Source of the DNA: Hexactinellida sp. DTS-2022
Lineage: Eukaryota; Porifera; Hexactinellida
NCBI GenBank assembly: GCA_028753945.1
Contig: JAPNXP010000001.1
Span: 13,010,501-13,074,500, forward strand
Length of the DNA stretch: 64,000 nucleotides
Direction of reading: 5' to 3'
Below the pieces are notes generated by a model. The model searched no databases and was not told the origin of the DNA. It was given only the letters and a program-made list of their open reading frames with translations. This document shows positions 1-64,000 of the stretch, one piece after another. The number at the start of each line of letters is the position of its first letter. Position 1 is the first letter of the stretch. Position numbers and translations under genes: made by a program.

Positions 1-97
1 AATTCCGAGTCTACGAGTATGAACAAGTATGTTGAATTCGAATTTCGCATTTACAAATTGCTAATATGAATATTTACTGTTGTGATTTACAAAAATA
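1..97 (+). repeat. Helitron minisatellite unit fragment
   Basis: Positions about 24-97 resemble one unit of the 142-bp Helitron minisatellite seen at 5880-7010, in plus orientation and diverged. The element that starts at 98 lies in the opposite orientation, so this is probably the remains of an older Helitron copy into which the next one inserted. No gene is present. Confidence 0.5.
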
Positions 98-1484
98 CGA
101 GCCCTTCGGTCTCGGTCGCTTTGCGACAGATCGGTGCTACGCACCTCAAGTTAACGGCCGCTGTGCGGCCTTACTCCTCACACTTTCTACCATAGAAATG
201 GTAGAAAGGGGCGTTATGATTTTGAATTTTTTATTAATTTGTTTACCTATTTGTGTAAACAACAACAACAACAACAAATACTCATATTAGAATTTTATAA
301 ATGCGAAAATCGTGTTCATCATCTTGTTTACCTATTATAACCCGTTGAAAGCTAACTTCTAGGTTGATTTTGAATTTTCATTAATTTGTTTACCTATTTT
401 GTGTAAACAACAACAATATTCATATGAGAAATTTTTAAACGCGAAAATCGTGTTCAGCATACTTGTTTACCTATAATACTCGTTGAAAGCTAACTTCTAG
501 GTTGATTTTGAATTTTCATTAATTTGTTTACCTATTTTGTGTAGACAACAACAAAAAATATTCATATGAGAAATTTTTAAACGCGAAATTCGTGTTCAGC
601 ATACTTGTTTACCTATAATACTCGTTGAAAGCTAACTTCTAGGTTGATTTTGAATTTTCATTAATTTGTTTACCTATTTTGTGTAGACAACAACAACAAA
701 TATTAATATGAGAAATTTTTAAACGCGAAATTCGTGTTCAGCATACTTGTTTACCTATAATACCCGTTGAAAGCTAACTTCTAGGTTGATTTTGAATTTT
801 CATTAATTTGTTTACCTATTTTGTGTAAACAACAACAACAAATATTCATATGAGAAATTTTTAAACGCGAAATTCGTGTTCAGCATACTTGTTTACCTAT
901 AATACCCGTTGAAAGCTAACTTCTAGGTTGATTTTGAATTTTCATTAATTTGTTTACCTATTTTGTGTAAACAACAACAACAAATATTCATATGAGAAAT
1001 TTTTAAACGCGAAATTCGTGTTCAGCATACTTGTTTACCTATAATACCCGTTGAAAGCTAACTTCTAGGTTGATTTTGAATTTTCATTAATTTGTTTACC
1101 TATTTTGTGTAAACAACAACAACAAATATTCATATGAGAAATTTTTAAACGCGAAATTCGTGTTCAGCATACTTGTTTACCTATAATACCCGTTGAAAGC
1201 TAACTTCTAGGTTGATTTTGAATTTTCATTAATTTGTTTACCTATTTTGTGTAAACAACAACAACAAATATTCATATGAGAAATTTATAAACGCGAAATT
1301 CGTGTTCAGCATACTTGTTTACCTATTATAACATTTGTTTACCTATTATAACATTTGAAAGTTAGTTTATATCTCAATATTAATTGCGGTTTCTATTCCC
1401 CCAATCACTTTAATACAATCCGGACAAACAAACACACACACACACACACACACACAAACAACAATCGAGATTTAATAATATAGA
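98..1484 (-). mobile_element. Non-autonomous Helitron (minus orientation), 1.39 kb
   Basis: Read on the minus strand, the element begins TCTATATTATTAAA at 1484 and continues with a CA/GT-rich stretch and a segment shared with the autonomous element at 5748. It ends in the hairpin cluster at 98-190, whose last stem is CGAG-CCGAAGG-CTCG. The flanks are A at the 5' end and T at the 3' end with no target duplication, as expected of a Helitron. The interior is almost entirely 142-bp tandem repeats, with no transposase. The 3' tail also carries a self-complementary TTTCTACCAT/ATGGTAGAAA stem, shared with the copy at 26643-27157 but absent from the autonomous copy. Confidence 0.8.
215..1330 (-). repeat. 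142-bp minisatellite inside Helitron
   Basis: About seven to eight tandem units are present. The phrase CTAACTTCT recurs at 352, 490, 632, 774, 916, 1058 and 1200, a spacing of 142 bp (138 once). Each unit contains an A-rich CAACAACAACAA run and the phrase TTTGTTTACCTATT. The same array is present in reverse orientation at 5880-7010. Confidence 0.9.
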
Positions 1485-1555
1485 TGTAAAAGAATTTAAA
1501 AAATTCGTTGTACTAAATTTAGTGTGTCACAACTAGTCAGGTTTTTTGTGATATA

Positions 1556-2197
1556 CAGTCAACTCCCATTATAAACAAGTCGGATATAAGTAACGAAGTA
1601 CTTGCTTATAACGAAGTCGTTTAATGGTCCGGAAATGCTTCTATCTTATTACATATTAAAACTTCGGTTACAACTTACAACGAAATGGATATAACGAAAT
1701 TCCGCTTATAACGAAGTCATTTAAATCCCATGATATAGCTTCTAAGCAAGGTTGAAACCGAATACTGATATATTTGGTTGAACCGAATACTATTTTCCGA
1801 ATAGTTGTTATTTGGTTGCCAACCTGATATCACTATTCGGTATTCGGTCTCCCGACATAATATTACCAGTATTCGTCTTCGGCAGTGTATTATTCAGTCA
1901 TTTATAAATTGCCTAAATCACAAATTAATGTTACGGTATAGAGAAGATTTCAATTTTTGCGGTCCTAATTAATTTTTTCCCTAAATCATACTCCAAAAGG
2001 AGCGTCTCACGTTCCTGGATAATTTCCTGGTATTCGGTTGACATAATCGTAAATTATCAGTATTCGTATTCGGTAGGGCACTATTCATGAACTATTCATG
2101 TTCGAGCGGTTTCAACCTTGCTTCTAAGCTATTGATTTTACTCCGATTATAACGAAATGAAAATACGGTCCCGAGCACTTCGATATAACGGGAGTTG
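1556..2197. mobile_element. TA-flanked MITE (pogo/mariner-like), interrupted
   Basis: The left end is TA-CAGTCAACTCCC at 1554 and the right end GGGAGTTG-TA at about 2190. Internal phrases such as TATAACGAA are arranged as inverted repeats. TA flanks and a CAGT start are typical of pogo/Tigger-type miniature elements. A hAT-type MITE is inserted at 1747-2120. No coding sequence is present. Confidence 0.6.
1747..2120. mobile_element. hAT-type MITE, 374 bp, nested
   Basis: Perfect 14-bp inverted termini CAAGGTTGAAACCG are flanked by the 8-bp direct repeat CTTCTAAG at 1739-1746 and 2121-2128. An 8-bp target duplication is the hAT signature. The interior has TATTCGGT-rich sequence and no ORF. Related sequence occurs at 35338-35700, 37235-37500 and 60160-60420. 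Confidence 0.85.
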
Positions 2198-2421
2198 TAC
2201 AGCTAATTTCGAGTTAAGGACTTAAGACACATTTGCAACGCAATGAACATAGTCGATTTCCCTGAATTGGGACACCTCGGTACCTGACATTGTTTCAATT
2301 AACGAAATAAAATAAACATTAGCTTATCTCTTTGAATAGATTTTGTTTTGGAGATTTTTTCGAATTAAGCGGAGTCGATTGTACTTATCTTACAGCTTAT
2401 TATCTACTACTGTATTTCTCG

Positions 2422-2551
2422 GTCAATTATCCGATTCGGGCAACCAATTATCCGATTGGGTCAACCAATTATCCGATTCGGGCAACCAATTATCCGATTG
2501 GGTCAACCAATTATCCGATTCGGGCAACCAATTATCCTATTCGAGCAATCA
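2422..2551 (+). repeat. 21-bp tandem repeat, left TIR
   Basis: Tandem copies of a 21-bp unit alternate between ATTCGGGCAACC and ATTGGGTCAACC variants. The array forms the inner part of the left inverted terminus of the Tc1/mariner-like element. It is open in two frames, which creates repetitive pseudo-peptides that are not genes. Confidence 0.85.
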
Positions 2552-2653
2552 ACAATTATAGTGATATATTTGATATAATAGTGATAATGAATACAGTTAA
2601 TTAATATAGGATAAAGTGATTTATTGGATATATATATTGGAATAATGTAGCTG

Positions 2654-3263
2654 CTAGAGATTTTCAAGGCGTATTGCTCTCGGAACTGTTGCTGTCAATA
2701 CATGGTAGAACGAATTCAGGCAAGTTGCTGGAGTAATTTGAGCCAAAGCATTTGGGCATAATTGCAATAGTTTATCTCTATGTTCTTGCAACCATAGAGC
2801 ATGAGTTCTTCTACAATCTTTGTTTGCGGGTGAATTACGTACACTCGGAAGTAATTCAAGTTTTTTTTACTGTAATTAAGCATCCTTCAAGACACCGAGC
2901 GATCGTAGATATCGAAACAGTTATCCCTCGTTCGAGAATTAGTTTATTTCTCATCTCGCCAAGAGTGATATCGGGACGGGCTTCAATGGAAATTAAGAGA
3001 AGACTTTTCGAATCCTCGTCCAACTTTTTTCCTCTTGGACCACCGCGAAGTTTGGTAGAATATTGTCTGGTGCTACAAATTCTGTAAGCGGTATCCTTCT
3101 TAACGCCAAACAATCTGGTCATCTGTTTATAGGTTACTCCCGACTAATGGGCATCGATAAGTCTTTGCCGTAATTCATTTGAAATTGCTCTCCCACCTCG
3201 TGAAATAGCAACTGTAGATGATGTGGCAGAGTGTTGTCCTGCATCGTATGAACTGGAAGCCAT
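2654..3263 (-). pseudogene. Tc1/mariner-family transposase remnant
   Basis: Reading on the minus strand from ATG at 3261-3263, the frame gives an N-terminal region resembling the helix-turn-helix DNA-binding domains of Tc1/mariner/IS630 transposases: NELRQRLIDAH, then VTYKQMTRLFGVKKDTAYRI, then a PRG-like linker and a second helical segment ending ISTIARCLEG. A TAG stop interrupts the frame after RLIDAH. A frame change near 2862 at a run of eight A moves the reading into RNSPANKDCRR, a typical continuation, which then runs to a stop at 2654. No DDE/DDD catalytic domain remains. It is dead by point lesions and internal deletion. The family call is by motif recognition, not by search. Confidence 0.7.
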
Positions 3264-3377
3264 AATTTATGATGAATATTTGAATATTTAGGAATATATT
3301 TATTTCGTATTACTTTGTTTTATACTAATCAACCCAGTATCCTAAATAGATAAACCAATGAAAATCAAAAGTAATTC

Positions 3378-3520
3378 CGATCGGATAATTGGTTGACCCA
3401 ATCGGATAATTGGTTGACCCAATCGGATAATTGGTTGACCCAATCGGATAATTGGTTGCCCGAATCGGATAATTGGTTGCCCGAATCGGATAATTGGTTG
3501 CCCGAATCGGATAATTGACC
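3378..3520 (-). repeat. 21-bp tandem repeat, right TIR
   Basis: This is the inverted counterpart of the array at 2422-2551, with about seven units. The order of the two unit variants differs from the left side, so the arrays have turned over independently since the element formed. Confidence 0.85.
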
Positions 3521-3687
3521 GAGAAATACAGTAGTTCCATTGTATTGAAATACTTCAATATTAAATACTCTCCAAATAAAAATGAGCACTCAAACAAACA
3601 CAAATATTTTTGCATAAATATTAGGCACCAAATATTATATGGGATATAGTAGGCATTACTTCCAAGAAATATTAAATAATGGGTGAA

Positions 3688-4806
3688 TTAATTATTAATT
3701 AATAACTCTTCCAAGTCTTTATTTGCAGTAGTATACTGTATTTTCTTTGTGCCATAAATAAACTTATGAATATGTTTAATCCAATTACAGATTGTGACGA
3801 ACACGAATGACGACAGGATTATTGACAGTGATAGAAAGAGAATAACTTTGCCAATCAATTCCGTATATTGAATAACTTTCAACAAAGTTTCAACAGCTTC
3901 TTCAGTTTGGATAACATCGTTTAACGAACTGAAAAAATTAAACGGGAAATAACAGTCTCCGTAGAATAGTATACTGGTGTAAACCGCAGTAAGATCAATT
4001 AAGACCTCTGATAATATTAAGACCAGATATCCGCATGTTATAATATTAATGGTGTGCTTGCAGTATCTGTACTGTTTCATCTCTTCCTTGTTGGAACCAT
4101 GTTGTGTGAGACGCTCCAAAGCTCTCTGGAGCAAGGCACATTTGAATCGTTTGGAGGTGCGAACAAATATACAGAAATATGTGAGTACAATAATGAAGAA
4201 CATTACAGTACTAATAACTGTGGTGTATTGTATAAACCCAGTTAAGATAATGACTGTACTTAACAAGGTGGTTATAATTAATGAAAGCCGATAATTCAAT
4301 GAGTTGTACGGTTGTTTGATTTTTTTAATACGAATAATCAGATAATTCATTAAACATACACTGAGGGCAAGTACAAATAACTCAGCAGATCTCGCTATTC
4401 CACTAAGTCCATTTAAGAAAGGAATTTCCGTATATACAATAGTAAATTGATTCAGTGCAGGCTTGTGATAACTTGTACAATCAGTGAATGGTAACTCGAG
4501 TGTATTATTACTTGCTTTATGGTAGGTAAGGTTACGATAAATGGAATCTGATGTGAAGAATACTATCCCAGTAATGATCTCAGAAAAAGTGATCAAAAGT
4601 AATAGAGTATTTTTCCATATTTCAGTTTCATAATGATAATAAAATTGTTTGTTTAAATAACCTGAATCACCTGAGAGACATCTCGCTACTCCTCTCTTGT
4701 ATTTTCTGCAGCAATGGATTCTCCTGGCGAAAACAAACCCCCAGTATCCACTGCATATTAGGAAAATAGATAAAAACACTGAATTTATGATAATTGCAAG
4801 TATCAT
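3688..4806 (-). CDS. Seven-membrane-segment protein, unknown family
   Basis: A single open frame of 372 residues with no stop and ATG at 4806. I count seven hydrophobic segments at residues about 5-27, 66-86, 138-160, 174-193, 196-217, 252-280 and 316-345. The first starts almost at the N-terminus, so there is no cleavable signal peptide. Basic loops follow TM1 (RRIHCCRKYKR, 28-38), TM3 (IKKIKQ) and TM5 (RTSKRFK). A long loop between TM2 and TM3 carries an N-glycosylation sequon (RNLT) and cysteines. This is an integral membrane protein with GPCR-like topology, but I see no DRY, NPxxY or GPS motif and do not recognise the family. It is intronless, with composition like its AT-rich surroundings. 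Its neighbours are transposons, so context gives no function. Confidence 0.7.
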   Translation of the reverse strand: MILAIIINSVFLSIFLICSGYWGFVFARRIHCCRKYKRGVARCLSGDSGYLNKQFYYHYETEIWKNTLLLLITFSEIITGIVFFTSDSIYRNLTYHKASNNTLELPFTDCTSYHKPALNQFTIVYTEIPFLNGLSGIARSAELFVLALSVCLMNYLIIRIKKIKQPYNSLNYRLSLIITTLLSTVIILTGFIQYTTVISTVMFFIIVLTYFCIFVRTSKRFKCALLQRALERLTQHGSNKEEMKQYRYCKHTINIITCGYLVLILSEVLIDLTAVYTSILFYGDCYFPFNFFSSLNDVIQTEEAVETLLKVIQYTELIGKVILFLSLSIILSSFVFVTICNWIKHIHKFIYGTKKIQYTTANKDLEELLINN

Positions 4807-5562
4807 TTCAAAATATATTATAAATCATATTTATTGAGTCTTTTATACGAAGATGTGAATCCTGACTGCTTACATAAAATGGTGAGTATTACACATATGT
4901 AGTTGGGTAAAGTTTTATTGTAATATAACACTCCCACATAGCGTACAATATTACTTGCTGCTTACTTAACTTGTTTGCTGTATTATGTTACAGTCTATGA
5001 TTTGGTTAGCTTTCAGTGAGCACATATCGAACATACAATATAGAATGAACTCTAACTAAAGGATAATTGTATCTTTCGAAAATTATATTTCAACTTTTAA
5101 AATATTGCTGACAAATAGTTGAATCGTTCCCGTTCTTTATCTGCAATTTCAAACCTTTAATTTATTTGAATAATATTGCTATATTTATGCAAAATTTAAA
5201 ATTAGTATTGAGTTAGAATCACACTTATTTTCTATTATGATTCACTTAAATACAAAAACGAAATAAAGGTAAAATAAATGTATTATTGTGATCATTCTTA
5301 GAAACTTGACAAAATATATAACAATATATAACTTACTCAGACGGAGGGACTCGTATACTTTTGGCAGGCCCCACAGCGACGGTGAGTAACCCTAACACTC
5401 CCTACAGACATTTCACAGGAATCAAAAATTCATAACCCATGCAGTATATATTAGTAACCTACGTAGTATGAACCCACTGGTTCCTGGGATCCTCAAATTC
5501 TTGTGGATTAAGGCTAAAACATACTTGCCAATCAGTTACCTATTTGAGTCATACCCTTGTAT
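4807..5562. other. Non-coding spacer
   Basis: This is the region upstream of the minus-strand membrane-protein gene. It is AT-rich with no ORF of note. The short G+C-richer stretch around 5338-5400 includes a GTGAGT that could be a splice donor, but nothing supports an exon. Confidence 0.5.
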
Positions 5563-5655
5563 AGAGGAATGGCGGACACATCGTCGCTGGACATTTCGTC
5601 GCCGGACATTTCGTCGCTGCATAGTCAACATCCGCTATCTCGAATGTCTGTTAAT
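5563..5655 (+). repeat. Foldback arm, left
   Basis: GGACATTTCGTCGC-type units are followed by a unique stretch containing CATAGTCAACATCCGC. The reverse complement occurs at 16512-16622. The two arms lie just outside the two ends of the 10.6-kb Helitron, so removing the Helitron leaves an inverted repeat with a loop of roughly 280 bp. Confidence 0.7.
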
Positions 5656-5879
5656 TCGAACTAAGACCGAAGAATAAGTCCATTGGTTCATTAAGTTGTC
5701 ATTAATAGATCACTTCTACAAAAGCCTAAAAAATCCATTGTTAACAATCTATATTATTAAATCTCGATTGTTGTTTGTGTGTGTGTGTGTGTGTGTGTTT
5801 GTTTGTCCGGATTGTATTAAAGTGATTGGGGGAATAGAAACCGCAATTAATATTGAGATATAAACTAACTTTCAAATGT

Positions 5880-7010
5880 TATAATAGGTAAACAAATGTT
5901 ATAATAGGTAAACAAGTATGCTGAACACGAATTTCGCGTTTATAAATTTCTCATATGAATATTTGTTGTTGTTGTTTACACAAAATAGGTAAACAAATTA
6001 ATGAAAATTCAAAATCAACCTAGAAGTTAGCTTTCAACGGGTATTATAGGTAAACAAGTATGCAGAACACGAATTTCGCGTTTAAAAATTTCTCATATGA
6101 ATATTTGTTGTTGTTGTTTACACAAAATAGGTAAACAAATTAATGAAAATTCAAAATCAACCTAGAAGTTAGCTTTCAACGGGTATTATAGGTAAACAAG
6201 TATGCTGAACACGAATTTCGCGTTTAAAAATTTCTCATATGAATATTTGTTGTTGTTGTTTACACAAAATAGGTAAACAAATTAATGAAAATTCAAAATC
6301 AACCTAGAAGTTAGCTTTCAACGGGTATTATAGGTAAACAAGTATGCTGAACACGAATTTCGCGTTTAAAAATTTCTCATATGAATATTTGTTGTTGTTG
6401 TTTACACAAAATAGGTAAACAAATTAATGAAAATTCAAAATCAACCTAGAAGTTAGCTTTCAACGGGTATTATAGGTAAACAAGTATGCTGAACACGAAT
6501 TTCGCGTTTAAAAATTTCTCATATGAATATTTGTTGTTGTTGTCTACACAAAATAGGTAAACAAATAAATGAAAATTTAAAATCAACCTAGAAGTTAGCT
6601 TCCAAATGTTATAATAGGGAAACAAGTATGCTGAACACGAATTTCGCGTTTATAAATTTCTCATATGAATATTTGTTGTTGTTGTTTACACAAAATAGGT
6701 AAACAAATAAATGAAAATTTAAAATCAACCTAGAAGTTAGCTTCCAAATGTTATAATAGGTAAACAAGTATGCTGAACACGAATTTCGCGTTTATAAATT
6801 TCTCATATTAATATTTGTTGTTGTTGTTTACACAAAAAGGTAAACAAATTAATGAAAATTCAAAATCAACCTAGAAGTTAGATTTCAACGAGTATCATAG
6901 GTAAACAAGTATGCTGAACACGAATTTCGCATTTATAAATTTATAATATTAATATTTGTTGTTGTTGTTTACACAAAAAGGTTAACACATTAATGCAAAT
7001 TCAAAATGAA
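5880..7010 (+). repeat. 142-bp minisatellite in Helitron 5' region
   Basis: Eight tandem units: the GAACACG phrase preceded by CT or CA recurs at 5921, 6063, 6205, 6347, 6489, 6631, 6773 and 6914. The central units are almost identical and the outer ones more diverged, as expected from unequal exchange within the array. It lies between the 5' terminus and the promoter. Confidence 0.9.
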
Positions 7011-7070
7011 AATTTCCTGTAATATACTATAGATAATTCGATCAATTAGAATGTAAAATAGTGTAGTTAA

Positions 7071-7241
7071 CCAATGAGAATTTTCTACTTCAAACTATTA
7101 ATTTAATTAGTTAATTTTATAACAGCTTTACGCATGCAGGAATTATTAACCAATGAGAATTAACTATTTAAGTATGCAGAGAGCTTTATATAAATAGCTG
7201 TATAGTAGCTGTCTAGAGCTAAAACTGAATTTTGTTCAAGA
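7071..7241 (+). promoter_or_regulatory. Putative RepHel promoter (CCAAT, CCAAT, TATA)
   Basis: Two copies of AACCAATGAGAATT place CCAAT boxes at 7071-7075 and 7150-7154. TATATAAA lies at 7187-7194, 48 bp before the ATG at 7242. Spacing and order fit a Pol II promoter with a short leader. It has not been tested; the call rests on the motifs alone. Confidence 0.5.
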
Positions 7242-10200
7242 ATGTCGGATGATAATTTTCCAAATAATAAACCGTTCAAGACGGAAGCTGAGCGAAAGCG
7301 CTCAATGCGAGAGAATGAGACTCCTGGCGAAAGAGCTCTCCGTCTTGAGAAGCAACGAGAGCGACAAACCTCTCGGAGACTGGCGCAGTCTGACGCAGAG
7401 ACTGCTATGCGCTTAGAGTACCAGCGCGAACACCAGGAGGTCCTCAGACAAAGTGAGTTTGAGGCCGAATCAGCTGATCGCTTGGAGTACAAGCGCAAAC
7501 ACCAGGGGGCCCTCAGACAAAGTGAGTCTGAAGCTCAGTCAGCTGATCGCTTGGAGTACAAGCGCAAACACCAGGAGGCCCTCAGACAAAGTGAGTCTGA
7601 AGCTCAGTCAGCTGATCGCCTGGAGTACAAGCGAAAACACCAGGAGACCCTCAGACAAAATGAGTCTGAGGCTCAGTCAGCTGATCGCCTGGAGTACAAG
7701 CGAAAACACCAGGAGACCCTCAGACAAAATGAGTCTGAGGCTCAGTCAGCTGATCGCCTGGAGTACAAGCGAAAACACCAGGAGACCCTCAGACAAAATG
7801 AGTCTGAGGCTCAGTCAGCTGATCGCCTGGAATACCAGCGCATACACCAGGGGGCCCTCAGACAAAGTGAGTCTGAAAATGAGCGAATTGTTCGTTTGAA
7901 GTCCCGGACTCTGTTGTATGAGACGAGTAAGACTCTCCAATCTAAGAGGTACCTCAATTTAGCCAGATCACAAATCTCTTCTGAGGTTAGTGATGGTTTG
8001 GTTGATGAACATTCAATAGGTAGTATGTCCTATAATTGTTCAATTTGTGATGCTAAGTTTTGGGAGAGTGAAAAGCTTTCCACAAGTACGAAAGCATGTG
8101 CAAAGTTTTCCCTCTGTTGCGGAGAGGGCAAGGTTGTTCTTCCCTCCTTAGATAAACTTCCAGAGTTGCTAGGCCATCTGCTCACAGCTGCTGATAGCAG
8201 AGGCAAGTACTTCAGGAGCCACATACGAGCATACAACTCAAGCCTTGCGTTTTGTTCCCTCGGAGCAAATATCGACAAAGAGCTTGCTAATGCTAGACGT
8301 GGTGTATATACCTTCCGTATTCAGGGCGTTGTGCACCATTACATTGGAAGTTTGCTTCCAAATAGTGATGAGGCACCAGTCTTTGCCCAGATTTACATCC
8401 ACGACGGTACTGCAGAGGCTGAAGTGGAAAACCGTCAGAGACATCTAGGCGAGGCCAAACTTCCTGAGTTAAAGGCCTTGCAGCAAATGCTACATGAGGT
8501 TAACCCCTATGTCTCACACTTCAAACACGCAGTTGATCTAATGCGAGCACAAGGAGGAGTGGACATCAGGCTGATCATCAGAGCTGATGGTTGCCCAGAT
8601 CCACGCCGATACAATGCTCCTTCTGCTCCTGAAATTGCAGTGCTGCTCCCAGGTGGAGGTTACTCTGAGGGAGTAGCAAACAGGGATATTGTGTTGCATG
8701 CCCACAGTGGTGGTCTCAAAAGGATCACAGAAATACACTGTGCGTATGACTCGCTGCATTATGTCTTACTGTTTCCCCTAGGAAATGATGGCTGGCACCT
8801 TGGTATCCCTCATAGCAGAGGTAGACGCGATGTTACTGCACTGGAGTTCTATAGCTATCGCCTGATGCTCAGGGGCGGGCTTAACCACCTGCACCTCTCG
8901 GGAAGGCTATTCCACCAGTATATCGTTGACATGTACGCTAAGATTGAGCAGCAGCGGCTCAACTACATTAAGCTCAATCAGCAGAAGATCCGAGTGGATC
9001 TGTATAGTGGATTGGCTGATGCTGTTGCCAAAGGAGACACTGATGCGACTGAGTTGGGACGGAATATTATTCTACCCTCGAGCTATACCAACTCTCCGAG
9101 GCAAATGTTCCAACTTTACCAGGACGCAATGACAATAGTGCGGAAATTTGGTAAGCCAGATTTATTCATTACATTTACATGTAATCCGCTTTGGGACGAA
9201 ATAACGAGTAGTCTTTTGCCTAACCAGAAGGCTACTGATCGTCCCGATTTAATTGTTCGTGTTTTTAAACAAAAGCTAAGGGAATTACTAGATGACATTC
9301 TTAAGAAACATGTTCTTGGTAAAACCGTTGCACACGTCTACACAATTGAATTTCAGAAGCGTGGTCTTCCGCATGCTCATATATTGGTGATCTTAGCTGA
9401 TGATTGCAAACCACGTGACCCTTCTGATTACGATAAGATTGTATGTGCTGAACTTCCTGATCCTGATCTCAATCCGAGATTGCATCAAATTGTGAAGCGC
9501 TGTATGTTACATGGGCCATGTGGTACTGCAAAGAAGGCTGCTGTTTGTATGCGCAATGGTTCATGTGCTAAACAATACCCAAAGAAATTCTCTGACGTTA
9601 CTACCACCACTAAGGATGGTTACCCATTGTATCGGCGCAGAGATAACTCCCGTACTGTAGAGGTAGCAGGCATGAAACTTGACAATCGCTGGGTTGTACC
9701 ATATAACCCATACCTTTTGTTAAAGTATAATGCTCACATTAACGTTGAAATTTGCAGCACAGTTAGAGCAGTTAAGTACCTCTATAAGTATGTCTATAAA
9801 GGCCATGACCGAGCCATTATCGAGTTCCAGCCGGGTGATCACACTGATAAACCCCGGCAGGTAGACGAAGTATCTAATTATGTGGAAGCTCGGTATATAT
9901 CTGCATGTGAGGCTTGCTACAGAATATTTTCTTACGATCTCCATGCTAATCTGCCACATGTGATGAGGTTAGCTCTTCATCTTGAAAATCAGCAATCTGT
10001 CGTTTTTCGAGATGACGCTGATATTGAGGATGTGTTAAGTGTAGAAAAACATTCCACTCTAACAGGATGGTTTCTAGCTAACCAAAAATTTCCATCTGCT
10101 CGGGCAATTTCTTACTTAGATTTTCCTGAATATTTTGTATGGGATAAAACTAAGCGAGAATGGAAGCCACGAGTTAAGGGGCACGGTAAGATGGTTGGCC

Positions 10201-11609
10201 GAGTGTTTTCTGCTCATCCAACTGAGGGAGAGCGGTTCTACTTGAGAATTCTGTTGAATCACGTCACTGGCTGTACCAGCTTTGAGGCTATTCGTACTCT
10301 TCCTGACGGAACTGTTTGTGGTACCTTCAAGGAGGCCGCATGCCACCGCGGATTGCTGGAAGATGATAGCGAATATGATATGTGTTTGGATATGGCTGCT
10401 TCGTGGCATATGCCTCCACAGTTACGTCATCTATTCGTTACCATTCTACTCTATAACGAACCATGTAATCCTGCGGCTCTTTGGGAAAAGTATAAATTTG
10501 CTTTTTCTGATGACTTTCTGCATCGTGCTAGAAAATCTGTGCCCGATATCGAGGTCGATGAGCACATACTTAATGCTGTATTAGTGGATATTGATAAGCG
10601 TTTGCAAAACCAGGGTAAATCTCTAGCAGATTTCCCAGGGATGCCAATACCCATTCATACCAGAAGTCCATACGAGGAGGCTCTTCTAATTCAGAGAGAA
10701 TTAGATTATAACGTAGATGAGCAGCTAGCAATAGTTGTTCATGATGTTCCTTCTCTTAATTCTGATCAGCTTAGTGTATTTACCTCTATAATAGCAGCGG
10801 TAAATGATTCTGAGCAGTATCCCAAAATATTCTTTGTAGATGGTCCCGGGGGCACAGGGAAGACATTCCTTTATAATATACTTTTGGCTCAAGTTCGCTC
10901 GAAGAGTCAAATTGCCCTTGGGTTAGCTAGCAGTGGCATAGCCGCTCTCCTCCTCGCAGGAGGGCGGACTGTCCACTCTAGGTTGAAAGTTCCCATTGAT
11001 ATCAATGAGTTATCTGTATGTAACATTTCGAAACAGAGTGCTTTGGCACAGCTAATTAAGCGTACAAAACTTTTGGTATGGGATGAAGCGTGCATGTCAA
11101 ATAAGCATGTAGCTGAGTGTGTTGATCGCAGTTTGAGGGATATTTGTTCCTGTGATCTCCCCTTTGGTGGCAAAGTAATGGTTTTTGGAGGCGACTTCCG
11201 TCAGATACCCCCTGTGGTTAAGCATGGGTCGAGAGCCGAAGTGGTCTCTTCCTGTCTGAACAGGTCATATCTCTGGCGTTATGTTAAAGTAATGAAGCTA
11301 ACTATAAATATGCGCCTCCAAACATTATTGTCACAAGATGCCCTCGAGGTCAGTAAATTTTCCAACTTTTTATTAAGAGTAGGAGAAGGCACTGAACCTG
11401 AGGATGACAATCAAATGATTCACATAGATAACAAATTTGTAGTACCAGGTGATTCCATTACAGACTTGGTTACTTCAGTCTATGGTGATATAAATGTAAA
11501 TTATGCTGATCGTGATTATGTAAGTCAAAAAATTATTCTGTGTCCTAAAAATGATACAGCTGATTTAATAAACGATTACGTAATTATCAGCTTCCTGGTG
11601 ATGGTATAA
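7242..11609 (+). CDS. Helitron Rep nuclease-helicase (5' part, frameshifted)
   Basis: The N-terminal about 230 residues are charged and contain a 23-residue repeat (69 bp, SADRLEYKRKHQ type), seven or so copies, likely coiled coil. The Helitron-like N domain follows, then the HUH nuclease with HAH at residues 711-713 (GLPHAHIL) and the paired tyrosines in YLYKYVYKG (Y846 and Y850). A Pif1-type superfamily 1 helicase follows, with Walker A GPGGTGKT at 1201-1208, the DEAC box in VWDEACMSN, and FGGDFRQIPP. Family function is nicking and unwinding the element for rolling-circle transposition. The frame is lost near 11588: after NDYVI the expected continuation QLPGDG is found in another frame, consistent with one missing base, and this frame ends after a short nonsense tail. 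Restoring one base would join it to 11615-13102. Confidence 0.85.
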   Translation: MSDDNFPNNKPFKTEAERKRSMRENETPGERALRLEKQRERQTSRRLAQSDAETAMRLEYQREHQEVLRQSEFEAESADRLEYKRKHQGALRQSESEAQSADRLEYKRKHQEALRQSESEAQSADRLEYKRKHQETLRQNESEAQSADRLEYKRKHQETLRQNESEAQSADRLEYKRKHQETLRQNESEAQSADRLEYQRIHQGALRQSESENERIVRLKSRTLLYETSKTLQSKRYLNLARSQISSEVSDGLVDEHSIGSMSYNCSICDAKFWESEKLSTSTKACAKFSLCCGEGKVVLPSLDKLPELLGHLLTAADSRGKYFRSHIRAYNSSLAFCSLGANIDKELANARRGVYTFRIQGVVHHYIGSLLPNSDEAPVFAQIYIHDGTAEAEVENRQRHLGEAKLPELKALQQMLHEVNPYVSHFKHAVDLMRAQGGVDIRLIIRADGCPDPRRYNAPSAPEIAVLLPGGGYSEGVANRDIVLHAHSGGLKRITEIHCAYDSLHYVLLFPLGNDGWHLGIPHSRGRRDVTALEFYSYRLMLRGGLNHLHLSGRLFHQYIVDMYAKIEQQRLNYIKLNQQKIRVDLYSGLADAVAKGDTDATELGRNIILPSSYTNSPRQMFQLYQDAMTIVRKFGKPDLFITFTCNPLWDEITSSLLPNQKATDRPDLIVRVFKQKLRELLDDILKKHVLGKTVAHVYTIEFQKRGLPHAHILVILADDCKPRDPSDYDKIVCAELPDPDLNPRLHQIVKRCMLHGPCGTAKKAAVCMRNGSCAKQYPKKFSDVTTTTKDGYPLYRRRDNSRTVEVAGMKLDNRWVVPYNPYLLLKYNAHINVEICSTVRAVKYLYKYVYKGHDRAIIEFQPGDHTDKPRQVDEVSNYVEARYISACEACYRIFSYDLHANLPHVMRLALHLENQQSVVFRDDADIEDVLSVEKHSTLTGWFLANQKFPSARAISYLDFPEYFVWDKTKREWKPRVKGHGKMVGRVFSAHPTEGERFYLRILLNHVTGCTSFEAIRTLPDGTVCGTFKEAACHRGLLEDDSEYDMCLDMAASWHMPPQLRHLFVTILLYNEPCNPAALWEKYKFAFSDDFLHRARKSVPDIEVDEHILNAVLVDIDKRLQNQGKSLADFPGMPIPIHTRSPYEEALLIQRELDYNVDEQLAIVVHDVPSLNSDQLSVFTSIIAAVNDSEQYPKIFFVDGPGGTGKTFLYNILLAQVRSKSQIALGLASSGIAALLLAGGRTVHSRLKVPIDINELSVCNISKQSALAQLIKRTKLLVWDEACMSNKHVAECVDRSLRDICSCDLPFGGKVMVFGGDFRQIPPVVKHGSRAEVVSSCLNRSYLWRYVKVMKLTINMRLQTLLSQDALEVSKFSNFLLRVGEGTEPEDDNQMIHIDNKFVVPGDSITDLVTSVYGDINVNYADRDYVSQKIILCPKNDTADLINDYVIISFLVMV

Positions 11610-11614
11610 CTCTG

Positions 11615-13102
11615 TTGAGCGCAGATTCTGTAGAAGGTTCTGCTGCAGTAAATTTTCCAAATGAGTTTTTAAATTCCATCACTCCTAACGGTATGCCTCC
11701 TCATCGGCTATTCTTGAAATTGTTTGCGACTGTAATTCTATTGCGTAACCTTGATCCCGATGAGGGTCTTTGTAATGGTACTCGGTTGATTATTAGAGCA
11801 TTCTCAAACCGAGTAATTGACGCGGAGATCGCAACTGGTACAAACAAGCATAAGCGAGTGTTTATACCACGAATTATATTGACTTCTTCTGAGTCTGAAC
11901 TTCCATTTATTCTCAGAAGGAGGCAGTTTCCAATCCGCTTGGCCTATTGTATCACAATTAACAAAGGGCAGGGTCAGAGTTTGGATACCGTTGGTCTATA
12001 TCTGCCATCCCCTGAAGCCATTTTTAGTCATGGCCAACTCTATGTTGCATTGAGTAGAGTTAAAAATCCATTGGGACTAAAAATAATGGTATGTGGAACT
12101 GACAAATCAAAATCTGGGGAAGTTTGGATTAGAAATGTAGTCTATAGGGAAGTTTTTAAATCCTCTTCTAAAATTGAGCCCATAGAAGACATAGATGAAA
12201 TATGTTCTCTATTGAATGAAACATTCCCAAGTTCCCAATTGACAATGACTCCTTTGCCTGAGGCTATTGCTCCTGCAAAGAGAGAGTCTGTCCCAAATAT
12301 ATCTGATGGCAAAGGTAAAATCATGAAACTTTTTGAGTTTAATGACAGTACTATTAGCCCATTGGAAGTTATAGACAAAATGGATATAGCTGAATACACT
12401 GTATCACCATTATCAGATCGTGAATGTATATTTGATGCAATAATTCGAGATCCATTCGATTTGTCAGAGTATTTTCTCAATGGTACGGTGAATAATCTTA
12501 CTATCCCAATGCGGCAGAAGATTGCGCATTGTATTGGATTACACGCGATACTAATTTTACCTATCCGTGAGACTCGAGGTGCAGTAAGCAATTATTACAC
12601 CTCACTTAAAGCACAACTGACAACATATTTTGGTCAGAATGTTTCAGTGTATAATGTTCAACCAGATGGTAACTGTTTGTACCGTACCCTATCTCATATA
12701 ATATTTGGCACTGAAAATTTTTTCGAGATATTAAAGTACAATCTGATTAATACATTCATTACCAGTACCCAGCATCACTACAATGTTATGCGCACATCTG
12801 GCATACACAGTGAGCAGGAATTGCATGAACATATTAACGCTATTTCTGCACCCAACGCATGGGGTACAAATGTTGAACTTAATATGTTAGCCGCCTTGGC
12901 TGGAATTGACATATTATCAGTTGACTGTACTCATGTCAACTCAATTAATTGGAACATTCTCCCTAACTATTTACACAATAAGTTAGACACCCCTATTGAA
13001 TGTGATCCGATTTTTAATGCACAGAAAGTCTGTATTTTACATCATAGACTTAGTAGCCGTCTAGAAGGAAATGAACATTTTGATTCCTTCTTTTTTGCTT
13101 AG
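11615..13102 (+). CDS. Helitron helicase C-terminal motifs plus OTU protease domain
   Basis: This is the continuation of the Rep-helicase gene in the shifted frame. There is no ATG at its start (the first codon here is TTG), so it is not a separate gene. Early residues carry the last Pif1-type motifs, ITINKGQGQSLDTVG and HGQLYVALSRV. After a linker, the C-terminal about 170 residues form an OTU-type cysteine protease domain: DGNCLY with the catalytic Cys codon at 12674-12676, AWGTNVELNMLAALAG, and a late candidate histidine in NEHFDSF. OTU domains occur in some animal Helitrons and are presumed to be deubiquitinase-like; their role in transposition is not known. The stop is TAG at 13100. Confidence 0.8.
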   Translation: MSADSVEGSAAVNFPNEFLNSITPNGMPPHRLFLKLFATVILLRNLDPDEGLCNGTRLIIRAFSNRVIDAEIATGTNKHKRVFIPRIILTSSESELPFILRRRQFPIRLAYCITINKGQGQSLDTVGLYLPSPEAIFSHGQLYVALSRVKNPLGLKIMVCGTDKSKSGEVWIRNVVYREVFKSSSKIEPIEDIDEICSLLNETFPSSQLTMTPLPEAIAPAKRESVPNISDGKGKIMKLFEFNDSTISPLEVIDKMDIAEYTVSPLSDRECIFDAIIRDPFDLSEYFLNGTVNNLTIPMRQKIAHCIGLHAILILPIRETRGAVSNYYTSLKAQLTTYFGQNVSVYNVQPDGNCLYRTLSHIIFGTENFFEILKYNLINTFITSTQHHYNVMRTSGIHSEQELHEHINAISAPNAWGTNVELNMLAALAGIDILSVDCTHVNSINWNILPNYLHNKLDTPIECDPIFNAQKVCILHHRLSSRLEGNEHFDSFFFA

Positions 13103-14036
13103 TAATGTTTCATCGCAATGATGAATATTACGTCGGCTGCTTACAGTTCAGGCTCTCTAAGGTCAGAACTAGTGCCCTTCTTGATGAGTTCATAAGTTCA
13201 TAACTTAGAAAATTCTTTCAATCAAAGTTTTTGATACTCATCATTTTTTATTGGCCAGGAGTTTAATTACTCTTTATGATCACTTATCTGATTATTTTAT
13301 GGCTCCGGCTGCTGTGGGCTCTGTTATACTTGATTATATTTGGTATCTACACGAGACCCACTTAGCGCCATTAAAACTGTGCAATTTTTGTATTATTACA
13401 TTTCACATATAATTTCATAACACTCGATACCTACACTCGATACCTTCCAGTCATCAAATTCACGAAACAAAAAGATAAATCCTAATAGCGTACCCCAGTA
13501 GAACTATAAGCATGTCTATCAACATTCAGAATCATTTCACAATAAGGTTAGTAAGTATTTTTTGTGTATTCTTTGAACATTAATTAACCAGTTTTACTTA
13601 ATAGAATGAGCTGTACAAAGGTAAATACTAAGCAATAATCACTCTGTCTCAATAACTACTATCTACTGGGTATCGAGTTAAAAAAAGGACAATGAAACAT
13701 GAAACAAAAAGATAAATCCTAATAGTGTACCCCAGTAGAACTATAAGCATGTCTATCAACATTCAGAATCATTTCACAATAAGGTTAGTAAGTATTTTTG
13801 TGTATTCTTTGATACATTTGTTACCCAGTTTTATGAAATAGAATGAGCTGTACAAAGGTAAATACTAAGCAATAATCACTCTCCTAGATATTAAGTAAGA
13901 CGTAGCTACTTAATTAAAACTGTTAGAGCTAGATAGCCTATTAAATTTAAATTTGTAGCTAACTTAATCCAAAATTACTCTAATGTAAGGATCTAAAACC
14001 TATAAATATAAAAAAAAACGTAATATAATTCGAAAC
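13103..14036 (+). repeat. Helitron 3' non-coding region with ~100-bp direct repeat
   Basis: No gene. A block starting with ACAAAAAGATAAATCC near 13465 is repeated nearly exactly near 13700, about 233 bp apart. Both copies are followed by related sequence containing AATGAGCTGTACAAAGG, so the whole unit of about 230 bp is duplicated. Confidence 0.7.
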
Positions 14037-14363
14037 ATGTCCACAATGGAAACTAATAGCCCTCCCGCAACCGGCCCTCCAGCAACCGACCCTCCCGCAA
14101 CCGGCCCTCCCGCAACCGGCCCTCCAGCAACCGACCCTCCCGCAACCGGCCCTCCAGCAACCGACCCTCCCGCAACCGGCCCTCCAGCAACCAACCCTCC
14201 CGCAACCGACCCTCCCGCAACCAACCCTCCAGCAACCAACAAACGAGGTAAAAAATATAATAGAGGGAAGAGAGGGGGTCGAACTGTTGACCAACAATTA
14301 GCATTTAGGATGCTTGATGTACTTGATAAAGTTATTAAGGTAATTTGCAATAACTCATTGTAA
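14037..14363 (+). CDS. Proline-rich repeat ORF in Helitron, unknown
   Basis: An ORF of 108 residues starting ATGTCC at 14037. Residues about 7-62 are tandem PPAT-G/D/N pentapeptides from a 15-bp repeat (14053-14240). They are followed by a basic patch (KRGKKYNRGKRGGR) and a short helical segment ending VIKVICNNSL. The sequence AAG-GTAATT at 14337 could be a splice donor, in which case the ORF is a first exon and the last residues are intronic. It is unlike any Helitron accessory protein I know (RPA, endonuclease). The repeat may equally be a non-coding minisatellite that happens to be open; the opposite strand is also open across it. Confidence 0.35.
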   Translation: MSTMETNSPPATGPPATDPPATGPPATGPPATDPPATGPPATDPPATGPPATNPPATDPPATNPPATNKRGKKYNRGKRGGRTVDQQLAFRMLDVLDKVIKVICNNSL

Positions 14364-14674
14364 GTGATAACTTATAGTACTTATCTTTTCCTTTCTCCTG
14401 TTTTTAGTCACCCCAATTTAAAAAAAGAAAAGAAAAAAAGAAAAAAATGGTGTAAATATTAATAAATTAACATTTAGATACGTAATTAGAATAAGTATAG
14501 TAGATTATAAAATTACAATAATATAGATTACGAAATGAAAATTATGAAATTACAATAAATTAATTAATATTGTGAATAATGTATGTATATATAATTATAG
14601 CTTTTTAGATTAGACAAAGGGAATAGGACTTCAGAATAATAAGGCTTCAGCAGGTACATAATTGTTTGCAATTA

Positions 14675-14856
14675 CAGTCGACTCCGCTTATAGAGCCACC
14701 GGTTAATAGATAATCCCCTTAACGGGGGCAACATTTCACAGGATTTATAGGACGGAATGACAGTTTGGCTTAAAATATTTTCGGTACTAGATTTGTCGGC
14801 TTAATCGGGTCAAAGTAACCTGGTCCCGAGGTTACTTTATTATGCGGAGTCGATTG
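14675..14856. mobile_element. TA-flanked MITE, 182 bp
   Basis: Inverted ends CAGTCGACTCCGC (left) and its complement with one change (right) are flanked by TA. The interior has CCGGTTAATAGA-type sequence. It is inserted in the Helitron 3' region. Relatives with the ACTCCGCTTAATAGA motif occur near 23937, 34885, 44857 and 56959. Confidence 0.75.
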
Positions 14857-14939
14857 TATTACTAATCAACTTTGTATCTTTATTCAGCCAGAATTTCTTA
14901 AAGATATAACCTACAGCATATCAAATCAACAGAAGCACA

Positions 14940-15300
14940 ATCAGCAGACTTTATACTATGTTACTATCTACGGGGTATCGAGTCAACGAATACGCAATCA
15001 ACAGCACTATATACTAAGTTACTATCTACGGGGTATCAAATCAACAGAAGCACAATCAGCAGACTTTATACTATGTTACTATCTATGGGGTATCGAGTCA
15101 ACGAATACGCAATCAAAACAGCACTATATACTAAGTTACTATCTATGGGGTATCGAGTCAACAGAAGCGCAATCAACAGCACTATATACTAAGTTACTAT
15201 CTACGGGGTATCGAGTCAACGAATACTCAATCAACAGCACTATATACTAAGTTACTATCTATGGGGTATCGAGTCAACAGAAGCGCAATCAACAGCACTC
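14940..15300 (+). repeat. 59-bp tandem repeat
   Basis: About six units contain AAGTTACTATCTACGGGG followed by TATCGAGTCAACGAATACGC or a close variant. A lone related segment lies near 13660. Position inside the Helitron 3' region suggests it is part of the element. Confidence 0.8.
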
Positions 15301-16245
15301 TCTAAGGAGTTCCTATTTACTAACAAAAGCTCAATGAGCAACAACTTCAATATCCATAGGTGCCACTCGAAGGGGGAAGGGGCCTGGTAACACGAGTGGC
15401 TCGCAGTAGACGCTTAGCCCTCCAGGAGATTGGAAGTACAATTGTGTAAACAATTATAGTTTTAATTCAAGTGGTATGCATGTTCTATTATATAATGTTT
15501 CAAATTATATCATATACCATTAATAGCAATTGAATCTCCAGTGCCTTACAAACTATAAATCTCGGGATAAATATCGTTGTAAGCATTATGGTTGAGTAAA
15601 CTAAATAATTCCCGAAGGTCATACAGGTAGAATTCAACCGATATATTTAGTAACTAATTATCATAGATCGTTGAGTCAATGTATATTATAGTTGCTATTT
15701 GAGAAAAAGAGCTACCATGACTGTCTCGATTCTAAATTCCAAAGCTAACAGATCAAAACTATCTTTAGAAATATTTTATTAATTAACTGATTATTAGTTC
15801 CAGATTTATCTATTCTAAAATCGTAACATACCAAGTTTCCCGCAAATTAATCTTAAGAAATACGTATTGTCAAATTTTTATAAATATTCACTATTAATTC
15901 TAGAAATTCTCCATTCTAAAATCGTAACATACCAAAGTTAAGAGAACTAATTAATATTAAGAAATAATGACTAAAGTGTTAATGAATTAATAACTAACTA
16001 ATTACTGTACCATAAAAGTTCTAGAACATTCCCTATTTAAATACTAAAGTTACTGTACAAATTTATCTTATTAATTTATTACGTAAAACTCCAACATGAC
16101 TTGGGGTTAGGGGTATAAATAGATTTGTCCCAACTTTCACTTTACTTTTCACTTTCTTAAGTTGAAGTAACTAATCATTGGTGCCAGAATAGTGTCAATT
16201 AAAAAGACCAAGCCAATAAATAATAAAAAACTTAATAAGTTTAGT
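15301..16245 (+). other. Helitron 3' region, non-coding
   Basis: No gene is seen. A potential hairpin, CCACTCG (15363) with CGAGTGG (15394), encloses a G-rich loop. Two segments near 15815 and 15908 share TCTAAAATCGTAACATACCA, an internal direct repeat. Confidence 0.4.
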
Positions 16246-16327
16246 GAGGAGTAAGGCCGCATAGCGGCCGTTAACTTGAGGTGCGTAGCACCGATCTGTC
16301 GCAACGCGACCGAGACCGAAGGGCTCG
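16246..16327 (+). other. Helitron 3' terminal hairpin cluster
   Basis: Four short stems lie in a row: GGCCGC/GCGGCC, GGTGC/GCACC, GTCGC/GCGAC, and the terminal CGAG..CTCG pairing around CCGAAGG. Helitrons use a 3' hairpin as the termination signal for rolling-circle transfer. The same cluster ends the copies at 98-190 (minus), 17178-17262 (minus) and 27070-27157. Confidence 0.8.
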
Positions 16328-16511
16328 TTGTTTTTAAATCACAATTAAATTCAAGCTCTTATTCTTTAAATCTTTTCTTCATTCAATACTGAAGTTTCCA
16401 ATCTCATATATGTTCATTTATATTCTATATGAATCATGGTTATCATACACTCAACATCCAGTATCTCGAAACTTTAGGCTTTAGGGCATATCAAAATCTG
16501 TTCAAGAAGTT

Positions 16512-16622
16512 TGAGTTAACGGACATTCGAGATAGCGGATGTTGACTATGCAGCGACGAAATGTCCAAGCGACGAAATTCCGGCGACGAAATGTCCGGCG
16601 ACGAAATGTCCGATTACCGTAT
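16512..16622 (-). repeat. Foldback arm, right
   Basis: Reverse complement of 5563-5655, with four rather than three GACGAAATGTCC-type units. It lies 185 bp outside the Helitron 3' end. Confidence 0.7.
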
Positions 16623-16887
16623 AGGGCTCCTATTTCCCCTGTACATTGGTCGCTCCCTGTACGGTTGGCAGGTATGATAAAAGAGAGCATTTCCCAGGGA
16701 GCTTAAAGGCAGTATCTAATCCTGAGTTCAAATAACTATAAAACTTCATACTACATTATGGAATTAGAAGCTTATATTCGTGTAGGCAATCTTAGATATA
16801 AAGTCTCCAACGAATATTTAATTAATCACTAAATAATGTAGCGACTTTAGTTTCTGATATTATTAGAAGCTAATCAATTTATCCACG

Positions 16888-17056
16888 TCAACCGGGGGTC
16901 CGCGAAATATTTTAAGGGGTCCGCCGCGGATATCTATCACGATAATAGTATCATATTATTTAAGATGTTTTGGGTCGCTTAGTTTATGTTTTGGGTCGCA
17001 ATATATTTTTTAATACAACCAGGGGTCCGTTAATTTGAAAAGGTCGAGAACCACTG
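16888..17056. mobile_element. hAT-like remnant
   Basis: The right end GGTCGAGAACCACTG is a typical hAT-type terminus, and the interior has repeated GGGGTCCG phrases. The left terminus is not clear, so this is probably truncated. Confidence 0.4.
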
Positions 17057-17177
17057 ATCTACGTGGTATAAATAATAATTTAATGAAAATATTGGTAAGA
17101 CACGGGCAGCTCCCACAACCGGCACCCTCATTGGTGTAAAGTCAAGCCAATATGTTTCATTTAACCAATAATAGTTA

Positions 17178-17630
17178 CGAGCCCTTCGGTCTCGGTCGCT
17201 TTGCGACAGATCGATGCTCGCACCTCAAGTTAACGGCCGCTATGCGGTCTTAGCCCTCACTAAACTATTGATTACATAGCTAGTAATATTTGTCATAATT
17301 ATTTACTTATAATACCCGTTTACTTATAGTACCCATTGAAAACTAACTTCTGGGTTGATTTTGAATTTTAATTAATTTTGTTTACCTATTTGTGTAAACA
17401 ACAATAAATATTCATATTAGAAATTTGTATCAATGCGATATTCCAAATCAGCATACTTGTTTACCTATTATAATTTATAACATTTGTTTACCAATTATAA
17501 CATTTGAAAGTTAGTTTATATCTCATATACAAATGCGGTTTCTATTCCCCCATCACGTTAACACGATCCGGACAAACACACAAATAAACAAACACACACA
17601 CAAACAACAATCGAGATTTAATAATATGGA
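17178..17630 (-). mobile_element. Non-autonomous Helitron, 453 bp
   Basis: The hairpin cluster lies at 17178-17262 (3' end on the minus strand), followed by about one minisatellite unit. The 5' terminus TCCATATTATTAAA ends at 17630. It lacks coding sequence and has diverged more than the other copies. Confidence 0.8.
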
Positions 17631-17832
17631 TATAACTAATACATATCTTAAATTATCCACAATCCGTGAAAAGCATCAGTTTGTAATTTTTGAATGAATA
17701 TAGAAAATATGGATAGACACTTTGGGAATGCACATGTACTAGCCATAGTATTTCTGTGATCCGACAAATTCCCAGTTACGGGCACCCTCCGGACGACAGT
17801 ACCCAGAGTGTATTGAGTGTATTGAGTGTATT

Positions 17833-18036
17833 CAGTTGCGTAACTAGGACTTTTGAACTGGGGGGGCAAATGGGGAGCAAGACAAAATCCTGGGGGCTCA
17901 GGATGGGTCAGTCGGATGGAGTAGTAAATTAGCTAAGTGTATATCCTAAAAAAAGTTGGGGGGCAAATGGGGGGTAATCTAAAAAACAGGGGGAGCAGTC
18001 TCCCCCCCCCTTGCCCCCCCCCTGGATACGCCACTG
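17833..18036. mobile_element. hAT-type MITE, 204 bp
   Basis: The ends CAGTTGCGTA and TACGCCACTG are flanked by the 8-bp repeat AGTGTATT at 17825-17832 and 18037-18044. The interior is marked by G-runs on one side and C-runs on the other. Confidence 0.8.
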
Positions 18037-19446
18037 AGTGTATTCCCAGCTGGGTCGAGATAGAAGACAGTGGAGCAATTCCAAAGACAGTGGAGCAATT
18101 CCAACTCCCGAAGAGATGCAGGGCCACTTCTACGAATAAAAGTGAATGCATTTGTGACTCGAGTCCAATACTATTACCACACCGTCTGGGTCAGTTCAAC
18201 GTCTTTAGGTTTCTTTAGCTGTCCAATACCAATGCTATAAATGTATTGCAGTTCTATGGAGAATACAGAAACTCTGTTGCTGCTATCTGCTGTTAATACT
18301 CTCCGTAACAGTCGATGCATAGGCAGTTAGGCGAGTTCAACTGTCCGTCTGTTGAACACACAGTATCAGCTCTCTAATTAGTTCGTAGCTGTTAATTGAA
18401 ACTGTAGCAGAGTATTTAACCTTGTGTCCGTAACGAAGATGTGCTCTTTAGTTAATCCATTCCCCATGTGTGAGCAAGCGTTTACCGTCCGAATCTACAA
18501 ATGCACTACCCAGCAGAGGAGACTACCTGAATGCGTATATTATCCCAATCTGCTACGTAATGAGCTTATTAGCTACGTAATGAACTTATTAGCCTCATCT
18601 ATAGCTATGTGATGAACACACTCATCAAGAGCAACGCGTGATGAGTAGTGGTTTCGTTCCATCCCAGGAACTCATCAGGAGGGTAACCCTCGACCACATT
18701 TCTGTTACCAGTGAACCACAGGGATTAGACTGGTGCACACTGGTGCACTCCTGTCAGCACAGCTATGCCAACTGCAATAAGCTCTTTATTACAACTATCC
18801 TCTCTCCAGCGGTTAGGATAGGTTACGTCTTGAGGGAATAGTTGAGATCTGACACTCTAAGAGCATCCCGAATTCTCTGATTAGAGATTTTAGTTTTGGT
18901 AACGTTGGACATTTGAATAGCGGGTATGGCAGCCTGGTTGGTGTCTTCAACTGTTCCAAACCCTATCAACTATAGGTAGTAATATACTACTACCTATAGT
19001 TTACACAGACAAGGAACAGAATGTAAATGGGTCATATGTCTCGGAACCAAGACCCATCTTATTCATGTCCCACTCTACCATAGACGTATTATGAAAAGTT
19101 ATTGCTTTAAATATCCGGGATTAGCATTTAGGAGCGCTGAATACCTTGAATATCTCTATAACCAGTGATAACAAACAAAGAGTTTCTTGTGGGGAAGATT
19201 TAGTTAGAATATGCTTCATGATCCATTGTTTCCTATAGAACTGTATTATGACTTGCAATTAATCAACTATCATAATAGACCTTGGATAACTGTAGTAGAT
19301 TATAATATACGTGTAATTTGTCTATACATTTTATAGCAATACCACGGATACTAACTATACATAACACAGTGTGTGATAATGCCCTATATACACCACTTAT
19401 CTGGGAGGTAATTACTAGACTACTACAGGGTACTTGGTAAGGTACA
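18037..19446. other. Non-coding spacer with CATCAGGAGGGTAACC box
   Basis: No convincing gene. A 19-bp direct repeat (GACAGTGGAGCAATTCC) lies near 18069. At 18645-18697 a 50-bp block containing CTCATCAGGAGGGTAACC matches 40718-40770 closely. Its core also matches the GPCR-like coding region at about 39205-39225 on the minus strand. TATA-like TATAAATG lies near 18236. Confidence 0.45.
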
Positions 19447-19663
19447 TCTATATTATTAAAACTAGATAGTTGTTAGTTTGTTTATGTGTTTGTTAAGTGA
19501 TGGGGGAATAGAAACCGCATTTCTAATTTTTTGATAGAGACTATGTTCCAAATGTTATAATAAGTAAACAAGTATGCAGATCGAATTTCACATTTACAAA
19601 TAAATAATGTGAATATCTATTGTTGTTGTTTACAAAAATAGGTAAATGAATGAATGAAAATTC
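19447..19663 (+). mobile_element. Helitron 5'-end fragment
   Basis: The 5' terminus TCTATATTATTAAAAC is present, followed by the GGGGGAATAGAAACCGC segment and one minisatellite-like unit. Homology then stops and no terminal hairpin follows, so this copy is 3'-truncated. Confidence 0.7.
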
Positions 19664-20689
19664 TAAAAAAATAGGTGTACATCTATTTAGGGCCAATGTA
19701 CAGGAGCAAACTCCGTACATGGATATGACTATGAGGTGGGCAGGTATGTGTTGGATATTGTTTCTTAGGTTGGACAAGAGTTCTGGGGGGCGATGTAAGA
19801 TCCCCCATTTGGGTCCAGGATGGATTGTAAAGGCAATATGTAGTCCTGAGATCAAATAACTATAAAGATCCATACTATACTATTAGAAACTATAAAAATA
19901 TTACTGATGAAGTTATTAGTAACTTGGAAATAATCAAATAGTATTAGAGGTTAGGGTCACTAATTGAGGTAATTATAGCATCTGACTCAATTGCACTCTA
20001 ATTAAGACAGAAATCAAAGGTCATTTATCAAAGTTAATTTTAAATTTCTAAAATATAAATAGTTCGCCAGAATGTTAGCAGTGATAGTTACTTGAATGAT
20101 ACATTTTTTAGACAATATTCATTTAAAATTATTGATTCATCAACTGTCTGAATCTGGCCTGTAGCCAGAAAGCGATAGTGAGTGGGGAAGCCAGAATTTC
20201 AAGGGGGCAGATTCTCATATAGCATGAAACCCTATGTATATTCAACGGAGTTTAATTGGACATTAAGAATCCTCAGAGGACCCAATTCTGTATGGAGGCC
20301 TCATCCCGCCTAGACCCCTTGGCAACGGGTCTGCTCTGAATACAAAGTATAAAGCACTGTCTCTATAGCTTGTTATGCACACCAATAGATAATGCAAGCA
20401 GTTGAGTACAGTACATGAACTGACTTTATACATGGAATCTCATAAGAGATATTCAATAATTTTTTTGCATTATACAAACATATTCAAAATCCTTATAAGC
20501 CATTCATTATAAACAAATAAAGAATTATATTATATTATTTTATCATAGTCAAATACTTTAAAATGTTTGCCAATACGTAGATGCAATAAAAATAGACTTT
20601 AGAATGAATGCTGCATAAATAATTCTTGTAAACAGTAATTAAGTTAGACATAATGAATTGGAATAAACATTTAAAAGTTTATTAGAACA
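19664..20689. other. Non-coding spacer
   Basis: No gene. The block 19670-19880 shares phrases such as CCTGAG-TCAAATAACTATAAA with 16616-16750, and CAATGTACAGG with 62870, so it is an uncharacterised dispersed repeat. Confidence 0.4.
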
Positions 20690-21270
20690 ATTTGGTTTAA
20701 TTGATAATAAGTAACTTTGGTTAAGTATATGGTTACAGAGGAATATGCATAGAGACTTTCCTATAAATAGTCTCATATTGCATCTATCTATAAATAAGCT
20801 GATTTAGTGGCTCTATACAATTCTACTCAACTTATACTATTTCATAATAACTGTATTATACCTGAAGGTATTTGTATAAACTCAGAAATTAACCTAATTT
20901 CTACAGTCAGTGATTTATCAATTTATCAGGTTAGTATTTAGTATTTGACAAACAATTTATTCTGTTAGTTGAATAATTGCTTTACCATAATATCTGTTGT
21001 AGGAAACTTATCCTAAATTGAAGAATCTCAAAAGGAATTTCTTATAATCAGAGATACAAACATTCTCAACGAAATACAGTGAGTTGTCTTACGTACATTT
21101 TAGAAATTACAACTTATATTATATCAGAAAAAACCGGCGTTTAATAATGACATATCAATAACTTATTCATATGATGTACATAATTTATTTGATTTTCCTG
21201 TGTTTATAGATCCTATTACAATTATCAATAACGCTAATATCATCAATCAGTTGAATCAAAATCAAGTAAG
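20690..21270 (+). promoter_or_regulatory. TATA plus mini-exon module, copy 1
   Basis: Two TATAAATA boxes (20762-20769, 20789-20796) precede a possible first exon ending CAG at 20929 before GTTAGT. A second possible exon runs 21003-21078, bounded by TTGTAG and GTGAGT. A third runs 21210-21265, bounded by TTATAG and GTAAGC. The same splice-like borders recur in the copies at 44241 and 45769. All frames of exon 2 contain stops, so these would be 5' UTR exons. The most natural partner is the NLR coding exon at 31485, about 10 kb downstream. This is inference; no transcript evidence is available. Confidence 0.35.
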
Positions 21271-21329
21271 CAAATTTCTTTGTATTATCTGTATATTCAT
21301 TACAATTGTATCAATATACGTACATTCGC

Positions 21330-21422
21330 ATTAACTAGCGCGCTTCGCTTGCTAGCTAGGTCGCTTCGCGGCGGAACAGAGCCACACACCAACCGCTTCG
21401 CGGTTGGTGTGGTTTATATACT
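21330..21422. other. GC-rich hairpin cluster
   Basis: A strong stem-loop, CACACCAACCGC-TTC-GCGGTTGGTGTG, lies at about 21393-21420. It is preceded by smaller GCGCGCTTCGC-type stems and GCTAGCTAG. It resembles a Helitron 3' terminus of another family, but no matching 5' end was found. Confidence 0.4.
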
Positions 21423-21807
21423 CCTAATATTGATTCTAAGTGTAAATAGGCAAAAATAGTCAAATTTAACAATGTGAAATTTTAATGATTACGTCATCAT
21501 GCGATAATGAGTTGGCATGGTGGCGATCTGGTGTGACCAACGTGTCCACACATTAATATACGTGTTCTATTAAATTTTCAGATTTTTATCTCTTAAAGGG
21601 CGCTAATTATGTGCGATTATGTGAATTTTCAGGGTTCTCGAAATGTGACAATGACGTCATAACTTGTCGAGGTGTAAGAAATTTTGAGTGGAAACCTCAA
21701 CTTGTTGGCGGGTGCCAAAAGTTATCTCTATATGCCAAAAATCACATTTGGAAACCGTCCACTTTCTTCAATCAACTCGGGACATACAAACAAATATATA
21801 TATATAT

Positions 21808-22268
21808 CAGAGATGCAGCGGTCTGGACCGGACTGCGGTCCAGACCGGGACCGGACCGGACTGACCGATCTCAGGTCGGTCCGGTCCGCTTATTTTCAAG
21901 TGCGTTCTGGACCGGTCCAAATTAACGATATAACGGTCTGGACCGTTCATCGGTCTGGACTCATCCTAGATTGGACAAACGATCAGGCTCCAATCCGTTA
22001 TTTCCCATTGTTTACAAGCACATAAGTAATAAGTATCTTATAAATTCAAGTGGATATAATTAGCCACTCTACTATGCGGTCTGTAACTGTCCAAATAAAG
22101 GATATAACGGTCTGAACCTGTACCTCGGTCTGGACCTGTTCATCGGTCTGGACCGGTCCAGACTGATCCAATATTTTGATCATAAAGTCTGGACCCGTCC
22201 GGACCGTCCCGAAAAAAATCATTACGGTCCGGTTCGATCCATGAAATTTCCGGACCGCTGCATCTCTG
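21808..22268. mobile_element. hAT-type MITE, 461 bp, GGTCCGG-rich
   Basis: Inverted ends CAGAGATGCAGCGGTC are flanked by ATATATAT on both sides, an 8-bp duplication within a TA run. The interior is packed with GGTCTGGACCG short palindromes. No credible ORF. Confidence 0.8.
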
Positions 22269-22483
22269 ATATATATACAACACCCACCCATGTTTTAATA
22301 GTACTGATACGATTTGTCATGAGCCATACAATCAACTTTTACAAGAATCAATTATTTACTCTTTAACTCAAATCTTGCACAGTTAATTAGTGGATAAATA
22401 AGTCCTTTAACCGAATTACTTGTTCATGGAAATACATAGATGCAAATCTATCCAATTTGGTTTGAAAAATGGGTATGTACACT

Positions 22484-22847
22484 CAGGCCCGGATTAAGGC
22501 ACGTTCAGAATGTTCAACTGAACAGGGCCGCCCACCAAGGGGACCGCCAATGCCTAACATGAATTGGTTTCACTGCATCCTTTGTTGAGATTTAGAAGAG
22601 CTATTGACATTATAGTAATCTTAACTATCTTATGAGTATATTTGTTGCTAAAATGAGTTCAATGGTCAATGTATATTTGATATTGATTTCATTTACAGTA
22701 ATTGTGTTTGTTATTCCTAAGCAGGAACACTTAAATTACTTGAATCTACAGTTTCTTTTATAATAAATAAAGCAATTATATACAAATTAATTTTGCTTTG
22801 CATAAACAAAACACGAGGGGGCCGGCCACCAGCTTAATTCGGCCCTG
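22484..22847. mobile_element. hAT-type MITE, 364 bp, absent from copy B
   Basis: The ends CAGGCCCGGATTAAGG and the complement of CAGGGCCGAATTAAGC are flanked by TGTACACT and TGTACATT (one change). The orthologous site in copy B near 46733 reads straight through TGTACACT, so it is an empty site. Confidence 0.85.
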
Positions 22848-22859
22848 TGTACATTAACC

Positions 22860-23960
22860 CGGCCAAAAGTATTTGAAGAACAATAATTTTATGAATATAT
22901 TCCAGCTTCTAGAGGCATAATTACATTTGTTGATGCTTGAATATAAAACGATAGTTAAAGTATAAAAAATAACAACATTTTGAATTTATTATTTTATAGA
23001 GGTATTAAACTCATAAACTTTATAGAGAGCTAATTAAATACAGAATTTCTGATCATTATGAGGCATTTATAATTTACTAATTCTGATTTCACATTAGAAT
23101 TCCACATAGTCGAATTACTCTAGGTATGTACTTAATTTCTAACCATTAAGATTAATTTACTGAGATACAGCCACATTACAGCCACACGTTACAACGGTTT
23201 AATAATAGTTACAAGGTGTATTATACACAAGTTAGCTATCTATCAATCAGCGAGTTTAGGTAGGAATTTATATTTACGATCACACCATTCTAAACAAATG
23301 TCAAGTTGTTGTCCAAAAGGAGTCTACGAATATCCGTATTAGTCTTATCTTCCAAACGAATATTTGTTCAAACATTTCGAACGAATATTCGAATATTCGG
23401 TATATTCGTTTCAGCCCTAATATACTCATTTCAAAGTAAACTTTAATTAAGCAGCCGTTAAAAAGTTACCATACGAATATTCCGTCTGCACTAAATTCCT
23501 GTTGTTCAAATAATTTGGATCGTTAGTTTAAAACACTTAATTGCCAACCATATTCTTCAGATATTTGATTCGTTGTCGATTTGAACTTACATAGGTTTAA
23601 TTATCATTAATTATCCGATGAGGATAACTATTTTAGCGCCTAAATGCCTATTATACTGATTAGATTTAATCTGAATAATTAATTGTTTGTGTGTTTAAAC
23701 TATTAATATTAGCAAGAAAACTACGCAAAACATACTCATAAAATTAATGTTATATCCATTGAATATTGCAAGTATATATGTAGTATGATTTGTAGGCGAT
23801 ATTACATTCTAGGAACACGGTTAATTAATTAAATATGACCTAATAAATAATCAAACTATTCCTAGCATTCTATACATAAGACAATGGCAGTCACTCAATT
23901 ACCTAGGCAGAGATTAGTTAGTACCTATTACAGTAGACTCCGCTTAATAGATCCACCGGT
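22860..23960. repeat. Non-coding duplicated block 1
   Basis: Matches 46740-47520 and partly 25385-26000. It includes GCAGCCGTTAAAAAGTTACC and ACGAATATTCCGTCT. No coding potential is apparent. The block is therefore present twice in copy A and once in copy B, and its function is unknown. Confidence 0.6.
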
Positions 23961-24396
23961 TAATACAGTGGTTCCCACCTGGGGTGCATGAACTCCTTGG
24001 GGGTGCACTGGACAAGGAGTGGAGTGAATATTGAGCATTTAAAAATAAAGTTTTTAAAATATATTTATAATCTACAAGTTAAATTCTGATTACTCGACTA
24101 TATTGATTTATTACTATTGTGTTCTGTAAGTTACCCGCCGCTTTTTCAAAGAGGGCTTGGTCCGTACTGGTCCATTTATCACAACCTACCTTTGGGCATT
24201 CGCCCGCCCCCTCCACAATATTGGTGCACCTCATAATTTTATTCTCCCTAAATCAGTAAATATTGTTGTCATAAATTGTTAGTAATACTCAATGATATTT
24301 GAAAATCCTCTTCACCCATGAAAATTTTTCTCGCTCGCTGCGCTCGGTCGTCTATAAATCCATGCATACTTAGATTGACCTTGTTATATTATTACA
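23961..24396. other. Composite of MITE fragments
   Basis: A CAGTAGACTCCGCTTAATAGA half-element is joined directly to a hAT-like terminus, CAGTGGTTCCCACCTGGGG, near 23970. No matching right ends were identified. No gene. Confidence 0.4.
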
Positions 24397-24637
24397 CTAG
24401 CCGAAAAGCCGCCCTCTGGGAGGCGTTTTTCTGCTAGTTTACTACGCTTTACTACGCTTTGTATTTGGTGGTAAGTTTCATTTTCACGTTTTAATCGCTT
24501 TCTCGCTGTATTGGGCGTTTGTTTACAATCATTACCAACACGCGAACGTTTTTTAAGTGGCATACGTAATAGTTGAATAACAGGTTTGGATTTTGTATGG
24601 AAATTATGACTGGAGTTGGAAAAATATGTCAACCCGA
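24397..24637 (-). mobile_element. Miniature canonical Helitron, 241 bp
   Basis: On the minus strand the 5' end is A-TCGGGTTGACATATTT and the 3' end a GCCTCCC-AGA-GGGCGGC hairpin followed by TTTTCGG and CTAG-T, the canonical hairpin plus CTRR arrangement. An internal reading frame (24632 to 24384, minus, 82 residues) includes MPLKKRSRVGN and AEKRLPE. This resembles the basic N-terminus of some Helitron helicases, suggesting a deletion derivative of an autonomous element. It is a different family from the one at 5748. Confidence 0.55.
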
Positions 24638-24645
24638 TCTATATA

Positions 24646-24837
24646 TAGTCAGGTTCTTTTATTATGAACATTTAATGGACCAAAAATGTGTTCATAATAG
24701 AGAGACTTCATAATAAGCGAACTCAACTTAATACAACCCTATGTAAGTTGTTAAATTGGGACCATAAGGCTTGTTCATAATAAAAAATCTTCACATTAAG
24801 CAGACGAAATCTTGTTCATAATAAGCAGACCTGACTG
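24646..24837. mobile_element. TA-flanked MITE, 192 bp
   Basis: The ends AGTCAGGTTC and CCTGACTG are flanked by TA. The interior has repeated TTCATAATAAGC phrases. Pogo-like by its ends. Confidence 0.65.
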
Positions 24838-25265
24838 TATAGCAATAGGTATGACTATTAAATTGTCCAACAACACAAATGTAAGGTTGAATTTTATTGG
24901 TCTATATGTATATTCAATTGTTGTTTATATTATGGGAAATCATAATGGAATACTGAACACAAATAACTGATTGGATAAATTAATTTACTCTCGCCAAATT
25001 AAATTACAGTCTCAGATAGGCATTATATACTGCACACTTAACAATTGATAGAGACATATAAATCCTTTTATACTAATTGAATGCTAGATGCTAATCCATA
25101 CTGGGACAACCCTCGAATTTAATTGGTTAAAGGTTTTGTCACCTTGGGGATGGGAAGATGTGAATATTTTTCTTAAAAATTCCTTATCTGGAGTGGTGAG
25201 ATAATTCCTAGATAATATGCAAAATTTGGTAGAGATCGGTTCAGGCATCTCAGAGGAGATGTGAG

Positions 25266-25290
25266 GACAGACAGACAGACAGACAGACAT
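25266..25290 (+). repeat. ACAG tetranucleotide microsatellite
   Basis: Six or so ACAG units. It is the only clear tetranucleotide array in the region. Confidence 0.85.
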
Positions 25291-25384
25291 TGTCTTTTAT
25301 ATATATAGATACTGACGCTTTTCATCCCAATGAGACCATATGATGATCACCCCCCATCCTGTTTTTAAAATCGATGCCCTTGTC

Positions 25385-26642
25385 AATAGTTCATAAACTT
25401 TATAATGAGCTAATTAAATATAGAATTTCTGATCATTATGAGGCAATTATAATTTAATAATTCTGATTTCACATTATAATTCCACATAGTCGTATTACTC
25501 TAGGTATTAAATTTCAAATAATTACGATTATTTACCGAGATACAGCCAAATTATCATTTGTGCAACTTATGCCACTTCATATATTTTTGCTGAAATGACA
25601 TGAAATCCTAATATTATTTAATTTAAAACTTTAGACATATATTTATACTCATTTCAAATTACTTTAAGCAGCCGTTAAAAAGTTACCATACGAATATTCC
25701 GTCTACATTAAATTCCTGTAGTTCAAATAATTTTGTTGGTTAGTGTACACTTACTTGCCAACCATATTCTACAGATAATTGATTTGTTGGCGATTGAACA
25801 TACGTACATAGTTTTAACTACCATTAATTATTCATTGAGAATACTTCTTTTAGTGTGTAAATCCCTAATGTACTGATTAGATTAGATTTCATCTGAATAA
25901 TTCATTATTTGTGGAGTTAAACTATCAACTTTAGGAAGAAAACTTCCCAACACACCATTGAATATTGCAAGTGCATAGCATAATTTGTACTAAGACTTAA
26001 TTAATCTATATCATCTAATTGCATACCTTGATGTATTCTTTGTAAGAATAATTCGGTTAATGAGTCCATTCAGATACCGGAAATGGGGCGACTTTGGTCC
26101 AAACTTAGGTTATTATTCAAAAATATATGTATCGGGTGATCGATCAGGTTAAGATGATCAGAGAAATATAGTTTTGTGTATATTATGAATATACTAGGAA
26201 TTCAAATTTCATATTTGTGAATAGATATGTATGATATTCACAATACATTTGGAATTTAGGCTCAATAATCGAAACGATATCGCAAATAGCTCTTATTTTA
26301 AAATCTCGCTCTTTTTAAGTTAATAAGCTCAAAATTCCAACACAGTATGAATTTACTAGGGCTGTATCGAAATAATAAAGTAACAATATCAATAGGGCTG
26401 AACAAGTATCAATATACTATATTAAATGTATTATCAATTCATTTTGGACCTATTTACTAGGCATACGATTGATTCCAATAATTTCCTGAATTTAATGACC
26501 CTTGGGCAAAAGTTAAACTCATGGGTCTACGTGGCCCCAGTTACTTAGCATGTTCCAACACCAACTTTTCTAAGGGATATACTATACACCGAGTTCTGAT
26601 ATCATTCTGTAATACATTTTGGGAGCTATGGTATATTGCATA
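25385..26642. repeat. Non-coding duplicated block 2
   Basis: Aligns with 46890-48125 in copy B, for example GGGGCGACTTTGGTCC near 26085 and 47588, and CTACGTGGCCCCAGTTAC near 26527 and 48013. No gene is seen. Confidence 0.7.
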
Positions 26643-27157
26643 TCTATATTATTAAAACTCGATTGTTGTTTGTTTGTTTGTTTGTTTGTCCGGATTGTAT
26701 TAAAGTGATGGGGGAATATAAACCGCAATTAATATTGGGATATAATCATATAAACTAACTTTCAAATGTTATAATAGGTAAACAAGTATGCTGAACACGA
26801 ATTTCGCGTTTATAAATTTCTCATATTAATATTTGTTGTTGTTGTTTACTCAAAATAGGTAAACAAATTAATGAAAATTCAAAATCAACCTAGAAGTTTG
26901 CTTTCAACTGGTATTATAGGTAAACAAGTGTGCTGAACACGAATTTAGCATTTATAAAATTCTAATATGAGTATTTGTTGTTGTTGTTGTTGTTGTTGTT
27001 TACACAAATAGGTAAACCAATTAATGAGAATTCAAAATCATAACGTCCCTTTCTATCATTTCCATGTTAGAAAGTGTGAGGAGTAAGGCCGTAAAGGCCG
27101 TTAACTTGAGGTGTGTAGCACCGATCTGTCGCAAAGCGACCGAGACCGAAGGGCTCG
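26643..27157 (+). mobile_element. Non-autonomous Helitron, 515 bp, with empty site in copy B
   Basis: It starts TCTATATTATTAAAAC, with a TTTG microsatellite and two minisatellite units ending in a long TTG run (26971-26999), then the hairpin cluster ending GGGCTCG. Copy B near 48123 lacks it and reads TTGCATTTACATTTATAA across the point of insertion. This shows A/T flanking and no target duplication, and it fixes the 3' end at CTCG. Confidence 0.85.
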
Positions 27158-29538
27158 TACATTTATAAACTGGCTGCCATTAATATACTCGTATAACTAT
27201 TAGTTCTGATTATGGGCATATCTATACATCCTCTACTGAAATAAATTTGATGAAACACATTGTTAGTATAACACCGCTCCTTTCTATGTCTTAATTACAG
27301 TCGCGTTTTAGCCCCGTTTCCCAAAGTACTAACGTTATACAATGAATAGAAGTGTAAATAGGAGATTATTCGAAAATATACAATTGTGTATCTGCTCTTA
27401 GGGCTCTACTAGACGGGTCACTTAGCTATATAGGGAGATAAAATAATCAATTTTTGGTTCAATTGGGGCGATATTCAGCCTGTAGTTAAAGTGAATTCAG
27501 CATAGAGCTAAATAATAGCTAGGATTTCAAAAGGTATTAAAGAATAACTAAAACTTACCATAATTTCGTGCGACAGATTAATATTATTCACATTAATTGT
27601 TTTAATCTAGTAATTAACCAAGAAAATCCATATATTAATAGCCCAATTTTGTCTAATTCTATGTATAAATAATATATTTAATGCGAAACTCAATATTGTG
27701 TATGGAATTTACATATTTGCTGTGTTATTGTGGGATTGGGCTGTATCAACTATAAAAATGAAGAAAACATAACTAATTTCGACGAGATTGATCCATTAAT
27801 TCATGAGAAATTAATTGTGAAGTGGTGCTCATTTCACTACTAGATTTCGCTACTAACTTCACACTCGTATTCTTATTTCCCAGCACTCCAGTTTATTAAA
27901 TTAAGATAATAAAGTCTCATACACTATAGCAAGTATAATTAAATGTATTACAGTGGATGCTGGTTATAAGAACATTCTTTTAAAAATACTCCAGTGTGCG
28001 ATAACAAATTGATATACGTATAATACAATCACACATAATATTCTTTATCCTTATACTCTCGCCCCTAACTTGAGATTGGGAGCCGACTTCCCTCTGTGAT
28101 CCCTGGATCTACGCTTTGCCCTGAAATGGTTTAGCCACTGAGCTAAGTAAGTAACTGTTAGTTATAGTAAAGATAGACACGATTTGTTCTATAATTATTA
28201 TCTCCAACAATTAGTAACAATACTTGTCAATAAGAATTAACAAATTCCGATCCCAGCGATAGTATCATATAACAGGTATCCACTGTATTGCATATCTAGT
28301 TGTAATGGAATAGTGTGGACTGTTCCATCGAATACACTTAGGAATTTCAAACCTTTATAAGAAGTGGAAAATTGAAATACAAGTTTTGGCATTATTGAGA
28401 GATCAACTCTGCAATTACGAATTTTAAAACTACAAAATATGCAATTTTAATAACTAAACTTACAAGCCGTCTACTACCACTTAATTAATTTCAATGCCTG
28501 TGTAATTGAATTTGATGACTTCATTTCAGTTTTAATTTATGTTGGAGTAAATACATTTCAGTTACAGTTACAGTTACTGTTTAGAAAATTTGCTAAAATC
28601 TATTTTATTTGGATTTGAACTGCAGTTCAATTTCTGTTCAGTTCGCAGCACTATAATATGGATGCACTATTAGTCAACACCAAAATATGGTGCCCTGTCA
28701 AAATTTCACAGTTTTAATTTTACTTTTATCACATGATGTAAATAGGCAGCTGAGTATTCTTAAAGTTTGATAAACAAGTAAAATCCGATTTTGAACGTTA
28801 ATGAATTTCATATTTGTGCAAGTTGGGATTGTGATCACTGGTTAACTGGTTTACTGCAAATATTATATTTTAATGGTACATGTTTGTTAACTAGACAAGG
28901 GTCTCAAACTCAAATATATCACGGGTAAAAGTGAATTTCTGATTCTGATTCTTAATATAAGGAATCCAAATATCGCTTTAAAATAATGAGATTCTTCAGA
29001 GATTAATAGAGTATCCGTAAATAATGAATCATTGTGTTCACAAATGTATAAATATATTACTGGCATAAATCCGGAATAGTTTCCAATAAGGAAATAATTT
29101 TCTGGAATAATATCCCTGTTGTTCAAATACTCTTTGTGTTGGTTAGTGTATTTCGATTAGCTTTAATATCGGTGGAAAACAATAAAATTTACACAGAATA
29201 TGAAATTGTTTACTATATTTCAGTAGTAACGCAAACCTATTAGACACTGACCCAAAATATATAATTTATAAACCTTATTCGATCATTGGGGTTACCATAC
29301 AATATAGACAATAACTGCAACTGTAACTGTATTATTAACTCTTATTAAAATTTAATCTTTTTTATAATTTAATCTTAACTCTAACTATGCGTATAATGAA
29401 ATCTTTTTAACTGTAACCGTGACTGGATTTTTGTTTTTCAACTGTGACTCAAACAGAATTTAACCAAATTTTAAAATTGAGTTTGCAGTTCTACCACCAC
29501 AAAAAAAATGTCAGCACAGCTGTAATTTTGAAATTTTA
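27158..29538. other. Non-coding duplicated DNA
   Basis: Parts align with copy B at 48130-48530 and at 52080-52400. Copy B lacks about 1.5 kb between 27977 and 29440 at one of its two partners, where a hAT-like element sits (48534). No gene. Confidence 0.5.
28062..28165 (-). repeat. Possible tRNA-derived SINE fragment
   Basis: On the minus strand TTAGCTCAGTGG is a good Pol III A box. The downstream B-box position (GTAGATCCAGG) fits only poorly. There is no cloverleaf and no A-tail. Confidence 0.2.
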
Positions 29539-29685
29539 CAGTGAACTATCGTTTTAACGACTTGCTTGGGACCTGTAAATTCATTCTTTATCTCCGGATA
29601 TTCGTTATAAGCGGATAATAATTTTAGTGCATTTAGTGCTCTGGGGGAAATCTCCATTTCGGTACATACGACTTCGTCCACTGTA
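29539..29685. mobile_element. TA-flanked MITE, 147 bp
   Basis: CAGTGAACTATCG at the left and CGTCCACTG at the right, with TA flanks. The interior has TTATAAGCGGATAATAA. Related copies lie at about 48898-49020 (truncated) and 52397-52566. Confidence 0.6.
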
Positions 29686-31484
29686 TATCAATTTAGTATA
29701 AATATAATTAATGTGTTACGCAATAATTACTATGTAATCTAAATAAACCAGGTACATATGTACTAACCATATTCTACTGAAATTGGATTCGTATGCGACA
29801 TTGAACACATGTTTGAGGTTTAATTCCCACTAATTATTCAATGAGAGTACTTTCAGTGCCTAACTCCATGCTATACTGATCATAATTATATCTGAATTAT
29901 TCATTATTTGTGGAATTATCTCTAAGTTATGGAATATTACAATATATTTGAGATATTCTCACTAAAATAACAAACTATAATAAGGAAACAACAGCAAACA
30001 GATCATTAGAATGAGTAATACTAGTGGCTTACTAAGCCACCATCAATATTTGATTTTGTCGTGCACTGCTGTTGTTGAGGTTGGACAGTCTGAATATAGT
30101 GGGCCAAAATACTTTTAGCCGTTTAGTGTATTTACATTAGTAGATGCTTCAACTTGGATATTTTACATAAAAAGACGTTAAAGTGTAATAAAATAGCAAA
30201 TCTTTTGAATCTTTTTATGAAGCTGTAAGCGAATATTGTGTCGGCATTAAAATCATATTGTTCAGATACTTTTGGCTGATTAGTGAAAGTAGAACATCGA
30301 TAATAAATAAGGGGAGACTGGAGAAATATGTTGGCATTGTCGGAAATTTCTATTGGCCGTCATAATGTCATAGTAGTTATCATGCATTAATTTGTATATT
30401 GGCTAAGGGAATTAAAATTTGTACTTAACCGAAAAGTCGCCATCATGCCTTTTCTATTTCGGCGACTGATTTTGGAGGATTGTTTGTTTGTTGAAAGTTG
30501 TATTATATTTCAAAAAGTCATCCTATCAGCCATACTTGATTGCTTTTAAGCAGTTGCAGTTCTTTTCATCTTATCTTTGGGATTTGGCACTCTACGTACC
30601 TCCCACGTCTAAGATCAGCTACTAGCTATAGTTAAATTCCCATGTACTATATACGTATCGAAAATATTCAAATTCAATATAGTGCATCTTAATATAGTGA
30701 CACTTTATTATTGTGATTCACTTAATAAAGGGCCGTATATGACAGTGAGAAAGCCAAAAACGTAGAAGGCCGAAATATAATATTGATTCGATTTTCAGCC
30801 AAACTTTCACTCAAATCAACAGCCAATAAAACTTTCTAGTGGCGACCATATACCGTATTCACTCGAACAATCGCCCTCCTCCTAAGCGATATAAAATTAA
30901 AACCCAAATTAAATGCTAAATAGACCTGCATTTAACTAGGTAACTTGGAAAATCCGGAAATTTTTTATAATACAACACCAGATGAGCACTAAGGGGATTT
31001 GTTTAACGGAATAATAGTGCTTAAAGTATTTCCTCAAATAGAAAATAGCAATAAATACGATAACAAATTAATTTCAATCTATATGTTTTGGACAAAGTGG
31101 GTCATCCTATGCACGAATATATGTCAATATATAACAGATATATTTGTAATGTAGGCTATTGATTAAGTGTAAATGAATTTTTGATGTTGTGTAAAAATGA
31201 GACGAAATATATCAAAAATGGAATGGAAGCTTCTGGTAGAAAATATTAGATAAGATCCCAAACCCGATCCTAGTATGTAAGTGAATCTACACTCCGATCA
31301 CAATCCTTAAAAAACGATCGCTATAAAAATGATAGATAGAAAACTCTTATGCCCCATGTATTATGACTTTATGAGTAAATATTAATTATCACATTGGTTA
31401 TAGACCACCTTTTGAGTATGTATGTAGATAAGAATTATCCTAACTTTATTTTAACAAACGCTTTATTTGTGTAGAATTCCGGAT
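29686..31484. other. Non-coding DNA upstream of NLR-A
   Basis: No gene. A CCGTATTCACTCGAACAATCGCC MITE end lies near 30850. Just before the coding start, TTATTTGTGTAG at 31463-31474 is a reasonable splice acceptor followed 10 bp later by the ATG. Confidence 0.4.
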
Positions 31485-34400
31485 ATGGCAATCGAAGAGC
31501 TATCTGCCTTAACGGAACTAACCAACAAATTAACATCCGAAGAAATAATACGAATCAAGAATGAAATCGGTATCCCAGAAGGATTGTGTGAAGATATAAC
31601 TCAAAAATCGAATTTCCTAATCGCAATGAAACAATGGAAAGGTAGAGACGCCTACAAGTTCTATCTGGCTCTACAGCACATCCGACCCGACTTGTCAGCA
31701 ATAGCTTGTGAAGTGAAGTGGCTATGCGACTCATCCCCAGGAGAAACCGAATTCCAAGAGGAGGAACTGTCAATCAAAACTCTAATCAATCTACTGAGAG
31801 ATGAAATCCCTATGGATAAATGGACGTTAATATACATAACTCTGATAAATGAACCAATTGAGAATATCAGTTTTGAAATGGCCATGAACAAACTGTTGGA
31901 AAACGGATTTATTCAGAAAGACCTGAAAGAACTAACAAGGATCCTGGTGGGAATCCAAAGAAATGACGTGGTTGTACAATTGAAGGTCTACATTACTTTA
32001 TTCTCGAAAATGCAGGAAGGGGAGTTTGAAAGCAAATTCAAAAAGGAAATCGACAAACAAGCAAAAGAACTGGAACAATGGGAAATGAAACTAAGAGCGT
32101 TTGCAAAATTACAATTCGAGAATATTAAACAAATGATTGGAAAGGATAAATTGGTGAGCCTGGAAAGCGTATTTGTTGATTTGACAATTTTAAAAGAGGA
32201 ACCCAGAGAAATAAACATGGAGGATGAAACGACCTATAATGAAATTGCATACCTCAGAAAAATTGCAAATAAGGAGGTAGAAATAACGCCTGTCGATTTT
32301 ACAGAAGAATTATTAGCGTTTGATGCTGCAAAGCCTGAAATTTGGTGCATAATCGGGAATCCGGGATGCGGTAAGACATTCTTGTCAAAGAGAACTGCTC
32401 TCAGATTCAGTCACAAAGAATTAGTCGGAATTCGATACTCAATCTCGATTCCCTGTCGCGACACTAACTGGCACTCAATAGAGTCGACACGATATGATGA
32501 TGCAGCAGAAATTGAGTCAGAATTCATCACAAAATGGCTTTGTTTAGGCTTGCCAAATGGCGCCAATTGGTCAAGGGACCTAGCTAAACACCTGGCAGGG
32601 TCAGATGGTGATGGCCTCACATTGATAATAGACGGGCTGGATGAATTTACCAAAAAGATACCTTTCGGATGCACATTCTTATGTTCGTTATTAACACGAA
32701 AATCGCTAACAAAATCAACGATAATTCTAACAACGCGACCTGGGGCTTGGACCGTCATATCCTCTACAAACGAACTGATCATAGACCGCTATTATCAGGT
32801 GCTGGGCTTCTCGCCAGAAAACAGGGACCTATATTTCCAAAAACAGATTACAAGCGAACGCAAACTGAGGGAATGCTTTAACCTAATGGAGCGACATGAC
32901 GAAATGAAACAGCTCTCTCTAATCCCTGTAAACGCATCGTTGTTCGCGGCACTATTGAAAGGAGAGGATTCTACCTCCATTAATACGCTAACAAAGCTCT
33001 ACTACGAATTAGTACTGTATATGATAAGGAGAGAACTACTAAGAATGGGCCTAAAGGAGTACTCTCGAGTCTCACGCATTTCAAACCTCCACACAGACAT
33101 ACTAGCCTGCCTGCATAGAATAGGATTCATAGCAATCCTCGGAGTGGCAAACAGAGATCTGGTATCGGAAGAGACAGTAACTCTCAATTTGGGACAGGAA
33201 GAATACCCATGCCAGTGCTTAGGTCTAGCTCACGAGCACTACCGAAAGGAATCCGTCGGACTTATGAAACAAGTGTGGACATTTGTCCACCTGACTATGC
33301 AGGAGTTCGTATCTGCCCTCTATTTGGAACACACTAGCTGGATTAAGCAGTGCTACAGTGTTAGGTATATTTCCCACTCCGAGGCCAACTTATCTCTATT
33401 CCGAATGGTAGTCAGGTTCCTCTGTGGACTCCTGTCTGATAAGGCAGCCGCTCTTCTTTCCATCCTATACAGGTACCTGACTCCTCAGCCCATTCAGATA
33501 ATCGATATGCCGATGAGCTATCAACTTAGGTACACTGGTTTGTATCACCATGAAGGTTGGAATCTATTTACCAAAATATATTTCCAATTAGCCTCAATTT
33601 TATTCGAGACTAACTCAGATTCAATTCCTTTTTGGTTCAATAACTTCAAACAACATTTTCCGATGCCAGTGTACCTGTATGTACTAGAATCCGTCTCTCC
33701 AAATGAATGGATTTGTTTTATTCAGACTCTCAAACTCGTTTGTCGAATTCAACTCATTTATATCGACACTACTCATATCAATCCGACTCAATTCCACTCT
33801 TTGATCCAGGAAATGGGAATCTGTTCCATTAATTTATTAGCATTGCGCTTCTATCAGAAAGATTCCACTACAGTCCTATCGTATACCGAAACAATTAGAG
33901 AGATAGGAATTAAGTCTGACACTAAAATTAGTATTGAGCTATCCGTCTGTAATTTCAGTGCTGAGACAGATGTTATTCTCTTTCCTACGCCAACCAATCA
34001 GATTACCGACAGCTTGAGACTAGCTGTGAATAAATATTCACATAAAGCTCTTCAGGAATTAACCAATCTATTCTCTGCTATTCAATGCTTATTTGTTAGG
34101 GAATCTGAAACTAATTACGTCACTATGGTACCAGCTCTGTGTCAGGTGACACAATTAAGAGTATTACACCTCTATAAGATTCCTTCTAAAAACATTCCTA
34201 GCTTAACAGCTGTGCTACCTCAATTCTCTAAGCTACAAGAGATTGCATTCACTAATGCCTCACTGCTACCTGCAATTACTCATCTGTCAAATCTAACTTA
34301 TCTACAGATACGAGATTATACACCACAAGACACAACTCTCTGTGATTATTTGTTACAGATTATTAATGGGAACAGACGCTCATTAAGAGGAATGGAATTG

Positions 34401-34826
34401 TGGAATTTGCACGATATTGGATTGAATAATTGGAGTTTGCTTCTCAATTGTTTGCAACTTTGCACTAATTTAGTTCAGCTAAAGCTATGGCGAATTAATC
34501 TACCATTTAATGACGTCACTCACTGGAGTAGCGCTGTTAAACAAATGAAGTCTTTAGTTGAGTTGGAATTACAGTGGGTCTCCCTCTCTGACACAGGATT
34601 ATTATCTCTCTGTGAAGGCCTGATATACCATCCTGCTATTAGAAGTCTAGAGCTAGGAGGCTGTAAGCTGAGTTCTCTATCCTGTGAGCCTCTAGCTAAC
34701 CTAATACCAACTGTCTCACAGCTGGAGACACTGAGAGTCGATGGACTATCTGAACCTGACAGAGATCCTATCTCATTACTCAAGGAAACAGCTGATGAGT
34801 TTGGTATTGAGCTTCAGCTGCGGTAA
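31485..34826 (+). CDS. NLR immune-receptor-like protein A (death-fold-like, NACHT, LRR)
   Basis: A single exon of 1113 residues. The ATG at 31485 is chosen because it aligns exactly with the start of the paralogue at 53564; the frame upstream has only a TTG. Residues about 1-90 and 100-200 look like two helical death-fold-type domains (WKGRDAYKFYLAL, then ELTRILVGIQRNDVV, a DED/CARD-like pattern). A charged helix follows. The NACHT ATPase has Walker A GNPGCGKT at 291-298, Walker B LIIDGLDEF around D383, and TTRPGAW near 420. The helical region has VHLTMQEF at about 601. C-terminal leucine-rich repeats occupy about 870-1110. Family role: cytosolic sensing of microbial or danger signals and oligomerisation. 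Ligand and partners are unknown. It may be expressed from the upstream mini-exon module. Confidence 0.9.
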   Translation: MAIEELSALTELTNKLTSEEIIRIKNEIGIPEGLCEDITQKSNFLIAMKQWKGRDAYKFYLALQHIRPDLSAIACEVKWLCDSSPGETEFQEEELSIKTLINLLRDEIPMDKWTLIYITLINEPIENISFEMAMNKLLENGFIQKDLKELTRILVGIQRNDVVVQLKVYITLFSKMQEGEFESKFKKEIDKQAKELEQWEMKLRAFAKLQFENIKQMIGKDKLVSLESVFVDLTILKEEPREINMEDETTYNEIAYLRKIANKEVEITPVDFTEELLAFDAAKPEIWCIIGNPGCGKTFLSKRTALRFSHKELVGIRYSISIPCRDTNWHSIESTRYDDAAEIESEFITKWLCLGLPNGANWSRDLAKHLAGSDGDGLTLIIDGLDEFTKKIPFGCTFLCSLLTRKSLTKSTIILTTRPGAWTVISSTNELIIDRYYQVLGFSPENRDLYFQKQITSERKLRECFNLMERHDEMKQLSLIPVNASLFAALLKGEDSTSINTLTKLYYELVLYMIRRELLRMGLKEYSRVSRISNLHTDILACLHRIGFIAILGVANRDLVSEETVTLNLGQEEYPCQCLGLAHEHYRKESVGLMKQVWTFVHLTMQEFVSALYLEHTSWIKQCYSVRYISHSEANLSLFRMVVRFLCGLLSDKAAALLSILYRYLTPQPIQIIDMPMSYQLRYTGLYHHEGWNLFTKIYFQLASILFETNSDSIPFWFNNFKQHFPMPVYLYVLESVSPNEWICFIQTLKLVCRIQLIYIDTTHINPTQFHSLIQEMGICSINLLALRFYQKDSTTVLSYTETIREIGIKSDTKISIELSVCNFSAETDVILFPTPTNQITDSLRLAVNKYSHKALQELTNLFSAIQCLFVRESETNYVTMVPALCQVTQLRVLHLYKIPSKNIPSLTAVLPQFSKLQEIAFTNASLLPAITHLSNLTYLQIRDYTPQDTTLCDYLLQIINGNRRSLRGMELWNLHDIGLNNWSLLLNCLQLCTNLVQLKLWRINLPFNDVTHWSSAVKQMKSLVELELQWVSLSDTGLLSLCEGLIYHPAIRSLELGGCKLSSLSCEPLANLIPTVSQLETLRVDGLSEPDRDPISLLKETADEFGIELQLR

Positions 34827-34879
34827 CTTCTCATCTCTGCTAATAAGGTTTGTATTCACTTTATTATCTGTTAATAATG

Positions 34880-35000
34880 TCTACCCCGCATAATCGGGTC
34901 ACTTTGGTCCGAGGATAATTGACAAGATTAAGCGGAGAAATCGATAAACCGAAAGTATATTATTTAGAGGTTCTTTATTTATTGTATGCAGTCATACACG
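34880..35000. mobile_element. ACTCCGC-type MITE remnant in NLR 3' flank
   Basis: CTACCCCGCATAATCGGGTC and a later ATTAAGCGGAG form a short degenerate inverted pair. The same remnant follows the second NLR gene near 56955, so it predates the duplication. Confidence 0.45.
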
Positions 35001-35337
35001 TAATATCCTATAGTATAGACCTTATTATACGTACATCTTTTATTGGATAAGTATTACGTATAATACGCATAATGTAATACGTTTTATACATATACCATAA
35101 TTAATATCCCGCTCTTTGAATTTGCTTTGAGCAACTTTCGGTTTATTGATATTCTTTTTTTTAAAATCGACTCATAGTTTAGCCTGTATGTACAAATTTG
35201 ATTATTTGCTGTCTCTTGTATTTACAACAATATTTATAAATATACTACTCAATTTATTTTGAAAACATCCCTGTTTCCCTGGTTGTTCATAGATTTAGTG
35301 TATAATACGTACTGATGGATAGCGTATTGCGTTATAA

Positions 35338-35700
35338 TTAAGATTGAAACCGCTCGAACCGAATATCAGTATTCATGAATAGCCCTACCGAATACGAATA
35401 CTGATAATATTCGTTTACATCAACCGAATACCAGAGAATTATCCAGGTGCACGATACGCTCCTTTTTGGAGTATTATTAGGAAAAATAGCTATTAGGAGC
35501 GCGAAAAATAGGAATCTTCTCATATACCGTAACATTAATTTGTGTTCTAAGCGTAATTACAAATGGCTGTATAAGACACTGTCGAAAACGAACACTGTTA
35601 GTTTTCGGTCGGGAGATCTAATCAGGTTGGAAACAAAATATCGACTATTCGGCAAATAATATTCGGTTCAACCAAATATATCAGTATTCGGTCTTAGGTT
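35338..35700. mobile_element. hAT MITE, relative of 1747-2120
   Basis: The left end GATTGAAACCGCTCGAAC and internal TACCGAATACGAATACTG phrases match the 1747-2120 element. The termini have decayed and no clean 8-bp duplication is visible. Confidence 0.5.
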
Positions 35701-35861
35701 ATACGTAAACTAACTGCCAAATTTAGACTCAAATAATATAATTTTGATCCAATTACACGAACATTTTTGTATCATTAGCTTCTAGTTGCATAATTTTCTT
35801 CCTAAACAAGACGGTTGACTTCATTAACCACTAAAGTATTTGTTTCCATCATCATTATCCA

Positions 35862-36225
35862 TGTAACTGTTTATATAGTTTGCTGTTGTTTACAACATTC
35901 TATACCGAATTTCCATTTGACTCTGAGTGATATTTAACTTCCACTAACAGTTCTATAAGAGTCATTAACCACTGCATCTATATTTACCTAACAACTGCTA
36001 TACAGATAGTTATTAGCCACTTGGTTAACCACTCCCTCTGTTTGATACCTTCTCTGTCTCCTCTAGACTACATCTCGTATTCCTCTCCTCTCCAGTCTCC
36101 CTCTCGTTCTCATCTGTTTATTCGTATTTGGAACTAACTTTAGTGTTTATTTGTGTATTCTCTTGTTTGTATTTATCAATAAACACTCTCTCAATTGAAT
36201 TGTGTTCGATTTTACTGAGTCTACA
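35862..36225 (+). repeat. LTR-like block (possible solo LTR), copy A
   Basis: About 364 bp running from TGTAACTG to GTCTACA, with AATAAA near 36179 followed by CTCTCTCAATTG. The TG..CA ends and a polyadenylation signal near the 3' end suggest a solo LTR, but no target duplication is visible. It could instead be a 3' exon of the NLR transcript, since it follows both NLR genes. Confidence 0.4.
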
Positions 36226-38008
36226 GTATATTAATTACTAGCATAAGTGTACTTCAGTGGTTCAGAACCTGAAGGCATGGAACCCTTAAGTATACACGAA
36301 AGGCTGTAGGGTGTCCACAATATGTATTACAGTTAATGGGAGGGATCCACAGAATGACTATAAGGGAGCACTTTTGGAAAATGTTGGGAATCTCTACTGT
36401 AATCACCCACATTATAATACTCACTCATCTATTGAGTTGATAGAAACTAATCAGTGTTTAGGGATTAGAAGCGAAATATTACATTAACTCGCTAACTCTA
36501 ATTTGCAGCATGACAATTGGTAGCACTTCCCATAGCTCGATACAAATCCAATTCTAACCCAATTTTTATTATTCGTAACAGCGACGTTAGTCACGAGAGC
36601 TCATGTGTGGAATCTGAAGTTAATATAACAGCTGTTTCTCTGGGAATAGGCAGAGCATTAATCGCTTCTCAAACTTGGAAAGCGGAGCGAACCTAAATTC
36701 AATTGTAGCCAGCTTCCGTCTTCATAATTGAGCGCTCTTTTTCGATTCCTTTTTACTATCAATTAGGGGCAATATACGTTTGAAAGAATATATGAAAAGG
36801 TTTCTACCATGTGAAATATCAATTAATGCACTCATACTGTATTTGCCAACCTATGACAGCTAATTTCCCTAATTTACATACTACTTTAATTTCTAAGGTT
36901 TCGCTCACTCGGTGTTTATATGAATGCCTAACATTAAATTGAGAAATGGTTTACACTGCCTGACCATGATATACAGTCTGCTTACCCAATGCTTGCGTTG
37001 TTATTGGAATATTTCTAAAGTTGCTGGCTAATAATTGTGCGAGAGATCGTACATTTCCCAATTATCCAACTGATCAATAGAACTTTTCAAAAGTATTCGA
37101 TAACATAGGACTAAGATCCAGAAATTAGTTAAATGAACTTTACAATACGTCCAAGAAAACGAATTAATCTCCTTATTAGGCAGGATATGTAAACAGTAGT
37201 TCTAAATAGAAGTCCCTCCATCTTACGTTATTAAATTAGAAATGAAACGAATATTCGAAATGAAACCAAGGAATTATCCAAGAGAATGAGACGCTCCTTT
37301 TGGAGTATGATTTAGGAAGAAAAAAATATGAGCGGGAAAATTTGGAATCCTTTCCTATACTGTAACACTAATTTGTAATTTAGGTGTTTGAAAATTGTAT
37401 CAGACCAGGAATAGGAGCATATTTACAAATGGCATTGAATGAAAGATTATTCGAAATGCAACGAATGCATTTTCGAATAATCGATCTTTGAGATGCCAAA
37501 GGATTAAATCAAATTTAGACATTAATCAACTAGTTTAGGTCGGAAAAATAGTTACGATCCCTCCAATCAATACAAAATAAATATATTGTATTGTTATTGT
37601 ATAAAGAAAATCTATAATTACAGCTGTGCCGATATAATTTTGAGAAGGAGACACTATTAATAAATCTACGAAAATATAGTGCCTCCAAAGGATCTGTTCC
37701 CGGCACAGCTGTAATCTTAGATTTTGTGTATTACAAAATGGCAAAAACGTGATGTTGGGATATACGTTAATGTTTCTTTACATAATCAACAATTTTTTCT
37801 GCATACCTAGATTCAGTATGAGCTCACCCATGCGTCTAAATTAATCAATTAAAATTGACACTTTTGTAGTATCTCTCGATTCTCGGATGTCTAAAAATTT
37901 TTAGTTCAAGTTTACGAGCCTGGTTGACCTGGCCGTACTATCAAGTTCCAGAAACCAGAGTATTAAATAAAATACAACCAAGATATATTTGAAAAGGCAT
38001 GTGTTTGG
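36226..38008. other. Non-coding duplicated spacer
   Basis: Aligns with 59195-60960 in copy B. It contains a hAT-like end near 36252 (CAGTGGTTCAGAACCTG) and TATTCG-rich MITE sequence at 37235-37500. No gene. Confidence 0.5.
37607..37727. mobile_element. Short palindromic MITE, copy A
   Basis: Inverted arms AATTACAGCTGTGCCG and CGGCACAGCTGTAAT lie within AAAATCT..AGATTTT. It is shared with 60609-60731, so it is older than the duplication. Confidence 0.65.
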
Positions 38009-38082
38009 AATACAAGCTAGGGCCGAAGGCCCGAGTGCGAGTTGTAAGAACGCGCGTAGAGCGGACGAGCAGCTTGCAAAAA
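38009..38082 (-). repeat. 70-bp GC-rich hairpin element
   Basis: AATACAAGC at one end and AGCTTG at the other enclose GGGCCGAAGGCCC and GCGGACGAGCAGC. An inverted copy with cleaner ends (AATACAAGC/GCTTGTATT) lies at 45048-45117, and a diverged part at about 61440-61490. Confidence 0.55.
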
Positions 38083-38236
38083 CTAAGTTAGTAAGAAAGT
38101 GAAAAGGTTTATTAAATAAATATGAAAATAGAGAAAGTACAGATAACAGAGTAGCTATACGAGTATTGGAATATAAGAGAGTCCATGGTTAGTGGTTAGC
38201 CTATACTGAGTATACAACAGCAGATAGCTGCACAGC

Positions 38237-39253
38237 CTACAGATGGGTATCTGCTATAGAGATACGTCTCTTGGAGAACACCTCTGCCCGAGAGCCCTCG
38301 GACCGAGTGTAGGAGTCCCCCTCTCCCTCCCCTGCCTCCAGCGTGTACAGGAGATCCTCAATCTCCGGGTCCTCCGAGTGCACAGCGCTGCTAGGCGCTA
38401 CCTCAGAGGGAGGGTAGCTGTCCCCGACAACCGAGGAGGCAAATGGAATGCTGGGGTTCGCGTATATCTTATCTTCCATGTAGCTAGGCGGCCCCATAGC
38501 CTGGGAGACATCGACATTCATTGGAGAGACAGGGGTCAGAGCGGTGTTCATCTCACTCACGTCTTCCTGTGGGTAATACGACTTCTTGCGGGCCACAACG
38601 AATATGTACACAACGCTCACTCCATACACAACCACAATATACACAGCTAGCGCTACCTGTGCCAGCATGGCTGCTATTAGGATGTACAGCGGTCCCGCTA
38701 TAAGGTGGATAGCAGAGAAGAGCCATGCTACGCCTATCAACAGGAACAGCAGGAGCAGCTTGAATATCTCTCTGGTATTCTGAGAGGTGAAATATATGTC
38801 GTCATACTTGAGATCCTCGTTACTGGAGGTGCCAGTCAACAGGAACAGCAAGCAAACACCGACTATAGAGAGAGCCAACAGGCCTACGATAGGAATAACA
38901 GTTGTGACTATGGATACCGACAAAAGAGGGATAAAGCATAGGTCCCCGTTAGCATGCACATCTCCATACACCAGTGCCCATTCATGTCCCTGTACGAACC
39001 GAACTATCAACAGAGTCAGTAGCACTACAATCCCTGGAGTCAACCATGCAAAGATACACAGGTGTGTATATACAGCTAGGGATACCAGTGGTATGAACCC
39101 TCTCCCAGCAAGAAGACTGAGTCTGACATACGACTGGTCTCGTGTGGAGGGACACACGGACAGTACGGTATAGGTAACATGGTATCCACGGCATACCATG
39201 GTTGTCAGGTTACCCTCCTGATGAGCCCTGATATGTGAGAATACCGCTCTCAT
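38237..39253 (-). CDS. Adhesion-GPCR-like membrane protein, C-terminal part
   Basis: An open frame of 338 residues on the minus strand. Hydrophobic segments lie at about 52-86, 107-140, 163-185 and 188-222, with no TM1-TM2. FAWLTPGIVVLLTL resembles TM4 of adhesion/secretin receptors, and IGVAWLFSAIH resembles TM6. The tail of about 115 residues is acidic and Ser/Pro-rich (PPSYMEDK, EDPEIEDLL), consistent with a cytoplasmic C-terminus. No GPS domain or ectodomain is encoded here, so this is either the last exon of a larger gene or a 5'-truncated copy. The codon before the first Met follows a possible AG acceptor. A polyadenylation signal (AATAAA on the minus strand, 38108-38113) lies 123 bp past the stop. 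Its partner in copy B is a pseudogene. Confidence 0.65.
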   Translation of the reverse strand: MRAVFSHIRAHQEGNLTTMVCRGYHVTYTVLSVCPSTRDQSYVRLSLLAGRGFIPLVSLAVYTHLCIFAWLTPGIVVLLTLLIVRFVQGHEWALVYGDVHANGDLCFIPLLSVSIVTTVIPIVGLLALSIVGVCLLFLLTGTSSNEDLKYDDIYFTSQNTREIFKLLLLFLLIGVAWLFSAIHLIAGPLYILIAAMLAQVALAVYIVVVYGVSVVYIFVVARKKSYYPQEDVSEMNTALTPVSPMNVDVSQAMGPPSYMEDKIYANPSIPFASSVVGDSYPPSEVAPSSAVHSEDPEIEDLLYTLEAGEGEGDSYTRSEGSRAEVFSKRRISIADTHL

Positions 39254-39351
39254 CGCATCCTATGCGTTGGGACCACAGGCTACAGTCTGCGAATGTGGTA
39301 CTATGGTTACAGTGAAATATGATAAATGCACTATTCCTATAATTAGTTACA

Positions 39352-39400
39352 TTTTGCATCTATTTATATAGTAAGATTGTTTAATGGCTCTGTCACAAAT
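39352..39400 (-). promoter_or_regulatory. TATA-containing block upstream of GPCR-like ORF
   Basis: On the minus strand TATATAAATAGATGCA lies about 110 bp before the ORF start. The same block, AGCCATTAAAC..TATATAAATAGATGCA, occurs in plus orientation at 40605-40645. It could be a promoter of the ORF or part of a degraded retroelement. Confidence 0.4.
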
Positions 39401-39469
39401 ATTCTCCGTATGTTTTTGGTTCGGTCGGACCAAAAACAACACGAACCAAATATTTCCTGACAGACCCAA

Positions 39470-40420
39470 GCTTGCTGGAAGGCTCTAAGCACGGTCTCCG
39501 TTTTGATCTTTGAGTGGTTGTAATTCTACATACCGAGTAAACATGTCTACAGTCAGTAGCACGTATCTATAACCATTGTCAGGACTGTCAATATCCATTG
39601 TAATCGCTTAGCGCGCGGGTCATATGCGGGACCCGCACCCGCCCCGCATCTATTAGTAATTGACCCGCACCCGCCCCGCAAATCCGACAATATAACAAAT
39701 GAACCCGCACCAACCCGCAACTAACACACATTAACCCGCGCTAACCCGCACCAACCGGCACCAAAACTCGTTGACCAGTATTATCGCTAGGATTATATAA
39801 TAGGGTGTAAACACTCGGAGCACAATGCGGGCACAAAAATATTTACATCATTAAGGAATAAAGAAGACGGAAATATGTTTTGGGCGGAAATTTGAACATA
39901 GAATTACGTGTTTATTATTCGGGAATACGAAATAATTCACCGTACAATTTGTTCGATCGCAAGACTTCTGCCATCTTAAGATTATATTGATCTTTAATTT
40001 TGTTTAGGAACTATAGAGGGGTACATTGTTACAATTAGTGGACACTGCACTCCCAAATAATCCTTAGCGAGAACTCTTGCGAAACCCGCGCTGACCCGCA
40101 TCAACCCGCAACAACCCGCAGTAAGAATCTCTGACCCGCACCCGCCCCGCATTACGATTCCGTGACCCGCACCCGACCCGCCACGCAAATATTCTGATTC
40201 TTTGACCCGCAAGAACCCGCGGGTTGCGGGTCCCGCAACCCGCATTTATTAACCCGCCCCGCGCAGTGCTCTAATAGGTACGCGACCGAATTACTTTCCT
40301 TTTAACTTTCTGGCAAAAGATACAACCGCGGCAAAACGCCTGGACTTCGTGTCTCATTCGTGGCCAAAAGTAGTTTCTCCTTAATGCTCTTAGTGTCTCG
40401 GCTTGGTCCAGGTGATGCTG
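39470..40420 (-). pseudogene. Ty3/gypsy-type integrase remnant, split by an insertion
   Basis: On the minus strand, 40276-40420 encodes an integrase-type HHCC zinc-binding motif: a His pair, then RRNYFWPRMRHEV and CRGCIFCQK. The start of the integrase core appears at 39480-39602 (GYRYVLLTVDMFTRYVEL, a typical first-Asp region). The two parts are separated by the GC-rich insertion at 39606-40274, and a two-base deletion relative to copy B shifts the frame near 39523. No reverse transcriptase or downstream Asp/Glu residues remain. It is a dead fragment of an LTR retrotransposon; the family call rests on motif recognition. Confidence 0.65.
39606..40274. mobile_element. GC-rich ACCCGC-repeat MITE
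   Basis: Both ends are dense in ACCCGC/GCGGGT phrases and converge towards an AT-rich centre. The right end reads GCGCAGTGCTCTAATAG. Termini are imperfect and no clean duplication is seen. It interrupts the integrase remnant, whose core starts again immediately to its left. Confidence 0.55.
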
Positions 40421-40604
40421 CGTATTGGTGACGTCATCGCTTCCTGGCGAAGATGCTTGAGGGTCACTATGCGGCCTCCGAAAGTAGGTTCTCCTCGACG
40501 AATTGAAGTTTGTGAGAAACTCTCCTCAGCTGTCCGCTACACACTCGTCCCACTCTAGGAATTCTGACTGCTCTCTTGATAATTGGGTATTCCATCTGCT
40601 CTCC

Positions 40605-40912
40605 AGCCATTAAACCGTCTTACTATATAAATAGATGCATGTGTTATGAGATGATGCCACGATCTAGTATGAGGCTAGTCGCTGTTCCGACCCCATCCCA
40701 CACTAGGGATGTTATGTGAGTGGTTTCGTCCCATTGCAGGGACTCATCAGGAGGGTAACCCTCGACCCTCCGCACTGCCGGCTGTGCCTCTCCGAGGTCC
40801 CCGCACTGCCCATGTGTCACTCATGGGTTACCAGCCCTACTCCCAGGCTTGCAGCCTCCGACCCATAGGCAGAGTGCCTCGTACTGCCATCCTACATAGG
40901 CTATCCAACTGA
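40605..40912 (+). pseudogene. Inverted partial copy of the GPCR-like 5' region
   Basis: A TATATAAATAG block (40605-40645) is followed about 110 bp later by TTGCAG-GGACTCATCAGGAGGGTAACC. The minus-strand GPCR-like locus has the same order: TATA block, then CAG-GGCTCATCAGGAGGGTAACC at about 39205-39228. Similarity stops soon after, and the open frame to 40912 is compositionally odd (Pro/Arg/Ser-rich) with no recognised domain. Probably a truncated inverted duplicate. Confidence 0.35.
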
Positions 40913-42555
40913 ATGATAAAACTGATGATATAATTTTCCTTGACTAATAAGTACTTACATTCAGAGAGAAACATGGGTGTATTTCGCTGATCCGTCACAC
41001 ATGTGACCCATGAGCAGTGTTGATCTGCTCACAAAGTTTATTATAAACCCTTCAAAGATTCATACAATGTTCATGCAATAAAACTCAGATGTATAATGTA
41101 TTTAGCTATTTTTGACCCTGTCCAGGACTTTGGTAATTTTAACAAATTATTTTGAATGGATTTTATTAAAGTTGCATTTGTTTTCAGATCATTAACTATC
41201 CTATCTCAAGATATTTAGTAGACTCACTTCAGAATGAATAAATAAGCAAACAATCCTGAGCGCAATAGTTGAGAGATACTCGATACATACCGTATATACT
41301 CTAATAATAGCCCGTATTCGAATAATCGCCTACCTCCAATAATAGCCCCCCTAAATTAGCAAATACAAATTAACTACCGGTACCCTGAGTAAATTTCTTT
41401 ATCTAATATTAGTCGCAATACGATTATCAACCGACTATACTAAATAAATTGTATCAACATGTGATATTCTCGAAAAGTCACAAAAAATATTGGTCATAAA
41501 ATGGCCTAAAAACAATAATCGCCTAGGATACTATTCGAATAAATACGGTTGTCAATGCAGAATGAGAAATCTATCTGATTTTGAGCGATATGTATCAAAA
41601 TCAATCTAGACGCACATAAAGTTTGCCTATATTAAAACCTAAGAATGAACATCAAGAACCGTCGATACTTGTTGAATCTTCCATAATTTAATTAATCACA
41701 TACTAAATATTTTATGCAGTGAAAGGGAACAAAACAATGTACTACATATTGACAAGTATTCATATTAACCTTTTATTTGATCGTTTTAATTGCTAAGTTG
41801 AAAAATAATGGATAATTGCAATAATTGTGTGTCCTCAAATTCTGGAAATGAACACACGAACTATACAAAAATTAAAAATCCAGTCATTTGACGTCAAAAT
41901 TGTGATAATTATATATATAAAGTGGCCGAATAAAACGATTATGGGTCAATTTTCTTTGCTTCGTCACCCCCATGTAAGATCTCCAGAAGAGTCAAAGTGG
42001 TAATTTAGGTCTATTACCGAGATTTACATGGAGACATACTACATAGCGAGTTAAAAGGTTATTGCATGTATATAGGATGAGATATGCCTCAAATCCCTTA
42101 AAAAATAGTTTAAAGAAGGGACCTCCCATGGTGACAAATGACGTAAGAATCTTCAAAAGGTTATTACATTAAAAGTATAGTCCCGATTGAGTTGAAATTT
42201 TCAGTGCAGCTACAACTTATTGCATACTGTTCAAAAATACTCTTATCTCAATTTATGAAATGTTCAGAGAGGGGCCTTAATTTTTCAAAATGATTGCCGG
42301 AGGCCCTTTGAATTTGTCGCTATAAAAAAGTTTGCCCAAACTTTCCAGAGCGGCATGGGAGCTTAAATCGCGAGTTATATCCTAAAGTATCAGAATCAGG
42401 CATAAAACTTAACTAGCCAGAGGTTGGTCACGGAACCTTCATTTTTGACCCTACTATAGAGCGACATATCAGATTCAGATCTGCAATTGATCAATGTTAG
42501 TTCGGAATAATTAAATACTATTACAAGCATTTGGTGAATAAATGCGGCCTAGCTT
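40913..42555. other. Non-coding spacer with one MITE
   Basis: No gene seen. A MITE occupies 41290-41548. The remainder is AT-rich unique-looking DNA. Confidence 0.5.
41290..41548. mobile_element. CCGTAT-type MITE, 259 bp
   Basis: The left end CCGTATATACTCTAATAATAGCC and right end GGATACTATTCGAATAAATACGG are inverted and imperfect. Same superfamily as 53231-53483 by its ends. Confidence 0.6.
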
Positions 42556-42883
42556 CATAGGCGTCAAGTTTTGGAAAATATAATCAAAGATGGGGGGGGG
42601 CACTTGGGGGGGTCTAGGGGGGCCACTGGGATCTTTACTAAATATTTCCAGATTTGTTTCTACAGAAACAAAATCAGGATATATTGAGTAACAAACGTGA
42701 TTCTCATCCTCTATCATCCCTTAGTCGATCAAAAGGACCACTTTCATATAAAAATTAAATCGACCGACAGGTCCGGGTGTTGCTCCCAGTAACCCCCAGT
42801 GTCCCCAGCACCCCCACAATCAGCAATTTGGGGGGGGGCTGGCCCCCCCAGCCCCCCCCAAAACCCCAAACTTGGCGCCTATG
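42556..42883. mobile_element. hAT-type MITE, 328 bp
   Basis: The ends CATAGGCGTCAAG and CTTGGCGCCTATG are flanked by CCTAGCTT at 42548-42555 and 42884-42891. The inner arms are long G-runs and C-runs. Related ends occur at 51108-51263. Confidence 0.85.
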
Positions 42884-44240
42884 CCTAGCTTGAAAGATTG
42901 GGAATTAGAAAAGCCCCTTTCATAACCTGACAAACTGGGATGTGTAACATATTTGTCCTTGAATTAGTTGATTGCACACATCTGACCTGACCTGACATCA
43001 AATTGAATCGTTCCATTCTTTCTCAGGGAACAACTTACCCAGGACAACAGTGAACAGTGTTTATGCTCACTTCCACAATTATAGTTTCCGACAGCGACGC
43101 TAGTTACTTTGTAACTCCGTTTCTGAGCTTTGAATTGAAGTATTTGCATTAGTTATTTTCTCATTACCACTTCATATTGACTGCACTACTCTCCATTGAT
43201 TGGTAATTTGGTATGCAATATTTCATCACCGTTTGCACAAGTTGTTACCTAAACTAAATACAGTAGAATTCCGTTTGTACGAACACGATAAATTCGAATC
43301 TTTTCCTAATACTAACACTTTTTCAGTCCCCTTCAAATTTTTCACTACAAACAAATTCCGGATAAGGCGAACATATTTTGACTGTCCCCTAATATTCGTA
43401 ATAATGAGGTACTACTGACTACTATACATTTTTATCGCTTGCTATCTTTTTGCTGTCTTTGTCATTGGCCTTCATCCAACTGGGTCTAATGAAATCTATT
43501 ATAGTATGTAGCATGCGCGAGTGGATAAGTTACTAAACAAAATTAACAACAAATGTATACCATTTAAAATAGTTATAAGAAAAGCTATCTTTAGTGCATT
43601 TCCTAATTTGTTATATTGAAAGCTTATAGCCAAAACTTATATGCTCAAACAATGTATGGGAAGTAGTATATTTAGACTCAAACATGAATCTTTTAGGCAG
43701 ACTAGACAGGAAGACGGTTCGTATTAGTGCCGTATCCGATCTGACAAAGACAATGCAATGTATTGAATATTGATTTAGCCACAGTCAGAACACAGCTCGT
43801 ATCTGTTCAATAGGCTAGAAATTAAACAGTTCTTTGCTTTAAATGTGCAATTTAATTGGCTCGGGGAAATGATTATCCGCATTTGTCGAATGCGGATAAT
43901 CGAATTTGCATTATACACACAGTATACGTATATAAAATAATAATAATAAGCTCTATTGTCTGAAATCTGTTGAATATAACAACATATAACTGCTGGCAAT
44001 GTCAGGAGTTATATAAGCATTTATTAGTTTGTTTATTGAAATATTACATTAGTTAACTTAATTATTAGCTCATCAACTCTCACTCTCAGAATACAATATA
44101 TAAAGTACTGTCTGACTTTATTGATTATTATGGACACCTTATGAGAACAGTGAGTAGTTACAAGAAGTGACGCTAACTTTATATTGATGTTACTAAAAGA
44201 AAAGAAATTATTTAAGTTAATTAAGTCCACTTTGTAATTT
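42884..44240. other. Non-coding spacer
   Basis: No gene. A half-MITE starting CAGTAGAATTCCG lies near 43262. From about 43985 the sequence begins to match the start of the repeated module at 45530. Confidence 0.45.
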
Positions 44241-44810
44241 AACCTTTGGTTAAGTATATGGTTACAATGGAATATGCATAGAGACTTTCCTATAATTAGT
44301 CTCATATTGTATCTATCTATAAATAAGCTGATTTAGTGGCTCTATACTATTCTACTCAACTTATACTATATTTCAAAATAACATTATTCATTGAGCATAT
44401 TTGTGTAAACTAACTCAGAAATACACTCTTTTCACAATTCATTACTTTGTCAATTTACCAGGTTAGTATTCATGATTTTGTCAACTATCTGTTTTTTGTT
44501 CTTATCCTAATAACTGTTGCTAGGAAACGTATCCTTAATTAAGAATCTCAAAAGAATTTATTGAATTCAGACATTTTTCAATTCTCTGCTAATTACAGTG
44601 AGTTGACTTGCTTATATTTTATAGAATTTCTAACGTATCTATTCTAGAAACTTTACACTTAATCTAGACATAACCATTAAATATTCCATCCTTGATAATT
44701 CTATTTATTTAATGGAAAGTATTTATTTGTGTTTACTTGTGTTTATAGATCCTAACACGATTATAACAACACTATCATAATCATTCAATTGAAACTCAAA
44801 TAACAAGTAA
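44241..44810 (+). promoter_or_regulatory. TATA plus mini-exon module, copy 2
   Basis: Contains TATAAATA near 44320 and the same three splice-like borders as 20690-21270: ACCAG-GTTAGT near 44461, TGCTAG-GAAACG near 44520, AATTACA-GTGAGT near 44597, TTATAG-ATCC near 44748, and a final GTAAGT. It is more diverged than the other two copies and its first TATA box is altered. Confidence 0.35.
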
Positions 44811-45047
44811 GTTATTTTCTGTTAATTTCAAGTATTAAATAATTCCCTACTCAGTAGACTCCGATTAATAGAGTCAGCAGTTTATAGGATACACAGCTTA
44901 ATTGGGTATTCTGTCCTCAGACAAAAGTTACCCAATTTTCGGAATGAATGTATGTCTAAAAATTGTATAGGTATTCACTCTCATTAATAGCAAAGTACAA
45001 GTATTTGTCGTTCCAAATGTCCCCGCTGAAATGTATAAACCTTTAAT

Positions 45048-45117
45048 AATACAAGCTGCTCGTCCGCGCCACGCGTTCTTACATCTTACACACGGGCCTG
45101 CGGCCCTCGCTTGTATT
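45048..45117 (+). repeat. 70-bp GC-rich hairpin element
   Basis: Perfect 9-bp inverted ends AATACAAGC/GCTTGTATT enclose GCTCGTCCGCG and CGGGCCTGCGGCCC. Inverted relative to the copy at 38009. Confidence 0.55.
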
Positions 45118-45768
45118 GAACCGTTTGGAATTATCTATCAATGACTAGCTCATAATATCCGATAAATTCCGATTTACGGAATCAATAATAAAATAGTCCA
45201 ATTTAGGAAATATTATACCTTTGTCAGAATTTATCCAGATTATTCGACTTTGAGTTGATCAATATGAATTTTGCATTTAGGGATGAACAATTTTGAACCC
45301 AATTGTTGAGTTTGTCCCGATTAAGCGGAGTTTGTTCCGATTTACCAGTACAAAAAAAAAATACTAGCAATAATGACAGGTAAAAGTCAATTTTGATAGT
45401 TAAAGTTATAAAGAAACTATAATTAGCCCATATAAATATGTTTGACTACCCTGAAATTCCTATTGGCCGTAGTAACATGCATTCATTTGCATATTGTCTA
45501 AGGGAATTAAACTGTGTACTACTTAATATCCAGTGACTGACATCTGGTGAATATCAGGAGTCAAATTAGCATTTATTAGATTTGTTTAAGACAATCTTTC
45601 ATATATAAATTATTAACTCATCAACTCTCAGTATACAAAGTATAAAGTACAGAATTTATCGACCCTAAGAGAACATGGTAGTTACAAGTAGTGACGCTAG
45701 CTTTAAAATTATGTTACTGACATAAACTAATGTTGAAAGTTAATAAGTCTACTTTAATATTCAAACTT

Positions 45769-46355
45769 TGGTTAAGTATATGGTTACAATGGAATATGCA
45801 TAGAGACTTTCCTATAAATAGTCTCATATTGCATCTATCTATAAATAAGCTGATTTAGTGGCTCTATACTATTCTACTCAACTTATACTATTCATAATAA
45901 CTGTATTAATTCTTGAAGAAACTTGTATAAACTCCGAAATTAACCTAATTTCTATAATCAGTGATTTGTCAATTTATCAGGTATGTATTTAGTATTTGAC
46001 AAACAATTTATTTTGTTAGTTTAATAATTTCTTTATCATAATATCTGTTGTTAGGAAACTTATCCTTAATTGAAGAATATCAAAAGGAATTTCTTATAAT
46101 CAAAGATACTTTCATTATCAACGAATTACAGTGAGTTGTCTTACTTACATTTTATAGGATTTGAACATGTATTATATCAGAAAATATGGACATTTAATTT
46201 TAATTAATTAATTACAATTGCTTATTCCCTCCTTTATAATGATACTATTCATTATCATATCACTGTATTTACTTATATTTATCTGTGTTCATAGATCCTA
46301 TTGCAATTATCAATAACGCTAATATCATCAATCAGTTGAATCAGCTAACAAAGTA
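45769..46355 (+). promoter_or_regulatory. TATA plus mini-exon module, copy 3
   Basis: Best preserved borders: exon 1 ends 45980 before GTATGT, exon 2 is 46055-46130 (TTAG in, GTGAGT out), and exon 3 is 46295-46352 (TCATAG in, GTAAGT out). It lies about 7.2 kb upstream of the second NLR coding exon. A non-coding first-exon role is inferred. Confidence 0.35.
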
Positions 46356-48533
46356 AGTAAATTTCTTTGTATTATCTATATATTCACTATAATTGTACCG
46401 ATATACATTTGCATCAATCTTAGTAGGGAAATCTTTATCATCATGCCCTGCATTATTTGCTGTACAATCTAAAATCTGCTAATTTAATTATTTCTAAAAA
46501 TATTATTTCTTTTTGGAGTGTTTAAAGTTAATACATACTCCGGTGCTATTACACAATACGTATACTGGTAAGATTTGTCATTGAGCCATCAACTTTAACA
46601 AGAATGAATAATTTGGCTGTTTTAACTCTGATATTGCACAGTTAATTAGTCGAGAAATAAATCCTTTAACCGAATTACTTGTTCATGGAAATACATACAT
46701 GTAAATCTATCCAATTTGGTTTGAAAAATGGGTATGTACACTAATCCGGCCAAAAGTATTTGAAGAACAATAATTTTATGAATATATTCCAGCTTTTAGA
46801 GGTAAAATTACATTTGTTGATGCTTCAATGTAAAACGATAGTTAAGGTATAAAAAATAGAAAAAATTTGAATTTATATTTATAGAGGTATTAAGCTCATA
46901 AACTTTATAATGAGCTAATTAAATACAGAATTTCTGATCATTATGAGGCAATTAAAATATACAAATTCTGATTTCACATTAGAATTCCACATATTAGGAT
47001 TACTCTAGGTACTTAATTTCAAATAATTACGATTATTTACTGAAATACAGCCATTTTACCATTTGTGCAACTTATGCCACCTCATGGATTTTGGCTGAAA
47101 TGATATGAAATCCTAATATTATTTAATTTATAACTATAGTAATATATTTACTCATTTCAAAGAATACTTTAATTAAGCAGCCGTTAAAAAGTTACCATAC
47201 GAATATTCCGTCTGCATTAAAATTCCTGTTGTCAAATAATTTTGTTGGTTAGTGTACACTTACTTTCCAACCATTCTACAGATAATTGATTTGTTGGCGA
47301 TTTGAACATACATAGTTTTAATTACCATTAATCATTCAAATTGAATACTTATTTTAGCGTGTAAATCCCTAATACAATGATTAGATTAGATTAGATCTGA
47401 ATAATTCATTATTTATGGAGTTAAACTATCGACTTTAGCGAAAACTGCCCAACACCACCATTGAATATTGCAAGTGCATAGCATAATTTGTACTAAGACT
47501 CAATTAATCTATCTCATCTAACTGCGTACCTTGATGTATACTCTGTAAGAATAATTCGGTTAATGAGTCCATTCAAATACCGTAAATGGGGCGACTTTGG
47601 TCCAAACTTAGGTAATTATTCAATCAGGGTAAGATGATCAGAGAAATAGTATAGTTTGTGTATATTCTGAATAACTAGGAATTCAAATTTCATATTTGTG
47701 AATAGATATGTATGATATTCACAATACATTGGGAATTTAGGCTCAATAATCGTAACTATATCGAAAATAGCTCTTATTTGAAAATCTCGCTCTTTTTAAG
47801 TTAATAAGCTCAAAATTCCAACACAAGTATCAATTTACTAGGGCTGTATCGAAAGAATAAAGTAAGAATATCAAATTATCAATAGGGCTGAGCAAGTATC
47901 AATATATTAAATGTATTGTCAATTCATTTTGGACCTATTTACTAGGCACACGATAGATTCCAATAATTTCCGGAATTTAATGACCCTTGAGCAAAAGTTA
48001 AACTCACGGGTCTACGTGGCCCCAGTTACGTAGCATGTTCCAACTCTAACTTTTCTAAGAGATATGCTATACACCGAGTTCTGATATTATTATGTAATCC
48101 ATTTTGGAGCTATGGTACATTGCATTTACATTTATAAACTGGCTTAACATAAATGGTTTGAATCTAGTATTATATACAATAAAATATATTAATAGCCCAA
48201 TTTGGTTAAATTCAATTTATAATTAATATATTTAATTCGAAACTCAATATCTTATATGGAATTTTCTTTTCCAAATTTGTGGTGTCATTGTGGGTTAGGG
48301 ATTTATCAATTATAAAATGAAGAAATCCGCCACACAATTTAACGTGCACAACTAATTTCTGCAAAATTGATCCATTAATTTCCGAGAAATTAAGTGTGAA
48401 GTGTTGCTCATTTTTCGCTACTAACTTCACACTCGTATTCGTATTACCCAGCACTCCAGTTTATTCAAATAGAGATAATAAAGTCTGATACATTATAGCA
48501 AAGTATAATTAATTGTATTACAGTGGATGCTGG
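46356..48533. repeat. Non-coding duplicated block, copy B
   Basis: Aligns with 22300-23850 and 25385-28000 of copy A but lacks the hAT MITE of 22484 and the Helitron of 26643. No gene. Confidence 0.7.
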
Positions 48534-48818
48534 CAGTGGTGTACCGCCTATGCGCTGAGACTCGGCAGAGCGAGGGCCCACTCCTCAGGCCCCGCGGCCG
48601 TGACACTGTGATAATACCACTTACGACAATGTGCCACATTTATATGGGATTAGTATTGCCATTACCAATAGAATACTTCCTGCTAATCCCACTATTTAAC
48701 GCTGTATATGTCACAATTAGTTACAATCCAGACAATCTGTCTTGCGTTTCGCAGTTCACACGTAAGGGTCCCCATCCTTTTAATCGCCGAGAGGCCCAGG
48801 CACCTCCGTACGCCACTG
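48534..48818. mobile_element. hAT-like element, 285 bp
   Basis: The ends CAGTGGTGTACCGCC and GTACGCCACTG fit hAT termini. The left flank GATGCTGG is not repeated on the right; the right flank instead matches copy A about 1.5 kb further on, so a deletion removed one side together with any target duplication. Confidence 0.6.
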
Positions 48819-49024
48819 GATAACTCAAACAGAAATTCAAATTGAGTTTGCTGCTCTACCTCCATGAGAAAATCTCAGCCAGCTGTCATTTTTAATTTAC
48901 TGTGAACTATGGTCATAACGACGTGCTTGGGACCTGAAAATCGCTTCGTTATCTACGGGATTAGTTATAAGCGGATAATAATTCAATGCATTTGGATCTG
49001 GGAGAAAAATTCTATTTCGTTATA

Positions 49025-49190
49025 CAGGTAAACCTCCCAAAGCGGCACCTCCGAGTAGCGGCAACCTCCGAGAAGCGGCACAAAACTATTCTCCCGATGA
49101 GTGCCGCTTTGGGAGTTTTACCTTACGAGCAACCTCCCAAAGCGGCAACCTCCGAGAAGCGGCACAAAATCATTCTCCCGATGGGTGGAC
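49025..49190. mobile_element. CAGGTAAACCTCCC MITE, 3'-truncated
   Basis: Matches the left part of 50473-50656 closely, with repeated CCTCCGAGAAGCGGCAC phrases, but ends after CGATGGGTGG without the right terminus. Confidence 0.7.
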
Positions 49191-49482
49191 AAAGTTTCCA
49201 AAGGATGTCGCCGTCCAAAGAGCATTTCACAGATTCCATAAAAGGGAATCCTGAATGCTGTTTCTAATATTAATCTTTTTGATTTAATTGCGTTTGAAGG
49301 GGTGGAGATGGTCGTAGCCAGCACAACAAATGCCCTAAATTTTTTAGCTAGCCCAATACGCTCGCTCTGAAAAATATGTTACAAATGTTCAAAGTAAGAC
49401 GCAAAGTAGAACTTAGGTCAAATAAATTGATCCCCAGCTCCTTCGACACGCCACTGTACGAACCCCTGAGTGGTTGGTAATA

Positions 49483-49668
49483 CAGTCGAAACCGTTTTTT
49501 TCTAACCAATTCTTTGCATGGAAATAAAGTAAGAAAAAGCCGTTAGTTAGAATAAACCGATTGAAAATAACACAAAATTGGAATTTCTTACACGTTTAGA
49601 ATAAATAGTTTGTTAGAAAAACCGATTAGTTAGAATAAACCGGTGTTAGAATAAACCGGTTTCGACTG
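49483..49668. mobile_element. TA-flanked MITE, 186 bp
   Basis: The ends CAGTCGAAACCG and CGGTTTCGACTG are flanked by TA. The interior repeats GTTAGAATAAACCG. Intact termini. Confidence 0.8.
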
Positions 49669-50472
49669 TACGAGCTACGTAGCATTTGTAAAGTGCTACG
49701 ATATTGCCGTAGCACTTTTCTAATTGATTCCTTAATATTGGGGCTATATCTCATAATGTTATAATGCAATGAGTTTATTTGTTATTCTATCAATGTCCTA
49801 TTTAAGAATTGTAAATTATGCTGTGTGCACCGTGTTGCTTCGAATAAGCGCCGGACCAATAAAGATGGGATAGATATAATTGAGTTGAACCACATTAATT
49901 GATAACTGGAGTGTAATTAGATTATTTGGAAATTCCGGTATATCTTCTGTAGCTTAGAACCATTAGACACAAGTAAATATTATTTTCTGGATTTTTCCAA
50001 AAGCAACATGGTATATAGGAGTGCAACTTTGAACCGAACACTTCGAACACACCTGACTGGTCCCATTGTAATTCCATAAACTAGTTCAGCCTTAAATTAT
50101 CTGAACTGTAAATTATCCGAACATGTTTGACTGGTCCCAACTGGTTAATAATCCCATACTATATTATCCTACATCTTTTAATACAACATAAAATACAATT
50201 CTTCTTTTAAATTAATTGATATCTCATCCTGATGCTAAATGTAAGTATACTTTGTTAATACGTACACCAAGGGACCTTCAAAATGTGTGTACACTGACAG
50301 GCCAAAAATATTTGAACAATAATTTGTATCAAGCTTCTAGCAGCATAATTGCATTTGTAGAAGCTACAACATGTCTGTTCACATTAAACGATATGTAAAG
50401 AATAACAAAATAGCAAGATTTTAGCAAATACAATTTTATAGAGGTGTCAAACTCATTAACAACTTAGTTATA
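49669..50472. other. Non-coding spacer
   Basis: No gene. GAATAAGCGCCGG near 49840 is a MITE end of the 53231 family. The block 50280-50460 repeats the GGCCAAAAATATTTGAA sequence found near 46745. Confidence 0.45.
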
Positions 50473-50656
50473 CAGGTAAACCTCCCAAAGCGGCACCTCC
50501 GAGTAGCGGCAACCTCCGAGAAGCGGCACAAAATCATTCTCCCGATGGGTGCCGCTTTGGGAGTTTTACCTTACGAGCAACCTCCCAAAGCGGCAACCTC
50601 CGAGAAGCGGCACAAAATCATTCTCCCGATGGGCGCCGCTTTGGGAGGTTTACCTG
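50473..50656. mobile_element. TA-flanked MITE, 184 bp
   Basis: Near-perfect ends CAGGTAAACCTCCCAAAGCG and their complement are flanked by TA. The interior is built of three direct or inverted copies of CTCCCAAAGCGGC/CTCCGAGAAGCGGC. Confidence 0.85.
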
Positions 50657-51107
50657 TATTAAGTAACTTTAGTTAAGTATGCTTACAGTTAAATTTTCAT
50701 AGAGATCTATTATTAATATTTTGATCTAATATTTGATGTGAAATTAAGTGTAAAGTGGTGCTCATTTTTCGCTACTGGATTTCGCTACTAATAGTGAGGC
50801 GAACTGAACTGAAATTGAACTGTAACTTAAATCCAACTGAAATAGCATTTAACGTATTTTCTAAACTGTAACTGTGCAGGAATTTATTACATTTGTGCAT
50901 GGATTTAATTTGGACAAAATTATTGATTGTGAGTCCAATAATAACAAAGAATGTCTACACCCTCGAACTGTAGCATTTGTTTTGTGTAAATTAAGTTCTT
51001 ATTCAGGCGTACAAGGATTCCCTGTACAGTCTAGTAAATAATTTAATGTTTCCATTTTCCAAAGTAACTACTTTGATTTGTTTCAACCTTATAAATAACA
51101 TTGTAGT

Positions 51108-51263
51108 CATAGGCGTCGTAACCCGCCCGGGTGCCCGGAAATGTCCGGGCGGGCCGGAAGGGTTGTCCCTAAGGTACTAATACTATACCCGGAGTTTACC
51201 CGGACATTATCCGGAATTTTCGGGCGGCCCGAATGATTGACCTTTGCATTTACGACGCCTATG
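51108..51263. mobile_element. hAT-type MITE, 156 bp
   Basis: Perfect ends CATAGGCGTCGTAA and TTACGACGCCTATG are flanked by ATTGTAGT at 51100-51107 and 51264-51271. The interior has CCCGGA/TCCGGG palindromes. A degenerate relative is visible at about 51965-52078. Confidence 0.9.
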
Positions 51264-51271
51264 ATTGTAGT

Positions 51272-52396
51272 ATTTATTGCCATGTTGTCTGCATTGCCAA
51301 CATGAACGCAATGTCTTAGTGCAGTGCTCCGCAACACATCATTATCCGACAGCATGCGGCCGGATAATTACTTTTTGCGGCCGGAAGAATTTCAGACAAT
51401 AATTGTTTTATAGAATCTCTTATGGATTTGAAGTTTGATGCAATATTGCATCTTAAAATGCTCCTAGGCTCCATTTTTCCACCGAAAACTTTGGGGGATC
51501 AATTTTCCAGTGACATACATTTTCACAAGTTGATTCTGCATAATTAATTATTGAGTAACTAAATAAACATAACTCAGAGAGACCAATTTTCCAAGGGGAC
51601 CAAAATTTCCGTGACAGGCCTTTGAATTTATATGAAATATTTCGTTGCTATTCAGAGCATAGTCTACTAATTTGGACTTTGACATTTAATTTAAAAACTA
51701 TCATTATATTATACGCAATTTGTTAATTAGGGATAATTATCCACCTTTTTGAACAATAAAACATTTAGTATACTATACTACATAAACCACCAAAAAGTGA
51801 CTCACAAAGGAATTTTGCGATTTTCTTCTGGCCGGTACAGCTGTGGACTATAGAAAATTGGTTAAAGGGATTCCCCATACGAGCCATTAAAGCAAACTAA
51901 ATGAAACAAATTTTTGGGTGCCGAGATATTTGAAACATCTCAAATAGGTTGGCTGTTGGCAGGTATGACTATTACCCGGACTTTCCTCGAATTCCGGACA
52001 AACGCCAGTAAAGTCCGACTAGCTCCTCTGGGCCACCCGAACATATGCGGACATGTCTGGTAGTTTCCGACGCCCATGGGTGGAAACAATCAAATTCACA
52101 CAGAATGTGAAATTGGTCACTAAATTTCAGCACTGACACAAAACTATTGGACACTGTTCCATAATTAATAATTAATAAACTCTAATCGACCATTGGGATC
52201 ACCATAAAGACAATAACTGTAATTGTAAATGTTATATTAACACTTATTAAAATGTAATCGTATATTTTTTAAATCGTAACTCCACTAAATGAAAGCTTTT
52301 TAACTGTAACTGTAACTCAAACAGAAATTATAAATGACTTTGCGCTCTACCTTCATAAAAGAATGTTAGCACAGCCATAATTTGTAATTTTAATGT
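51272..52396. other. Non-coding duplicated DNA
   Basis: From about 52080 the sequence matches 29174-29540 of copy A. No gene. Confidence 0.5.
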
Positions 52397-52566
52397 CTAA
52401 TATAGTTATAACGACGTGCTTGGAACCTGTAAATTTCTTCGTTATATCAGGAAATTGGTCATAAGCGGAAAATAATTAATGCATTTAGTGTTTTGATTGA
52501 AAATATCCATCTCTTTATAAGCTGTTATTTCGATATATCCCACTCTGTCATTACGGGAGTCCACTG
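52397..52566. mobile_element. MITE, relative of 29539-29685
   Basis: The right end GTCCACTG-TA is clear and the left end is decayed. It shares ACGTGCTTGGAACCTGTAAA with the other copies. Confidence 0.5.
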
Positions 52567-52780
52567 TAGATAAATTTATTATAAGGAAGACAAAGGTATA
52601 ACAAAGGTGTTATATGTACAATAATTAGTACTAGCCAGTACCCGTCGGCATAAAATAGTTGGCATAAACAGTTGGGATGTGACCCTAAATTATAGTCTCT
52701 TACAAAGCTACGGTTGCAGCTTAGCTGTTAAATACTTCCCGATATACAATATTAGTCCTATAGTGCCATTCCCGAGCTTT

Positions 52781-52966
52781 CTAACCAAACTGTATGGCAC
52801 TCTTCCCTGCATATCCCTTCCTCCATGCTTCTGCCATCAGCGTCCGTAGTAGCGCCTCGTGGTTTATGACGAACCGGTTGCCTGGGGTCACCAACGCGGG
52901 ATCCGACCACGTTAATGTAAGCCCCTCGAGGGACAACCATGCATTTTTGTTTTGCCTTGCTGGCAT
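52781..52966 (-). CDS. Unrecognised short ORF in a G+C-richer island
   Basis: Sixty-one residues from ATG at 52966, within an island (52780-53010) clearly richer in G+C than its surroundings. It includes LSLEGLTLTWSDPALVTPGN and a helical AEAWRKGYAGKSA. An overlapping plus-strand frame (52794-53054) is also open, so coding on either strand is unproven. It may be an exon fragment, a transposon piece or chance. Confidence 0.2.
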   Translation of the reverse strand: MPARQNKNAWLSLEGLTLTWSDPALVTPGNRFVINHEALLRTLMAEAWRKGYAGKSAIQFG

Positions 52967-53230
52967 ATTGCATTGCAGGATTCAGGACGGTGTAACAGTG
53001 AGGGTGAACTCTCTGACTGGAATACGTTGCATGCATGATGTAGTAAATGATTAAGTAAATTGAACAATTATAAAAATCTCAGGCTACGCAATTAGCAGTA
53101 GCCAATAGGATTAGTATCCCAGTCTATTGTCCCTGACCGTTTTATCGACCCTCGAGTCTCATATGGACCTAGGTGCGCTATAGCCCACGTTGAGAAAGAA
53201 TGCATCAATGCATAATTTCAAATACAAATA

Positions 53231-53483
53231 CCGTATTTCCGCGAATAAGTGCCGGGGAAAAAAAAAATGAAAATAAAAATGACATTGGTATGATAAATTT
53301 TATACACATTAATTGATCACGTAATGAAATCCCATTGATTTTTGCAACTTCGGATTGGTATACTGTTGTTGGAAACCATTAGAACCGACTTAAATATTAT
53401 ATTCTGAATTTTTCACAAAAATTTCAGGATCATTTTGGACCACGAAAACAATAAGCTCCGGGCGCTTATTCGAAGCAATACGG
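53231..53483. mobile_element. CCGTAT-type MITE, 253 bp, just upstream of NLR-B
   Basis: The ends CCGTATTTCCGCGAATAAG and CTTATTCGAAGCAATACGG are flanked by TA. It lies 80 bp before the NLR start codon, where copy A has unrelated sequence. Confidence 0.8.
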
Positions 53484-53563
53484 TATGTGTGATTTTCATA
53501 TCGTTTAAATATTTATAAATTATTTATTTATCGTTTGAGGTTTGAGGATACAAGATTTTTGGA

Positions 53564-56500
53564 ATGGATTTCACAGAGTTAAATACGCTTTCGGAATTCG
53601 GAAACCAGATAACGCTACAAGAAGTCAAACGAATCCAAACTGCAATTGGAATGCCGGAAGCATTGTGTGTCGGTGTATCAGACGGCACAGATTTCGTGTA
53701 CGCAGTGAGAGAATGGAAAGGACACAATCCATTTCATTTCTATCAAGCTCTAACTAGCATTCGGCCAGACCTTGTGTTGCTAGCTTGTAAGGTCCCATGG
53801 CTTTGTGTATCGTCTGCAAGTGAGTGTGCCCTTCAACAAGAAGAACTCACAATAAAGACTCTAATCGATCTACTCAAAACCGAAATAACCAAGGGTAAAT
53901 GGAGACTAATTTACATAACAGTGGCTAAATCGACAAAAGAGGATATTGGGTTTGAAATAACGTTAAACAAACTGTTAGAATCGGGTCTAATTCATAAAGA
54001 TCTAATCCAGCTGTCGAGAATACTTGAAGGAATCCAGAGAAATGATCTAGTGGACAAACTGACTGCCTATAAACGGATATTTTCCGGAATGGAAGAGGGG
54101 GAGTTCGAATGGAAATTCAAACAAGAAATTAACACACAGGCAAAAGAGCTGCAACAATGGGAAGAAAAGCTGAAAGAATTCGGTCAGATACAATATGGGA
54201 AAGTACAACAAATGTTAGGCAGTGATGAAACAGCGAACCTTGCTCATGTGTACATTGACCTTACAATCTTAAAACAGAAACCTAAACCCATAGACCTTAA
54301 AGACGAAACGACATACAACGAAATCGCATTTTTAAGGAAGATTGCTAATAAAGAAATTGAAATTAAGCCTGTTGATTTTACTGAGGAAATCAAATCGTAT
54401 GAGCCTACAAAGAATGAAATATGGTGCATCATAGGCAATCCGGGTTGCGGCAAAACATTCCTAGCAAAGCGAACAGCACTAAGGTTCAGCAGCAGCGAAC
54501 TAGTCGACATCAAATACTCCATCTCAATACCATGTCGCAACACTGACTGGCATGCAATGGAGGCCACACGATATGAAAACGGGTTAGAAATAGAAAAGGA
54601 ATTCATCAGCAAGTGGTTGTGTCTGGGACTACCAAAGGGAGCAAACTGGTCTAACGATCTCGCAAAGCACCTCGCAGGTTCTGATGGAGAGGGACTCCTC
54701 ATCATAATAGACGGACTGGACGAGTTTCCGCAAAAGGTTCCCTTTGAAAAGACCTTCCTATGCTCTCTACTGACCCGTCAATCCCTCACAAGATCAACAA
54801 TAATTCTAACGAGTCGACCCGGCGCATGGACTAACATCTCCTCTGCAAACGAACTGATCATAGACCGTTACTATCAGGTGCTGGGCTTCTCGCCAGAGAA
54901 TAGGGATCTGTACTTCAAAAAACAGATAACGAATGAGTCAAAACTGAAATATTGTTGGCAGTTAATGGAGCGACACGATGAAATAAAGCAACTATCCCTA
55001 ATTCCTGTAAACGCATCGTTATTCGCGGCACTATTGAAAGGAGAGGATTCTGCCTCCATTAATACGCTAACAAAGCTCTACTACGAATTAGTACTGTACA
55101 TGATCAGGAGAGAACTAATAAGAATGGGCCTAAAAGAGTACTCTCGAGTCTCATGCATTTCAAACCTCCACACAGACATACTAGCCTGCCTGCATAGAAT
55201 AGGATTCATAGCAATCCTCGGAGTGGCAAACAGAGATCTGGTATCGGAAGAGACAGTAACTCTCAATTTGGGACAGGAAGAATACCCATGCCAGTGCTTA
55301 GGTCTAGCTCACGAGCACTACCGAAAGGAATCCGTCGGACTTATGAAACAAGTGTGGACATTTGTCCACCTGACTATGCAGGAGTTCGTATCTGCCCTCT
55401 ATTTGGAACACACTAGCTGGATTAAGCAGTGCTACAGTGTTAGGTATATTTCCCATTCAGAGGCTAACTTATCTCTGTTCCGAATGGTAGTCAGGTTCCT
55501 CTGTGGACTCCTATCTGATAAGGCAGCTGCTCTTCTTTCCATCCTATACAGGTACCTGACTCCTCAGCCCATTCAGCTTATCGATATGCCGATGAGCTAT
55601 CAACTTAAGTACCGTCCTTTGTATCACCATGAAGGTTGGAATCTATTCACCAAAATCTATTTCCAATTAGCCTCAATTTTGTTCGAAACTAACTCGGATT
55701 CAATTCCATTTTGGTTCAATAACTTCAAACAACACTTTCCGATGCCAGTGTATCTGTATGTACTAAAATCCGTCTCTCCAAATGAATGGATTTGTTTTAT
55801 TCAGACTCTCAAACTCGTTTGTCGAATTCATCTCATATTTATTGACACTACTCATATCAATCCGACTCAATTCAAATGTTTAATACAGGAAATGGGAATC
55901 TGTTCCATTAATTTATTAGCATTGCGCTTCGACGCACAAGATTCCACTACGGTCCTAGCCTATACAGATACAATTAGAGAGATAGGTATTAAGTCTGACA
56001 CTAAAATTAGTATTGAGCTATTCCACTGTGATTTCAGAGCTAAGACAGATGTTATTCTCTTTCCTACACAAACCAATCAGATTATAGACAGCTTGAGCCT
56101 AACTTTGAATATATATTCACATAAAGCTCTTCAGGAATTAACCAATCTTTTTTCTGCTATTCGATGCTTATATGTTTGGGATTCTGAAACTAATTACGTC
56201 ACTATGTTATCAGCTCTGTGTCAGGCGACACAATTAAGTGTATTACACCTCTATAAGATTCCTTCTGAACACATTCCTAGCTTAACAGCTGTGCTACCTC
56301 AGTTCTCTAAGCTACAAGAGATTGCATTCTATAATGCCTCACTACTACCTGCAATTACTCATCTGTCAAATCTAACTTATCTAAAGATACAAGATCGTAC
56401 ATCAAAACGCACAACTCTCTGTGATTATTTGCTGCAGATTATTAATGGGAACAGACACTCGTTAAGAGGAATGGTTTTGTTCAATTTGCACGATATTGGA

Positions 56501-56905
56501 TTGAATAATTGGAGTTTACTTCTCAATAGTTTGGAAGTTTGCACTAATTTAGTTCAGCTAACGCTATTTGACATTACTCTACCATCTAATGACGTCACTC
56601 ACTGGAGTAGCGCTGTTAAACAAATGAAGTATTTAGTTGAATTGCAATTCTTTGAAGTCTCCGTCTCTGACACAACATTATTATCTCTCTGTGAAGGCCT
56701 GATATACCATCCTGCTATTAGGAGTCTAGTGCTATTCAACTGTGAGCTGACTTCTCTATCCTGTGAGCCTCTAGCTAACCTAATCCCAACTGTCTCACAG
56801 CTGGAGACACTGAGAGTAACTGGACTATCTGAACCTGACAGAGATCCTATCTCATTACTCAAGGAAACAGCTGATGAGTTTGGTATTGAGCTTAAGTTGG
56901 ATTAA
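53564..56905 (+). CDS. NLR immune-receptor-like protein B (death-fold-like, NACHT, LRR)
   Basis: Also 1113 residues in one exon, collinear with the gene at 31485 with no net length difference. The N-terminal domains (VREWKGHNPFHFYQAL; QLSRILEGIQRNDLV) are clearly homologous but diverged. Walker A GNPGCGKT lies at residues 291-298, with LIIIDGLDEF and TSRPGAW in the NACHT. From about residue 440 to 660 the two proteins are nearly identical, including a stretch of about 300 identical bases (55157-55456). The LRR region differs mainly at strand-surface positions, for example LTLFDITLPS against LKLWRINLPF. The 5' flank is unrelated to copy A and contains a MITE. Intact and probably functional; ligand unknown. 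Confidence 0.9.
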   Translation: MDFTELNTLSEFGNQITLQEVKRIQTAIGMPEALCVGVSDGTDFVYAVREWKGHNPFHFYQALTSIRPDLVLLACKVPWLCVSSASECALQQEELTIKTLIDLLKTEITKGKWRLIYITVAKSTKEDIGFEITLNKLLESGLIHKDLIQLSRILEGIQRNDLVDKLTAYKRIFSGMEEGEFEWKFKQEINTQAKELQQWEEKLKEFGQIQYGKVQQMLGSDETANLAHVYIDLTILKQKPKPIDLKDETTYNEIAFLRKIANKEIEIKPVDFTEEIKSYEPTKNEIWCIIGNPGCGKTFLAKRTALRFSSSELVDIKYSISIPCRNTDWHAMEATRYENGLEIEKEFISKWLCLGLPKGANWSNDLAKHLAGSDGEGLLIIIDGLDEFPQKVPFEKTFLCSLLTRQSLTRSTIILTSRPGAWTNISSANELIIDRYYQVLGFSPENRDLYFKKQITNESKLKYCWQLMERHDEIKQLSLIPVNASLFAALLKGEDSASINTLTKLYYELVLYMIRRELIRMGLKEYSRVSCISNLHTDILACLHRIGFIAILGVANRDLVSEETVTLNLGQEEYPCQCLGLAHEHYRKESVGLMKQVWTFVHLTMQEFVSALYLEHTSWIKQCYSVRYISHSEANLSLFRMVVRFLCGLLSDKAAALLSILYRYLTPQPIQLIDMPMSYQLKYRPLYHHEGWNLFTKIYFQLASILFETNSDSIPFWFNNFKQHFPMPVYLYVLKSVSPNEWICFIQTLKLVCRIHLIFIDTTHINPTQFKCLIQEMGICSINLLALRFDAQDSTTVLAYTDTIREIGIKSDTKISIELFHCDFRAKTDVILFPTQTNQIIDSLSLTLNIYSHKALQELTNLFSAIRCLYVWDSETNYVTMLSALCQATQLSVLHLYKIPSEHIPSLTAVLPQFSKLQEIAFYNASLLPAITHLSNLTYLKIQDRTSKRTTLCDYLLQIINGNRHSLRGMVLFNLHDIGLNNWSLLLNSLEVCTNLVQLTLFDITLPSNDVTHWSSAVKQMKYLVELQFFEVSVSDTTLLSLCEGLIYHPAIRSLVLFNCELTSLSCEPLANLIPTVSQLETLRVTGLSEPDRDPISLLKETADEFGIELKLD

Positions 56906-57757
56906 CTTCTCATCTCTATAATAAGGTTTGTATTCACTTTATTATCTGTTGATAATGTCTACTCCGCTTAATTGGGTCACTTTTGTCCGAGTATAATTTG
57001 ACAATATTAAGTAGATAACTCTATAAAACGAAAATATGTTATTTTGAGGTATATTATTTATTGTATGTGCTTACTTCCAGAACATGAATCACGAGCATGG
57101 ACAATATGCGAAATTGGGCAATTATGTTATTGCCCATAACATATATATACATTAGGTACTTAGCTGAAACTATTTACCAAATATTTACCCTCTTAATATC
57201 TTAATTAGTTTTGTAAGCGAATACTTTTAAAATTAAACAAAATATTTGTAATATTTCCAAATTTAGACGTGAATAGCAATACTTTGACCTCACCTGTTTT
57301 ATGACAGTAATTACTAACATGACAGACTTACTACCTCTATTACTAGTACCTTGGATGTTCTCCTTACATGACAGAATTACTACCCTTTAATCATGACTTG
57401 ACTTTTACTATGCACTTTTAATGGTTTCTTTCTTTCTTCTACTTGACTAAATACAAACAGTAAGTATTCAATAAAGGAAATATTTAATTGTATCTTTAAA
57501 AAGTTTATTGAATTTGACTTGCTCAATCATCTATATAATTGACATTTCCACATCCGCCTTCCCGGTATCCATTATTCACTAGGTTAATATGTATGGCATT
57601 GTGAACGGTATAGCAAATAGATAATTAACTGTCATACAACAGACCCAATTAAACCAAAAATTAGTAATGACTTATATTTGAAGATTTTGTTCCTAGAAAA
57701 TGACGGTTGACTCCATTAACCATGGAGTTAAATGCATTTGTTTACTACGACTATCTA
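56906..57757. other. NLR-B 3' flank
   Basis: The first about 120 bp match the 3' flank of NLR-A, including the ACTCCGCTTAATTGGGTC MITE remnant. The rest is unmatched AT-rich DNA without ORFs. Confidence 0.5.
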
Positions 57758-58120
57758 TGTAACTGTTAATATAGTTTGTTGTTGTTTACAACATTCTATA
57801 CCAAATTTCCATTTGACTCTAAGTGATATTTAACCTCCACTAACAGTTCTATAAGAGCCATTAACCACTGCATCTATATTTAGCTAACAACTGCTATACA
57901 GATAGTTATTAGCCACTTGGTTAACCACTCCCTCTGTTTGATACCTTCTCTGTCTCCTCTAGACTACACCTCGTATTCCTCTCCTCTCCAGTCTCCCTCT
58001 CGTTCTCATCTGATTATTCGTATTTGGAACTAACTTTAGTGTTTATTTGTGTATTCTCTTGTTTGTATTAATCAATAAACTCTCTCTCAATTGAATTGTG
58101 TTCGACCTTACTGAGTCTAC
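57758..58120 (+). repeat. LTR-like block, copy B
   Basis: Near-identical partner of 35862-36225, including the AATAAA and CTCTCTCAATTGAATTG phrase. Its final bases (CTAC then TTTAATT) lack the terminal CA of copy A. Confidence 0.4.
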
Positions 58121-58200
58121 TTTAATTAATGCAATCCTTTACATAACTAAACATTACATCTACGTGCATGAATCTGCTTAAATACCAGTTTTAACTTATA

Positions 58201-58274
58201 CAGTGGAATTGCTTTATTAGCAACTCCCCTATTAGCAACATTGCTCTATTAGCAACGAAAAAGCAATTCCACTG
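58201..58274. mobile_element. Tiny TA-flanked MITE, 74 bp
   Basis: The ends CAGTGGAATTGCTTT and AAGCAATTCCACTG are flanked by TA. The interior is three copies of CTATTAGCAAC. Among the smallest complete elements in the window. Confidence 0.8.
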
Positions 58275-58871
58275 TAATTAACTAATTCCTTATATAGTAT
58301 CTGTTTTTGGGACTTAGATACGAATTATTTGCATTATTTTCAACTCACTGAGTCTACTCTATAGAATACTTTAACAAAGGACTGTAGGCTGCCAGCTAGG
58401 GCCCAGGAACTTGGGTCCATTGTGTACTTATTGATATTTCGTAACCCGCTAATGCTAGACACAGGAAATGTATTATTTTCGTATAGGAAGTCATATTTTG
58501 GAATTCATCGGTCATATTGCATCATCTCAAATATTGTGGAATGTGAGTTTTGCGGTTATCACACCATTTCCATGTACGTATGGTAATAATCTCAAATTCT
58601 CGACTTCAGTTAAAGTTAGACATAAGAAATGTATTATTGTCGAATAGGAAGTATATGGTCTACTCTAAGACAATCACTGTAATTAGTATACGTTAATGCT
58701 ACTGTAATCACCTCACATCCCAACCCAATCTATATTTTAGATGGATTGGAAGTGTCTTTGGGCGGGGGAGCGGAAGAAACACATAACCTGTGATTTAGTA
58801 AAATATCCATGTAAAATCTAAATATCACTTTACTTCCTCCTACTTCCTTCCTATTCATACCAATACATACA

Positions 58872-59150
58872 AATGTTCCTACTTCAAACAGCTAGGTCTT
58901 AATCTTACTTCAAACTGTTTAGGTCTTAATCTTACTTCAAACTGTTTAGGTCTTATTCCTACTTCAGAAATATTTTATGTCTTATTCCTACTTCAAAAGA
59001 GTTAGGCATTATTCCTACTTGCAAGAGATTAGGTCTTATTCCTACTTCAAAAGAGTTAGGCATTATTCCTACTTGCAAGAGATTAGGTCTTATTCCTACT
59101 TCATTTTTAGGTCTTATTCCTACATCAATTTTAGACTTTATTCCGGCGAC
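58872..59150 (+). repeat. Approximately 30-bp minisatellite
   Basis: About nine to ten units of the type GGTCTTATTCCTACTTCAAA with variable linkers. It lies in the copy-B-specific insertion between 58121 and 59190. It is open in one frame (YSYFKRVRH type), which I regard as coincidental. Confidence 0.8.
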
Positions 59151-59189
59151 CCTTTTGGTCTATTAGAGGAACCTAATAGATAGAACCAA

Positions 59190-61660
59190 AATCGTATAAG
59201 CGAAATATGAATATTATCTCGTTAACTCTAACTAGCAGCATGACAATTGGTAGCACTTCCCATAGCTCGATACAAATCCTATTCTAACCCAATTGTTATT
59301 ATTTGTAACAGCGACGTTAGTCATGAGAGCTCATGTGTGGAATCTGAAGTTAATATAACAGCTGTTTCTCTGTGAATAGGCAGAGCATTAATCGCTTCTC
59401 AAACTAGGAAAGTGGAGCGAATCTAAATTCAATTGGAGCCAGCTTCCGTCTTCATAAATGAGCGCTCTTAATTCGGTTCCTTTTACAATCAATTAGGGGC
59501 ATTATTCGTTTGAAACAATATATGAAAAGGTTTCTACCATATGAATTATCTATTAATGCACTCATACTGTATTTTCCAACCTAAGACAGCTAAATCCCCT
59601 GATTTTCAGACTTCAGTTGAACTTTGTTAGTACGAACACGGTTAATACCAATTTCCGGATAAGACGAACAAACAGTTCCACAAAGACAGGTCCCTACAAT
59701 GGCTATTCAATGGGTATTACTCCGGATAAAGCGATCGATTTACCTTACGTTGGTATTCGTCTTAACGAGGTTCCACGGTACTTTAATTTCTAAGATTTCG
59801 CTCACTCGGTATTAATATGAATGTCTAACATAAAATTGAGAAATGGCTTACACTGCCTGACCATGATATACAGTCTGCTTACCCAAAGCTTGCGTTGTTA
59901 TTTGAATATTTCTAAAGTTGCTGGTTATTAATTGTGCGGGAGATCGTACATTTTCCAAATTAGCCAACTGATCAATAGAACCTTTCAAAAGTATTCGATA
60001 ACATAGGACTAATATCCAGAAATTAGTTAAATTAACTTTACAAATACGTCCAAGAAAACAAAATAATCTCCTTATTAGTCAGAATATGTAATCTCCTTAT
60101 TAGTCAGAATAACAGTAGTTCTAAATAGAAGTCCCTCCATCTTAACGTTATTAAATTAGAGATGTAACGAATATTCGAAATGAAAGCAGGATATTATCCA
60201 GGAGATGGAGACGCTCCTTTTGGAGTATGATTTAGGAAAGATTTTAATTAGGAGCGCGAAATTTGGAATCCTCTCTTACACTGTGCATTAATTTGTGATT
60301 TAGGCGTATTAAATTGGATCAGACCAGGATTAGGAGCGTATTTACAAATGCACTGAATGAATCGATTATTCGAAATGCAACGAATGTATTAATTCCATCG
60401 TTGAGATGGCAAAGGATAAAATCAAATTCAAAAAAGCATACAGTGATTTTTTCTGGCACTCAAAAATCGAGAAATGCTCCCATACGTAATACAAATTGAG
60501 TATTTTAGGCACATGTTAGCGAGCTCAAACTTAATCCAGGCGCACAGAAATTTTTTCCTGATGAATGCCTGCTCCAATCAATACAATATAATATTGTATT
60601 GTACTATGAAAAATCTAAAATTACAGCTGTGCCGATAGCATTTTCTTATGAAGGCACTTTCAATCAACCAACGACGAAAATATAATGCCCCCAAAGAACC
60701 TGCTCTCGGCACAGCTGTAATTTTAGATTTTATTTATACAAAATGGCAAAATTCGTGATATAGGGATTTTTATTATTGTTTCTTTACATACCCGACCTTT
60801 TTTTCTGCGCATATAGATTCAGTTTGAGCTCAGCAATGCGCCTAAATTACTCAATTTCCAATAATTCTTTTGAGTCTCGATTTTCGCATGTCTAGAAAAG
60901 TGTTGTCAGGTTTAAGAGCCTGGATGACCTGGTCGTACTTACAGGTTCCACAGAATTTAATTAAATACAACCGGAATTATATTTGAATAGGCATGTGCCC
61001 GTTGCATGTTTTGGGCTCAGAGAAAACACCTACCAGTGTTCGACAAATTAGGTGCTTTGGTGGCGCTAGCCACCAAAAATCTTATTTTAGCCACCAAATT
61101 TTTCCTTTGGTGGCTTAACTAATCTACCATATATTGTGGACTATTTGACTTTATGTAGATTATATGTTTCGTTGCATCAATTATTATTAAACATTAGTGT
61201 TGTTTTACGGCATCAGAACTTTGTTAAGTGATCAGTGGTTTGTTAAACCGGCCGTTGTTTATTCTTTAGCCACCAGAAAAAGTGAGGTGGTGGCTTAATT
61301 TGCCACCATCAAAATTTCATTTTGTTGAGCCTGACACCTATCCTTATAAGAGTGTATTATAGGTCATTGATAAAGGCTGCTTTGTATAGTGTGTTATAAG
61401 GCGCATAGAAGAACGCAGGCGTGTAAATGCATAATATTTGAAATTGGTAAGAACCTGCGGACTGCGGACGAGCAGCTTGTAATAACTAAGTTAGTAAGAA
61501 AGTGAGAATTTTTATAAAATATAAATAAGAACATAAATATGAAAATAGAGTTAAATTAAAGTACAGATAACAGAGTAGCTATGCGAGTATTGGAATTTAA
61601 GAGAGTCCATGGTTAGTGGTTAGCCTATACTGAGTATGCAGCAGCAGATAGCTGCACAGC
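59190..61660. other. Non-coding duplicated spacer, copy B
   Basis: Aligns with 36440-38230. It includes a MITE-like segment at 59608-59775 absent from copy A, the palindromic MITE 60609-60731, and a block at 61033-61330 rich in TAGCCACCAAA that is also absent from copy A. No gene. Confidence 0.5.
60609..60731. mobile_element. Short palindromic MITE, copy B
   Basis: Arms AATTACAGCTGTGCCG and CGGCACAGCTGTAATT. Partner of 37607-37727. Confidence 0.65.
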
Positions 61661-62560
61661 CTACAGATGGGTATCTGCTATAGAGATACGTCTCTTAGAG
61701 AACGCCTCTGCCAGAGAGCCCTCGGACCGAGTGTAGGAGTCCCCCTCTCCCTCCCCTGCCTCCAGCGTGTACAGGAGATCCTCAATCTCCGGGTCCTCCG
61801 AGTGCACAGCGCTGCTAGGCGCAACCTCTGAGGGAGGGTAGCTGTCCCCGACAACCGAGGAGGCAAATGGAATGCTGGAATTCGCGTATATCTTATCTTC
61901 CATGTAGCTAGGCGGCCCCATAGCCTGAGAGACATCGACATTCATTGGAGAGACAGGCGTCAGAGCGGTGTTCATATCATTCGCGTATTCCTGTGGGTAA
62001 TACGACTTCTTGCGGGCCACAACGAATATACACACAACGCTCACTCCATACACAACCACAATATACACAGCTAGCGCTACCTGTGCCAGCATGGCTGCTA
62101 TTAGGATGTACAGCGGACCCGCTATAAGGTGGATAGCAGAGAAGAGCCATGCTACGCCTATCAACAGGAACAGCAGGAGCAGCTTGAATATCTCTCTGGT
62201 ATTCTGAGAGGGGAATTATATGTCGTCATACTTGAGATCCTCGTTACTGGAGGTGCCAGTCAACAGGAACAGCAAGCAAACACCGACTATAGAGAGAGCC
62301 AACAGACCTACGATAGGAATAACAGTTGTGACTATGGATACAGACAAGAGAGGGATAAAGCATAGATCTCCGTTAGCATGCACATCTCCATACACCAGTG
62401 CCCATTCATGTCCCTGTACAAACCGAACTATCAACAGAGTCAGTAGGACTACAATCCCTGGAGTCAACCATGCAAATCATGCATACACAACCACAATATA
62501 TACAGCTAGGGCTACCTGACTAGTGCTGTGGTATGAATCCTCTCCCAGCAAGAAGACTGA
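61661..62560 (-). pseudogene. Adhesion-GPCR-like pseudogene, copy B
   Basis: Collinear with 38237-39253. The C-terminal 167 residues (from 62164) and a preceding segment (62467-62219) are in the same frame but separated by a TAA at 62216-62218, where copy A has TAT (Tyr154). Further upstream, a patch at about 62476-62515 is replaced by sequence matching 62048-62083 of the same gene. A hAT MITE lies at 62599-63058 within the former coding region, and about 130 bp corresponding to 39177-39309 of copy A, including its start region, is missing. A full-length product is impossible. Confidence 0.8.
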
Positions 62561-62598
62561 GTATGGCATACGACTGGTCTCGTGTGGAGGGACACACG

Positions 62599-63058
62599 CA
62601 GGGACGTTGCCAGGATTTTTAACCTAGGGGGGGCACATAAATTTCCAGGGGGGAAAACCTTATATTGGTGTTAGATCTAGCAGTTACGTTAACAAAAAAT
62701 AGGCGATATATATGAAGCTTTCTAGTTTAATGTCCTACAAAGTATGAAAATGCTTTAGTTAGTGTAATTCGTTTCTATATAAGTGTAGATTTACATTAAG
62801 AAGAGCGAGCGAAGCGAGCGAGAAAAAGATTTGAGGTTTCTAGGGATCTTGACCAATGTACAGGGGAAAATTGGAGCCTCATACAGGGATATGACTCAAA
62901 TGGATTGGAAAGTGTGAACTTGAATTCAATAGCATCAATAAATCAGAGGAATAAAATAGTTCAATATATATTACCAGGGGGGGGGCATTGCCCCGGGGCG
63001 AGGATTTCTACCAGGGGGGGCATTGCCCCCCTATGCCCCCCACGTGGCGACGTCCCTA
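62599..63058. mobile_element. hAT-type MITE, 460 bp, absent from copy A
   Basis: The ends CAGGGACGTTGCCAGG and TGGCGACGTCCCTA are flanked by GACACACG and GACTCACA, an 8-bp duplication with two changes. Copy A reads GACACACGGACAGT across the site. Internal G-run and C-run arms, and a GAGCGAGCGAAGCGAGCGAG palindrome, lie near 62801. Confidence 0.85.
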
Positions 63059-63169
63059 GACTCACAGACAGTACGGTATAGTTACAGTTAAATATGATAA
63101 GTGCTCTATTCCTATAATTAGTCACATATTGCATTTACGTATTTATATAGTAAGATGGTTTAATGGCTC

Positions 63170-63303
63170 TGTCACAAATATTATTTGTGTTGTTTTTGGT
63201 TCGGTCGGAATAAAGACAACACAAACCAAATATTTCGTGACATACCCAAGCTTGCTGGAAGGCCCTAAGCACGGTCTCCGTTTCCTGATCTTTGAGTGGT
63301 TTG
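63170..63303 (-). pseudogene. Integrase-core fragment, copy B
   Basis: On the minus strand a short open stretch includes PLKDQ and VLRAFQQAWV, matching the end of the integrase remnant at 39470 in copy A without its two-base deletion. It is cut by the duplication end at 63303. Confidence 0.5.
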
Positions 63304-64000
63304 CTATTGTCTAGTCACGGACACCTATATATACGGACGTGACACTCTCAACCACGGTAAAATTTTGATGGGCCTAATTCAGTCGACCATAACTCCTGTT
63401 CAACTTTGAATTTTTGCATAGTTTCTGTGTCTAAATGCAAGGAAATCTTTCGAAAAATTTATATATGCTATTTAATTTCTAGTTTGAGATTATTCTACAT
63501 CACTTATGGTAATTTTTGTAAATACGATTAAATATTCAAAATTCGCTGATTTTACACAGATTGTGTACACGCTTATAATGTGTTTCTTGGATGCGCATTT
63601 TCATATATTCACTTTTTTCGAGTTCCTAGACATCGTAGATAATGAATCTGAGTAATTTCTCCATTCATTTTGAATAACATTTGGAAAAATTGAGTTTAGT
63701 TGCAAGTCTGGATATTGGACTTACAGTTCGGAAATCTATTACTTTCATTGTTGGAATCATATTAATTTGGTTTCGATTTTTCGATTTCTTCTGTATGAAA
63801 AATTATATAAAGGACACCAAACTCAGGTTTTGTGCCTTTTAGTATATTTTTGTGGTTTACAAGACTTCACAAAATGGATAAGAAAATATAGAAATTAGAT
63901 TCAATAAGAAAATCATAGTAAATGGTGGAATAACAATGCTAGTAGTTGATTCTTTGTTTCTTGATAGATTTCTTTTTATCAATTATTACCTTTTCGGAGC
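63304..64000. other. Unique-looking non-coding DNA
   Basis: AT-rich sequence beyond the duplication. I see no ORF, repeat or RNA gene. Confidence 0.5.

Follow-up and report, generated by a model that had tools for sequence, protein, structure and literature searches.

In the plant hvNLRs, residues of high entropy lie on the surface of the LRR, and one example has them at repeat positions 3, 5, 7 and 8; in RPP13 entropy agrees with positive selection, and aromatic residues are exposed (sections of PMC8226289). For the zebrafish NLR-B30.2 family, parts of PMC4852459 describe exchange histories that differ between the NACHT domain and the C-terminal recognition part, and report positive selection on B30.2, which is argued to be the recognition module rather than the LRR. 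In Podospora and other fungal NLRs, positively selected sites map to the concave face of the repeats, with repeat shuffling being considered (excerpts of PMC4986451). Bona fide NLRs of sponges combine NACHT and LRR, form large species-grouped expansions and in some cases feature an N-terminal CARD or DEATH domain (parts of PMC12909245); 'positive selection' is absent as a term from the main text of that paper.

The window, i.e. the complete stretch of 64,000 nt analysed here, contains two open reading frames, A and B, which encode uninterrupted NACHT-LRR proteins with LRRs of the ribonuclease-inhibitor type. The two proteins are 78% identical. Their main features are:

31467..34826, + strand: NLR ORF A, open frame of 1119 aa; the ATG at 31485 (residue 7) is the likely start
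32343..32849, + strand: NACHT domain of A, residues 293-461 (Pfam PF05729, E 7.8e-15, above cut-off)
33747..34823, + strand: LRR domain of A, residues 761-1119, 14 motif repeats, from motif register and model strands
34845..34849, + strand: splice-donor-like AAGGT (AAG followed by GT) of A, directly after the stop in the 3' UTR; putative role
53564..56905, + strand: NLR ORF B, 1113 aa, paralogue of A
54422..54934, + strand: NACHT domain of B, residues 287-457 (Pfam PF05729, E 4.5e-17, above cut-off)
55826..56902, + strand: LRR domain of B, from motif register, model strands and ribonuclease-inhibitor profile match
56923..56927, + strand: splice-donor-like AAGGT (AAG followed by GT) of B, directly after the stop; putative role

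The LRR part matched the ribonuclease-inhibitor profile with an E-value of 6.9e-27, whereas the Pfam LRR models scored below their own cut-offs. C-terminal LRRs as in a bona fide animal NLR are present according to this profile, the predicted strands and Foldseek matches to NLRC4 and ribonuclease inhibitor. An N-terminal death-fold match (DED, E 0.004, under the Pfam cut-off) was obtained for B only; bona fide animal NLRs typically bear such an effector domain, which the NLRX class lacks. B30.2/SPRY was absent from the Pfam matches of A and B at E ≤ 0.001, and the two further ORFs of the window yielded no Pfam match above cut-off. Of 30 paralogous loci, 27 have an AGGT at 20–22 nt past the stop.

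The sequence-only reading had compared one stretch of the LRR between both copies by hand, starting at 34382; the in-frame start is located one base further:

34383..34742, + strand: compared stretch of A, codons 973-1092, repeats R9-R13
56462..56821, + strand: counterpart in B, aligned codon by codon

The recount reproduced the earlier numbers exactly, with 23 replacements and 5 silent differences in 120 in-frame codons. Ten of the 23 replaced codons, including all five pairs given as examples, differ at two or three bases. Changes had been said to fall at the variable strand positions, and indeed motif positions 5, 7 and 8 are replaced in 12 of 14 codons, compared to 11 of 106 elsewhere (Fisher P 9.6e-9). 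Over the whole LRR (codons 761–1119), replacements affect 28 of 41 surface codons but only 31 of 305 in the scaffold (P 2e-15); the surface class comprises motif positions 5, 7 and 8, and motif position 10 belongs to neither class. The loop segment NDVTHWSSAVKQM is unchanged between A and B. The leucines, also described as unchanged, are so at 40 of 42 core positions (motif 1, 4 and 6), while T847I and L1035F differ. This pattern is not confined to A and B, but recurs among further paralogues.

In the AlphaFold model (mean pLDDT 64.7; 50–89 in 10-residue blocks of the LRR part), a strand is predicted in all 14 motif repeats, spanning positions 3–7 in seven, 3–6 in three and a longer stretch in four. 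From these spans, positions 5 and 7 alternate with 4 and 6, and the changed residues sit at strand positions predicted to be exposed.

The organism's own genome (112.4 Mb) harbours many paralogues of A and B, which made a dN/dS comparison with more paralogues feasible. Thirty loci were compiled, with internal stops in three; 11 of 41 scored matches are not among them, and two of these (L031, L033) were added in part later. L031–L033 were left out where the N-terminus or flanks were needed, and the long-branched L033 was left out of the site model. The near-copies L002 and L021 were left out of entropy, pair bins and association tests, and L014 and L015 (truncated or frame-shifted end) of the latter two. 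The close clade was delimited by silent divergence, with 12 of 29 remaining sequences outside (mid dS to L001 of at least 0.3).

Across 31 paralogues, variability is highest at LRR motif positions 5, 7 and 8, with mean entropies of 1.95, 2.64 and 1.97 bits, compared to 0.27–0.52 bits at positions 1, 2, 3, 4 and 6. Within R9–R13, at least six residues were found in 31 copies at codons 977, 979, 980, 983, 1006, 1008, 1009, 1034, 1036, 1037, 1062, 1064, 1065, 1067, 1090 and 1092. In the 17 close copies, 42 of 639 positions (481–1119) exceed 1.5 bits, 29 of them motif-surface and 6 scaffold, which lies above the plant hvNLR threshold of at least 10 such positions. Surface residues are enriched in Y, H, D, R, W and N and depleted in L, I and P. 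The LRRs align collinearly (1141 columns for the 1119-residue reference).

With 14–16 close copies included, replacement at strand-exposed positions stayed above the silent rate. Replacement at motif positions 5, 7 and 8 runs at roughly five times the rate of change in silent or flanking DNA: pooled over 14 close copies, surface dN is 0.605, which is 5.4 times the scaffold dS (0.112) and 4.7 times the 3'-flank divergence (0.128, JC). The site model, applied to 16 close copies, gave a mean beta/alpha of 7.8/1.24 on the surface and called 24 of 41 surface, 9 of 305 scaffold and 1 of 130 mid codons (upstream of the LRR) at PP > 0.95. On a star tree, 28 of 41 surface, 19 of 305 scaffold and 2 of 130 mid codons were called, and null simulations on this tree yielded 0 of 346 codons in each of 10 runs.

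Surface w is 2.3–14.6 in 9 of the 10 pairs listed; the effect is absent in L019/L020, where it is only 0.39, on 4 replacement differences. The pair L027/L029 is evenly diverged along its length (dS 0.119 in the N-terminus, 0.093 in the mid part and 0.082 in the scaffold). Its w values are 0.17 in the N-terminus, 0.17 in the mid part and 1.01 in the scaffold, yet its surface dN reaches 0.635, so that an exchange artefact is not needed to account for the excess. A distant clade (34–35% identical; 6 distinct of 8 sequences, L034 and L037 being left out as near-copies of L038) repeats the pattern, with a surface dN of 0.502 compared to a dS of 0.105 and dN of 0.042 in other codons.

Purifying selection acts on the N-terminal/NACHT half and on the helical middle, and the LRR scaffold changes no faster than silent sites do. 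Not all pairs keep the scaffold tightly conserved, since its w (0.39–1.29 over ten listed pairs) is often near 1. The replacement excess is confined to the surface class, while w of the whole LRR is around 1 (0.82–1.51 in most of the 45 pairs listed out of 435, 0.49–0.86 among more diverged distant-clade pairs). Relaxed constraint, under which LRR surface residues matter little and drift, could draw on the predicted exposure of the changed residues and on these scaffold values. Drift, however, yields a dN no higher than dS, against the pooled surface ratios of 5.4 and 4.7, and the composition of the surface is strongly skewed to Y, H, D, R and W. We regard this explanation as scarcely credible.

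A local mutator or targeted hypermutation at surface codons would also produce codon changes at several bases, up to 12 residues at one codon and hypervariable codons that assort independently, and A is the second base in 896 of 1590 hypervariable codon copies. Nevertheless, silent change per silent site is not raised at the same codons, being 0.094 in same-residue hypervariable codons (95% interval 0.036–0.174, which allows a modest rise) and 0.126 in conserved codons (0.097–0.156). Nor is it raised one or two codons away (0.111 and 0.086, compared to 0.100–0.198 further off, with 0.198 beyond 8 codons). Third-base transitions are rare where residue-changing transversions are common: minority states comprise 26 transitions and 104 transversions in hypervariable codons, but 88 and 83 in conserved ones. 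Such a mutator would not be adenine-specific, as bases other than A vary too, e.g. G/T at the third base of codons 854, 878 and 1119. Because hypervariable codons show no rise in silent change, selection is the better reading, even with the wide interval. Hypermutation is judged very unlikely, though, given that interval, less firmly so than relaxed constraint or constraint on silent sites (see below). A diversity-generating retroelement target was rejected separately, as the codon tables and third-base spectrum show that replacement is not adenine-specific.

The silent divergence between A and B falls from saturated to 0–0.2 at a C-terminal module, and their homology stops near 34990:

32904..34988, + strand: C-terminal module of A, shared recently and comprising the helical part and the LRR; starts around codon 480 and ends roughly 160 nt beyond the stop
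54983..57067, + strand: recently shared C-terminal module of B, from silent divergence, homology end and changepoint

In 78 pairs (15 sequences) the N-terminal dS exceeds 1.2 although the C-terminal dS is below 0.16, and the changepoint falls at codons 480–489 in 47 of these. This module, running from around codon 480 beyond the stop, hence became common only recently (dS around 0.1) to copies with saturated N-terminal/NACHT halves, which indicates separate histories of sensor and switch. Nearest relatives differ among N-terminus, middle and LRR in six listed copies. L019 has no differing codon after 814 relative to L020 or L021, and L020 and L021 have none after 630, with differences upstream in each case.

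Were silent sites constrained rather than recently shared, the C-terminal dS would be lowered and omega inflated, and the start of the drop near one place, codon 480, would fit. Against this, the sequence after the stop is about equally similar (JC 0.128, on a yardstick of 42 nt with the donor-like motif that is perhaps itself constrained), and similarity to A runs past the stop in most other loci. The first piece aligned with A ends 32–282 nt past the stop in 24 of 29 other loci; similarity extends to at least 679 nt in L006 and L002 and is limited to nt 50–100 in L024, whereas L022 and L030 lack it. Such constraint is therefore considered highly improbable.

Recent sharing may reflect repeated exchange or, alternatively, a single burst of module replacement. 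Neighbour compatibility gave no significant signal of recombination inside the close clade in three stretches (P 0.38, 0.29 and 0.21). Common variants in its silent spectrum exceed the star-tree prediction; four-gamete failure in about 80% of pairs is not evidence of recombination, since repeated mutation can produce it.

If the surface variants were ancient and balanced, with conversion homogenising their surroundings, low dS alongside high surface diversity would be expected, as is observed. Surface distance indeed does not follow scaffold distance at silent sites (rho 0.02 over 91 pairs) and follows N-terminal distance weakly (rho 0.27, with a nominal P of 0.009 and non-independent pairs). 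But old variants predict more-diverged silent neighbours, while the observed values are 0.111 and 0.086 at distances 1 and 2 and 0.198 beyond 8 codons. In addition, identical runs hold at most 4 hypervariable codons except among L019/L020/L021 (near-copy L002 left out), and we consider old balanced variation unlikely. The same runs, together with the lack of association between hypervariable codons at any distance, led us to reject shuffling of whole LRR cassettes. VLR-type somatic assembly from cassettes was likewise rejected, as A and B are already full-length open frames in the assembly.

Among close copies, surface codons come close to a set shuffled at random: they show no association even at 3 codons or less, and the spread between pairs is no greater than in permuted columns, apart from the weak link to N-terminal distance. 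Copies with the same residue almost always use an identical codon for it, with 79 silent differences in 1563 same-residue comparisons. A dedicated germline process might use the module as substrate and swap individual codons or very short patches among loci, but this appears improbable to us.

Taken together, we favour positive selection on the LRR surface, combined with a shared module in a large NACHT-LRR family, as a source of inherited recognition diversity, with a probability of about 0.82. The analysis supports the diversifying receptor family proposed by the sequence-only reading, and on sequence grounds the pattern looks like inherited recognition diversity in an arms race. Ectopic gene conversion or recombination would move the C-terminal module between loci, and positive selection would then renew the surface residues. 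The resulting inherited receptor set could offer many distinct concave faces to variable, probably microbial, ligands, with signalling presumably by NACHT oligomerisation as in NLRC4/NLRP3. If true, a sponge, an animal lacking antibodies, uses the NLR LRR face as a fast-evolving recognition surface in a plant-like manner, following a modular logic in which the switch half is old and conserved and the sensor half is shared and renewed. The surface codons listed above are then candidates for ligand contact. A 2015 title by Degnan reportedly asks whether sponge NLRs offer specificity, a question that becomes testable through these residues.

Compared to known systems, sequence and fold matches link the NACHT-helical and LRR parts to mammalian NLRC4/NLRP3 and ribonuclease inhibitor. 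As far as the cited sections of the literature reach, the family shares the NACHT and LRR architecture and the expansion with bona fide sponge NLRs. The family's positively selected sites lie on a face of the repeats, as they do in fungal NLRs; the repeats there are TPR/ANK, whereas collinearly aligning LRRs are found here. With zebrafish NLR-B30.2 it has in common a large family concentrated mainly on a single chromosome (30 of 41 scored matches lie on one contig, C1, in this genome), different exchange histories of NACHT and recognition part, and positive selection on the latter; the selected part is B30.2 there, but the LRR face here, in proteins without a B30.2 Pfam match. A high-entropy LRR surface, positive selection and exposed aromatics are common to this family and the plant hvNLRs, which however form near-allelic series across individuals, while paralogues of one genome with RI-type LRRs and an animal-type NACHT were compared here. 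The principle is thus already known from plant hvNLRs and zebrafish NLR-B30.2, whereas the setting is new.

The analysed stretch lies in the 3' part of ORF A, one of two NACHT-LRR (NLR) open reading frames in the window.

31467-34826, + strand: NLR ORF A, an open frame of 1119 codons, likely start ATG 31485
53564-56905, + strand: NLR ORF B, a paralogue of A, 22 kb downstream of it

Both frames match the Pfam NACHT family (E 7.8e-15 for A, 4.5e-17 for B). In sequence searches, residues 397-614 of B matched NLRP3 chains (best E 6.5e-11) and its LRR matched ribonuclease inhibitor (best E 1.1e-16), while a profile built from nine LRR domains yielded best E-values of 6.9e-27 for ribonuclease inhibitors and 7.6e-12 for NLRP3 LRRs. 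The predicted model of the B LRR has a mean pLDDT of 64.7, with model residues 1-70 and 174-178 below 50. In fold comparison it matched LRR proteins that include TIR1, NLRC4 and ribonuclease inhibitor, at a query TM of roughly 0.5-0.65 and an rmsd of 4.7-8. A strand is predicted in 14 of 14 motif repeats; it covers positions 3-7 in seven of them and 3-6 in another three, and is longer in the other four; one extra predicted strand (735-739) has no motif. A splice-donor-like AGGT motif (34845-34849 in A, 56923-56927 in B) follows the first base of the stop by 20-22 nt in 27 of 30 loci, which suggests a 3' UTR intron.

The source genome comprises 112.4 Mb in 18 contigs, the window being C1:13010501-13074500. 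Paralogue counts are lower bounds: of 306 candidates in the protein search 41 were scored, 30 of which lie on contig C1; the LRR-only search scored 93 of 195 and the Pfam NACHT search 94 of 149. We used 30 loci from the protein search, three added later, and eight more of a distant clade whose LRR shares 34-35% identity with that of B. Codons are numbered after A. With the repeat register defined via the LxxLxLxx motif, positions 5, 7 and 8 were classed as surface and the rest of the LRR (761-1119) as scaffold, position 10 belonging to neither.

A count by eye had given about 23 replacements and five silent differences between A and B in roughly 120 codons, and exactly these numbers were obtained for the 120 codons in frame 34383-34742. 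As also claimed, many replaced codons (10 of 23) differ at two or three bases, and the replacements are concentrated at the variable motif positions (12 of 14 codons at positions 5, 7 and 8 vs 11 of 106 others, P 9.6e-9). By class, surface dN between A and B is 0.639, with a scaffold dS of 0.110 and dN of 0.052; dN/dS per 60-codon window (781-1119) ranges from 0.57 to 2.22.

For the LRR as a whole, dN/dS comes to only about 1 (between 0.82 and 1.51 for most of the 45 pairs listed out of 435). Separated by class, it was 2.3-14.6 for the surface in nine of ten pairs examined, the exception being L019/L020 with 0.39 on four differences. Scaffold values over the ten pairs were 0.40-1.29, indicating that this class is often near neutral and not strictly conserved. 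When the 406 pairs among 29 sequences are grouped by dS, surface dN reaches 0.55 in the bin 0.06-0.09 and 0.60 at 0.15-0.2; below dS 0.06 the median is 0.31, from two pairs only. In the evenly diverged pair L027/L029, dN/dS is 0.17 in both the N-terminal and the helical middle part, surface dN is 0.635, scaffold dS 0.082 and scaffold dN/dS 1.01.

The surface excess persisted with more paralogues. Our own FUBAR-style grid model (16 close copies, 560 codons, PP > 0.95) identified 39 codons: 24 of 41 surface, 9 of 305 scaffold, three at position 10, two in 690-760 and 1 of 130 middle codons (class contrast, Fisher P 6e-19). Mean beta/alpha was 7.8/1.24 for surface, 0.76/0.99 for scaffold and 0.33/0.68 for middle codons. 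On a star tree the same model gave 28 of 41, 19 of 305 and 2 of 130, respectively; null simulations of 346 codons on a star tree without recombination, five at omega 1 and five at omega 0.5, produced 0 sites in 10 of 10 runs. In the distant clade (six distinct of eight sequences, 15 pairs) surface dN is 0.502, with dS 0.105 and dN 0.042 at other codons; at least three residues occur at 28 of 41 surface vs 11 of 305 scaffold codons, and whole-domain dN/dS is 0.49-0.86, near-copy pairs excepted. The sequence-only reading's observation is confirmed, and its interpretation as a diversifying family is supported.

Mean entropy in 31 sequences (33 minus two near-copies) is 1.95, 2.64 and 1.97 at motif positions 5, 7 and 8, 1.14 at 10, 0.80 at 9 and 0.27-0.52 at 1-4 and 6. 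Positions 5 and 7 carry 7.64 residues per site on average, positions 4 and 6 carry 2.00. At least six residues (maximum 12) occur at 52 of 639 codons (481-1119), 43 of them in 761-1119: 30 surface, 10 scaffold and three at position 10. Tyr makes up 13.3% of surface residues vs 2.6% in the N-terminal part, and His, Asp, Arg, Trp and Asn are also enriched, a composition typical of binding surfaces.

A mutator acting at hypervariable codons would raise silent change there as well. Among 17 close copies, however, silent differences per silent site in same-residue codons are 0.094 (95% 0.036-0.174) at hypervariable and 0.126 (0.097-0.156) at conserved codons; a modest rise still fits the wide former interval. 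Scaffold silent change is likewise not raised one and two codons from a hypervariable codon (0.111 and 0.086; further off 0.100-0.198), which also speaks against old balanced haplotypes, for which linked silent divergence is expected. At hypervariable codons, third-base minority states are transitions in 26 cases and transversions in 104; at conserved codons the numbers are 88 and 83. Of 1590 hypervariable codon copies, 896 have A as their second base, in keeping with the Tyr/Asp/His/Asn/Glu/Lys/Gln content; since G and T third bases also vary, the variation is not adenine-specific. From silent rates and third-base spectrum, the changes seen are those that alter residues, as selection predicts.

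Little structure is left among surface residues. Residue sharing at hypervariable codons of 17 close copies showed no association at any distance (up to three codons: ratio 1.07, z 1.2). The average pair of copies has 31.7% of its surface residues in common, and the spread between pairs is no larger than in permuted columns (P 0.24). By contrast, 14 copies compared at 22 variable N-terminal columns show a strong signal, which 0 of 300 permutations reach. Surface distance does not follow silent scaffold distance (rho 0.02). It does rise weakly with distance in the N-terminal part (rho 0.27, nominal P 0.009, 91 non-independent pairs), a counterpoint to a complete lack of signal.

The two halves of the gene have separate histories. 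Between A and B, silent divergence in codons 1-480 is near or at saturation (at least 0.9 in every 60-codon window), whereas dS in 481-1119 is 0-0.22. N-terminal dS above 1.2 is combined with C-terminal dS below 0.16 in 78 pairs (15 sequences), and the changepoint lies at codons 480-489 in 47 of these non-independent pairs. Near-copy L002 aside, A's nearest relatives are L003 and L004 for the N-terminal part (dS 0.04, 0.07), B for the middle and L008 for the LRR. Saturated N-terminal divergence, low C-terminal dS and part-dependent relatives together indicate a sensor module common to diverged switch halves, which may have spread between loci by ectopic conversion or unequal recombination. L019 differs from L020 and L021 at 35 and 34 codons of 481-1119 and at none after codon 814, apparently a recent exchange tract. 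Common silent variants in the close clade exceed star-tree expectation; neither this excess nor neighbour compatibility (P 0.38, 0.29, 0.21) discriminates between short-tract exchange that is still under way and one single burst. Beyond the stop, 24 of the other 29 loci have a first piece aligning to A that stops after 32-282 nt; in L006 and L002 this piece extends at least 679 nt, in L024 it covers nt 50-100 only, and L022 and L030 lack it.

Two near-identical NLRs, A and L002 (C1:13041967 and C1:13350528, 309 kb apart), differ at two codons of 481-1119, and L020 and L021 show no difference after codon 630; recent duplication, exchange or assembly duplication may account for either pair. In-frame stops interrupt the otherwise full-length L005 (codon 798), L026 (codon 217) and L030 (codon 405), probably decaying family members. 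A patchy segmental duplication (25388-39158 and 46893-62598) surrounds both NLRs of the window, with main collinear flanks 72-92% identical and unaligned gaps between; per 100 nt, the NLR 5' half is mostly 60-75% and the 3' half 87-100% identical. Other features of the window are:

38237-39253 (338 aa) and 61661-62164 (167 aa), - strand: duplicated ORF 3' of each NLR, both hydrophobic by eye
3688-4806, - strand: 372-aa ORF, hydrophobic by eye
2332-2604, + strand, and 3325-3615, - strand: two ORFs partly of TNYPI units, probably repeats and not genes
7242-13102, + strand: Helitron-type transposon with Helitron_like_N and PIF1 helicase, then Pif1_2B and OTU in the next ORF

Pfam scans gave no family above cut-off for the 338-aa ORF and no match at E ≤ 5 for the 372-aa ORF. 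The Helitron adjoins repeat arrays of about 142-nt spacing (217-1485 and, inverted, 5747-7010).

Taken together, the results support a diversifying NLR family, in a probable invertebrate, in which the LRR face is the selected part and the sensor half is shared, with presumable roles in ligand recognition and immunity. Family membership, the place of the variable sites, dN/dS by class and the module boundary are shown by the data. The underlying principle is already known. A search of open-licence PMC papers on hypervariability and diversifying selection in sponge NLRs returned two, both of them fungal, and given this scope the pattern may already have been described elsewhere. NLR expansion is the subject of a 2026 sponge survey, the term 'positive selection' being absent from its main text (PMC12909245). 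In plant hvNLRs, entropy peaks on the LRR surface are reported to agree with positive selection in RPP13 (PMC8226289), and selected sites of Podospora NLRs are placed on concave repeat faces (PMC4986451). For zebrafish NLR-B30.2 proteins, separate exchange histories are described for NACHT and recognition domain, and the passages concerned assign selection to B30.2, not the LRR (PMC4852459).
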